From Aurantimonas marina (GTDB lineage: Bacteria; Pseudomonadota; Alphaproteobacteria; Rhizobiales; Rhizobiaceae), in the NCBI RefSeq assembly GCF_017183135.1, contig NZ_JADDXW010000021.1:1-49009 (forward strand): a DNA stretch of 49,009 bases, in the 5' to 3' direction. Each line of letters starts with the position of its first letter. The stretch's first letter is position 1. Shown in pieces: positions 1-49,009 of this stretch. The translations under genes were made by a program, and so were the position numbers. The notes beneath the pieces are model-generated. The model did not search any database, was not told where the DNA came from, and saw nothing but the letters and a program-made list of their open reading frames with translations.

Positions 1-894
1 AGCTTGGCTGCCCGAGCCTCTGATCAGGGTGGCAGCCAAAAATTGATGATTGGGATCGAGGAGCCGGAATTATACCAGCATCCTCCGCAGGCTCGCTATC
101 TGGCCGACGCCCTTTGCGACTTGGCAAATAATAATCACCAAATAGTCGTTACAACGCACAGCCCGCTATTTATTTCTGGACGGAACTTTGAAAGCATACG
201 GGCGCTGAGAAAATCAGAGAACACCACGGTGGTGAAATCTTGGTCTGTGGACGAGCAACGGTCTTACTGTGCCGTGCGGCGGGGAGAGAATCCTATAGGG
301 GCCCTCGCCACTCTTTCGGGAATTGACCGCTCTCTACAGACCCAAATTGCGGAAATTTTCTTTGCCTCTAAAGTAATACTTGTAGAAGGACAGGAAGACG
401 TAGCAATTATAAATTCTTATATTACGAGCATGGGGTTTTTTAGAGAATTTCTCAGTCAAGGCTGCCATATCGTTCCGGTTGGCGGCAAAGAAAAAATGCC
501 GGTACTGATCGCTATGGCCCGTGGGTTTTCGATCGATCTTTTTTGCGTCTTCGACATGGATATGGATCATTCACCCAACGATCAGAGGAACGGGGAAATA
601 ATTCGATACGCACAAGATAACGATATTGATATAGATGTTGAAGTAGATAATTTTTTTGAAAGTGAATACTTTTTTGGTTGGAGAAATGATATACAAAAGG
701 CGATTGCACATGATCGAGACGATTGGTTTCCCACCGCCGAGGCAGTTGCTAAGGAATGGGGCTGGACCTATGCGCGCATGAAGAAAGACCCGATGTTACT
801 TAAAGAGTGCATCGAGAGAATCACGGTGACCGGTGCCGCGATTCCCGCGCTTGATGCGCTCGTTGGCCAACTTCGCGAGTTCTGGTTGAGATAA
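1..894 (+). CDS. OLD-family ATP-dependent nuclease, 3' part (5' end outside window)
   Basis: The reading frame is open from base 1, so the gene starts upstream and only about 297 codons are seen. The visible part opens in the C-terminal end of an ABC-type ATPase domain: a Walker B-like stretch (LMIGIEEPELYQHPPQAR) and then the switch/H-loop (VVTTHSPLFI). A TOPRIM domain follows, with the acidic VEGQED strand, VGGKEKM, and a DMDMDH segment that supplies the metal-binding acidic residues. This ATPase-TOPRIM order defines OLD (overcoming lysogenization defect) nucleases, which cut DNA and often serve in phage defence. The gene is clearly AT-richer than the rest of the window, especially about 361-690, which suggests horizontal acquisition. 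No UvrD-like helicase follows it, so a Gabija-type (GajAB) call cannot be supported here; the partner, if any, would lie upstream. Family assignment is firm; the cellular role is inference. Confidence 0.85.
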   Translation, partial: SLAARASDQGGSQKLMIGIEEPELYQHPPQARYLADALCDLANNNHQIVVTTHSPLFISGRNFESIRALRKSENTTVVKSWSVDEQRSYCAVRRGENPIGALATLSGIDRSLQTQIAEIFFASKVILVEGQEDVAIINSYITSMGFFREFLSQGCHIVPVGGKEKMPVLIAMARGFSIDLFCVFDMDMDHSPNDQRNGEIIRYAQDNDIDIDVEVDNFFESEYFFGWRNDIQKAIAHDRDDWFPTAEAVAKEWGWTYARMKKDPMLLKECIERITVTGAAIPALDALVGQLREFWLR

Positions 895-923
895 ATCAGA
901 GTGGCCGTGCGCGTCCTCTCATT

Positions 924-1010
924 CCAAGCCGCCGGAACTGCCAATTCGTCGCCGAACAGAATTGAATAAAAGTCGCGGCATGGGTCCCGGCTCAAGGCCG
1001 GGATGACGAA
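924..1010 (+). repeat. Intergenic palindromic repeat, copy 1 (partial)
   Basis: This segment aligns by eye with the right part of the repeat at 1658-1774: both contain AAGCCG, a variable middle, then GTCGCGGCATGG followed by a GGATGACGA end. The end holds its own hairpin, CCCGGCtcaagGCCGGG, at about 986-1002. The left arm of the full element is poorly preserved, so this is probably a truncated copy. Confidence 0.6.
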
Positions 1011-1657
1011 ACTCGAAAGCCGGCGCGCCTTTCTTTCACGGGGGAGTAAGGGCAGCGCACTTCCGAGAAACGCGCCCACTCAAAAAACTTATCCCCACCC
1101 TTTCCCGCTCCCGCATACTCCTCTGACCGCCGGCCCACGGAACGGGCGCGAATGATCACCGGGATCGTTCGTTGGGCCAAGGGGAGAAATCCCTGGCGGT
1201 GCGGTGTCCGCGACGGGGCTTCTTCCGGAGAAGTGCCGGCCCGGACGACCCTTTGCTCCGCCGGACCGTCCCCCACTAATGAGGGGTCTGCGGATCGGTC
1301 CGCTTGAGGCCCCGCAAGGGCCGAAGAGCCGGCAGCGCACGGGAGCCCACTCTACGCAAGGGCGCCCGTGTCGAAGGGTTGGTCAAACGCCGCGCGGGAT
1401 GCCGGAGGCGGACCGTATGACGTAAAACAGTCGGAGGGTTCGCCTCCGGCGTCCCGCCGCTCGTCTCGTTCGAGACGAGACGGCAACAGGGGCCCCCCTC
1501 AGCGAGCCGCAAGGCGAAGCTTAAGGAGGGGACAGAGAATCGACGAAGGAAGGAGACGAAGCCAGTGTCCGGGAATGCCTACGCCGGCCGCAACAAGCGG
1601 CGCGGGCGATGACGCGTGTCTCTCCTCACTTGGCAGAAAAACAGCCCTCCCCCGCTT

Positions 1658-1774
1658 CGTCATCCTCGCGCTTGCGCGAGGATCCATGCCAAGCCGGTGG
1701 AACCGCCAATCCGTTGACGGACAAAATGGACAAATGTCGCGGCATGGATCCCCGGCCTGCGGCCGAGGATGACG
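1658..1774 (+). repeat. Intergenic palindromic repeat, copy 2 (full length)
   Basis: An imperfect inverted repeat of 117 bp. The outer arms CGTCATCCTCG (1658-1668) and CGAGGATGACG (1764-1774) are exact reverse complements. The inner arms GGATCCATGCC and GGCATGGATCC (near 1680-1690 and 1741-1751) also match. Each arm carries a small hairpin of its own (CTCGcgcttgCGAG on the left). The layout is that of non-coding palindromic elements scattered between genes in Hyphomicrobiales. It sits just 3' of the idi2 stop codon. Confidence 0.75.
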
Positions 1775-1800
1775 AGGCTGCAAGGGTGTGCCTCTCGCTA

Positions 1801-2853
1801 TCACCCGTCCAGCAGAACCGCCTGACGCAGCGCCGCCAGGTCGGCCGAGCCGGTGCAGAAACAGGCGATGCGCAGCTGCCGGATCACTTCGGAAAAATGC
1901 GCGACGACCGCCTCGGCCGAGTGCTCGGCGCTCGCCAGCGAGGCCGCTGCCTGGCCGGCGAGATCGGCGCCGAGCCGGATCGCTTTCGCCGCGTCGAGCC
2001 CGTTGCGGACCCCGCCCGAGCCGATGACCAGCGTATCCGGGCAGGCGGCGCGCACGTCCCGAATCGCGCGCGGCGTCGCAATGCCCCAGTCGGAAAACAC
2101 CAGCGCGGTTTCGCGGGTTGCGGCATCGCCCGCCCGCTCCGCCTCGACCGCGGCCCAGCTGGTGCCGCCGGCGCCGGCGACGTCGATCGCCGCAACGCCG
2201 GCATCGACCAGCCGCCGCGCCAGCCGGCCGGAGAGCCCCGCGCCGACTTCCTTGACCACGAGCGGAACCGGCAGCGCCCGCGCCAGCCGCTCGATCGCGG
2301 TCAGCACGCCGTGCCAGTCGGTGTCGCCGCCCGCCTGCACCGCTTCCTGCAGCGGGTTGAGATGAACGATGAGCGCATCGGCCGCGATCATCTCGACAGC
2401 GCGACGGGCCTCGTCGGGGCCGTATCCGAGCGCCAGCTGCGCCGCGCCGATATTGCCGAGAATCGGAATGTTCGGGGCCAGGACGCGCAGCGACCGGTCG
2501 AGACCGCCCGAGCCGCGCCCTTCGAGCGCGATGCGCTGCGAGCCGACGGCGAAGGCGAGGCCAAGCGTTTCAGCCGCTTCGGCGAGATGGGCGTTGATCC
2601 GGGCCGCGCGTTCGGGGCCGCCGGTCATCGAACTGATCAGGAGCGGCGCCTTCAGACGGCGGCCAAGGAAAGACGTCGACAGATCGATGTCGGCAAACGC
2701 GATCTCGGGCAGCGCCACATGCTCGAAGACGATGCGGTCGAAGCCGTTCGGCGCCCGCCGCGCGGCGAGCGCGGGGGCGAGCACGATGTCCAGATGATCG
2801 CCCTTGCGCCCTTCGATGTCCCGCGAAGGCGCGGCGCCCGGTTGGTCTGCCAC
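1801..2853 (-). CDS. fni: Type 2 isopentenyl-diphosphate delta-isomerase
   Basis: Interconverts isopentenyl and dimethylallyl diphosphate, the C5 units for quinones, undecaprenyl carriers, carotenoids and hopanoids; a cytosolic FMN- and NAD(P)H-dependent enzyme unrelated to type 1 Idi. The 350-residue protein has the family's RKGDH motif near residues 16-20, ISSMTGG, GSQR, GNIGA, the [13 protein letters not shown] segment with the His/Asn/Gln active-site group, [18 protein letters not shown] and the FMN phosphate-binding [21 protein letters not shown]-like end. Length is normal for the family. The start is a GTG at 2853, preceded by AGGATCAAGG. It is separated by about 100 bp from the HerA-like gene on the same strand. 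No other isoprenoid gene is nearby, so regulation cannot be read from context. Confidence 0.93.
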
Positions 2854-2955
2854 GTCGGCCTTGATCCTGTCAGCGGTGGGTGGTCCTGATCAATGTGGTC
2901 GCCGTGTCCGATAGTGGCATTTCGCGAGGGCCGGCGTCCACCGAACGGCGATCCG

Positions 2956-4515
2956 TCAGCTTCGCGCCAGTCGCGCCGCCCGCCGCGCCCGCGCCTCGTC
3001 GAGCGCGTCGTGCTTGACCTCCGGCAGGCAGGTGCGCCAGTCGGTGCCGGCGATGGTGACGACCCGGTTGCCGCGAAAATCGGCGTCGGCGGTGATCAGG
3101 CCGCGCTCGTCCATGAAGCTCAGGAGGAACCGGCCGCGCGAGGGCGAATGGCTGCCATAGGCGCGGGCCAGCGCCTCGTCGGAGGGGCATTCGGCGCCGT
3201 CGCGGGCGGCGCGGGCGAGCATCATGTAGACGCCCTGCATCTCTTCCGGCAGGTCCGCGGCGCGCCCAACCACCGCCTGCCATTCGGCGTCCTCGGTCTC
3301 GACGGAAACGCCGGCCCGGGCCAGCGACAGCCGGCGCCGGAACGCCGCCATGTCGGTTTCGGCGCCGCGCAGCCGCTTCAGCCGGCAATGGGTGAGAAAA
3401 TCCTGGTAGAGCACCGGCATCGGCCGGAAGGCGGCGTCGGGATCGTCGAGCATCTCGGCGAAGATCGCGTCGACCGCTGCCGCCCGCTCCTCGGCCGTGC
3501 GCGGATCGTCATCGACCGGCTCGTGCCGCTCGGACACCGACGGCGCGGCGGCGACGCGTTCCAGAAGTTCGCGGGTCGCGACCGGCGCGTTCGCCGCCTC
3601 GGGTCGATGCGACGGGTTCGCGAAGGGCCGCTGCGGACGCTGGCGCTCTGCCGCCCGGTCCTCTTCGCTGACGGTGAAGATCAGATCCTGCATCGCCTCG
3701 CGCGGCGTTTCCGGCAACGGCATCAGGGACGGCCGCCCGCTGCGCCCCGCCGTCTCGACCGCGCCGATCTTGATCGGCACCGGGCGCCGTGACAGCGCCG
3801 GGCCGAGCGCGACGAAATTGCCGGTTTCCAGATCGCGGAACCGCTCGGCCGCCCGCCGGTCCATGCCAAGCAAATCGGCGGCGCGCTGCATGTCGATGTC
3901 GAGGAAGGTGCGGCCCATCAGGAAGTTCGAGGCTTCCGCCGCGACGTTCTTGGCGAGCTTGGCCAGCCGCTGGGTCGCGATGACGCCGGCAAGGCCGCGC
4001 TTGCGCCCCCGGCACATGAGGTTGGTCATCGCGCCGAGCGAGGCCCGCCGCGCTTCCTCGGAGTGTTCGCCCGCCATCGCCGGGGCGAACAGATGCGCCT
4101 CGTCGACGGCGATCAGCATCGGATACCAATGGGCGCGGTCGGCATCGAACAATCCGTTCAGAAAGGCGGCCGAGCACATCATCTGCACCTCCGCGTCGAG
4201 TCCCTCCAGATCGAGCACCACCGAGGCGCGATGCTCTCGGATGCGTCGCGCGATCCGCGTCAGTTCCGCCGGCGTGCGGTTGGCGTCGACGACGACATGG
4301 CCGTAGCGCTCGGCCAGCGAGACGAAATCACCCTCGGGATCGATGATCGCCTGCTGCACCCAATCGGCGCTGCGCTCCAGGAGGCGGCGCAACAGGTGCG
4401 ACTTGCCGGAGCCGGAATTGCCCTGGACCAGCAGGCGCGTCGACAGGAGCTCCTCCAGATCGAGCTCCGCCGGTTCGCCGGTTTGGGTCGTGCCGAGATC
4501 GACGGCAATCGTCAT
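2956..4515 (-). CDS. HerA-like (DUF87) P-loop ATPase
   Basis: A 519-residue ATPase of the FtsK/HerA superfamily. The P-loop GNSGSGKS lies near residues 32-39, within an N-terminal segment that begins MTIAVDLG. A Walker B strand, MLIAVDEAHLF, follows about 100 residues later. The segment CRGRKRGLAGVIATQR is the sensor/arginine region typical of HerA and related DUF87 proteins. After about residue 300 the sequence becomes low in complexity and charged. It then ends in a predicted helical, Arg/Ala-rich C-terminal domain that I do not recognise. The ATG at 4515 is chosen because the domain's first strand starts there; an in-frame extension to 4599 adds only arginine/proline-rich residues. HerA pairs with the nuclease NurA in archaeal end resection, but no nuclease gene adjoins this one, so its partner and role are unknown. 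Confidence 0.8.
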   Translation of the reverse strand: MTIAVDLGTTQTGEPAELDLEELLSTRLLVQGNSGSGKSHLLRRLLERSADWVQQAIIDPEGDFVSLAERYGHVVVDANRTPAELTRIARRIREHRASVVLDLEGLDAEVQMMCSAAFLNGLFDADRAHWYPMLIAVDEAHLFAPAMAGEHSEEARRASLGAMTNLMCRGRKRGLAGVIATQRLAKLAKNVAAEASNFLMGRTFLDIDMQRAADLLGMDRRAAERFRDLETGNFVALGPALSRRPVPIKIGAVETAGRSGRPSLMPLPETPREAMQDLIFTVSEEDRAAERQRPQRPFANPSHRPEAANAPVATRELLERVAAAPSVSERHEPVDDDPRTAEERAAAVDAIFAEMLDDPDAAFRPMPVLYQDFLTHCRLKRLRGAETDMAAFRRRLSLARAGVSVETEDAEWQAVVGRAADLPEEMQGVYMMLARAARDGAECPSDEALARAYGSHSPSRGRFLLSFMDERGLITADADFRGNRVVTIAGTDWRTCLPEVKHDALDEARARRAARLARS

Positions 4516-4678
4516 GAGGAGTCTTTTCGCCGCAAAGGGTGGTCGTCGAGGATGCCGTGCCGGTCGACTCGAAGCGCAAACCGGCAGGACGTCGTCCATA
4601 ACACGTGCCGGCGCCGTGGAGTCAGCCGCGCGGCATCATGTCCACAGAATCGCTCAAGGATCGGGACTGTTGGTCCGG

Positions 4679-5362
4679 CTACAGCCACTTGTCGTAGTCC
4701 GACACCAGCAGATGCAGCGGGTCCTCGTCCTCCTCGATCTCGGCGAAGCGGCCGATCGGCTCGCGAAAAATGTTGTCGGTGAGATCGTCGTTGACGGTCG
4801 AAACCTCGCCGATCAGAACATCACCGCCCTCGCCCCAGAAGGCGTGCCAGCTGCCGGGAAGCAGCGTTACGCTCTCGCCGGGTGTCAGCTTGAGGATGCC
4901 GCCGGCCGGCAGCTTGCGGGTGATACCGTCGGTGACCACCGTGACGTCGGCGGATTCGTCGACCGAACCGTCCGGCGCGCTCTCGAAGAGTTCGAGCGCC
5001 AGCGTTGCGCCGCCGCGATTGATGATGTCCTCGGCCTTCACGATGTGGCGGTGCATCGGCGAGATCTGATCGTGCCGCGAGATCATGATCTTTTCGGCAT
5101 AGAGCATGCCGCGTCCGGCCTTGAGGTCGGCGCTGTCGCCGTTGCGGACGGTGAACAGGAACAGGCCGAGCCTGTCGTAATCGCCCTTGCCGTAGTCGGT
5201 GACGTCCCAGCCGAGCCGACGCTCGACGATCGCCGACAGGTCGCCTCGGCGGGCCTTCATCTCGGATGGCGAGAGATAGGCGAAGGGCGGCATGACGTAG
5301 CCGAAGGAGCGGATGAAGTCGTCGCCCTGGCGGATGATTTCGTTGACGCGCGAGCGTTTCAT
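4679..5362 (-). CDS. D-lyxose ketol-isomerase family protein (cupin)
   Basis: Predicted 227-residue metal-dependent cupin of the D-lyxose isomerase family (the YdaE/Z5688 group), which interconverts D-lyxose and D-xylulose or D-mannose and D-fructose. The metal ligands can be seen: His104 and His106 in SPMHRH, Glu111 in VKAEDI, and His173 in LPGSWHAFWGE. This gives the H-x-H-x4-E...H pattern of the family, and the length matches. The ATG at 5362 opens MKRSRVNEII. The gene follows the glycerate kinase by only 28 bp on the same strand and is probably cotranscribed with it. The pairing suggests a shared carbohydrate-breakdown role that passes through glycerate or a three-carbon acid. The true substrate cannot be read from sequence. 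Confidence 0.85.
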   Translation of the reverse strand: MKRSRVNEIIRQGDDFIRSFGYVMPPFAYLSPSEMKARRGDLSAIVERRLGWDVTDYGKGDYDRLGLFLFTVRNGDSADLKAGRGMLYAEKIMISRHDQISPMHRHIVKAEDIINRGGATLALELFESAPDGSVDESADVTVVTDGITRKLPAGGILKLTPGESVTLLPGSWHAFWGEGGDVLIGEVSTVNDDLTDNIFREPIGRFAEIEEDEDPLHLLVSDYDKWL

Positions 5363-5390
5363 AACTGGCCTCGTTTTTCTGCCGGGCCGC

Positions 5391-6677
5391 TCATCCGACG
5401 AGGATGATGCGGCAATCATTGACGTTGGTGTGGGTCGGACCGGGCACGAACAGATCGCCCAGCGCCTCGAAAAACCCGGTGGAATCATTGTCCGCAAGCG
5501 CTCGCTCGGCGTCGTGCCCGGCGTCCTTCGCCCGCGCCAGCGTGTTCGGTTCAACGAAGGCGCCGGCCGGATCGCTGGCAAGGCCGGTGCCGCCGTCGGT
5601 GCCGTCGGTGTCGCCGGACAGCGCCGCGATGCCGGGCTCGCCGTGAAGCGCGACGGCCAGCGCCAGGGCATATTCCTGGTTGGGACCGCCGCGGCCCTCG
5701 CCGCGGATCGTGACGGTCAGTTCGCCGCCGGACAGGATCGCCAGCCGCTCGCCGCGCGCCTTGGCCTCAAGGGCCAGACGGGCATGCCGGCACGCCACGT
5801 CCCGCGCCTCTCCCTCGACGTCCGCGCCAAGGCTGTGGACGGTATAGCCGAGCGCGGTCGCCGCGCTTTCGGCGGCTTCCAGCGAGGCGGCCGGCGTCGC
5901 GATGGTCCGGTAGTCGCTCGACGCGAAGATCGGATCGCCGGGCTTCGGCGACTCGTTCGCCGGGTCTTGCAGTGCCGCCTTGCACGACGGCGGCAGGTCG
6001 ATACCGCGCTTTGCGATGATCGCCCGCGCCTCGACGAGGGTCGTCGGATCGGGCACGGTCGGTCCGGAGGCGATAACGCTCGGGTCGTCGCCCGGCACAT
6101 CCGAGATCGCCAGGGTGAGGAGCCGGGCGTCGCCGCATGCGCGGGCGAGCCGGCCGCCCTTGATCCGCGACAGGTGCTTGCGCACGCAATTGATTTCGCC
6201 GATCCCGGCGCCGCTTCTCAAGAGCGCCCTGGTCACGGCCTGCTTGTCGGCGAGGCTGACGCCGACGGCCGGCAGCAGCCAGTTCGCCGAACCCCCGCCC
6301 GAGATCAGTGCGAGCACGAGATCGCCCTCGCCTGCCGCCTCGGCCAGTTCGAGAACCTTCGCGGTTGCAGCGAGTCCGTTTTCGTTGGGCAGCGGATGGC
6401 CGGCCTCGACGACGGGAATCGGCCCGGCATCCAGCGCATAACCGTCGCGGGTGACGGCGATCCCGGTCAGGCGGGAGTCGGGAACGCCGTGAATGTCACG
6501 ATAATGCGCGACGGCCGCCGCCGCCATCGACGCCGCCGCCTTGCCTGCGGCGAGGATGACGATCCTTCCGGTCGGGGGCTCCGGCAGATGGGCGGCGAGA
6601 ATGGTCGAAGGGTGCGCGACCGCCACCGCCCGCTCAAAGATCGCGGTGAGATCGTCCCGCATCCGGTTCTGGTTCAT
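5391..6677 (-). CDS. gckA: Glycerate 2-kinase, MOFRL/TtuD family
   Basis: Phosphorylates D-glycerate to 2-phosphoglycerate with ATP, feeding glyoxylate, serine-cycle or tartrate-derived carbon into glycolysis; cytosolic. The 428-residue protein shows the family pattern: an N-terminal GCK domain with VILAAGKAAASM, VEAGHPLPNENG and the ISGGGSA glycine-rich loop. Then comes LAISDVPGDDPSVIASGPTVPD, and a C-terminal MOFRL domain with GRGGPNQEYALALA and DTDGTDGGTG. Older annotation calls this family hydroxypyruvate reductase (TtuD), but kinase activity is established for class II members. The start ATG at 6677 has an AGGGACG ribosome-binding site. It heads a two-gene unit with the lyxose-isomerase-like gene and is divergent from cydA across 220 bp, which must hold both promoters. 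Confidence 0.9.
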   Translation of the reverse strand: MNQNRMRDDLTAIFERAVAVAHPSTILAAHLPEPPTGRIVILAAGKAAASMAAAAVAHYRDIHGVPDSRLTGIAVTRDGYALDAGPIPVVEAGHPLPNENGLAATAKVLELAEAAGEGDLVLALISGGGSANWLLPAVGVSLADKQAVTRALLRSGAGIGEINCVRKHLSRIKGGRLARACGDARLLTLAISDVPGDDPSVIASGPTVPDPTTLVEARAIIAKRGIDLPPSCKAALQDPANESPKPGDPIFASSDYRTIATPAASLEAAESAATALGYTVHSLGADVEGEARDVACRHARLALEAKARGERLAILSGGELTVTIRGEGRGGPNQEYALALAVALHGEPGIAALSGDTDGTDGGTGLASDPAGAFVEPNTLARAKDAGHDAERALADNDSTGFFEALGDLFVPGPTHTNVNDCRIILVG

Positions 6678-6897
6678 GTCGTCCCTGCCCGCTCAACCGA
6701 TTGCCGCCCCTATAGCAGTTGCGCCTTGGGGCTGAACAGCGGTGAAGGTGCTTGGCGAAACACGGCGTCTCGGGCACGACACGCGGAACCACGGCAGGCG
6801 AAGGGTGGCAAAAATCGTCGCAACCATCTTCTTCCGCGGTGCACGCGGCCTATGTTGGGCACACACACCGATCGCATGAACCGCCGAAGGCAGCGCC

Positions 6898-8316
6898 ATG
6901 TTCGAAGGCTTCGACCCCGTCCTTCTCGCCCGAGTCCAGTTCGGCTTCACCATCGCATTCCACATCATCTTCCCGGCCTTTTCGATCGGCCTTGCCTCCT
7001 ATCTGGCGGTACTGGAGGGATTGTGGCTGGCGACCGGCAAGCCGGTGTATATGGACACCTTCAAATACTGGGTGAAAATCTTCGCCATCAGCTTCGGCAT
7101 GGGTGTCGTGTCGGGCATCACCATGAGCTACCAGTTCGGCACCAACTGGTCGTTCTTCTCCGACAAGACCGGGCCGATCCTCGGTCCGCTGATGGGCTAC
7201 GAAGTGCTCTCGGCCTTCTTCCTGGAAGCTGGTTTCCTCGGCATCATGCTGTTCGGCCAGAAGCGCGTCGGCCCGGCATTGCATTTCGCCGCGACGTTCG
7301 TCGTTGCGCTCGGCACGGTGTTCTCGGCCTTCTGGATCCTGTCGGTCAATTCCTGGATGCATACGCCGGTCGGCTACGGAATCAATGCCGCCGGCCAGTT
7401 CATTCCGGAGGACTGGTGGGCGATCGTCTTCAACCCCTCTTTCCCTTACCGCCTCGTCCACATGGTACTGGCCGCGTATTTGACGACCGCCTTCGTCATC
7501 GGCGCGGTGGGTGCCTTCCATCTGCTGCGCGACCGCTACAACGCCAGCGCCCGGCTGATGTTCTCGATGGCGCTGTGGATGGCGACGATCGTGGCGCCGC
7601 TACAGATCATCGCCGGCGACGAGCACGGCCTCAACACGCTGGAGTACCAGCCGGCCAAGATCGCCGCGATGGAGGGTCATTTCGAGACCAACACCGACGG
7701 GCCGATGCCGCTGACCCTGTTCGGCATTCCGGACATGGAAGAGGGGCGGATGAAATACGCCGTCGACCTTCCCTATCTCGGTTCACTCATTCTGACGCGC
7801 TCACTCGATGGCACGGTCAAAGGCCTCGACGCCTTCCCACGGGAGGACTGGCCGAATTCGACTGTGGTATTCTGGTCATTCCGCACCATGGTCGCCATCG
7901 GCTTCGCCATGCTCGGAATCGGGCTGTGGTCGCTGTTTCGCCGCGTCTTCGGCTCCGTTTACGAAAGCCCCTGGCTGCAACGGGCGATGATCGTCATGGG
8001 ACCGATGGGTTTCGTCGCCGTCATCGCCGGCTGGATCACAACCGAGGTCGGCCGCCAGCCCTTCACGGTCTACGGCCTGTTGCGGACCACCGACAGCGTC
8101 GCGCCAGTCGCCGCGGAAGCCGTCGGCACGTCGCTCGTCGCCTTCATCGTCGTCTACTTCCTGTTGTTCGGCGCCGGCACCTTCTACATTCTACGGCTGA
8201 TGTCGAAGCCTCCGACGCCGTTCGAGGAGGAAACGCTCGACCATCCGACGAGAGCCGCCGGGCTGGCATCTTCACCCCATCCCGAAGGCGGGGCCACCGC
8301 AAACCCGGCCGAATAG
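6898..8316 (+). CDS. cydA: Cytochrome bd ubiquinol oxidase subunit I (cyanide-insensitive type)
   Basis: Inner-membrane quinol oxidase subunit that carries the haems and reduces O2 to water. The 472-residue sequence keeps the haem ligands: His22 (b595), His188 and Met331 (b558). It also has the proton-channel glutamates Glu102 and Glu110 and the quinol-loop Lys254/Glu259. The Q loop is short, without the long insertion of E. coli CydA, and the motif near residue 385 reads GRQPFTVYGLLRT. These features fit the cyanide-insensitive (CIO) group. Transmembrane stretches run along the whole protein, with a hydrophilic tail after residue 435. The start is ATG at 6898. cydB follows by 10 bp. The 220-bp upstream region shows no clear FNR box by eye, so oxygen control cannot be claimed. 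Confidence 0.96.
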   Translation: MFEGFDPVLLARVQFGFTIAFHIIFPAFSIGLASYLAVLEGLWLATGKPVYMDTFKYWVKIFAISFGMGVVSGITMSYQFGTNWSFFSDKTGPILGPLMGYEVLSAFFLEAGFLGIMLFGQKRVGPALHFAATFVVALGTVFSAFWILSVNSWMHTPVGYGINAAGQFIPEDWWAIVFNPSFPYRLVHMVLAAYLTTAFVIGAVGAFHLLRDRYNASARLMFSMALWMATIVAPLQIIAGDEHGLNTLEYQPAKIAAMEGHFETNTDGPMPLTLFGIPDMEEGRMKYAVDLPYLGSLILTRSLDGTVKGLDAFPREDWPNSTVVFWSFRTMVAIGFAMLGIGLWSLFRRVFGSVYESPWLQRAMIVMGPMGFVAVIAGWITTEVGRQPFTVYGLLRTTDSVAPVAAEAVGTSLVAFIVVYFLLFGAGTFYILRLMSKPPTPFEEETLDHPTRAAGLASSPHPEGGATANPAE

Positions 8317-8326
8317 GGAGACGACA

Positions 8327-9325
8327 ATGGACCTCGCGATTCTCTGGGCATTTCTCATCGCCTTTGCCGTGATCGCCTATGTCATTCTCGATGGCTTCGA
8401 CCTCGGCACCGGAATCTTATTCCCCTTGCTGCGGGAAAACGAGAACCGGGATACGGCGATGAACACCATCGCGCCGATCTGGGACGGCAACGAGACCTGG
8501 CTGGTGCTCGGCGGCGGCGGCCTGCTCGCGGTCTTTCCGCTCGCCTACGCCATCATCATGCCGGCAATCTACGCCCCTATCATCGCCATGCTGCTCGCGC
8601 TGATCTTCCGGGGGGTCGCCTTCGAATACCGGTTCAAGACGGTGCGCGGCCGCTGGCTGTGGGATGTGTCGTTCTTCATCGGTTCGTTCGTCGCGGCGCT
8701 CAGCCAGGGCGTCGCCCTGGGGACGCTCGTCCAAGGCATCGAGATATCCGGGCGCGCCTATGCCGGCGGCTGGTTCGATTGGCTGACGCCATTCTCGCTG
8801 ATGACGGGAATTGCGGTAGTCATCGGCTATACGCTGCTGGGCGCGACCTGGCTGGTGATGAAAACGGACGGGGAACTGCGCGACATCGCGCGACGCTATG
8901 CCTTTTTCGCGGGCATCAGCACGCTGGCGCTCATGGGCGCGGTCAGCTTGTGGATGCCGTTTCTGAAGGAGGAATTCTACCTGCGCTGGTTCACTTTCCC
9001 GCAGATCCTCTACGTCGCGCCGGTGCCGATCCTCACCGCCCTCGCCGCCGTGAGCCTGTTCCAGTCGCTGGCTTCCGGCAAGGACGTGCGGCCGTTCCTA
9101 TCGGCACTGGCGCTCTTCATGCTCGCCTTCGCCGGGCTCGGAATCAGCTTCTACCCGAACATCATCCCGCCCAACGTCACGATCTGGGAGGCCGCCGCGC
9201 CGAACGCCTCGATGGAATTCCTCTTGGTCGGCGCCTCGGTCCTGATCCCGATGATCCTGATCTATACCGGCTATGCCTATTGGGTGTTCCGCGGCAAGGT
9301 CCGCCCCGGCGAGGGCTACCATTGA
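8327..9325 (+). CDS. cydB: Cytochrome bd ubiquinol oxidase subunit II
   Basis: The 332-residue membrane partner of CydA, needed for haem insertion and stability of the bd oxidase. The first helix carries the family signature VILDGFDLGTGI, followed by APIWDGNETWLVLGGGGLLAVFP and FRGVAFEYRFK, all typical of CydB/CioB. Eight or more hydrophobic segments are evident and the length is normal for the CIO group. The ATG at 8327 is preceded by AGGGAG at good spacing, 10 bp after cydA, so the two are cotranscribed. The TGA stop overlaps the TTG start of a third small gene (TTGA), which indicates translational coupling. No cydCD haem/thiol exporter genes are in this window. Confidence 0.96.
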   Translation: MDLAILWAFLIAFAVIAYVILDGFDLGTGILFPLLRENENRDTAMNTIAPIWDGNETWLVLGGGGLLAVFPLAYAIIMPAIYAPIIAMLLALIFRGVAFEYRFKTVRGRWLWDVSFFIGSFVAALSQGVALGTLVQGIEISGRAYAGGWFDWLTPFSLMTGIAVVIGYTLLGATWLVMKTDGELRDIARRYAFFAGISTLALMGAVSLWMPFLKEEFYLRWFTFPQILYVAPVPILTALAAVSLFQSLASGKDVRPFLSALALFMLAFAGLGISFYPNIIPPNVTIWEAAAPNASMEFLLVGASVLIPMILIYTGYAYWVFRGKVRPGEGYH

Positions 9326-9459
9326 GCCACCCTCACAAAGGCGACGTCGCCGCCGGGCCGTGGTGGAAGCGGATCGGCTGGTTCGTCCTCTTCTGGCTCG
9401 CGGGGGTTGCCGCAGTCAGCATGGTAGGCCTGGCGATCCGTACCGTCCTGATCGGCTGA
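9322..9459 (+). CDS. DUF2474 small membrane protein, third cytochrome bd subunit candidate
   Basis: A 45-residue gene in the cytochrome bd operon. A TTG start overlaps the cydB stop (TTGA at 9322-9325). The product begins MSHPHKGDVAAGPWW and has one transmembrane helix from about residue 18 to 42 (IGWFVLFWLAGVAAVSMVGL), with a WWKR charged/aromatic anchor before it. Size, position after cydB, and the WWkRigWfvlfW pattern match DUF2474, a family of single-helix proteins regularly encoded with CIO-type oxidases. By analogy with CydX of E. coli, which stabilises the haem centre, it is probably a small structural subunit; that role is inference. The gene ends one base before the 3' end of the convergent udgX gene. 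An alternative in-frame start is not visible. Confidence 0.82.
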   Translation: MSHPHKGDVAAGPWWKRIGWFVLFWLAGVAAVSMVGLAIRTVLIG

Positions 9460-10950
9460 TCACACGGCCATCGCAAGCTCCGGCAGAATGTGCAGCACCA
9501 TCGCCATGTCGGCGTTGAACGCCTCGCTCTCGCGCGCCTGCGCCGCCTTGTCGGGAAGCCGCAGGATATAAGAAGGGTGGACGGTCACCAGCAATTTCGT
9601 CGCGTCGTCGAGGTCGATCAGCCGGGAGCGGGTGTCGCGAATGGTCACCGCCTTGCCGAGCAGGGCCTGCGCCGCCGTCGCGCCCAGCGCGACGATCAGC
9701 TTCGGCTTGACCAGTTCCCGCTCCAGATCCAGCCACCAGCGGCAGACCTTGATCTCTCCCATGTTCGGCTTCTGGTGGATGCGACGCTTGCCGCGCGGCA
9801 CGAATTTGAAGTGCTTCACCGCGTTGGTGACGTAGGCCTGGCGCCGGTCGATGCCGGCCGCCGCCAACGCCTGGTCGAACACCTGGCCGGCCGGACCGAC
9901 GAAAGGCTGGCCGGCCAGATCCTCCTGATCGCCGGGCTGTTCCCCGACAAAGATCACCGGCGCGTCCTGCGGCCCCTCGCCGAACACGGTCTGCGTCGCC
10001 GGCTCCCAGAGCGGGCAAGCCTTGCAATGCCGCGCCTGTTTCCGCGCGGCGGCGATACTGTCCGGTCGCGCGTCGTCCGCGCCGTTTTCCAGATCGAGAT
10101 TCGGCTCGTCATGCGTTGCCTTGGCCATGCGCTCGCGCTCCTGCCGTCTTTGATGGGAGAAACGCGGCAGCGTCGGGGCGGTTGCGAGCATCCGGCGCGA
10201 GGCTGCTTCGGCGCCTTCGATCAGCGGCCTGATCAAGGCCGTCTCGGGCATGTTGGCCCAGTATTTCTTCGGCATTTCCGCCTGCATCGCCTTCACCTTC
10301 AGCCGCGCCGGGTTGAAGATCGACGCGTAATAGGTGAGCCACAGGGCCTCCACGTCGTCGCCCTCCGGTCGCATGTCCTTCGTCGCGCCGGGCAGGAAGG
10401 TCAGATCGCTCCCGTCCCAATGGGCCGAACGTTCCGGCGTCAGGATCGTCCAGACCATGCCGGTGAAGCGCCGGGCGAAGAACGGCGCGGTCAGTTCGAC
10501 GACGTGATGAAATGGCTCGAACCAAGCGACATAGTGCATGCCGCCCTCCCCGTCCTCGACCTCGCGAAAGCGCACGAAGGCCTTCATCTTGTGGCTGTCG
10601 CGCCGCACCGCCTTTTCCATGGCAGTCGCGCGGAGAACGTCCAGATCGGAGGATATCTCGAGCAGCTTCCTTTCCGTCTGCAGTCGCCACAACAGGCGAT
10701 AGGCGAAGACGAACCGATCCGCGTTGGCGTGGCAGACGAGCTTGCGGGCGAGGTCGGGAAAGGCCTTGGAAACCGTCGGTTGCACGGCGTCGGCAAGCGC
10801 GTCGCGCAAGGGCTCGGCGAACAGGCCGGGCGCCGCGTCGCCGACGACGAAGCTCATTTCCTCGGGCGGAATGCCGAGCGCCAGCGCCGTGCGGGCGGCC
10901 TGGCGCCAACCGTCGAAATCGGCGGGAAAGGCAAGGCGGGCGAAGAACAT
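9460..10950 (-). CDS. udgX: DUF4130-UdgX fusion: uracil-DNA glycosylase X domain protein
   Basis: A 496-residue two-domain protein. Residues about 1-260 form the DUF4130 domain (TIGR03915-like), found next to or fused with UdgX. Residues about 290-496 are a uracil-DNA glycosylase of the UdgX class. Motif A reads GEQPGDQEDLAGQPFVGPAG. The class-specific loop KRRIHQKP at 388-395 contains His392, equivalent to the histidine that bonds covalently to the abasic sugar after uracil removal in Mycobacterium UdgX. Motif B is VTVHPSYILR. Cys309, Cys312 and Cys403 are candidate iron-sulfur ligands. The start ATG at 10950 lies 28 bp after the radical SAM stop, so the two genes form an operon. It is expected to act on uracil in DNA, trapping itself rather than turning over freely. 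Confidence 0.92.
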   Translation of the reverse strand: MFFARLAFPADFDGWRQAARTALALGIPPEEMSFVVGDAAPGLFAEPLRDALADAVQPTVSKAFPDLARKLVCHANADRFVFAYRLLWRLQTERKLLEISSDLDVLRATAMEKAVRRDSHKMKAFVRFREVEDGEGGMHYVAWFEPFHHVVELTAPFFARRFTGMVWTILTPERSAHWDGSDLTFLPGATKDMRPEGDDVEALWLTYYASIFNPARLKVKAMQAEMPKKYWANMPETALIRPLIEGAEAASRRMLATAPTLPRFSHQRRQERERMAKATHDEPNLDLENGADDARPDSIAAARKQARHCKACPLWEPATQTVFGEGPQDAPVIFVGEQPGDQEDLAGQPFVGPAGQVFDQALAAAGIDRRQAYVTNAVKHFKFVPRGKRRIHQKPNMGEIKVCRWWLDLERELVKPKLIVALGATAAQALLGKAVTIRDTRSRLIDLDDATKLLVTVHPSYILRLPDKAAQARESEAFNADMAMVLHILPELAMAV

Positions 10951-10978
10951 CGGAATTCGGCTCTCGTGCGTATCGAGC

Positions 10979-12223
10979 TCAGAACAACGACAATTGGGCC
11001 ATTGCCTTCTGCCTCGGTACGAATGTGGCGCGCAGGCCTTCGCTGTCCGTCGCTGCGCCCGGCGACCAGTCGAGCGCGGTAACGAACGGCCGGACCTTGA
11101 CGATCGACTGACACAGCCGGGCAACGTCGTCGAGCCGCAATGTGCGATGGCGGCGGGTCGACAGGATGCGGTTGACGGCGCGGGTGCCGAGGCCCGGCAC
11201 GCGCAACAGCATTTCCCGGTCGGCGCGATTGACGTCCACCGGGAAACGATCGCGGTTCTTGAGCGCCCAGGCGAGCTTGGGGTCGACGGCGAGATCCAGC
11301 ATCCCGCCATCGCCGCCCGAAACGATCTCGCCGCGATCGAAGCCGTAAAAGCGCATCAGCCAGTCGGCCTGATACAGGCGGTGCTCGCGCATCAGCGGCG
11401 GCTTGGCGAGCGGCAGCCGGCTGGAGGCGTCGGGGATTGGCGAAAAGGCGGAATAATAGACCCGCTTGAGGCGGTAATTGCCGTAGAGATTCTCCGACCG
11501 GCCGAGGATGGCGTCGTCGTCGGAGCCGTCGGCGCCGATGATCATCTGGGTCGACTGGCCGCCGGGCGCGAAGCGTTGCGGCTTCGTCCGGTCCTTTTTC
11601 TCGCCCTTGTGCTCCTCGATCTTCGCCCTGAGATGGCCCATCGACCGGCGGATGTCGCGCGGCTTCTTTTCCGGCGCCAATGCCTCAAGGGTCAGGTCGG
11701 TCGGCAGCTCGATATTGATTGACAGACGATCCGCGAACAGCCCGGCTTGCTCGATCAGGGCGGGCGATGCGTCGGGGATCGTCTTCAGATGGATGTAGCC
11801 GGAAAAATTCTCCTCCAGGCGCAGTTTTCTGGCGATCCGCACCATCTCCTCCATCGTGTAGTCGGAGTTGCGGATGATGCCGGAGGACAGGAACAGCCCC
11901 TCGATATAGTTGCGCTTGTAGAACTCCATCGTCAGCGTGACGACTTCCTCCACGGTGAAGCGGGCGCGGCGGACGTTGGAAGACGAGCGGTTGACGCAAT
12001 AGACGCAGTCATAGACGCAAAAATTGGTCATCAGGATTTTCAGCAGCGAGATGCAGCGCCCATCCGGCGCATAGGCATGGCAAATGCCCGATCCCTCGGT
12101 CGAGCCGATGCCCTTGCTCTTGGCGGAATCGCGCCGGGTCGAGCCGCTGGACGCGCAGGAGGCGTCGTACTTGGCGGCGTCGGAAAGGATCGCGAGCTTG
12201 TCGATGAGGGTCGTCTTGGCCAT
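10979..12223 (-). CDS. Putative DNA modification/repair radical SAM protein
   Basis: A 414-residue radical SAM enzyme of the family habitually linked to UdgX (TIGR03916-like). The cluster motif C-x3-C-x2-C is at Cys69, Cys73 and Cys76 in NFCVYDCVYC. Two further cysteines (23 and 48) lie upstream. The C-terminal part, DVNRADREMLLRVPGLGTRAVNRIL, is a helix-hairpin-helix of the kind that binds DNA without sequence preference. The partner gene downstream encodes DUF4130-UdgX, 28 bp away. Together these suggest chemistry on a DNA lesion or modified base, but no reaction is known to me for this family. The ATG at 12223 (MAKTTLIDKL) is preferred over an upstream in-frame ATG at 12328, because the conserved region begins there. 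Confidence 0.88.
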   Translation of the reverse strand: MAKTTLIDKLAILSDAAKYDASCASSGSTRRDSAKSKGIGSTEGSGICHAYAPDGRCISLLKILMTNFCVYDCVYCVNRSSSNVRRARFTVEEVVTLTMEFYKRNYIEGLFLSSGIIRNSDYTMEEMVRIARKLRLEENFSGYIHLKTIPDASPALIEQAGLFADRLSINIELPTDLTLEALAPEKKPRDIRRSMGHLRAKIEEHKGEKKDRTKPQRFAPGGQSTQMIIGADGSDDDAILGRSENLYGNYRLKRVYYSAFSPIPDASSRLPLAKPPLMREHRLYQADWLMRFYGFDRGEIVSGGDGGMLDLAVDPKLAWALKNRDRFPVDVNRADREMLLRVPGLGTRAVNRILSTRRHRTLRLDDVARLCQSIVKVRPFVTALDWSPGAATDSEGLRATFVPRQKAMAQLSLF

Positions 12224-12395
12224 GACGCGGTTATAGCGTTCATGGAATGTTCTTACCAGCCACTTTCCGCGCCTGTCGGCGAGCCTCACTGTCGCACGTG
12301 CGATCACGCAGCGTTCGGCTGCGTCCATGCGACGAAAAGGCCGGCCGGACGCTCTCGCCCGCCCGGCCCACCTGAAATCTCGCGCTCTGCGACCG

Positions 12396-13205
12396 TCAGC
12401 CCGCCGACTTGGCCTTGTTCACCGCCCGCTTGGTGATGACCTTGACGAGGTTGGCCCGATAGGCCGACGAGCCGTGCAGGTCGGACAGCATGTCGCCCTC
12501 GTCGACCGACAGGCCATCTACGGCCGAACCGTCGAAATTCGACGACAGCGCCTGTTCGCCATCGGTCCAGCGGAAGGCGCCGCTCATGCTCGCGCCGGTC
12601 ACACCCACCTTCACCTCGCCGCCGCGCTTGGCGACGAAAACGCCGCACATGGCATAGCGCGAGGCCGGATTGCGGAACTTCTCGTAGGCGCATTGATCCG
12701 GCGCCTCGAAGGACACCGCCGTGACGATCTCGTTCTCCTCCAGCGCCGTCTCGAACAGGCCGAGGAAGAAGTCGTCGGCCGAGATCTCGCGCTGGTTGGT
12801 GTGGATCGTCCCACCGAGCGCCTTCAGGGCGGCCGGATAGTCAGCCGCCGGGTCGTTATTCGCCACCGAGCCGCCGATCGTGCCCATGTGGCGGACAGCG
12901 ATATCGCCGATCAGGCCGGCGAGTTCGGCAAAGCCGTGACAGGCGGCTTTCAGCCCGGCATGGTCGGCGATCTCGCCATGGGTCATACCGCCGCCGATCT
13001 TGATCGCCTTGCCGTTGACGGTGATGCCCTTGAGTTCAGCGATGTGGCGCAGATCGACAAGGTCGCTTGGCGCGGCGAGCCGCTGCTTCATGGTCGCGAT
13101 CAGCGTCATGCCGCCAGAAAGAAATTTTCCCTCGCCGCCGGCTTCACCGACCAGCTTGACGGCCTCGTCGATCGAGGTGGGGCGATGGTAATGGGTCTCG
13201 TACAT
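12396..13205 (-). CDS. Molybdenum hydroxylase FAD-binding medium subunit (CoxM-like)
   Basis: A 269-residue flavoprotein subunit of a xanthine dehydrogenase/CO dehydrogenase-family enzyme; it passes electrons from the iron-sulfur subunit to FAD and then to an acceptor. The FAD-binding motifs are visible: FLSGGMTL near residue 28 (AGGHSL-like) and RHMGTIGGSVANNDPAADYP near residue 105. The length suits CoxM. The start ATG at 13205 has a GAGGGAG site 8 bases upstream. It is the last gene of the S-L-M set, 134 bp after the large subunit; the gap contains only a weak 6-bp hairpin at 13278-13294. The substrate is set by the large subunit and cannot be told from this one. Confidence 0.9.
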   Translation of the reverse strand: MYETHYHRPTSIDEAVKLVGEAGGEGKFLSGGMTLIATMKQRLAAPSDLVDLRHIAELKGITVNGKAIKIGGGMTHGEIADHAGLKAACHGFAELAGLIGDIAVRHMGTIGGSVANNDPAADYPAALKALGGTIHTNQREISADDFFLGLFETALEENEIVTAVSFEAPDQCAYEKFRNPASRYAMCGVFVAKRGGEVKVGVTGASMSGAFRWTDGEQALSSNFDGSAVDGLSVDEGDMLSDLHGSSAYRANLVKVITKRAVNKAKSAG

Positions 13206-13339
13206 CGGTTCTGCTCCCTCTGGCGCCGGGTCCGGATATCGCGGATGGACCGCGCGGCGCGATGGTTCGGATCGAAACGGGGCTCGGCGCCCCGAAAGTT
13301 TTCCCGGCGGCCCCTGCCACCGGGCGGTTCGTCGTGTTG

Positions 13340-15685
13340 TCAGGCGACCGCGTGAAGCGCCTTCCAGACCTTCTGCGGTGTCGCCGGCATGGTCAGGTCG
13401 TTACTGCCGATCGCGTCGGTGATGGCGTTGATCACCGCCGGTGGCGAGCCGATTGCGCCGGCCTCGCCGCAACCCTTCATGCCGAGCGGATTGCCGGGAC
13501 ACAGGGTCTCGGTGGTCGAGACCTGGAACATCGGCAGGTCCCAGGCGCGCGGCATGGCGTAGTCCATGTAGGACGCCGTCACCAACTGGCCGGTCTCGTC
13601 GTAATAGGCCCCTTCCAAAAGCGCCTGACCGATCCCTTGCGCCAGCCCGCCATGCACCTGACCCTCGACGATCATCGGGTTGATCACCCGGCCGAAATCG
13701 TCGGCGGCAACGAACTGGATGATCTCCGTCGTGCCCGTATCGCGGTCGACCTCGACCTCGCAGATGTAGCAGCCCGCCGGGAAGGTGAAGTTGGTCGGAT
13801 CGTAGAACGCCCCTTCTTTCAGGCCCGGCTCCATGCCGTCCGGCAGGTTGTGGCCGGTATAGGCGCCGAGACAGACCTCGTGCCAGGCCAGCTTCTTGTC
13901 GGTGCCGGCGACCTTCACCTCGCCATTCTCGATGACGATGTCGCCCTCGTCGGCTTCCAGAACGTGCGCGGCGATCTTCTTGGCCTTGGCCTCGACCTTG
14001 TCGAGCGCCTTGTGGATCGCCGACATGCCGACGGCGCCGGAACGCGAGCCGTAGGTCCCCATGCCGAACTGCACCTTGTCGGTGTCGCCATGGACGACCT
14101 GAACATTCTCGACCGGCAGACCGAAACGCTCCGACACGAGCTGGGCGAAGGTGGTCTCATGGCCTTGGCCGTGGCTGTGCGAACCGGTGAGGATCTCGAT
14201 CGTACCGACCGGGTTGACCCGCACCTCGGCCGATTCCCACAGGCCGACGCCGGCGCCGAGCGAGCCGACCGCCTTCGACGGCGCGATGCCGCAGGCCTCG
14301 ATGTAGCAGCTCATGCCGAGGCCGCGCAGCTTGCCGCGCTGCTTGGCCTCCGCCCGCCGTGTCTCGAAGCCGGCAACGTCGGCGGCCTTCATGCCGGCAT
14401 CCAGCGTCGCGTCGAAATCGCCCGCGTCATAAGCCATGATCACCGGCGTCTGGTGCGGGAAGGAGCGGATGAAGTTCTTGCGACGCAGTTCCGCCGGCGA
14501 GATCCCGAGTTCGCGCGCCGCCGTCTCCATCGTGCGCTCAATGACGAAGGTCGCCTCAGGACGCCCGGCGCCGCGATAGGCGTCGACCGGAACGGTGTTG
14601 GTATAGACCGCCCGGACATTGGCGTGAATCGCCGGGATATCGTACTGGCCGGAGAGCAGCGTCGCGTAGAGATAGGTCGGGGTCGCCGACGAGAACAGTG
14701 ACATGTAGGCGCCGAGATTGGCAATCGTGTCGACCTTGAGGCCGAGGATCTTGTGGTCGGCATCGAGCGCCATCTCGACCTCGGTGGTGTGGTCGCGGCC
14801 GTGCGCGTCGGTCAGGAACGCCTCGGTGCGATCCGAGGTCCACTTGACCGGAACGCCGGTGCGCTTGGAGGCCCACAGGCAGACGATCTCTTCGGGATAG
14901 ATGTAGATTTTCGAGCCGAAACCGCCGCCGACGTCGGGTGCGATCACCCGCAGCTTGTGCTCCGGCGCGACGTTGTAGAAGGCGCTCATCACCAGCCGGG
15001 CGACGTGCGGGTTCTGCGATGTCGTCCAGCAGGTGTAGTGCTCTTCCGCCGGATCATAGACACCGAGCGCGGCGCGGGGCTCCATCGGATTGGGAACCAG
15101 GCGGTTGTTGACGATGTGCAGCTTGGTCACATGGGCGGCCCTGGAAAAAGCCGCGTCGGTCGCCGCCTTGTCACCGAGTTCCCAATCGAAAATGAGGTTC
15201 CCTGGCGCTTCGGGATGAAGCTGCGGCGCGCCATCCTTCAGCGCGTCGACGGCGCTGACAACGGCCGGAAGCTCGTCATAGGAAACCTCCACCGCCTCGG
15301 CCGCGTCGCGGGCTTGAAGCTGCGTGTCGGCGACGACGACGGCAATCGGCTGCCCGACGTGGCGCACAGTGCCGACGGCGAGCGCCGGCCAGGCGCCCAT
15401 CTTCATCGGCGTGCCGTCCTTGGACGACACCCCCCATCCGCAGATCAGATTGCCGATCCCGTCTCCCTGCAATTGCTCGCCGGTGAGAATGCCGATCACG
15501 CCCGGCATGGAAGCCGCCGCGGCCGAATCGATGCCGGCGATCTCGGCGTGCCCATGGGGCGATCGTACGAACGCGGCGTATTTCATGCCGGGAACCGTCA
15601 TGTCGTCGACATAACGCCCGCGACCGGTAATGAACCGCCTGTCCTCCTTGCGCAAAACCTTTGCGCCGATGCCTTCAACACCCAT
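13340..15685 (-). CDS. Molybdopterin-binding large subunit, CO-dehydrogenase-like form II (CoxL-like)
   Basis: A 781-residue catalytic subunit holding molybdenum-cytosine dinucleotide cofactor. Seen in the sequence: the cofactor-binding GGGFGSK near 253-259; an active-site loop AYRGAGR at 369-375; a second cofactor region GSHSHGQGHETTFAQ near 501-515; and the catalytic glutamate Glu741 in GCGEAGAIGSPPA. True aerobic CO dehydrogenases carry AYRCSFR at the active-site loop, where the cysteine holds the Cu-Mo centre. This protein has AYRGAGR, the form II pattern, so oxidation of CO is not supported and an aldehyde, aromatic or N-heterocyclic substrate is more likely. The start ATG at 15685 follows GGGAGG by 8 bases. 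No coxD/E/F or MCD-synthesis accessory genes are in the window. Confidence 0.92.
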   Translation of the reverse strand: MGVEGIGAKVLRKEDRRFITGRGRYVDDMTVPGMKYAAFVRSPHGHAEIAGIDSAAAASMPGVIGILTGEQLQGDGIGNLICGWGVSSKDGTPMKMGAWPALAVGTVRHVGQPIAVVVADTQLQARDAAEAVEVSYDELPAVVSAVDALKDGAPQLHPEAPGNLIFDWELGDKAATDAAFSRAAHVTKLHIVNNRLVPNPMEPRAALGVYDPAEEHYTCWTTSQNPHVARLVMSAFYNVAPEHKLRVIAPDVGGGFGSKIYIYPEEIVCLWASKRTGVPVKWTSDRTEAFLTDAHGRDHTTEVEMALDADHKILGLKVDTIANLGAYMSLFSSATPTYLYATLLSGQYDIPAIHANVRAVYTNTVPVDAYRGAGRPEATFVIERTMETAARELGISPAELRRKNFIRSFPHQTPVIMAYDAGDFDATLDAGMKAADVAGFETRRAEAKQRGKLRGLGMSCYIEACGIAPSKAVGSLGAGVGLWESAEVRVNPVGTIEILTGSHSHGQGHETTFAQLVSERFGLPVENVQVVHGDTDKVQFGMGTYGSRSGAVGMSAIHKALDKVEAKAKKIAAHVLEADEGDIVIENGEVKVAGTDKKLAWHEVCLGAYTGHNLPDGMEPGLKEGAFYDPTNFTFPAGCYICEVEVDRDTGTTEIIQFVAADDFGRVINPMIVEGQVHGGLAQGIGQALLEGAYYDETGQLVTASYMDYAMPRAWDLPMFQVSTTETLCPGNPLGMKGCGEAGAIGSPPAVINAITDAIGSNDLTMPATPQKVWKALHAVA

Positions 15686-15785
15686 CGTCGAAACCTCCCA
15701 GTATTCGAAATCGTGGCGGAACCACCTCGCGGCGTCCGCGTCCGTGTCTCAACCGCCTCGCCGGCCCAAGGGCCGAGCGTCCGAG

Positions 15786-16274
15786 TTACTCGGCGGCGAC
15801 CTGTTGCGGCTGCGCGGCGCCCGCCGCGGCCAGGATCGCCTTGACGATGTTATGATAGCCGGTGCAGCGACAGATATTGCCTTCGAGGCCCTCCCGCACG
15901 GCCTTCTCGTCGAGAGCGCTGCCATGGTCCCGGATCAGATCGACTGCCGTCATGATCATGCCCGGGGTGCAATAGCCGCATTGCAACCCGTGATGCTCGC
16001 GGAAGGCCGCCTGGACGGGGTGCAACTCGGTGCCGTTCGCCAGCCCCTCGATCGTAGTCACCTCGGAGCCGGAGACCTGCACGGCCAGCATCGAGCAGGA
16101 CTTCACCGCCTTGCCATCGACATGGACGACGCAGGCGCCGCATTGCGACGTGTCGCAGCCCACATGGGTGCCCGTCAGGCCCAGATTCTCGCGCAGGAAC
16201 TGCACCAGAAGCGTACGGTCCTCGACCTCGCCCTTCATCTCCCGCCCGTTCACCGTCATCGTCACTTCAGTCAT
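15786..16274 (-). CDS. Molybdenum hydroxylase 2Fe-2S small subunit (CoxS-like)
   Basis: A 162-residue electron-transfer subunit with two 2Fe-2S clusters. The N-terminal plant-type ferredoxin cluster is bound by the cysteines of [16 protein letters not shown] and the later KSC. The C-terminal cluster uses CGYCTPGMI and GNICRCTGY. Length and motif order match CoxS and other small subunits of the xanthine dehydrogenase family. The ATG at 16274 is chosen; it directly follows an in-frame TTG, and GGGAGGA sits 5 bases before it. It is the first gene of the three-gene S-L-M operon, so the promoter should lie in the 565-bp gap to tamA. The order differs from the M-S-L order of genuine CO dehydrogenase operons. 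Confidence 0.94.
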
Positions 16275-16839
16275 CAAAGTCCTCCCGGATACAGACGGCC
16301 TGCCGCATCAGCCACGCGACGGGCCGTTGAAATGAATTGCGCACTTCGGAGCGCCATGCGTCCATTCGGACCCATAAGGACGCTCCAACACTTTGATCGA
16401 GCATCGGAATGACCCAAAAACCGGCTTCCACTTTCTGGTCCGATGCTCGGGGGCGGATGCCAGGGCGCCGCAGCGAGAGTGCCCTTTGCGAGGAACCGCT
16501 TCAAGCGCTTTTCAGAACCGATCCAAAAAACCAGGCCGGAACAAGCGTTCAGGAACAGCCCTCTACAACGCGATGGGATCGCATTCCCGATCGCCGGAGA
16601 CGAAGCACGGCCGATCGAAAGCGACTCTCCGCGCGGGCTGGGTGCGGCAGGATGTCTCGGGACGGCGGTGAATCTGTGTCCGGTTCGGCACAAACGGCCG
16701 GTGGAATTGCGCCGGAACACCGGCAACCGCCGGTTACCAGTTGTTATCCAAGCGATTTCCGCCAATGCTAAAGGCAACTCAGCGGGACGAGTGCGGCTGC
16801 GTGTTATCGTCGCCGCTGCCGTGCCGAATTCGATGACGT
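16275..16839. other. Intergenic region between coxS-like gene and tamA
   Basis: A 565-bp gap between divergent genes. It holds one copy of the dispersed repeat (16347-16450, reverse orientation) and must contain promoters for both the molybdenum hydroxylase operon and tamAB. From about 16460 to 16839 I see no credible gene; the short open frames lack family resemblance. No clear operator palindrome stands out. Confidence 0.6.
16347..16450 (-). repeat. Dispersed intergenic repeat, copy B
   Basis: Read on the minus strand, this segment aligns by eye with 48895-48990 on the plus strand. Both contain TCGGACC, a purine-rich middle ending in a T-run, GCTCGATCAAA, a GGAGCG block, TATG-GCCCGAATG-like sequence, and ACGCATGGCG. 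The core AAAACCGGCTTCCACTTT also resembles the element at 40468-40541. It looks like a non-coding rhizobial-type intergenic repeat. Confidence 0.65.
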
Positions 16840-18855
16840 GTGTTGTCTCGCCGATCTGAAGGCGAGCGTGTGTGGCGACGGGAAGCGAGCGACTTGCAGT
16901 ATAGGTTCCTACCCTTCGCCAAGCTGGCAATGATGGTCATCGGCTCCAGCCTGCTCGCCGCACCACCGCAACCCGCCGCAGCCTTCGATATCTTTGGTCT
17001 GACCTTCTTCGAAGACGAAAACGCAGCGTCCGATCCGGTGCTCGACCCGGTCAACTACACGGTGACGCTGACCGTTGCGCCGGCGGTGGACGACGACGGT
17101 ACCGTGGAGGAGGATCTGCGCGACGCCTCGACGCTCATCGCGGACGAAGGCGATCCGGTATCCGGTTCGCTCGGGCTGCTCTCAAAGGCGAAAACCGACC
17201 GCAAGCGGCTGGTGGCCACCCTGTTCGAGAACGCCCGCTATGACGGGTTGGTCGACATTTTCATCGAAGGCCGTGACATCGCGGATTTGCCGCCTGACGC
17301 GACCTTCGCCTCCCGGCCCGTCCCAGTGTCGATCCGCGTCCGCCCCGGCCCCTTCTACACGCTCGGCCGCGTGGCGATTTCCGCCCAAGGCGTCCCCGTC
17401 GACCCGGCGGAATACGATCTCACGTCGGGAAGTTCGGCGCGTTCCGTCGATCTGCTCAAAGGCGAAGCCAAGCTTCTCAAGGATCTCCGCGATCAAGGCC
17501 GGCCGTTCGTGGCGATCACCGGGCGCGAGATCGTCGCGGACGCCAACACCGATCGGCTCGATTATTCGATCGCCATCGCGCCCGGCAACCCGGTGCCGTT
17601 CGGCGAGACCTGGGTCGCGGGAGCCGAAGACGTCGACCCCGGCTTCATCGCCTATATGGCGGGCATCAAGGCCGACGAGGTCTTCTCCCCGGAGGAACTC
17701 GCGGCGGCGCGCGAGCGGCTGCTCAAGCTCGGCGTGTTCTCCAGCGTCACGGTGAAGGAAGCCAAGGCCCAGGCACCGGACGGAACGCTTCCCGTCCAGA
17801 TCGAGGTCGGCGAACGCAAATTCGGCTTTTACGGCATCGGCGCGACCTATTCGAATACCGAAGGCGCGGGCGCCTCGGGCTATGTCGGCCACCGCAACCT
17901 GTTCGGCCGCGCCGAGAGCATCCGGCTTGAAGCCTCGGTTTCGCGCATCGGCGCAACCGCAGTATCCAGCCAGGGACGCGAGACCGACGGCGCCGACTAC
18001 GCGGCGTCGCTGGTTTTCAAGAAGCCCGGCGTGCTGGGTCCGGACTCGGTCTATGTCGGCTCGATCGAGCTCAAGCGCGAACACCCGCTCGCCTATGATC
18101 GCGATTCCCTCGCGGTCGCCAGTGGCGTCGAATACGAGATCGACCGCAACCAGACCGTCGTCGCCACCGTCCGTGCCGAGTACGAAGAGATCACCGACTA
18201 TCTCGGAACGCGCGAGTATCTGCTGACTTCGGTGCCGATCAGCTACACCTTCGACAATCGCGACAACGAGCTCAACCCGACCGAGGGCCTGTTGGCCAAG
18301 GCGCTGGTCGAGCCCACCTACGGGTTCAACACCGAAACACCTTTCGTGAAGACCCGCATCGACGCGTCGAGCTATCTGTCGCTGTCGCAAAGCGACCGCT
18401 TCATTCTCGCCGGACGCGTCGGCTACGGGACGATCTTCGGCGCCGATCTCCTCAACATCCCCAACGATCGCCGCTTTTATGCCGGCGGTGGCGGCTCGGT
18501 GCGCGGCTACGAATTTCAGTCAGTCGGCCCGTATTTCCCTTCCGCCGCGCCCCCCGGCTCCGGATTCAACCCGGATTTCGTCGACACGCCCACCGGCGGC
18601 CTGTCGCTGTTCGAGGCATCGGCCGAGGCGCGCATCGGCGTCACGGAGAACATCCAGATCGTTCCCTTCGTCGATGTCGGAACCGTCTCCGACGACCTCG
18701 TGCCCGATTTTTCCAACTTCAAGGTCGGCGCCGGCGTCGGCGCCCGCTACATCACCAGCTTCGGCCCGATCCGCTTCGATGTGGCGATCCCGCTGGATCC
18801 AGGCCCGCGCGACGCGGACTTCCAGTTCTATGCCGGCATTGGGCAAGCCTTCTGA
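16840..18855 (+). CDS. tamA: Autotransporter assembly complex protein TamA (Omp85 family)
   Basis: An outer-membrane Omp85 barrel protein that works with TamB in outer-membrane protein or lipid transport. The 671-residue frame has a hydrophobic export segment near residues 25-50 ending PPQPAAA-FD. POTRA-type domains follow, up to about residue 330 (for example FYTLGRVAISAQG and GIKADEVFSPEELAAARERL). Then comes a C-terminal beta-barrel with alternating strands, the Omp85 motif VRGYEF near residue 550, and a terminal aromatic strand ending GIGQAF. The start is uncertain: a GTG at 16840 gives the longest form, and later GTG/TTG codons (16870, 16894) would still leave a usable signal peptide. 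The TGA stop overlaps the tamB ATG by one base, so the pair is coupled. Confidence 0.9.
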   Translation: MLSRRSEGERVWRREASDLQYRFLPFAKLAMMVIGSSLLAAPPQPAAAFDIFGLTFFEDENAASDPVLDPVNYTVTLTVAPAVDDDGTVEEDLRDASTLIADEGDPVSGSLGLLSKAKTDRKRLVATLFENARYDGLVDIFIEGRDIADLPPDATFASRPVPVSIRVRPGPFYTLGRVAISAQGVPVDPAEYDLTSGSSARSVDLLKGEAKLLKDLRDQGRPFVAITGREIVADANTDRLDYSIAIAPGNPVPFGETWVAGAEDVDPGFIAYMAGIKADEVFSPEELAAARERLLKLGVFSSVTVKEAKAQAPDGTLPVQIEVGERKFGFYGIGATYSNTEGAGASGYVGHRNLFGRAESIRLEASVSRIGATAVSSQGRETDGADYAASLVFKKPGVLGPDSVYVGSIELKREHPLAYDRDSLAVASGVEYEIDRNQTVVATVRAEYEEITDYLGTREYLLTSVPISYTFDNRDNELNPTEGLLAKALVEPTYGFNTETPFVKTRIDASSYLSLSQSDRFILAGRVGYGTIFGADLLNIPNDRRFYAGGGGSVRGYEFQSVGPYFPSAAPPGSGFNPDFVDTPTGGLSLFEASAEARIGVTENIQIVPFVDVGTVSDDLVPDFSNFKVGAGVGARYITSFGPIRFDVAIPLDPGPRDADFQFYAGIGQAF

Positions 18856-21800
18856 TGCGCAAATTCAACCCGGTCCCCCCGCTCGCCGCCACCCTCATCG
18901 TCGGCGTTTCCGCCGCCTTCCTGGCGAGCCGACCCGCCCCGGCGCAGCAGTTCATTGCCAATCAGATCGAGAACCTCGTCTCCACGGACACGATGAAGGT
19001 CGAGATCAAGGGTCTGTCCGGCGCGCTCACCGGCGACATACGGATCGAGAGCGTGATTGTCTCCGACCCCCAGGGCATTTTCCTGACGGCAAAGAACCTG
19101 GCGCTGGACTGGTCGCCGCTGGCGCTCGTGCGCTCGAACCTGTCGATCGACAACCTCACCGCCGGCCAGATCGTGCTGGAACGGTTGCCTGCCGGCCAAC
19201 CGGCCACAGCGGCGGATCAGGGCAGCAGCTTTTCGCTGCCGTCGATCACCGCCGATATCCGCAATTTCGCGATCGCGGAATTCGTGCTCGGCGAGCCGAT
19301 CGCCGGTACGCGTGCGCGGCTGAGGGCGAGCGCCCGCCTGACGCTCGCCGACGATCCGACCAAGCTCGACGTCAAGGCCAATATCGACCGGCTGGACCAG
19401 CCGGGCCAGATCGCGCTCGATGTGTCCTATGCGCCGGCGCAAAATCAGCTCGCGATCGACGTGCAAGCGAACGAGCCGGCGGGCGGGCTGGTGGCGACGC
19501 TTCTCGACATTCCGGACCGGCCAAAGGTCAATCTCGTCGTCAACGGCTCCGGGCCGCTCTCCGATTTCATGGCCAACGGCCAGCTCACCGTCGGCGGCGA
19601 ACAGGCGGCGACACTGACCGCGCGGGTCAACGACGTCGCCGACGGGCGCCGCCTCGCCGCCTCCCTCAATGTGGCGGCCGAGCGCTTCGTACCGGAACAA
19701 TATTCCCAATATGTCGCCGGCGGGGCCAGTCTCGATCTGCAAGCAGTACTGCGCGACGACGGCACCTATCTCGTCGAACAGGGCGATCTGGCCTCCGAGG
19801 CCCTGGCCTTGCAGACCAAGGGCGTTCTCGATCCAGGCGGGGCCGGCAACGATCTGACGCTCGCCGTCGCTTCGCGGGACGGCAGCCCGATTGCCCTTTC
19901 CTTCGGAACACCGCCGGACATCACCGGTCTTCAGGTCACCCGCCTCGACGGCACGGTGCGCGGAGCCTTCACCGCAGCTGCCGTGGATCTGTCGGCGAAG
20001 CTGCAGCGCGCGGGTTACGGCGACTATGTCGCGCAGGGTGTCAGCCTGGATGCCCGCAGTCCCGGCTTCGACCTTACCAACTTCAAGGGACCGCTCGCAG
20101 TCGAAACCGTAGCCCAGTCGGTCGAGGCGCCTGAGGGAATCGCCGAACGGTTTCTCAACGGCCCTGTGAAGATCGCCGCTAACGGCGCACTGACCGAGAA
20201 CGGCTTCGTCTTCGAGCCGAGCGAGGCGACCTCAGACGTCGCGACGCTGACCCTCGAAGGCACCGCCGCCCTGAATTTCGCGATCTTCGACCTGAATTTG
20301 CGCTCGCGCTTCCAGACCGCGGCGCTGTCGGCGGCGGCGATCCCGCTGACGGGCGAAGAGCTATCCGTCGCCGGCCGCTTTACCCGCGCCGCGGACGGAG
20401 CGATCAACGCGCAGAAACTCGCCATCACCGGCGCTGGGCTGCAGATCACCGGGAACGCTGGCCTGAATGGCGGCGTGCTCTCAGCTGACATTCAAGGCAC
20501 GCTGGAGGATACCCAGGCCGTTAACCCGCTGTTTTCCGGCGCGGCGGAGTTGCGGCTCGTCGCCAAGGGGCCGGTGGAAAAGCCCGACGTCGATCTGACG
20601 CTGTCCGGCAATGGCCTGTCGATCAACGGGCGCGAGCTCGCCGACCTCAAGGTCGAGATACGCGGCACGCTGAACCCCGCCTCGCCGTCCGGCTTCGTGA
20701 ACATCACCGGAACGCTGGACGGCCAGCCGCTGTCCGGTAGCGCCAAGGTCGAGACCCTCGACAATGGCGACCGTCGCATCACCGATCTGGCGATCCGGCA
20801 GGGTCCGAACGCGGTCACCGGCGATCTCATGCTCACCGAGGCCTTTGCGCCGGTCGGCACGCTGAGCGTTGCCATCGACGATATCGGCCCGTTGGCGGCG
20901 CTCGGCGGGCAGAAGGCCGCCGGCGATGTGAAGGGAACCGTCGAACTCTCGGTCGACGCCGAGAAGACGCCGATCGCCGCGCCCGATCTCACCTCCGGCA
21001 GCCTGACGGTTGCCGGCACCACACTCCAGGGCGCGCGGATCGATTTGTCGGTCAAGGACTATCTCGGGATTCCGATGCCGACAGGCCGGGTGGCCGCGGA
21101 CGCGATCGACGTCGCCGGGGTGGCGGTGCGCGGCTTGGCCCTGGCCTTCACCGAGGAGCCGGGCGGCACTGGCCTGACGGCGAATGCGACAGTCAACGAC
21201 GCGCCGGTCGAACTGGCCGGCACCGCCCAATTCGAGCCGGACGCGATGCTGCTGACGCTCTCGCGCCTGACCGCCGATATCGCCAAAGCCCCCGTCAATC
21301 TCAGCGACGAAGCCAAGGTGCGGATCGCCAACGGCAAGACGGTTCTCGACGGCTTCGTGCTGACCGTCGGTTCCGGCTCGATCGCCCTGGAAGGCTCGTC
21401 CGGCGAGGTCCTCGACCTTGGCTTGCGCCTCGACGCGGTTCCGGCAGCCGTCGCCAACCTCTTCGTCGCCGGTCTGGAGGCCGAGGGCACGATCTCCGGC
21501 ACGGCGACCCTCACCGGCGCGCCGGATAATCCCGACGCCGCCTTCGCGATCACCGGCCGCGAGCTGGCGACCGCGCAGGTGCGGGCGGCCCGGATACCGC
21601 CGATCGCGCTCGATGCGACCGGCCGCTACGTCGACGGCACACTCACGCTGCAAACCGCCAAGCTCGATCTCGGCGAGGGATCGTTGCAGGCCTCCGGCAC
21701 GATCGGCGAGACGCTGGACTTGCGGGCCGAGCTGGCGAATCTGCCGGTGGCGCTGGCGAACGACTTCGTCGACGGCCTCGACGCGTCCGGGACGATCTCC

Positions 21801-24800
21801 GGCAGCGCCGTCGTCAACGGTACCCGCGCCGACCCGGTAGCGGTTTTCGATCTTGCCGGCACCGGCATCACCGCGGCACAGGTCGCTTCGGCCGGAATCG
21901 ATCCGCTGACGCTCGATGTCGCCGGCCGCTATGCCGCAGGGACGGCGACGCTCGATCGGGCCAGTCTGGTGGTCGGCTCCGGCTCGCTCGAAGCCTCCGG
22001 CACGATCGGGGACAATCTCGACCTGACGCTGGCGATGAACGACCTGCCCGTCGCCCTCGCCAACGGTTTCGTACCCGATCTCGACGCGTCCGGGACGATT
22101 TCCGGGACGGCGACCGCGACCGGCTCGCTCACCGAGCCCAATGCGACCTTCGATCTGTCGGGCGCCGGGATCACGACGGGCGCGATCGCACGCTCAGGCG
22201 TTGCGCCGCTGCAATTGCGACTCGCCGGCAGTTTCGCCGAGGGGACGGCGTCGCTGGAAACCGCCGTGGTCAATGTCGGCGACGGCTCGCTGCGTGCTTC
22301 CGGCAAGGTGGGCCGCGAACTCGACCTCGACCTGTCGATGAACAGCGTTCCGGTCGGGCTCGCCAACGGCTTCTTACCCAACCTGAAAGCCTCCGGAACG
22401 ATCTCGGGAACCGCGACGGCGACCGGCACGCTCGACGACCCCACCGCCGAATTCTCGCTGACAGGTTCCGGCATCACCGCGCCGGCGATCGCCCAGGGCG
22501 GCATCGAGCCACTCGACGTGACAGCGTCCGGGCGCCTTGCCGACGGCACGCTGAACCTCGACGAAGCCGAGATGACCGTCGGTTCCGGTTCGCTCACCGC
22601 CAGCGGCACGGTCGGCGAGACGCTCGACCTCACCATCGTCGCCAACGAAATCCCCGTGGGGCTTGCCAACGGCTTGGTGCCGAATCTCGGCGCCACGGGC
22701 ACGATCTCGGGCACGGCCACGGCGACCGGTTCACTTTCCGACCCGCAGGCGCGTTTCGATCTCAGCGGCTCCGGCATCACGACGCGGCAGATCGCCCAGT
22801 CCGGCGTGGCGCCGCTCAGCCTCGACCTGTCCGGCTCCTACGCCAACGGAACGGCGACCATCGCCAACGCCGACGTGACGGTGGGCGACGGCTCGCTGAA
22901 GGCCACTGGCACGGTCGGCGAGGCGCTCGACCTCAAGATCGCCGTCAACCAGCTCCCCGTCGGTCTGGCGAATGGCTATGTCGAGGGGCTCGGCGTCACG
23001 GGCACGATCTCCGGTTCCGCGACGGCCACCGGTTCCATCTCCGACCCGCAAGCCGAATTCGATCTGACCGGGTCGGGCATCACGACGCGGCAGATTGCGG
23101 CCTCCGGCGTCGCGCCGCTCAGCCTCGATCTCGCCGGCGCCTATGCCAATGGGACAGCGACAATCGATACCGCCAGCGTTAAGGTCGGCAACGGTTCGCT
23201 GACGGCCACCGGCATCGTCGGGCAGACTCTCGATCTCCACCTCCAACTCGACCGGCTCCCCGTCGGTCTCGCCAATGGCTTCGTGCCGGATCTCAACGCC
23301 GAGGGAACGATCTCCGGCACCGCCACCGCGACAGGCTCCATCTCCGATCCCCGCGCCACCTTCGATCTCACCGGATCGGGCATCACCACCCGGCAGATCG
23401 CCCAATCGGGCGTCGCGCCGCTGAGCCTGCAGGCGTCCGGCATTTATGCCGACGGCACCGCAACGATCGGCACGGCCGATGTTCGGGTCGGGGCCGGCTC
23501 GCTCGTCGCGTCCGGAACGGTCGGGCGGACGCTCGATCTGGACGTCACGCTGAACCAGGTCCCGGTCGGTCTTGCCAACGGCTTCGTTAGCGGGCTCGGC
23601 GCGCAGGGGACCGTGTCGGGAACCGCGTCCGCCACCGGCTCGATTTCCAATCCCGAGGCGCGGTTCGACATCTCGGCATCCAACGTCTCGGTTGCGCAGA
23701 GCCGCGCCGCCGGCGCACCGCCGATCGACGCCAGCGCGGCGGGGACCTATGCGGGCGGGACCTTGCAGCTGCAAACGGCGACCGCCAATGTCGGCGGCGG
23801 AACGATCAACCTCAGCGGCTCCGCCAGCGCGACCGCTCTCGCCATCGACGCCGATATCCGCAACCTGCCGGCCTCGATCGCCGCCGCGGCGGCCCCCGGA
23901 ATCGCGCCGCAGGGAACGATCAATGGAACCGTTCGCACGTCCGGGTCTCCCTCCAATCCGTCGGTCACCTACGACCTCAGCGGCTCCGGTCTTTCCATCC
24001 AGCAGACACGCGACGCCGGCGTCGGCGCGCTCGCCGTCTCCGCCAACGGCCAGTTCGCGAACAGAATCGTTACGACGACGGCCAATCTGTCCGGCAGCGG
24101 CGTCGATTTGGCGGTTTCCGGCTCGGTCAATATCGCCGGCACGCCGCAGCTCGACTTGGCAGTGAATGGCACCGCGCCGATGTCGCTCGCCAACCGTATC
24201 CTCGCCGACGGCGGCCGCTCGATCCAGGGCGACGTGCAGTTGAACGCGCGCGTGACCGGCCCAGCCAGCCAACCAAACGTCGTGGGAACCCTCTCGACAT
24301 CCGGCGCAAGCTTCGTCGACACGGGCCTGAACCTCGCGATCAACAACATCGCGGCGACGGTCGCCCTCAACGGCCAGACGGCGACGATCCAGTCCTTCAA
24401 TGCGGCCCTCTCCTCCGGCGGAACGCTCTCGATCTCCGGGTCCGTCGGTCTCAACGACGGGTTTCCGGCCGATATCGCGATCCGGCTCGTCGACGGTCGC
24501 TATAATGACGGCGAACTCGTCGCCGCGAAGCTGAACGCCGAGCTGACACTGACCGGCCCACTGGGCGGCACACCGCTGCTCGCCGGGACCGTCAACGCCA
24601 ACGAAATCAACGTCCTGATTCCAGACAAACTGCCGGGTTCTCTGGCCAGGATCGACGTGACCCATCGCAACGCCAAGCCGGCCGTCTACGAGCAGCAGCG
24701 CGAAATCAACCCTAACCAGGGCGCCGGCACTCAGCGCAGCGGGATCAATTTCGACCTGACCTTCAACGCGCCCTCGCGGGTGTTCGTGCGCGGTCGCGGC

Positions 24801-25427
24801 CTCGACGTTGAACTCGGCGGTTCGATCGTCATCACCGGCTCGGCCGCGGCGCCGCGTATCGTCGGTGGATTCGAATTGCAGCGCGGTCGGTTCGTGATCC
24901 TCGGCAAGCGCCTCGACTTCGATCGTGGCCGGCTGACCTTCACTGGCAGCCTGGTTCCGGTCCTCGACCTGGTCGCCAGGTCTGAGGCGGGCGATACCAC
25001 GGTGTTCATCGCCGTGACCGGCCCCGCCAACGATCCGAGCTTCACCTTTTCCTCGACCCCCCTCCTGCCCCAGGACGAGGTGCTGGCGCGACTGATCTTC
25101 AATCAAGGCACGTCGGATCTTTCGCCGCTGCAGATCGCCCAGCTCGCCGAACTCGCCGCATCGCTCGCCGGCATTGGCGGGTCGAGCGGCCTCCTCGACA
25201 ATCTGCGCTCGCAGATCGGCGTCGACGACCTGGACATCAAGACGACGAAAGACGGCCAGACGGCCGTCGGCGTCGGCAAATATCTCAACGAGAACACCTA
25301 TCTCGGCGTCGATTCGACCGGACGTGTGGCGATCGACCTCGATCTCGGCTCCGGGCTCAAGGCGCGTGGCGCGGTCACAGCGGAAGGTGGCGGCGAGGTC
25401 GGCGTCTTCTACGAAGGCGAGTTCTGA
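18855..25427 (+). CDS. tamB: Translocation and assembly module protein TamB, with internal tandem repeats
   Basis: A very large (2190 residues) AsmA-like, inner-membrane-anchored periplasmic protein that spans to TamA and is thought to guide lipids or outer-membrane proteins along a hydrophobic beta-taco groove. An N-terminal anchor (PPLAATLIVGVSAAFL) comes first, then long stretches of alternating beta pattern. The C-terminal DUF490/TamB domain occupies roughly residues 1830-2190, with FDLTFNAPSRVFVRGRGLD and the closing GVFYEGEF. Residues 878-1686 consist of eight repeat units of 101 residues, each opening with a GTISGTATATGS-like motif and holding GLANGFV and GITTRQIAQSGVAPL-like segments. 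It is clearly longer than usual alphaproteobacterial TamB, and the repeat block accounts for the excess. Start: ATG at 18855 overlapping the tamA stop. Confidence 0.93.
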   Translation: MRKFNPVPPLAATLIVGVSAAFLASRPAPAQQFIANQIENLVSTDTMKVEIKGLSGALTGDIRIESVIVSDPQGIFLTAKNLALDWSPLALVRSNLSIDNLTAGQIVLERLPAGQPATAADQGSSFSLPSITADIRNFAIAEFVLGEPIAGTRARLRASARLTLADDPTKLDVKANIDRLDQPGQIALDVSYAPAQNQLAIDVQANEPAGGLVATLLDIPDRPKVNLVVNGSGPLSDFMANGQLTVGGEQAATLTARVNDVADGRRLAASLNVAAERFVPEQYSQYVAGGASLDLQAVLRDDGTYLVEQGDLASEALALQTKGVLDPGGAGNDLTLAVASRDGSPIALSFGTPPDITGLQVTRLDGTVRGAFTAAAVDLSAKLQRAGYGDYVAQGVSLDARSPGFDLTNFKGPLAVETVAQSVEAPEGIAERFLNGPVKIAANGALTENGFVFEPSEATSDVATLTLEGTAALNFAIFDLNLRSRFQTAALSAAAIPLTGEELSVAGRFTRAADGAINAQKLAITGAGLQITGNAGLNGGVLSADIQGTLEDTQAVNPLFSGAAELRLVAKGPVEKPDVDLTLSGNGLSINGRELADLKVEIRGTLNPASPSGFVNITGTLDGQPLSGSAKVETLDNGDRRITDLAIRQGPNAVTGDLMLTEAFAPVGTLSVAIDDIGPLAALGGQKAAGDVKGTVELSVDAEKTPIAAPDLTSGSLTVAGTTLQGARIDLSVKDYLGIPMPTGRVAADAIDVAGVAVRGLALAFTEEPGGTGLTANATVNDAPVELAGTAQFEPDAMLLTLSRLTADIAKAPVNLSDEAKVRIANGKTVLDGFVLTVGSGSIALEGSSGEVLDLGLRLDAVPAAVANLFVAGLEAEGTISGTATLTGAPDNPDAAFAITGRELATAQVRAARIPPIALDATGRYVDGTLTLQTAKLDLGEGSLQASGTIGETLDLRAELANLPVALANDFVDGLDASGTISGSAVVNGTRADPVAVFDLAGTGITAAQVASAGIDPLTLDVAGRYAAGTATLDRASLVVGSGSLEASGTIGDNLDLTLAMNDLPVALANGFVPDLDASGTISGTATATGSLTEPNATFDLSGAGITTGAIARSGVAPLQLRLAGSFAEGTASLETAVVNVGDGSLRASGKVGRELDLDLSMNSVPVGLANGFLPNLKASGTISGTATATGTLDDPTAEFSLTGSGITAPAIAQGGIEPLDVTASGRLADGTLNLDEAEMTVGSGSLTASGTVGETLDLTIVANEIPVGLANGLVPNLGATGTISGTATATGSLSDPQARFDLSGSGITTRQIAQSGVAPLSLDLSGSYANGTATIANADVTVGDGSLKATGTVGEALDLKIAVNQLPVGLANGYVEGLGVTGTISGSATATGSISDPQAEFDLTGSGITTRQIAASGVAPLSLDLAGAYANGTATIDTASVKVGNGSLTATGIVGQTLDLHLQLDRLPVGLANGFVPDLNAEGTISGTATATGSISDPRATFDLTGSGITTRQIAQSGVAPLSLQASGIYADGTATIGTADVRVGAGSLVASGTVGRTLDLDVTLNQVPVGLANGFVSGLGAQGTVSGTASATGSISNPEARFDISASNVSVAQSRAAGAPPIDASAAGTYAGGTLQLQTATANVGGGTINLSGSASATALAIDADIRNLPASIAAAAAPGIAPQGTINGTVRTSGSPSNPSVTYDLSGSGLSIQQTRDAGVGALAVSANGQFANRIVTTTANLSGSGVDLAVSGSVNIAGTPQLDLAVNGTAPMSLANRILADGGRSIQGDVQLNARVTGPASQPNVVGTLSTSGASFVDTGLNLAINNIAATVALNGQTATIQSFNAALSSGGTLSISGSVGLNDGFPADIAIRLVDGRYNDGELVAAKLNAELTLTGPLGGTPLLAGTVNANEINVLIPDKLPGSLARIDVTHRNAKPAVYEQQREINPNQGAGTQRSGINFDLTFNAPSRVFVRGRGLDVELGGSIVITGSAAAPRIVGGFELQRGRFVILGKRLDFDRGRLTFTGSLVPVLDLVARSEAGDTTVFIAVTGPANDPSFTFSSTPLLPQDEVLARLIFNQGTSDLSPLQIAQLAELAASLAGIGGSSGLLDNLRSQIGVDDLDIKTTKDGQTAVGVGKYLNENTYLGVDSTGRVAIDLDLGSGLKARGAVTAEGGGEVGVFYEGEF
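21486..23912 (+). repeat. Eight tandem 303-bp repeats inside tamB
   Basis: Units begin (at the GTISG-like motif) at 21486, 21789, 22092, 22395, 22698, 23001, 23304 and 23607. Seven consecutive spacings are exactly 303 bp; the next similar motif begins at 23913, 306 bp on. The first units are diverged, while the 22698, 23001 and 23304 units are closest to each other (shared ITTRQIA and SGVAPLSL). Frame is kept throughout, with no indel between the eight unit starts, which implies a strict structural register of 101 residues. Confidence 0.93.
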
Positions 25428-25504
25428 CCGCCCGAGCCCGCCAGGACGAATGCCGCAATGGAGTGCTTGAGGCGGCGCGCCTGAGACGAATGCCGATTTT
25501 TTCC

Positions 25505-25529
25505 TGAACCTTCCGGGAGTCTGCCCGTT
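25505..25529 (+). promoter_or_regulatory. Candidate EcfG-type (general stress sigma factor) promoter
   Basis: TGAAC (25505-25509), 16 bases, then CGTT (25526-25529). The alphaproteobacterial EcfG consensus is GGAAC-N16/17-CGTT, so this matches eight of nine conserved bases. It lies 72 bases before the start of the small conserved protein, a sensible leader length. One mismatch in a short motif means it could be chance. Confidence 0.35.
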
Positions 25530-25601
25530 CACCGGAGACTCCGAACGCACCGCCTCTCGCGGCGGGCGATCATGGCAAGTGCGATCAGCGGGAGAACCGA
25601 G

Positions 25602-25829
25602 ATGATGTATTCCAGCAAATTCGACCATCCCAAGCATGGCAGTTATCCAAATCCCGAGGCGGTGCTGAAGGACGACAATCTGTCGGAGTCGGAAAAGCAG
25701 ACCGTGCTCAAGGAGTGGGCCGACTCGCTCAAGCATATCCTCCACAACGAACCGGACGCGTCCGAGGTAAAGGCGACCAAGCAGTCGCTGGACGAAGCGA
25801 CCGAAAGGCTCGCATCCGGTCGCACCTGA
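25602..25829 (+). CDS. Small conserved hypothetical protein (75 residues)
   Basis: A short, acidic, helical cytosolic protein with no transmembrane part. It starts MMYSSKFDHPKHGSYPNPE and continues with LSESEKQTVLKEWADSLKHIL, a pattern I associate with small rhizobial proteins of unknown function that carry a 'seekxxxLkxWexdl' helix. The ATG at 25602 is chosen because GGAG lies 7 bases before it; an in-frame ATG at 25572 would add ten residues but has no such site. It stands alone between tamB and the aldehyde dehydrogenase. A possible EcfG promoter upstream hints at stress induction. I do not recognise a function. Confidence 0.75.
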   Translation: MMYSSKFDHPKHGSYPNPEAVLKDDNLSESEKQTVLKEWADSLKHILHNEPDASEVKATKQSLDEATERLASGRT

Positions 25830-26053
25830 CCCGTGCCGACATGACAAAGACGCCAGCGATCGGATGGTATTCAGCCTGAAGGGATGGTGCCGCCCGGGCT
25901 TGCAATCTGCGCTAGAGCGGCATCCGCGGGTACCGTGTGAGCGCACCGGGTGCCCAGGGCGCTTCCGGGATTTCGCTTCACAACCCAGTTTGCACTCGTG
26001 CGATAAGCGTCGCATGAAGGCGGGACACGGAAGAAAAGAAGAGGGGGCTGATC

Positions 26054-27415
26054 ATGCCGACAAGCATCAATCCGGCGACGGGCGAGACCATCGAAAAATT
26101 CGCCGAGCATACCGACCAGGATATCGATCGCGCGCTCGCCAATGCCGACAGCGCGTTTCGCGACTGGCGCACCTCCTCCTATACGCGTCGAGCCGAGGTA
26201 TTGCTGCGGGCGGCCAATGAACTGGAGCGCCGCAAGGACGAACTCGCCCGCATCGCGACATGCGAAATGGGCAAGCGGTTGAAGGAATCGGTCGCCGAGG
26301 TCGAAAAATGCGCCACGGCCTGCCGCTACTACGCCGAAGAAGGCGAAAAGCTTCTCGCCGACGACCACCGCGACGGGCCGGCGAAGAAGAATTTCGTGGC
26401 CTATCTGCCGATCGGGCCGGTGCTCGCGGTCATGCCGTGGAACTTCCCCTACTGGCAGTGCTTCCGCTTTGCCGCGCCGGCGATCATGGCCGGCAATGTC
26501 GGCATCCTGAAACACGCCTCGAATGTCAGTCAATGCGCGCTGGAGATCCAGAAGATCTTCCTCGACGCCGACGCGCCACAGGGCGTCTTCCAGACGCTGC
26601 TGATTTCCTCCGGCAAGGTGGAGCGCATCCTGAAGGACGACCGGATTCGCGCCGCCACGCTCACCGGCAGCGAGGGGGCCGGCTCGGCTGTCGCCGCGAC
26701 GGCCGGCTCACAGATCAAGACCACGGTGCTCGAACTCGGCGGCTCCGACCCCTTCATCGTCATGCCTTCGGCCGATATCGAAAAGGCGGTCGATGTCGGC
26801 GTGACGGCCAGAATGCAGAATAGCGGCCAGAGCTGCATCGCCGCCAAGCGCTTCATCGTGCATGAGGACGTCTATGACGACTATCTCGGCCGCTATCAGG
26901 AGAAGGTCGAAGCCATCAAGCTCGGCGATCCGATGGCCGACGACACCGGCATGGGCCCGCTCGCCATGAAGGCCGGCGTCGAGGACATCGATGATCAGAT
27001 CGCGCGCTCGACGAAGGCCGGCGCCAAGCTCGTCACCGGCGGCAGCGCGCCGGAGGGACCGGGCTACTTCTTCCAGCCCTCGATCCTAGCAGACGTTCCA
27101 GAGGCGGCCCCCGCCTATCGCGAGGAATTGTTCGGCCCCTGCGCGATCTTCTTTAAGGTGCGGTCTATCGACGCAGCCATCGCACTCGCCAACGATTCCG
27201 AATTCGGGCTTGGCGGCTCGGTCTGGACCAACGAGGCGAAGGAGCAGGAGCGTTTCGTCCGCGAACTCGATCAGGGCGGCACCCATATAAACCGCATGAC
27301 CGCCTCCGATTCGCGCCTCCCTTTCGGCGGCGTCAAGAAATCCGGCTATGGACGCGAGTTGTCTCATGAGGGCATTCACGCGTTCATGAACGCCAAGACC
27401 GTGACGATCGACTGA
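26054..27415 (+). CDS. NAD(P)-dependent aldehyde dehydrogenase, succinate-semialdehyde type
   Basis: A 453-residue soluble aldehyde dehydrogenase, resembling the short succinate-semialdehyde dehydrogenases (GabD/Sad type) that lack the N-terminal extension. Catalytic residues are present: Asn130 in VMPWNFP, Glu227 in [10 protein letters not shown], and the nucleophile Cys261 in [12 protein letters not shown]. The cofactor fold shows [10 protein letters not shown] near 201-210, and the C-terminal motif is [16 protein letters not shown]. The ATG at 26054 follows a GAGGGGG ribosome-binding site. No gabT or other GABA gene is beside it, so succinate semialdehyde is a family-based guess and other small aldehydes are possible. 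A 9-bp hairpin just downstream may end its transcript, leaving it monocistronic. Confidence 0.88.
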
Positions 27416-27423
27416 CCACTGTG

Positions 27424-27454
27424 GGAGGCCGCCATGCCAATAGCGGCCTCCTTG
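27424..27454 (+). terminator. Probable transcription terminator after the aldehyde dehydrogenase
   Basis: GGAGGCCGC (27424-27432) pairs perfectly with GCGGCCTCC (27443-27451) around a 10-base loop, 8 bases after the stop codon. The run that follows (TTGCTCCGATTT) is only weakly T-rich, so termination may be partial. Confidence 0.6.
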
Positions 27455-27529
27455 CTCCGATTTAGATGGAGAAAACGTCCTTCACCGCCGACGAAACTGC
27501 GACGGACCCAAGTGGGACCTTCGATGAAT

Positions 27530-27553
27530 TGCAGTGCAGATTTTGCCACTGCA
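27530..27553. promoter_or_regulatory. Inverted repeat upstream of pgi, possible operator
   Basis: TGCAGTG (27530-27536) and CACTGCA (27547-27553) are exact reverse complements separated by 10 bases, about 120 bp before the pgi start. Position and symmetry would suit a dimeric regulator, but the sequence matches no operator I know, and a chance 7-bp palindrome is possible. Confidence 0.3.
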
Positions 27554-27675
27554 TGAAAACGCGTCACTTTTCCACAGGCAGATCGTTTGCCTCTCATGCG
27601 CAAGGCGCTTAAAAGGCCTCGACCAGGCGGGGATCGGGGGCTCGGCAAGAACACACACGGCGGACAGCAGCCAGA

Positions 27676-29331
27676 ATGAGCCAACCTAGCAATCGCAACA
27701 CCCCGAGCGACGACCGCGGCGAACTTGACACCATCGCGACGACGGCATTGTCACGCAGAATCCGCCAGTTGTTCGCCGACGACCCCGGGCGCTTCGCGCG
27801 CTTTTCCGCGCGTCTCGGCGACCTCGTTCTCGATTATTCGAAGACCGCCATCGACGCTAAAGCGCTCGCCGCGCTACTCGACCTGGCCCGAGAGCGCGGG
27901 GTCGAGGCACGACGGGACGCGATGTTTGCCGGCGAGCGGATCAACGAGACAGAGGACCGTTCCGTCCTCCACGTCGCGCTGCGGGGCGAGCCCAAGGATG
28001 GCTATAGAGCGGACGGCGAGCCGGTCAGCGGTGCGATCGAAGACGTGCTGCGCGCGATGGGCGCCTTCGCCGAGCGCATCCGCAACGGCGAGGTACGCGG
28101 AGCGCACGACGGCGCCATCACCGACGTCGTCAATATCGGCATCGGCGGCTCCGATCTCGGCCCGGCCATGGCGACTCTCGCGCTCGCGCCCTATCACGAC
28201 GGCCCACGCATCCATTTCGTCTCCAATGTCGACGGCGCCCATATCGCCGACACGCTGCGGAACCTCGATCCGGCGACGACGCTGATCATCATCGCGTCGA
28301 AGACCTTCACCACCATCGAAACGATGACCAATGCCAACACGGCGCGGCGCTGGCTCGTCGCCGCGCTCGGCGAGGCGGCCGTGGCCGGTCAGTTCGCCGC
28401 CGTTTCCACCGCCCTCGACAAGGTGGCGAGTTTCGGCATCCCCGAAGATCGCGTCTTCGGCTTCTGGGACTGGGTCGGGGGACGCTATTCGATCTGGTCG
28501 GCGATCGGCCTGCCGCTGATGATCGCCATCGGAGCGCAGCGCTTCCGCGAATTTCTCGCCGGGGCACGCGATGTCGACCAGCACTTCAGGACCGCCCCGC
28601 TCGGAGAGAATCTTCCCGTCCTGCTTGGCCTTGTCGGCTATTGGCACCGCGCGGTCTGCCACTATCCGACGCGCGCGATCATTCCCTATGATCAGCGGCT
28701 CGCCCGCTTTCCTGCCTATCTCCAGCAACTCGACATGGAATCGAACGGCAAACGGGTGGGGCTCGACGGCGAGCCGGTCTCCGTCAGCGGACCGGTCGTC
28801 TGGGGCGAACCAGGAACCAACGGTCAGCACGCGTTTTTCCAGCTCCTGCATCAAGGGACCGACGTCGTTCCGGTCGAGTTCCTCGTCGGCGCGCGCGCTC
28901 ACGAGCCGTCCGACATGCAGACCCATCAAGACCTCCTCCTGGCCAATTGTCTGGCCCAGAGCGAGGCGCTGATGCGCGGCCGTACGCTCGAGGCGGCCCG
29001 CGAGCAGCTCGTTGCGGCCGGCCGAAGCGAGGCCGAGGCCGAGCGGATCGCGCCGCACCGGGTATTTCCCGGCGAACGGCCGTCACTGACCATCCTTTAC
29101 CGGCAGCTCGATCCGGCGACGCTCGGACGGCTGATCGCGCTCTATGAGCACCGCGTCTTCGTCGAGGCCCAGCTTTACGGCATCAACGCATTCGACCAGT
29201 GGGGCGTTGAACTCGGCAAGGAGCTGGCGATGAAACTTGTGCCGGTGGTGACCGGCGAAGAGGACGTCGGGGACCGGGACGGCTCGACGTCCGGGCTGAT
29301 CGCTGCGATCCGCACCATGAGAGGTTTTTGA
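27676..29331 (+). CDS. pgi: Glucose-6-phosphate isomerase
   Basis: Interconverts glucose 6-phosphate and fructose 6-phosphate in the cytosol, linking glycogen metabolism to glycolysis and gluconeogenesis. The 551-residue protein has the family's phosphate-binding [14 protein letters not shown] segment, the first signature region around [21 protein letters not shown] with the catalytic glutamate at about residue 378, and the C-terminal signature [13 protein letters not shown] with the catalytic lysine at about 515. Length equals the E. coli enzyme. It opens the glycogen cluster, and its TGA stop overlaps the ATG of glgP by one base (TGATG), so the two are translated together. In many rhizobia pgi lies elsewhere, so this placement is a local feature. 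Confidence 0.97.
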
Positions 29332-31832
29332 TGTCCGCCACCCGCAAGACGGCCGAAGCCGCCCCCAACGGCAACGGCGCGGCGAAGCCCGAACCTCGGC
29401 TCAACGATCCCGATACGCTGGCGCGCCAGATCGTCGAGAAACTGACCTATTCGATCGGAAAACACCCCGAAGCGGCACGCAAATACGACTGGTTGCGCGC
29501 CACGACGCTTGCGGTCCGCGACCGCATCATCGACCACTGGTTCGAATCCGCCGACCGGATCGCGGCCAGTGGTGAAAAGCAGGTCTGCTACCTGTCGATG
29601 GAGTTCCTGATCGGCAGGATGCTGCGCGACGCGATCAGCAACCTGGGCCTAACCGAACCGATCCGCGAAGCCCTCGCCCGCTATGGCGTCGAACTCGACA
29701 TGGTGGAATTGCTTGAACCGGACGCCGCGCTCGGCAATGGCGGCCTCGGCCGGCTGGCCGCCTGCTTCATGGAATCGATGGCCTCGACCGGCGTTCCGGG
29801 CTTCGGTTACGGCATTCGCTACGTCCACGGATTTTTCCGCCAGGAGATCGCCGACGGCGCTCAGGTCGAACTGCCGGAGACTTGGCTCATCCACGGCAAT
29901 CCGTGGGAGTTCGAGCGGCGCGATTGCAGTTACGAGATCGGCTTCGGCGGCAAGGTCGTGTCCATGCAGGAGCCCGGCCGGCCGGCCCGGCAGGTCTGGC
30001 GACCGGCCGAGCGCGTGCTCGCCGTCGCCTTCGACACACCGATGGTCGGCTGGCGCGGCAAACAGGTGAACACCCTGCGGCTGTGGAGCGCCCAGGCGCT
30101 TGATCCGATCCTGCTCGACGCCTTTAATTCCGGCGACCACATCGGCGCATTGGTGGAATCCAACAAGGCCGAGGCGATCACCCGGGTGCTCTATCCCGCC
30201 GACTCCCATCAGGCGGGACAGGAATTGCGCTTGCGGCAGGAATATTTCTTCTCATCCGCTTCGCTTCAGGACGTCATCCGGCGTCATCTGGAGAAGAACG
30301 AAAGCCTGTCGAATCTCGCCGACAAAGTGGCGATCCAGCTCAACGATACCCATCCCGCCGTCTCCGTCGCGGAATTGATGCGGCTGTTGATCGACGTCCA
30401 CGGCTTTGAATGGGACGCGGCGTGGGAGATCACCCAGGCCACCTTCTCCTACACCAATCACACATTGCTGCCGGAAGCGCTGGAGCACTGGCCGATCCAT
30501 TTGTTCGAGCGTCTGCTGCCGCGGCAGATGCAGATCATCTATGCCATCAACGCCAACGTCATCCGCGAAGCCTCGCAGGACAAGGGCCTCGACGACGCCA
30601 AGATCGCGGCGATCTCACTGGTCGACGAGGGCAATGGCCGGCGCGTGCGGATGGGCCAACTCGCCTTCGTCGGCAGCCACGCCGTGAACGGGGTCTCGGC
30701 ACTCCACACGGAGCTGATGAAGGAAACGGTCTTCCATCATCTGCACGAGCTGTATCCCGATCGGATCGAGAACAAGACCAATGGCGTGACCCCGCGGCGC
30801 TGGCTGATGCAGGCGAACCCGGATCTCACCGCCCTTATCACTGACGCAATCGGGCCCGGTTTTCTCGACGACATCGAAAAAATTCGCGACATCGACGCGC
30901 TCGCCGACGATTCAGGCTTTCGCGAGCGCTTCGCGGCGGTCAAGCGCCGCAACAAGGAACGGCTGGCCGACGTCATCGGCGAGCGGATGGCGACAAGCGT
31001 CGATCCGAGCGCGATCTTCGATATCCAGGTCAAGCGAATCCACGAGTACAAGCGGCAATTCCTCAACATCATCGAGGCGATCGCGCTCTACGATCAGATC
31101 CGCGCCCATCCCGAACACAACTGGACGCCGCGGGTGAAGATATTCGCCGGCAAAGCCGCGCCGAGCTACGCCCAGGCCAAGGAGATCATTCATCTGGCCA
31201 ACGACGTCGCGCAGATGATCAACTCCGATCCCTCGGTGCGCGGCCTCCTGAAAGTCGTGTTCATCCCGAACTACAATGTCAGCCTCGCCGAGATCATCAT
31301 GCCGGCGGCCGATTTGTCCGAACAGATTTCCACCGCCGGGCTCGAAGCGTCGGGCACCGGCAACATGAAGTTCGCGCTCAATGGCGCACTGACCATCGGG
31401 ACGCTCGACGGCGCCAATGTCGAGATGCTGGAGCATGTCGGAGAGGACAACATCTTCATCTTCGGCCTGACCGCCGAACAGGTGGCGGAACGCCGACGCG
31501 AAACCCATAGCGGCCGCTCAATCATCGAGGGGCAGCCGCTGCTTCGCGAGGCGCTCGACGCGATTTCCTCCGGCGTATTCTCGCCAGACAACCCGTCGCG
31601 CTACCACTCGCTGGTGTCGAATCTCTATAACAACGACTGGTGGATGATCTGCGCCGACTTCCAGGCCTATTGGGACACCCAGCGCAAGCTCGATGCCCTC
31701 TGGGAACGTCCGGACGAATGGCAGGCCAAAGCGGTCCACAACACAGCCCGCATGGGGTGGTTCTCCTCCGATCGCTCGATCCGGGAATATGCACGCGACA
31801 TCTGGAAAGCCGGCCCCAGAGACGACCGCTAA
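29331..31832 (+). CDS. glgP: Glycogen/starch/alpha-glucan phosphorylase
   Basis: Removes glucose as glucose 1-phosphate from the ends of alpha-1,4-glucan chains; a cytosolic PLP enzyme. The 833-residue protein shows LSMEFLIGRML near residue 88, GNGGLGRLAACFM, and the PLP site EASGTGNMKFALNGALTIGT whose lysine holds the cofactor. The length is typical for bacterial GlgP. The ATG at 29331 overlaps the pgi stop, and GAGAGG lies upstream; an in-frame TTG one codon earlier is less likely. A 183-bp gap separates it from glgC, which may hold a second promoter. In rhizobia glgB usually fills this place; here it does not. Confidence 0.97.
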   Translation: MSATRKTAEAAPNGNGAAKPEPRLNDPDTLARQIVEKLTYSIGKHPEAARKYDWLRATTLAVRDRIIDHWFESADRIAASGEKQVCYLSMEFLIGRMLRDAISNLGLTEPIREALARYGVELDMVELLEPDAALGNGGLGRLAACFMESMASTGVPGFGYGIRYVHGFFRQEIADGAQVELPETWLIHGNPWEFERRDCSYEIGFGGKVVSMQEPGRPARQVWRPAERVLAVAFDTPMVGWRGKQVNTLRLWSAQALDPILLDAFNSGDHIGALVESNKAEAITRVLYPADSHQAGQELRLRQEYFFSSASLQDVIRRHLEKNESLSNLADKVAIQLNDTHPAVSVAELMRLLIDVHGFEWDAAWEITQATFSYTNHTLLPEALEHWPIHLFERLLPRQMQIIYAINANVIREASQDKGLDDAKIAAISLVDEGNGRRVRMGQLAFVGSHAVNGVSALHTELMKETVFHHLHELYPDRIENKTNGVTPRRWLMQANPDLTALITDAIGPGFLDDIEKIRDIDALADDSGFRERFAAVKRRNKERLADVIGERMATSVDPSAIFDIQVKRIHEYKRQFLNIIEAIALYDQIRAHPEHNWTPRVKIFAGKAAPSYAQAKEIIHLANDVAQMINSDPSVRGLLKVVFIPNYNVSLAEIIMPAADLSEQISTAGLEASGTGNMKFALNGALTIGTLDGANVEMLEHVGEDNIFIFGLTAEQVAERRRETHSGRSIIEGQPLLREALDAISSGVFSPDNPSRYHSLVSNLYNNDWWMICADFQAYWDTQRKLDALWERPDEWQAKAVHNTARMGWFSSDRSIREYARDIWKAGPRDDR

Positions 31833-32015
31833 GGCCCCGATACCTGCCATCCGGCGACGCGGCCTTGACTCAGTCTTCCTGTAGCAGCTTGACCTGCGTG
31901 CTCTATGTCATGCTTGCTAGGGGCGGGAGCGGGACAAGAAGGCATTCGAAGTCGGATCAAACGGATCGCGGCGAACGACGCTCGGGCCGCCCCTGCAAAT
32001 CGTGTGGGAGGAATC

Positions 32016-33286
32016 ATGCCTGACAACAGACGCACCGGGCCGTTGGCCCGAGATACCATGGCCTATGTGCTGGCCGGTGGCCGTGGCAGTCGGTTGATGG
32101 AAATGACCGACACGCGGGCAAAGCCCGCCGTCTTTTTCGGCGGCAAGACGCGGATCATCGATTTCGCGCTGTCGAACGCCATCAATTCCGGCATCCGCCG
32201 GATCGGCGTCGCCACCCAGTACAAGGCGCACAGCCTGATCCGCCATCTGCAGAACGGCTGGAACTTCTTCAGGCCCGGCCGCAACGAGAGCTTCGATATC
32301 CTGCCGGCCAGCCAGCGCGTCTCGGAAACGCAGTGGTACGAAGGCACGGCGGACGCGGTCTATCAGAACATCGACATCATCGAGGACTATGCGCCGCGCT
32401 ATATCGTCATTCTGGCCGGCGACCACATCTACAAGATGGACTACGAGGTCATGCTGCAGCAGCATGTCGACAGCGGTGCGGACGTCACCGTCGGCTGTCT
32501 GGAGGTGCCGCGCATGGAGGCCGTCGCCTTCGGCGTCATGCATGTGGACGAAAGTTACAAGATCACCGACTTCGTGGAGAAGCCGGCGGATCCGCCGGCG
32601 ATCCCCGGGCGGCCCGACACGGCCCTCGCCTCGATGGGCATCTATGTGTTCGAGACCAATTTCCTGATGGACCAGCTGCGGCGGGATGCAGCCGACCCGA
32701 ACTCCAACCGCGACTTCGGCAAGGACATCATTCCGCATATCGTCAAGCACGGCAGCGCCTATGCCCATCGCTTCAGCGGCTCGGTCGTGCGCTCGGCGGC
32801 CGAGCCCGACACCGAAGCCTACTGGCGCGACGTGGGGACCGTCGACGCCTACTGGCGGGCCAATATCGATCTCACGGACATCATCCCGCCGCTGGATATC
32901 TACGACCGCGACTGGCCGATCTGGACCTATGCCGAGATCGTGCCGCCGGCGAAGTTCGTCCATGACGAGGAAGGACGCCGCGGCATGGCGGTGTCCTCGC
33001 TGGTCTCCGGCGATTGCATCATCTCGGGCGGCACGCTGAATCGGTCGCTGCTCTTCACCGGTGTGCGCCAGAGCTCCTATTCCCGGCTCGACCACGCGGT
33101 CGTCCTGCCGCAATGTCACATCGGCCGACACGCCCGAATCTCCAATGTCGTCATCGATCGCGGCGTCCATATCCCCGACGGCCTGGTGATCGGCGAGGAT
33201 CCGGAGCTCGACGCCAAGCGGTTTCGACGAACCGAGAGCGGAATCTGCCTGGTGACCAAACCGATGATCGACAGGCTGACCTACTG

Positions 33287-33287
<1 letters not shown>
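32016..33287 (+). CDS. glgC: Glucose-1-phosphate adenylyltransferase (ADP-glucose pyrophosphorylase)
   Basis: Makes ADP-glucose from glucose 1-phosphate and ATP, the committed and allosterically controlled step of bacterial glycogen synthesis. The 423-residue protein has the nucleotidyltransferase motif [12 protein letters not shown] near the N-terminus, [20 protein letters not shown], the catalytic [12 protein letters not shown], the sugar-phosphate site VEKP, and a C-terminal left-handed beta-helix with [22 protein letters not shown]-type repeats. The ATG at 32016 has GGGAGGA 3 bases upstream. The preceding gap contains TTGACC (31889) and TTGCTA (31914) with a long 19-base spacer, at best a weak promoter. 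Its TGA overlaps the glgA ATG by one base. Confidence 0.97.
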
Positions 33288-36365
<3,078 letters not shown>

Positions 36366-36377
36366 CCAAGAGGCTCA

Positions 36378-38441
36378 ATGAGCAACACCATCACAGCCGA
36401 GCGCGGCGCCCCCGCGTCGCTCGGTGCGACGATCGACGACGAGGGCGTGCATTTCGCCGTCTATTCCGAGAATGCCGACGAAATCCACGTCTGCCTGTTC
36501 GACGAGGGCGGCACCCAGGAAACCGACCGGATTCCGCTTCCCGGCCGCGAGGGCGGCACCCGATACGGCTTCGTGCCGGGACTTGCCGCGGGCACCCGCT
36601 ATGGCCTGCGCGCCGTCGGCCCCTACAAGCCCGAGGAAGGTCATCGCTTCGATTATTCGAAGTTTCTGGTCGACCCTTACGCGGTTCAGCTCGACCGCCC
36701 CTTCACCTACCGTCCGGCGCTGACCGCCCCGCCGGAGCGCCAGATCGATAGCGCGCCCTTCCTTCCGCGTGCTATCGTCACTGCGCCGGAGTTTGACGCC
36801 AAACCGCTGCCCTTCGCCAATCCGGGCTTTACCTACGAGCTGCTGGTCCGCGCCTATTCGCAGCGCCATCCGGATGTTCCGGCGGAAATCCGCGGCACGG
36901 TCGCGGCTTTGGCCGAGCCGTATTTCCTTGATCATATGCAGAAGGTCGGCATCGATACGGTCGAGCTGATGCCGCTCGCCGCCTGGATCGACGAGGGGCA
37001 CCTTCTCAACCTCAACCTGACCAATGCCTGGGGCTACAACCCGATCACCCATATGGCGCCGGACCCGCGCCTCGCCCCCGGCGGTTTCGCCGAAATCCGC
37101 AAGGTCGTCGAGGCGATGCACGAGCGCGGCATCCGGGTTCTGCTCGACGTCGTCTTCAACCACTCCGGCGAAGGCTCCGAGGAAGGGCCGACGATCTGCT
37201 ATCGCGGCCTCGACAATCTGCTTTACTATCGCCATCCGGAGGGCGAGCCGCAGTTCATGCTGAACGACACCGGCACTGGTAACACCATGGCAACGCACAA
37301 GGAGCCGGTGGCGCGGATGTTCATCGACGTCTTGCGCACCTGGGTCCAGGCGACCGGCATCGACGGCTTCCGCTATGATCTCGGCACGGTGCTCGGCCGC
37401 CTGCCCGACGGGTTTTCCCACGACGCGCCATTCTTCAAGATGGTCGAAAAGGACGAGATCCTGAAGGATCGCATCCATGTCGGCGAGCCCTGGGACGTCG
37501 GTCCCGGCGGCTATCAGGTCGGCAATTTCCCGAAGCCCTGGTTCGAGTGGCAGGACAAGTTCCGCGACGATGTCCGCAAGTTCTGGAAGGGTGAGGACGG
37601 CATGATCGGAGCGCTGGCGACGCGGCTCGCCGGCTCCGCCGACCTCTACAACCACGACGGCCGGCGGCCGTCGGCCAGCGTCAATTTCATCGCTGCCCAT
37701 GACGGCTTCACTCTCGCCGACATCGCCATGTACGAGGACAAGCACAACGAGGCGAATGGCGAGGACAATCGCGACGGCCACAACGATAACCATTCCTGGA
37801 ACAACGGCGTCGAGGGCGAAACCGACGATCCGGCGATCATCGACGCCCGGGGCAAGGACATCCGGGCGATGCTGGCGACGCTGCTGGTCGCGCGCGGCAC
37901 GCCAATGATCGTCGCCGGCGACGAGTTCGGGCGTACGCAGGGCGGCAACAACAACGGCTACGCCCAGGACAACGAGATCACCTGGCTCGACTGGGAGAAC
38001 GCCGACGAGGGGCTGATCGAGTTCACCGGCAAGCTGGCGAAGCTGCGCCGCGAGCATCCGGCGCTCAATGCCGACCGCTTCCTGACCGGGGAACTGGTCG
38101 AAGGCGGCGACGTCGAGGATGTGATCTGGCTGCGCGAGGACGGCGAGCCGATGGCCGACGACGACTGGAACGACTCCGAACGGCGCTTCGTTGGCATGTC
38201 GGTCTACTCGCCGAAAGGCGACGAGGACGTGGAGAGCGAACGGGCGGTGATCTACGTCAACGGTTCGCACGAAGACGTTGCGGTAACCCTGCCGGAGCCG
38301 CGCGAGGGCCATGTCTACTGCCTCTACATCCAATCCGACTGGCCGCAGCTCGAACCGCGCCGGATCGACCATACGGAGGGCGTCGTGGTGCAGTCGCGCT
38401 CGGTCTTCATCATGCTCGAGGAACGCGACGGCGAGGCCTGA
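36378..38441 (+). CDS. glgX: Glycogen debranching enzyme (isoamylase-type, GH13)
   Basis: Hydrolyses alpha-1,6 branches, mainly on chains already shortened by phosphorylase. The 687-residue protein has an N-terminal CBM48/early-set domain (residues about 10-100), then a GH13 barrel with the nucleophile Asp334 in GFRYDLG, the acid/base Glu370 in HVGEPWDVG, and the stabilising Asp442 in AAHDGFTLAD. This is nearly the same spacing as Asp336/Glu371/Asp443 of E. coli GlgX. DEFGRTQGGNNNGYAQDNE is the family's loop near residue 515. The ATG at 36378 has an AGAGG site. It closes the glycogen cluster and is followed by a strong terminator at 38503-38536. Confidence 0.96.
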   Translation: MSNTITAERGAPASLGATIDDEGVHFAVYSENADEIHVCLFDEGGTQETDRIPLPGREGGTRYGFVPGLAAGTRYGLRAVGPYKPEEGHRFDYSKFLVDPYAVQLDRPFTYRPALTAPPERQIDSAPFLPRAIVTAPEFDAKPLPFANPGFTYELLVRAYSQRHPDVPAEIRGTVAALAEPYFLDHMQKVGIDTVELMPLAAWIDEGHLLNLNLTNAWGYNPITHMAPDPRLAPGGFAEIRKVVEAMHERGIRVLLDVVFNHSGEGSEEGPTICYRGLDNLLYYRHPEGEPQFMLNDTGTGNTMATHKEPVARMFIDVLRTWVQATGIDGFRYDLGTVLGRLPDGFSHDAPFFKMVEKDEILKDRIHVGEPWDVGPGGYQVGNFPKPWFEWQDKFRDDVRKFWKGEDGMIGALATRLAGSADLYNHDGRRPSASVNFIAAHDGFTLADIAMYEDKHNEANGEDNRDGHNDNHSWNNGVEGETDDPAIIDARGKDIRAMLATLLVARGTPMIVAGDEFGRTQGGNNNGYAQDNEITWLDWENADEGLIEFTGKLAKLRREHPALNADRFLTGELVEGGDVEDVIWLREDGEPMADDDWNDSERRFVGMSVYSPKGDEDVESERAVIYVNGSHEDVAVTLPEPREGHVYCLYIQSDWPQLEPRRIDHTEGVVVQSRSVFIMLEERDGEA

Positions 38442-38502
38442 TCGTCGTCCACAGGCCGTGGAGGGGCGCGGTTTGCCCGGACCGGATCGAACCGCTACTA
38501 GG

Positions 38503-38536
38503 AAGGGAGCGTCGGCGCGAGTCACGCTCCCTTTTT
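38503..38536 (+). terminator. Rho-independent terminator after glgX
   Basis: AAGGGAGCGT (38503-38512) pairs perfectly with ACGCTCCCTT (38524-38533) around an 11-base loop, and the T-run extends to 38536. This is a textbook terminator for the glycogen cluster. It ends one base before the first possible mutL start codon, leaving almost no room for a conventional mutL promoter and leader. Confidence 0.88.
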
Positions 38537-38564
38537 CATGTCCCGACCCGGACGATCGCAGACC

Positions 38565-40424
38565 ATGCCCATCCGCCAGCTCTCCGATGCCTTGATCGAC
38601 CAGATCGCCGCCGGCGAGGTGGTCGAGCGGCCGGCGAGCGTCGTCAAGGAACTGGTCGAGAACGCGCTGGATGCCGGCGCAAGACGAATCGAGATCGCGA
38701 CGGCCGGCGGCGGCAAGAATCTGATCCGGGTGAGCGACGACGGCTGCGGCATTCCGGTGGACGAATTGCCGCTCGCGGTGCGCCGGCACTGCACTTCCAA
38801 GCTGGCGGGCGGCCTCGACGCCATCCAAACCCTCGGATTTCGCGGCGAGGCGCTGCCGGCGATCGGCTCGGTCGCGCGGCTGTCCCTGAAGTCGCGCGCC
38901 GCCGGCGCCGCCGAGGCGCATGAGATCGCCGTCGATGGCGGCTGTCTGGACGGCCCACGGCCGACGGCCCTGTCCAAGGGGACTGTGATCGAGGTCCGCG
39001 ATCTTTTCCACGCGGTCCCGGCGCGGTTGAAATTTCTCAAGAGCGACCGCGCGGAAGGCGCCGCGATCACCGAGATCGTGCGCCGTATCGCCATCGCCTT
39101 CCCCGAGGTGCGGTTCGAGCTGGCCGGTCCCGACCGCAGCCGCACGATCTTCGAGGCGGTGTCGCACGCCGACCGCCTCCATCGCATCTCCGCCGTCGTC
39201 GGCGCCGAGTTCGGTGACAACGCGATTGCCATCGACGCCGTGCGCGAAGAGGTCCGCCTGGAGGGCTTTGCCGGCCTTCCGACCCTCAATCGCGGCAATG
39301 GGCTGGCGCAGTTCTTCTACGTCAACGGCCGGCCGGTGCGCGACAAGATGCTCCTGTCGGCGCTGCGCGGCGCCTATGCCGACGTTCTGGCGAAGGACCG
39401 CCACCCGATAGCGGTGCTGTTCGTGTCGCTCGATCCGGCGCTTGTCGACGTCAATGTGCATCCGGCGAAGGCCGACGTGCGCTTCCGCGATCCCGGCCTC
39501 GTGCGCGGCCTTATCGTCGGGTCGATCCGCCAGGCCTTTACCGAGGCGGGCTTGCGGTCCTCGACCGCCAATGCTTTCGGCCTGATGGCGCGCTTCCGTC
39601 CGGACGGATCAGTCCCGGCGGCGCCCGGTTCCCGCCGCTTCGAGGGCTTTGCTCCCGGTGGCTTCGCGGCGCCGCGACAGACGGCCTACGATGTCGGCGC
39701 ATCGCCCTTCCGCCCGCTCAATGGCGCCGGTGACGCGGCGACGCTGGAGCACGGCGATGCGGAACCGGTATTCGGCCAGGATCACGCGAACGCGCCGTTG
39801 CAGCCACCGGGTGCCGGGACCGACTCAGGGACGGGAGAACGCGATCACCCGCTGGGCGCGGCCAAGGCGCAGTTCCACGGCAACTTCATCGTTGCCGAGA
39901 CCGAGGACGGCATCGTCATCGTCGATCAGCACGCGGCGCACGAGCGGCTGGTCTACGAAGCGCTGAAGACGGCGCTGCACGGGCGTCCCCTCCCGGCACA
40001 GCTGCTGCTGATTCCGGAAATCGTCGATCTGCCCGAGGACGACGCGGACCGTCTCGCCGAGAACGCCGCGACCTTCGCGCAGCTCGGCCTCGGCATCGAA
40101 CGCTTCGGACCGGGCGCCGTCGCGGTACGCGAAACGCCGGCCATTCTCGGCCGCGTCGACTGCCAGCGGCTGGTCCGCGATCTGGCGGACGAACTGGCCG
40201 AATTCGGCAACGCCGACACGGTGCGCGGCCGGATCGACCATGTCGCGGCGACGATCGCCTGCCACGGCTCGGTGCGGTCCGGGCGGAACCTGAAGCCGGA
40301 CGAGATGAATGCCCTGTTGCGCGACATGGAGACAACGCCGGGGTCCGGCCAGTGCAATCACGGCCGCCCGACCTATATCGAGCTGAAGCTCGCCGACATC
40401 GAGAAGATGTTCGGCCGGCGTTAA
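38565..40424 (+). CDS. mutL: DNA mismatch repair endonuclease MutL
   Basis: Couples MutS mismatch recognition to strand incision. The 619-residue protein has the GHKL ATPase N-terminus, with catalytic Glu and Mg-binding Asn in [20 protein letters not shown], and [16 protein letters not shown] variable linker follows (about 330-420). The C-terminal domain has the endonuclease motif [12 protein letters not shown] beginning at Asp454 (consensus DQHA-x2-E-x4-E), so this MutL should nick DNA itself, as expected where MutH is absent. The end has CHGSVRSGR and [13 protein letters not shown], the other nuclease-site motifs. ATG 38565 (MPIRQLSD) is preferred; an in-frame ATG at 38538 would add nine residues but touches the glgX terminator. 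Confidence 0.96.
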
Positions 40425-40467
40425 CGGGGAACCAGATCACCGAAACGGGATCGATTCGATCCAATTT

Positions 40468-40541
40468 CACTGTGATCGATTCCGGTCAGTTTCACGCGGA
40501 ATGCGACCGGAAAACCGGTTCCCACTTTTCCTCTTTCCGCG
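40468..40541 (+). repeat. Dispersed intergenic repeat, copy C (partial)
   Basis: Contains GACCGGAAAACCGGTTCCCA (40505-40524) and then CTTTTCC. The core AAAACCGGTTCCCACTTTT corresponds to AAAACCGGCTTCCACTTT of the 16347-16450 copy, in the same orientation on the plus strand, and both are near a GATCGA tract. The match outside the core is loose. Confidence 0.5.
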
Positions 40542-40637
40542 CCAGCAAGTTTGACGCGCCGTCGGCGGCGAATTAGGGAAGTGCGCAAAGGTCCTGGAAC
40601 CCGGCGGGCGGACCGCGGCAGCATTTCGGAGATAGCG

Positions 40638-40853
40638 ATGAACCGCATGGAGAGCGGCGGCGAGGCCAGGCTCAAATACGGCACGCCGGATTTTCAGGTC
40701 ATCACGCCGGGCGCCTATGTGCGTTGCGCCGTCACCGGCGAGGCGATTCCGCTCGACCTGCTGCGTTATTGGAGCGTGGAGCGTCAGGAAGCCTATGTGG
40801 ACGGCGAAGCCTCGTTCCGGCGCGAGATGGAGGCCCGCGGCGGAAAGCGTTGA
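40638..40853 (+). CDS. DUF2093 domain-containing protein
   Basis: A 71-residue soluble protein with the DUF2093 pattern: AxLKYGTPDFQVITPGAYVRCAVTG followed by IPLDLLRYWSVERQEAY. The family is nearly confined to alphaproteobacteria, sits beside lpxK or mutL in Hyphomicrobiales, and has no known function. The single RCAVTG cysteine is conserved as far as I recall. The ATG at 40638 is preceded by GGAG at 6 bases; a longer frame from 40551 adds only an arginine-rich stretch over the repeat. It converges on lpxK, with 21 bases between the stop codons. Confidence 0.85.
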   Translation: MNRMESGGEARLKYGTPDFQVITPGAYVRCAVTGEAIPLDLLRYWSVERQEAYVDGEASFRREMEARGGKR

Positions 40854-40874
40854 AGTCGCTTTCGGCGCGCGATC

Positions 40875-41906
40875 CTAGCCGAACTTGCGGCGGCGAAACG
40901 CCTGCCGGGTATCGCGGACGATCCGCGCGCCCAGGCTATCCGGCTCGAAGCGCAGGTCGACGTCGAGCACCTCGCATTCCTTGAAGAACAGCTGCTGGGC
41001 GGCCGTTCCCGTCGCCAGCCGCACCGCGTCCTTGCGGGTCGTAGCCAACTGCAGTCCGGAACGCCATGCGGCGGCGGACAATTCGTCCATGTCGCCTTTT
41101 GAAAAAACATGGTGATCGGGAAAGTCGCGGGTCTCGACGATGTCGGCGCCGAGCGCGACAAGGCTCGCATAGAACTTCGTCGGATCGGCGATGCCGGCGA
41201 AGGCGAGCACCCGCATGGCGCGGAACCGATCGCCGTCGCGCGGCTCCAACGCGGCCTCGAAGACGGGCTTGTTGGCCCGGGCCGTCCGCCGGATCACGGT
41301 GTCGCCGCCGTTGCCTCGTCCGATCACGAGAAGGGCGTCCGCCAAGCGGATCTGGTCGATGACCGGCGCGCGCACCGGTCCCGCCGGGATGACGGCGCCA
41401 TTGCCGAGCCCGCGCCGCGCGTCGATCACCATGAGCGCGTAATCAATCCACAGGCGGGCACTCTGGAATCCGTCATCCATGATGATGAAATCGCAGCCGT
41501 GCTCGCGCTTTAGGAGCGCCGCCGCCTGCTTCCGGTCGACCGCCACTGCGGTTGGCGCGACGGTTGCGAGCAGCAGCGGCTCATCGCCGACCTCGCCCGC
41601 CGCGTGGTGCTCCGGGTTGACCGCGACGGCGCCACGGCCCGATCGACCATGCCCGCGCGAGACGAAGCCGGGGCGAAGGCCGGCCGCCTTCGCCGCCCGG
41701 CCGAGCGCCATCGCGGTCGGCGTCTTGCCGCCGCCGCCCACAGTGAAATTGCCGACGCACAGCACCGGCACGCCGATGTCGGCGCGCTCGCCCCGCTCCA
41801 GATTGCGTCGGGCGACGCGCCCGTAGATCATCGCCGCCGGTGCGAGAAGCCGTGTCGGCCAGGACCGCGCCCGCCACCAGAAAGGCGGCGTTTCCTGCAG
41901 CATCAT
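40875..41906 (-). CDS. lpxK: Tetraacyldisaccharide 4'-kinase
   Basis: Adds the 4'-phosphate to the lipid A disaccharide at the cytosolic face of the inner membrane, giving lipid IVA, the acceptor for Kdo. The 343-residue protein has an N-terminal membrane-associated helix, then the P-loop-like VGGGGKTPTAMALG in the segment CVGNFTVGGGGKTP, the DDGFQSARL motif, and AFAGIADPTKFYASL near the C-terminal half. The length is usual. Its start ATG at 41906 overlaps the waaA stop by 4 bases (ATGA), and waaA in turn overlaps the acyltransferase gene, so the three are tightly coupled. Confidence 0.96.
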   Translation of the reverse strand: MMLQETPPFWWRARSWPTRLLAPAAMIYGRVARRNLERGERADIGVPVLCVGNFTVGGGGKTPTAMALGRAAKAAGLRPGFVSRGHGRSGRGAVAVNPEHHAAGEVGDEPLLLATVAPTAVAVDRKQAAALLKREHGCDFIIMDDGFQSARLWIDYALMVIDARRGLGNGAVIPAGPVRAPVIDQIRLADALLVIGRGNGGDTVIRRTARANKPVFEAALEPRDGDRFRAMRVLAFAGIADPTKFYASLVALGADIVETRDFPDHHVFSKGDMDELSAAAWRSGLQLATTRKDAVRLATGTAAQQLFFKECEVLDVDLRFEPDSLGARIVRDTRQAFRRRKFG

Positions 41907-43234
41907 CGCAGCATTGCGGGCCGGCAGCGGCGCGCAAGACTGATCGACAGCTTCAACGGATGCAGGAAGGGCTGGAGGGCCTGCAGCGTGCGAGGAAGCG
42001 CACCGCGCATTTCCTCCACGGTCACGGTTCCCGCCTTCGCCATGCCGGCGAGCCTAGCCGGTTCCTGAAGCAACTGGTCGACACAATTGGCCAGCATTTC
42101 CTCATCGCGCACGATTCGCGCCCCGCCATTCTTCAGGAGGCGCTGATAGGCATCACGGAAGTTCTGGACATAGCGACCAGAGAGGACCGCGGTCCCGAGC
42201 ATCGCCGCCTCAAGTGGGTTCTGCCCGCCCTCTCCGGTCATCGACTTGCCGAGAAAGGCAATATCCGTCAGTCGCAGATACAGTCCCATCTCGCCCATGG
42301 TATCGCCCAGGAAAATGTCCGTCCTATCGTCGGGCTGCTCGCCCCGACTGCGCCGCGCCACCTTGAAGCCCTGCTTCAGCAGCGCCTGCTCGATCTCGTC
42401 GCCACGCTCTACGTGCCGCGGCACGATGATGGTGAGGAGGCCGGAATGGCGTTGCGAGAGCGCCAGATGCACATCTGCGGCAAGTTCTTCCTCGCCGGGA
42501 TGGGTGGAAAGCGCCGCCCATCGTGGGCGGCTGCCGAGGAGCCATTGCAGTTCGGCGAGCGCCTGTTCGGAACTCGAGGGTGGGCCGACATCGGCTTTCA
42601 GGTTGCCCGCGACGGTGACCGCCCGGGCACCGAGGAGCCGAAAACGTTCGCCGTCGACATCCGACTGGGCGACGACGTGCGCGAGATTTTCCAGGAGTGC
42701 CTCCGCCAGCCAGGGCGCCGACTTCCAGCGCTTGAAGGACCTGTCGGAAAGGCGGGCATTGACCAGGATTTGCGGGATGCGGCGGCGGCCGAGTTCCAGC
42801 ATCGTCATCGGCCAGATTTCGCTCTCAGCCACGATCGCCACATCGGGCTGCCAATGATCCAGAAACCGCGCCACCGAAGGTTTCATGTCGAGCGGGACAT
42901 ATTGGTGGATGGCGCAGTCGACGAGTTGTTCCTGAACGAAACTGGCGGAGGTCATCGTGCCGGTGGTCATGACGACATTGATGCCATAGCCCGAGATCTC
43001 GCGGACCAGCGGCGCGACCGCGGCGCTCTCACCGACGCTCGCCGCGTGCATCCACAAGAGCGGTCCGTTATCCCGCCGGGCGATGCTCGCATAGCCATAC
43101 CGCTCGCGCCGGCGTGCCGGATCTTCCTTGCCGCGCGAGATGCGGTAGCCGACATAAGGGCCGAGCATCGGATAGGCGAGTGATCCGGCGAGACGATAGG
43201 CCGCGAGCGCCGTGCGGGCGAACGCATCGCTCAC
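41903..43234 (-). CDS. waaA: 3-deoxy-D-manno-octulosonic acid transferase
   Basis: Transfers Kdo from CMP-Kdo to lipid IVA, the first core step of LPS. The 443-residue GT30/GT-B protein has an N-terminal hydrophobic anchor (AYRLAGSLAYPMLGPYVGYRISRGKED), the catalytic WMHAASVGE motif with the base glutamate, and VMTTGTMTSASF. The C-terminal CMP-binding part includes IIVPRHVERGDEIEQ, and GEGGQNPLEAAMLGTAVLSG. It begins with an ATG at 43234 that overlaps the end of the DUF374 acyltransferase gene and ends overlapping lpxK. It is probably a bifunctional Kdo transferase, but the number of residues added cannot be read from sequence. Confidence 0.96.
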   Translation of the reverse strand: MSDAFARTALAAYRLAGSLAYPMLGPYVGYRISRGKEDPARRRERYGYASIARRDNGPLLWMHAASVGESAAVAPLVREISGYGINVVMTTGTMTSASFVQEQLVDCAIHQYVPLDMKPSVARFLDHWQPDVAIVAESEIWPMTMLELGRRRIPQILVNARLSDRSFKRWKSAPWLAEALLENLAHVVAQSDVDGERFRLLGARAVTVAGNLKADVGPPSSSEQALAELQWLLGSRPRWAALSTHPGEEELAADVHLALSQRHSGLLTIIVPRHVERGDEIEQALLKQGFKVARRSRGEQPDDRTDIFLGDTMGEMGLYLRLTDIAFLGKSMTGEGGQNPLEAAMLGTAVLSGRYVQNFRDAYQRLLKNGGARIVRDEEMLANCVDQLLQEPARLAGMAKAGTVTVEEMRGALPRTLQALQPFLHPLKLSISLARRCRPAMLR

Positions 43235-44022
43235 GGCGCATCTCGCGCAAGCCGCTCGGCCGCCTCGTTCGCAGCCTCGATCGCCCGGGTGATCTCGCGG
43301 CGCTTGCTTTCCATCATCGCATCATCGGCGTCGGCGGGCACGCTGATCGGCGCGCCCACCACCACGGCAATACGGCCGAACGGCAGCGGAATCGTCGTCT
43401 TGTCCCACGAACTCGCGACGACGTAGCGGCGGCTCGTCACGGCGGCCGAAGGAAGCACCGGACGCCCGGTGATGCGGGCCAGCATCACGATGCCAAGGCC
43501 AGCCTTGCGCGGCGTTCCCTTGGGCACATCGGCGATCATGCAGACGCCGAAGCCGTTCGCAAGGAAGCGGCGCAGGGCGATCAGCGCGCGCGCGCCGCCC
43601 TTTCCCGGGCCGACCGGTCCGGCACGACCACCGGATCCACGCACCGTCGCGATGCCGAAACGCTCGACAATCATCGCATTGATTTCCGCGTCGGCATTGC
43701 GCGACAGCAGCGCGGCATAGGGCAGTTTGGCCGGCCGGAAGAAGGGCGCGAGCAAGTGCTGTCCGTGCCACAGGCCGACGATCGCCGGGTGTTCCTCGTC
43801 GAGAATCCTCGCCCAGTCGGATGAACCCGGCGCCTCTTTCTGGGTTGCCCGCACGAAGCACAGGCCACGGTAGATGGCGGCCCCGGCGACCATTGTGGCC
43901 AGGCGGCTGCGAACTACCTCGCGCCCCATACGACGCCAACGTCTCTGCCACGCCTGAAGCCAGGACCGCTTCAAGGGCACCGCTTGGCCGGCCGTCTCGC
44001 CGGCCATGGTTTCATCCGACAT
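43231..44022 (-). CDS. DUF374 lysophospholipid acyltransferase-family protein
   Basis: A 263-residue peripheral or single-pass membrane protein of the DUF374 branch of the LPLAT superfamily, commonly encoded with waaA in alphaproteobacteria and proposed to acylate a lipid A or Kdo-lipid intermediate. In the sequence: a basic N-terminus, the GLWHGQHLLAPFF block that replaces the classical HX4D motif, RGSGGRAGPVGPGKGGARAL, and IADVPKGTPRKAGLGIVMLA. The acyl acceptor is not established for this family as far as I know. It overlaps waaA by 4 bases, which supports a lipid A role. The ATG at 44022 lacks an obvious Shine-Dalgarno sequence. Confidence 0.82.
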   Translation of the reverse strand: MSDETMAGETAGQAVPLKRSWLQAWQRRWRRMGREVVRSRLATMVAGAAIYRGLCFVRATQKEAPGSSDWARILDEEHPAIVGLWHGQHLLAPFFRPAKLPYAALLSRNADAEINAMIVERFGIATVRGSGGRAGPVGPGKGGARALIALRRFLANGFGVCMIADVPKGTPRKAGLGIVMLARITGRPVLPSAAVTSRRYVVASSWDKTTIPLPFGRIAVVVGAPISVPADADDAMMESKRREITRAIEAANEAAERLARDAP

Positions 44023-44055
44023 GGCGACGCGTACCGCAATGGTTCAGGTGTTTGC

Positions 44056-44289
44056 TCACGCATTTTCCGGATTCAAGAGACGGTGCATGTGAACGATGAA
44101 GTAGCGCACCGAAGCGTTGTCGACAGTTTGCTGGGCCTTGCCGCGCCAGGCCGCGAGGGCCGACGCGTAATCAGGGAAGATTCCGACGATATCAAGGCTT
44201 TCCAGATCCTTGAAATCCACGCTCTGCAGGTCCTTCAACTCGCCACCGAACACCAGGTGCAGCAGTTGTCTGGGCTCTTGCTCTTGCAT
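44056..44289 (-). CDS. DUF4170 domain-containing protein
   Basis: A 77-residue soluble protein of the DUF4170 family, which accompanies the LPS-core and CysQ genes in many Hyphomicrobiales; function unknown. The visible pattern is LLHLVFGGELKDL, then IVGIFPDYASALAAWRGKAQQTVDNASVRYFIVHMHRLL, where WRGKAQxTVDNAxxRY is the family hallmark. ATG 44289 (MQEQEPRQLL) is chosen because ACGAGGA lies about ten bases upstream; an in-frame ATG at 44331 would overlap the CysQ-like gene by 4 bases and is the alternative. It lies between the acyltransferase and CysQ-like genes on the same strand. Confidence 0.82.
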   Translation of the reverse strand: MQEQEPRQLLHLVFGGELKDLQSVDFKDLESLDIVGIFPDYASALAAWRGKAQQTVDNASVRYFIVHMHRLLNPENA

Positions 44290-44327
44290 TGGAATCGCAT
44301 CCTCGTTTTGCGGTCCGCCGAGCGCGA

Positions 44328-45110
44328 TCAATCGGGAATCGCTCTCGCCAATTGTCTGACACGCGCCATAGCATCATGCGATGCCGCCATCAAAAGGCCA
44401 TGCCTCTTGCCCTCGCTTGTGTAAAGTCCGGGCGCGCCACCGCGATCGCACAAGAGCCCCCCGGCCCTTTCGATGAGCAAATCGGCAGCAGCGATATCCC
44501 AATCATTGGCACGGGGGCGGATCAATGTCCCATCGAGACGGCCCGAGGCCACCAGAGCCAGACGATAGGCGAGCGAAGGCACCGCTTTTTCTGCCAAGAT
44601 GGGCTCGCCGCCGGCTGCATCAAGCCGCTTGCGCATGCCATCGGGAACCGCCAGGCGAAGCCGGTCGCCGGCGCCGGGCCGGCTCACGGAGCAAGCGGCA
44701 CCGTTCAAACGCGTGATGGAGCCGGCCGTCACTTCGAACACCTCGCCAAGCGCCGGGGCCGCGATGACGCCGATCACCGGGCGGCCCTGCTCGATGACGG
44801 CGATGGAGACGCACCAGGTGTCCTCGCCGCGCAGATAGGCTCGGGTACCGTCGATCGGATCGACGACGAAAAACCGATCGGCCTCCACTTCGCGAATCTC
44901 GGGCCGCTCCATCTCCTCGGAAACCCAGCCATAGGACGGCCTTGCGCCAACCAGTGCGTCCTTCAGAAAGGCATCGACGGCGACGTCCGCCTCGCTGACC
45001 GGTGAATTGCCCTCTTTCCACCAAACCCTCGGATCGCGCCGAAAGAAGCGCATGGCGATTGCGCCGGCCTCCACTGCGGCGGACTTCACCAGTTCGAGAT
45101 CGTCGCGCAT
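44328..45110 (-). CDS. Inositol monophosphatase-family 3'(2'),5'-bisphosphate nucleotidase (CysQ-like)
   Basis: A 260-residue Mg-dependent, Li-sensitive phosphatase of the IMPase/CysQ superfamily, likely removing the 3'-phosphate of PAP formed in sulfate assimilation, or acting on inositol phosphates. Motifs: VSEEMER with a metal-binding Glu-Glu pair, DPIDGTRAYLRG as the central metal motif, and WDIAAADLLIERAGG as the C-terminal metal motif. The extension of DPIDGT to RAYLRG is more CysQ-like than the NF of inositol monophosphatases, but sequence alone does not decide. ATG 45110 is preferred over a TTG three codons earlier. It follows pmbA by 10 bases and precedes DUF4170. Confidence 0.85.
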   Translation of the reverse strand: MRDDLELVKSAAVEAGAIAMRFFRRDPRVWWKEGNSPVSEADVAVDAFLKDALVGARPSYGWVSEEMERPEIREVEADRFFVVDPIDGTRAYLRGEDTWCVSIAVIEQGRPVIGVIAAPALGEVFEVTAGSITRLNGAACSVSRPGAGDRLRLAVPDGMRKRLDAAGGEPILAEKAVPSLAYRLALVASGRLDGTLIRPRANDWDIAAADLLIERAGGLLCDRGGAPGLYTSEGKRHGLLMAASHDAMARVRQLARAIPD

Positions 45111-45120
45111 GCCCGTCAAG

Positions 45121-46458
45121 TCAGCGCCCCGCCACCATCATCGATTCGATTTGAAGCGTCGGTGCCACGATGGAGAACCGTTCGTCGAGGTCATTCGCAG
45201 CGGCGAGCGAGGCCAGCATCTCGCGCAGATTGCCGGCGATGGTCAGCTCCGATACCGGCGTGGTGATCTCGCCATTCTCGATCAGAAAGCCCGACGCGCC
45301 GCGACTGTAGTCGCCGGTGACGAGATTGGTGCCGTGGCCGATCAGCTCGTCGATATAGAGCCCCCGCCCGGTCTCGCGGACGAGTTCGGCCGGTGTCATA
45401 TCGCCCGGCGAGACCAAGACGTTCGTCGCCGATGGCGAGACGCCGCCGGACGAACGGCTGGCGCGGCCATTGGTTTCCAGGTCGAGTTCCCTGGCTGTCG
45501 CGGAGTCGAGAATCCAGTTCGCCAGGACACCGTTCTCGACCAGCGCCATCGCCTTTCCGCGCACGCCCTCGCCGTCGAAGGAACGCGAGCCGGGGCGCCG
45601 CGGCAACAGCGGATCGTCCATGATGGTGAAGGAGGTCGGCAGGATCGCCTCACCCAGCCGGTCCTTGAGAAAACTGGTCTTGCGGGCGATCGCCGAGCCG
45701 TTGATCGCCGACACGATGCTGCCGATGAGACCGCGGGCGATGCGCGGATCGAAGATCACCGGATAGCGCCCGGTGGCGACGGTGCCGGGGTCGAGCCGCC
45801 GGACGGCCCGCTCGCCGGCGCTCCGGCCGATCGCCTCCGGCGCCGTCAGATCGGCGTAGTGAATGCGCGAATCGAAATCGTAGTCGCGCTGCATCTTGAC
45901 GCCCTCGCCAGCGATGACGCTGACCGAGCGGGAAAATCCCGAGCGCATGCGTTGACCGGCAAAACCGGAGGAGGTGGCAAGGACCAACCCCGACGAGCCG
46001 GCCGATACCGAGGCGCCCCCCGAATTGGTCACCCCCTCGACGGCGCGCGCCGCCTCTTCCATGGCGAGCGCCTGCTCGACCATCGTCCGGCTGTCGACAT
46101 CTGATGCGTCGAACTGGTCGAGATCGAGTTCGTCGCGCGCCAGCCGCCGCGGATCGGCGAGCCCGGCGAAGGCGTCCTCCGGCGAGACCTTGGCCATCGC
46201 CACGGCGCGCTCGGCGAGCAACTGGGCATCGGCGTTAACGTCTGCCGAGACGCTTGCCAGCCGGCGGCCAACGAAGACGCGAAGCGACATATCCTCGCTT
46301 TCGGCGCTTTCGGTCTCCTCGACCTTGCCGAGGCGAACCGAGACGGAGCGACCGAAGGAGCGCACCACCGCCACGTCGCAGGCATCCGCGCCCGCCTTGC
46401 GTGCGGTCTCGATGAGCCGCTCGGCGGTCGCCAAGAGCCGCGTCGTATCGTCGTGCAT
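45121..46458 (-). CDS. pmbA: TldD/PmbA family protein (PmbA-type)
   Basis: A 445-residue protein of the PmbA (TldE) type. In E. coli TldD-TldE forms a metalloprotease that matures microcin B17 and degrades CcdA; PmbA supplies the non-metal half. The sequence lacks an HExxH motif, as expected for PmbA rather than TldD. Recognisable parts are GRSVSVRLGKVEETESAESE near the N-terminus, SVSVIAGEG, GRYPVIFDPRIARGLIGSI, the SFDGEGV segment, and a C-terminal domain with GGVSPSATNVLV and IGHGTNLVTGDYSRGASGFLIENGE. ATG 46458 (MHDDTTRLLA) is preferred to one at 46491. No tldD is nearby. It is divergent from the antiporter gene across about 124 bp. Confidence 0.9.
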   Translation of the reverse strand: MHDDTTRLLATAERLIETARKAGADACDVAVVRSFGRSVSVRLGKVEETESAESEDMSLRVFVGRRLASVSADVNADAQLLAERAVAMAKVSPEDAFAGLADPRRLARDELDLDQFDASDVDSRTMVEQALAMEEAARAVEGVTNSGGASVSAGSSGLVLATSSGFAGQRMRSGFSRSVSVIAGEGVKMQRDYDFDSRIHYADLTAPEAIGRSAGERAVRRLDPGTVATGRYPVIFDPRIARGLIGSIVSAINGSAIARKTSFLKDRLGEAILPTSFTIMDDPLLPRRPGSRSFDGEGVRGKAMALVENGVLANWILDSATARELDLETNGRASRSSGGVSPSATNVLVSPGDMTPAELVRETGRGLYIDELIGHGTNLVTGDYSRGASGFLIENGEITTPVSELTIAGNLREMLASLAAANDLDERFSIVAPTLQIESMMVAGR

Positions 46459-46582
46459 GATGTCGCCCGCTGGTTTTCGTTCAGGAACCATCTATTGTGC
46501 GACGCGACACCCATCAAGACGCCGAATGCGAGGCGGCGCGTTTACGGTCGCCGAATCCGCGAGACAGGACGAGCCGCCGACA

Positions 46583-48472
46583 GTGGAACAGACCACATCC
46601 CTCTTCATGCAAGTCGTGCTGCTTCTCGGCGGCGGGATCGTCGCCGGCACCTTGTTCATGCGCATCGGCCTCGGTACGGTGCTGGGTTACCTCTTCGCCG
46701 GCATTGTGATGGGGCCGGTGTTCCAGCTGATCGGCGAAGGCAAGGAAATTCTTCATATCGGCGAGCTCGGCGTCGTCTTTCTCCTGTTCATCATCGGGCT
46801 CGAATTGAAGGCGAGTCGGCTGTGGGCGCTTCGGCGGCAGATATTCGGCCTCGGCCTGACACAGGTCGTGCTGACGGGCGTGGCGCTGACAGGGATCGCG
46901 ATCCTGTTCGGCATGAACTGGCAAGCGGGCGCCATGATCGGCTTCGGCCTCGCGCTGTCATCGACCGCGTTCGGCCTGCAACTGCTCGAAGAAGCCGGCG
47001 AGACCAACACCCGCCACGGCCAATCGGCCTTCTCCATCCTGCTGTTTCAGGATCTCGCCGTGGTTCCGCTACTCGCGGCCATCCCGTTCCTGGCGCCATT
47101 TTCCGAGGGTACCGAGGTCGATTTCGAACGAATCGCACTGTCGATCGGCGCGATCGTCGCGCTGCTGGTCGTCGGGAAATATCTGCTCAACCCGCTGTTT
47201 CGGATCATGGCGACATCCGGCGCACGCGAGGTCATGCTGGGCGCGGCGCTGTTCGTGGTGCTCGGTTCGGCGATGCTGATGGAGGCCGCCGGGTTCTCCA
47301 TGGCGATGGGCGCCTTTATCGCCGGCGTGCTGCTGGCCGAATCCTCCTACCGGCACGAACTCGAAGCCAATATCGAACCGTTTCGCGGGCTTCTGCTCGG
47401 TCTGTTCTTCATCGCGGTGGGCTTGTCGCTCGACCTGCCGGTGATCACGGAGAACTGGCTGATGATTCTGGTCCTCACACCGGTCCTGATGATCGTCAAG
47501 GCAGCCTTCATCTATCTCCTGTCCCGCGCATTCGGCGAAAGCCATGCGACCGCCACGCGGGTTTCCGGGCTGCTCGCGCAGGGCGGCGAATTCGGCTTCG
47601 TGCTGTTCACCGCCGCGGCGGCAAGCCTGATCTTTCCGCGCGAGACCTCCTCGCTGCTGATCGCGATCGTCACTCTTTCGATGATGCTGACACCGCTGGC
47701 CACATGGCTCGGGCGACGGTTTTCCGTCGAACACGCCGAAGAGGAGACCTTGGAAGAGGATTTCGAGGGCGCCGGTTCGGCGGTTCTGATGGTTGGCTTC
47801 TCGCGCTTCGGCCAGATGGCGGCGCAGGTCCTGCTTTCCAGCGGCATCGACGTGACGATCATCGATTCCTCGGCCGAGCGCATCCGTAACGCGAGCAAGT
47901 TCGGTTTCCGGATCTATTTCGGCTCGGGCCTGCGCAAGGACGTCCTTGAGGCTGCCGGCATCCGCAAGGCGAAGCTGGTCGCTGTCTGCACCAACAAGCG
48001 CGAGACCACGGATCGGATCGTCGACCTGATCCGATCCGAATTCCCCAATGTCAGCCTTTATGTCCGTTCCTATGACCGCGCGCACGCGCTGTCGCTCCGC
48101 GCACGGGGGGTGGATTTCGAAATACGCGAGACGGTCGAGTCGGCGCTGGCCTTCGGTGTGGCCACACTCGACGCATTCGGGATCGAGGAAGAACTCGCCG
48201 AACGCATCGTCGACGACGTCAGGCGGCGTGATCAGGCGCGGCTGAAGCTGCAGGAAGCCGAAGGCTTCTACGCCGGCAACGACATGGTGACGACGCGCGT
48301 CGTCACCCCCGAACCGCTGGTCAAGCCGCGCCCCTCCTTGCAAGCGATCGAAAAATCGGTTGATGAGAACGGAGACACGTCGCCGATCGACGAAGGTCCT
48401 CCACGCAAACGCCGCCGTGGGCGCCCCTTTGCCGGGCGCCGCCGCAACTTCGATAAGGTCCAGTCCCGATGA
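46583..48472 (+). CDS. KefB/KefC-type monovalent cation:proton antiporter (CPA2 family)
   Basis: A 629-residue inner-membrane antiporter. About twelve hydrophobic segments fill residues 1-390, including GTVLGYLFAGIVMGP and the ion-site region FQDLAVVPLLAAIPF, typical of CPA2. A cytosolic TrkA-N (RCK) domain follows from about residue 395 to 530, with VLMVGFSRFGQMAAQVLLSSG. The usual GxGxxG is GFSRFG, and the usual GDxTR after the fourth strand is GSGLR, so nucleotide binding may be altered. The basic C-terminal tail (KRRRGRPFAGRRR) is unusual. The start is taken as a GTG at 46583; an ATG at 46607 is possible. Its stop overlaps the VOC gene start (ATGA). Confidence 0.88.
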   Translation: MEQTTSLFMQVVLLLGGGIVAGTLFMRIGLGTVLGYLFAGIVMGPVFQLIGEGKEILHIGELGVVFLLFIIGLELKASRLWALRRQIFGLGLTQVVLTGVALTGIAILFGMNWQAGAMIGFGLALSSTAFGLQLLEEAGETNTRHGQSAFSILLFQDLAVVPLLAAIPFLAPFSEGTEVDFERIALSIGAIVALLVVGKYLLNPLFRIMATSGAREVMLGAALFVVLGSAMLMEAAGFSMAMGAFIAGVLLAESSYRHELEANIEPFRGLLLGLFFIAVGLSLDLPVITENWLMILVLTPVLMIVKAAFIYLLSRAFGESHATATRVSGLLAQGGEFGFVLFTAAAASLIFPRETSSLLIAIVTLSMMLTPLATWLGRRFSVEHAEEETLEEDFEGAGSAVLMVGFSRFGQMAAQVLLSSGIDVTIIDSSAERIRNASKFGFRIYFGSGLRKDVLEAAGIRKAKLVAVCTNKRETTDRIVDLIRSEFPNVSLYVRSYDRAHALSLRARGVDFEIRETVESALAFGVATLDAFGIEEELAERIVDDVRRRDQARLKLQEAEGFYAGNDMVTTRVVTPEPLVKPRPSLQAIEKSVDENGDTSPIDEGPPRKRRRGRPFAGRRRNFDKVQSR

Positions 48473-48891
48473 GCACGACCCCGTTCCACCTTGCCTTTCC
48501 CGTTCGTGACCTCGAGGAAACGCGGGCGTTCTACCGCGACGTCCTCGGCGCCAATATCGGCCGATCCTCCGATAGCTGGGTCGATTTCGACCTGTTCGGC
48601 CATCAGTTCTCGGCGCACAGCCGGCCCGGGACAGAAAAAGCCGATGGCAGCGGCCAGGTGGATGGTCACGCGGTGCCGATCCCGCATTTCGGCGTCGTGT
48701 TGACGATGGACGATTGGCAGAGCCTCGCCGATCGCCTGACCAGCCGCGACGATATCGACTGGATCATGCGCCCGACGATCCGGTTCAAGAACGAGCCAGG
48801 CGAACAGGCGACGCTGTTTCTCTACGATCCCTCCGGCAACGCCCTCGAATTCAAGGGTTTCTCGGACATGAACCGGGTCTTCGCGAGTTAG
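48469..48891 (+). CDS. VOC (glyoxalase/dioxygenase superfamily) protein
   Basis: A 140-residue soluble protein of the vicinal-oxygen-chelate fold. The first beta-alpha-beta module opens FHLAFPVRDLEETRAFYRDVLGA, with His7 as the likely first metal ligand. The second module contains IPHFGVVLTMDDWQSLADRL, with another His, and ends FLYDPSGNALEFKGF, with the C-terminal Glu ligand. This His/His/Glu set suggests a divalent metal site. It overlaps the antiporter gene by 4 bases (ATGA), so they are cotranscribed. KefB-type systems in other bacteria respond to electrophiles such as methylglyoxal, so a detoxifying VOC partner is plausible, but that link is inference; lactoylglutathione lyase activity is not shown by the sequence. 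Confidence 0.88.
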   Translation: MSTTPFHLAFPVRDLEETRAFYRDVLGANIGRSSDSWVDFDLFGHQFSAHSRPGTEKADGSGQVDGHAVPIPHFGVVLTMDDWQSLADRLTSRDDIDWIMRPTIRFKNEPGEQATLFLYDPSGNALEFKGFSDMNRVFAS

Positions 48892-48894
48892 AGC

Positions 48895-48990
48895 CTCGGA
48901 CCGGCAAGCGGAATCCGATTTTTTATCGCTCCGCCGCTCGATCAAAATGTCGGAGCGCCCCTATGCGCCCGAATGCACGCATGGCGGTCC
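48895..48990 (+). repeat. Dispersed intergenic repeat, copy A
   Basis: Begins a few bases after the VOC stop codon. It shares TCGGACC, GCTCGATCAAA, GGAGCG and ACGCATGGCG blocks in the same order with the reverse complement of 16347-16450. It contains a 7-bp stem, CGCTCCG (48927-48933) with CGGAGCG (48951-48957). It may also act as the transcript end of the antiporter-VOC unit, although no good T-run follows the stem. Confidence 0.65.
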
Positions 48991-49009
48991 AAAACCAGCC
49001 GGCCCTAGG

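Follow-up and report, generated by a model that had tools for sequence, protein, structure and literature searches.

TamB is regarded as the inner-membrane-side partner in the TAM and is presumed to form a bridge for lipid transfer. A TamB groove with lipid-like density has been reported from cryo-EM (PMC12800296), and Escherichia coli TamB (1259 aa) has been modelled at a length of 17.8 nm, or 24.6 nm when stretched (PMC11014939). The alphaproteobacterial relative MapB, the TamB of Brucella suis, is encoded downstream of a TamA gene, carries a SignalP-predicted signal at residues 1-21, and appeared in the protoplast fraction, where it was regarded as associated with the inner membrane (PMC6377625). 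MapB has 1579 aa, and the available text of its description contains no repeat array (PMC6377625). In eukaryotes, the RBG proteins (VPS13 and its kin) are described as having grown their grooves by duplication of central modules, each of five strands and a loop, while the ends were kept (PMC7613979). The VPS13 duplications are described as either pre-LECA or single events of about 500 residues.

Here we analysed a 49,009-nucleotide stretch of Aurantimonas marina DNA (the window), in which tamB lies on the + strand at 18855..25427; its open frame encodes 2190 aa, the length originally predicted. Upstream on the same strand (16840..18855) is a gene for an Omp85/TamA-type outer membrane protein of 671 aa (Pfam Omp85, 4.8e-51; POTRA, 2e-4), whose stop codon shares one base with the tamB start (TGATG) and which scores below both the BamA and the TamA equivalog cut-offs of NCBIfam. 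The conserved C-terminal domain PF04357 (TamB, formerly DUF490) was found at 8.2e-57 over residues 1847-2190 (24393..25424, + strand). Against the NCBIfam ATportTamB equivalog the protein scored 222 bits, under the cut-off of 825, and the match to this model of 1240 positions is mainly C-terminal. The protein was therefore filed as TamB, on the strength of the Pfam domain and the TamA-type neighbour, and not as an ATportTamB equivalog. It resembles E. coli TamB in the C-terminal PF04357 domain, the adjoining TamA-type gene and a predicted beta-rich, elongated middle, but has 2190 instead of 1259 aa and contains eight recognisable units of 101 aa. The N-terminus appears to differ as well: E. 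coli TamB has a signal anchor, while residues 1-31 of the Aurantimonas protein (18855..18947, + strand) show a short hydrophobic stretch followed by A-x-A and Q, which looks like a signal peptide of the cleavable type. A28, A30 and Q31 are invariant in 18/18 aligned array-bearing TamBs. The idea that arrays generally go with a lost membrane anchor was rejected: judged by eye, the N-terminus remains anchor-like in array-bearing Rhizobium TamBs, and that of many short TamBs is of the signal-peptide type.

The array extends from 21453 to 23876; the original prediction placed it at 21486-23912, and the two intervals describe one array, shifted in phase. A 65-nt stretch (repeat family D2, 21453 to 23638) occurs eight times, with a spacing of 303 bp seven times running, and TRF reported a period of 303 with 0% indels at 22599-23428. 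A profile built from the eight Aurantimonas marina units found eight full units in the protein, from residues 867-967 through 1574-1673, at 117-152 bits each; the eight units are in register, as had been claimed. All units are of 101 aa and on the + strand. Units 1 (21453..21755), 2 (21756..22058), 3 (22059..22361) and 4 (22362..22664) were delimited by repeat search, pairwise identity and unit profile, units 5 (22665..22967), 6 (22968..23270) and 7 (23271..23573) by pairwise identity, unit profile and comparison with congeners, and unit 8 (23574..23876), the most diverged, by pairwise identity and comparison with congeners. Ungapped pairwise identity is 43-75% among units 1-7 and 36-44% between unit 8 and the others. 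On the same strand, the array is preceded by a degenerate unit (residues 774-865, 21174..21449; 19 bits to the unit profile) and followed by a diverged one (residues 1681-1759, 23895..24131; 39 bits). By autocorrelation, 754 residues of the protein are self-similar at an offset of 101; among 30 control TamB frames of 1296-1458 aa, 26 had no self-similarity and the remaining four had 52-85 self-similar residues at offsets of 93-106. Two other Aurantimonas genomes carry the same eight 101-aa units, and the array is therefore not an assembly artefact. These results confirm that the eight-unit array of 101 aa in TamB is real. No report of a TamB array was found in the open-access literature searched.

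AlphaFold2 predicted six strands and two short helices in 8/8 units of the Aurantimonas array (mean pLDDT 88.7) and six strands in 7/7 units of a Rhizobium array (pLDDT 83.3), with pTM values of 0.47 and 0.51 for the array structures. Each unit would thus add the same number of strands, as had been anticipated. The prediction of six strands with two short helices holds for units of 101 aa and of 107 aa alike. Furthermore, the strand residues alternate in hydropathy (2.25, compared with 1.36 ± 0.13 in shuffles; 0/500), and the units may stack into one continuous amphipathic groove. In our view the central beta-groove of TamB probably grew longer as a single module, with six beta-strands and two short helices, was copied in tandem. 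We liken the array to the RBG proteins but do not file it among them because six strands, not five, are predicted per unit. Foldseek searches of the PDB returned ApoB-100 and LptD as significant by E-value, with TM-scores of at most 0.21, which are low and uninformative on membership. Sequence searches for solved relatives gave none at E ≤ 0.1, and the profile gave one chance match at 0.36.

The exact spacing had been read as a strict structural period, maintained by selection for exactly 101 residues per groove segment. Consistent with this, no indel was seen within units among the eight-unit relatives except for compensated shifts. However, the unit period is 101, 102, 103, 105 or 107 aa depending on the lineage, under one predicted strand plan, and Neorhizobium spacings range over 105-109; a strict period is thus contradicted as a general rule and extremely unlikely as an explanation, and the Aurantimonas-type clade is the only place where it could apply. 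Since the period varies by lineage, a single six-residue insertion makes the difference between 101- and 107-aa units, and the predicted strand plan is common to them, we infer that the 101-aa period is the length of the founder unit, copied into each unit. Selection on the strand plan, not on a fixed geometric period, would then keep the unit length.

Copy number varies among relatives, as the original prediction had suggested. In Aurantimonas, compared at one genome per species with the unit profile, eight units were found in 3/8 congeners and seven in 5/8. The two groups differ in the zone of units 5-7, and unit 8 positionally matches unit 7 of the seven-unit congeners. Among 90 Rhizobium genomes, 29 had one match, 61 had 6-10 and none had 2-5 (E ≤ 1e-10), and close relatives with 97% nucleotide identity over 700 codons differ by one unit. 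The laboratory strain R. johnstonii 3841 has seven units. A genus of another family (g142, 13 genomes) carries 4-12 units, and TamB ranges from 1 to about 12 units across the order. Of the 151 genomes of the family searched, 138 had a TamB match, and 94 were sampled at about one per genus besides G000, G001 and G005, with second members and frames truncated at contig ends excluded. In the resulting 102 family TamBs, mostly one per genus, 38 chain one unit, 30 two, 10 three and 23 four to ten, and the single zero-unit row (L067) reflects a wrongly taken frame; this count uses chains of at least 20 bits and includes diverged flanking units, so that Aurantimonas marina TamB scores 9. Eight stretches in viral contigs fit a pattern, and none was confirmed as a relative.

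A tree of the units placed 20/20 Rhizobium units in one clade (SH-aLRT 95), 16/16 g142 units in another (98) and 27/32 Aurantimonas-type units in a third (100), the last with one long-branch stray inside. The 5/32 Aurantimonas-type units beyond the main clade are diverged last units, and the post-array unit of Aurantimonas marina (residues 1681-1759) also falls outside it. On the evidence of the unit sequences, the tree supports separate amplifications in several lineages. In Rhizobium L144, unit 3 agrees with its downstream parent at 38/42 diagnostic sites of the 5' part and 4/38 of the 3' part (0/2000 permutations), and in L183 the corresponding values for units 3, 5 and 6 are 30-32/32 and 0-1/62. 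The extra unit had the same hybrid polarity in 7/7 eight-unit Rhizobium species tested (0-9 of 2000), which are not independent cases because the species share ancestry; L161, L186 and L187, with eight units each, were left out of this test, and L184 and L144 are apparently one genome and not two cases. In the species tested, the control units 2 and 4 gave 128-1950 of 2000, and L144 unit 2 reached 61/2000. These results are direct sequence support for a hybrid origin of the extra Rhizobium units, which combine parts of adjacent units in the polarity expected from misaligned crossing-over; gene conversion could have contributed. The growth by whole units through unequal recombination that had been proposed is thus borne out in Rhizobium. 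Unequal homologous recombination may also have built the Aurantimonas array, where 27 hybrid tests gave no clear signal (lowest value 31/1000). Units 2, 3, 4 and the last are closer to their positional counterparts in other Aurantimonas species than to their neighbours, and most of this array is therefore old. Of the ancient, fixed repeats that the original prediction had set against its own reading, the fixed number does not stand, but the greater similarity to orthologues does for these four units.

Bacterial tandem-repeat surface proteins, mostly adhesins, shift copy number by recombination among in-frame units; unlike them, TamB is a periplasmic bridge. Unlike in VPS13, some TamB array copies show no difference over 321 nt (L183 units 3 and 6, 100% identity), and their number varies within a genus. 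Such turnover could also be a neutral ratchet, in which recombination adds and removes similar in-frame units, the strand plan tolerates the change and the number has no function. The variation among near relatives fits this reading, as does the fact that changes are confined to a single place in each array, around units 2/3 in Rhizobium and in units 5-7 in Aurantimonas, with the end units remaining positional orthologues. Against it, the bimodal distribution in Rhizobium (29/90 with one unit, 61/90 with 6-10) suggests a lower bound for arrays or one founding event. Gap runs at equal divergence are also rarer in the array than in the N-terminus (0.8 vs 2.9 per 1000 aligned residues, 12 proteins), the N-terminal rate being slightly inflated because one protein (L118) was trimmed at the wrong motif. 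We hold the purely neutral reading to be possible but doubtful. Under the preferred reading, lengthening of the groove by module copying, copy number would be tolerated within bounds.

Length could instead act as a ruler, with a wider periplasm and a unit number selected to match it. TamB is thought to span the envelope, and scaling by residues from the E. coli model would give approximately 1.4-2.0 nm per 101-aa unit. However, the same scaling would give approximately 31-43 nm for 2190 aa, exceeding the 24 nm reported for the Veillonella periplasm (PMC10665443), and the Rhizobium relatives at 97% nucleotide identity over 700 codons already differ by a unit. Moreover, the longest AsmA-family frame averages 1312 aa (1246-1370) in 11 genomes with arrays and 1286 aa (1234-1375) in nine genomes with 1-2 TamB units; across these 20 genomes AsmA-like frames show no parallel gain of hundreds of residues. 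A second large AsmA-like protein thus gives, by its length, no support to a wider envelope as the cause, and we regard the ruler as very unlikely. In a groove lengthened by module copying, the extra length would become coil or bend and not a wider periplasm.

The evolution of length in lipid-transfer bridges, and the function of that length, is an open question; duplications in the eukaryotic relatives are either ancient or few in number. The TamB array provides a clear sequence example of an envelope protein growing by modules through unequal crossing-over, and cautions that an exact repeat period can reflect founder inheritance, not geometry. A bolder and, in our judgement, unlikely proposal is that copy number works as an evolvable dial still in use, with recombination within populations continually making different groove lengths by which Rhizobiales lineages repeatedly tune lipid flow or envelope mechanics; if so, bridge length could be changed by one six-strand module per recombination step. 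Growable relatives with anywhere from 1 to 12 modules, including Rhizobium species one recent unit apart, allow living cells to be compared for bridge length, periplasm width and lipid flow.

The tamB gene of the window is an open frame of 2190 aa (18855-25427, +), whose start shares one base with the stop (TGATG) of an upstream Omp85/POTRA gene of the TamA type, found by Pfam (16840-18855, +). The sole Pfam match in the 2190-aa protein was the TamB C-terminal domain (residues 1847-2190; 8.2e-57), and the protein scored 222 bits against the NCBIfam TamB equivalog, far under the 825-bit cut-off. The original prediction that tamB holds eight in-register units of 101 residues was borne out: a repeat search placed eight 303-bp units at 21453-23876 within tamB, and TRF gave a period of 303 with no indels. 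Identity was 43-75% among units 1-7 and 36-44% for unit 8, and a profile built from the units also detected an extra diverged unit 3' of the array and a degenerate unit 5' of it. Across all unit pairs, divergence at codon positions 1, 2 and 3 was 0.36, 0.29 and 0.52, and the copies have therefore been under protein-level constraint. On the opposite strand, an open frame of 1094 aa (22731-26015, -) lies across the array and also the tamB 3' end; constrained, GC-rich codons probably account for it as a side effect. Elsewhere in the window, a 1019-aa open frame (5313-8372, +) gave no Pfam match at 1e-5, and a single protein (9460-11310, -) joins a DUF4130 domain to a uracil-DNA-glycosylase domain.

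The window TamB was modelled with AlphaFold2 (residues 760-1880, 24 aligned sequences; mean pLDDT 88.7, pTM 0.47, all residues at least 50). On whether every unit adds the same number of strands, the answer was affirmative, as six strands and two short helices were predicted at the same places in 8/8 units. The element list of a second model, of the L181 array from Rhizobium johnstonii 3841 (pLDDT 83.3, pTM 0.51), gave the same plan in 7/7 units. Furthermore, hydropathy alternation of the strand residues was 2.25 versus 1.36 ± 0.13 in shuffles (0/500). The predicted strands and their alternation would fit a single long amphipathic groove formed by the units. A Foldseek search of the PDB returned ApoB-100 as best match and then LptD, with low TM-scores. 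Among 12 eight-unit proteins, gap runs per 1000 aligned residues numbered 0.81 in the array, 2.94 in the N-terminus and 1.88 in the C-terminus, at mean identities of 0.64, 0.62 and 0.73, respectively.

TamB was found in 8/8 genomes of Aurantimonas, and copy number varied between congeners, with eight units in three (2190 aa) and seven in five (2084-2091 aa). Units 2, 3 and 4 and the last unit each matched their positional counterpart in congeners best; therefore, most of the array predates the genus, and the change lies within units 5-7. The best match of unit 1 was ambiguous, and units 5-7 of eight-unit species were about equally like units 5 and 6 of seven-unit species. Seven and eight strong units were both seen among named Jiella and Fulvimarina loci, which would fit either gain or loss of a unit in Aurantimonas.

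The family-level (GTDB) sample comprised 102 TamB proteins, 8 of them from Aurantimonas and the other 94 mostly one per genus. One unit was chained in 38, two in 30, three in 10 and four to ten in 23, counts that include diverged flanking units, with one row giving no usable count. Arrays of 101-aa units occurred in Aurantimonas, Jiella, Fulvimarina, Mangrovicella, Aureimonas and Consotaella and 107-aa arrays in Rhizobium; spacings were 105-109 in Neorhizobium, and three-unit proteins (L062, L054) had periods of 103 or 105 aa. Across the order, 74/150 genomes had at least one unit match (E <= 0.001) and 9/150 had five or more. In g142, a genus from another family of the order (13 genomes, E <= 1e-6), arrays with a period near 102 held four units in three genomes, six in two, nine in two, ten in one, eleven in four and twelve in one. 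Copy number in 90 Rhizobium genomes was bimodal at E <= 1e-10, a threshold that may miss weaker units in the one-match genomes: one match in 29, none with 2-5, and 6-10 in 61 (six in 1, seven in 36, eight in 19, nine in 3 and ten in 2). Three Rhizobium arrays were broken in the assemblies, two at contig ends (G307, G358) and one by a frameshift (G374), which splits the nine-match array L185 into two frames (1028 and 1172 aa) and may be a pseudogene, a sequencing error or a real switch. Another genome of the order, G282, has nine unit matches over two frames of 1829 and 969 aa (contigs C38 and C39), perhaps two array proteins in one genome.

In a tree of the C-terminal domain, Aurantimonas-type proteins formed one group (26 rows; 100) and Rhizobium a separate one (6 rows; 100). 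A tree of 107 units, which has few columns and many unresolved forks, placed 20/20 Rhizobium units in one clade (SH-aLRT 95), 16/16 g142 units in another (SH-aLRT 98) and 27/32 Aurantimonas-type units in a third (100) with one long-branch stray; the other five, all diverged last units, were placed elsewhere. The unit tree supports separate amplification of the arrays in different lineages. Units of 101 and 107 aa aligned without gaps save for a single insertion of six residues, which lies in the strand 5-6 hairpin, and a one-residue shift in unit 8. Each array has one insertion state in every unit, as expected if a founder unit was copied.

Unequal crossing-over between neighbours would create a unit with its 5' part from the downstream neighbour and its 3' part from the upstream one. 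We examined diagnostic sites, which tell two putative parent units apart. In the nine-unit L144 (R. leguminosarum Vaf-46), with units 3 and 2 of the seven-unit L181 as parents, unit 3 was downstream-like at 38/42 sites before nt 185-192 and 4/38 after (0/2000 permutations), and unit 4 had the same pattern (38/41, then 3/38); control units 2 and 5 gave 61 and 1459 of 2000. In the ten-unit L183, on a 4.3 Mb contig and with its own units as parents, units 3, 5 and 6 scored 30-32/32 and then 0-1/62, unit 4 was a longer mosaic (28/28, then 17/62), and units 3 and 6 were identical over 321 nt. The pattern was weaker in three units of L182. In addition, unit 3 showed the same polarity in 7/7 eight-unit Rhizobium species tested (0-9 of 2000 permutations; 128-1950 for control units 2 and 4), which are not independent cases because they are related. 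Over the 700 codons that precede the array, the seven-unit L181 and the eight-unit L163 (R. sophorae) shared 97% identity. The predicted growth by unequal recombination is thus supported in Rhizobium by the hybrid units. In Aurantimonas, where the lowest of 27 tests of this kind on proteins was 31/1000, the same process may have acted.

Published work describes TamB as a protein whose groove contains lipid-like density (PMC12800296). In phospholipid transport it is redundant with YhdP and YdbH (PMC8912898; PMC10665443), and Brucella requires it for envelope integrity (PMC6377625). Heinz et al. describe its length as fairly constant, with few very long exceptions (PMC4494059), and central duplications are described in VPS13 and its kin (Levine; PMC7613979). 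Our noisy search, confined mostly to the open-access literature, found no paper on TamB repeat arrays. The N-terminus (window 18855-18947; columns 28-31 of alignment A1) ends in A-x-A/Q, resembling a cleavable signal peptide, and this end was invariant in 18/18 array TamBs of A1; other family TamBs (e.g. L101, L110 and those of Rhizobium) have an anchor-like N-terminal helix. Part of the family may have a TamB without an inner-membrane anchor.

Models put E. coli TamB at 17.8 nm, which stretching raises to 24.6 nm (PMC11014939); scaled by residue count, the window TamB would measure about 31-43 nm, each unit adding 1.4-2.0 nm. Were the envelope wider in array genomes, and TamB lengthened to match, other bridges would be expected to show added length as well. 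However, the mean length of the longest AsmA-family frame (stop-to-stop) was 1312 aa over 11 array genomes, compared with 1286 aa over the 9 genomes that have 1-2 units, a difference of 26 residues against about 700 in TamB. We infer instead that the extra groove would be coiled or bent, and that unit number may be tolerated within bounds.
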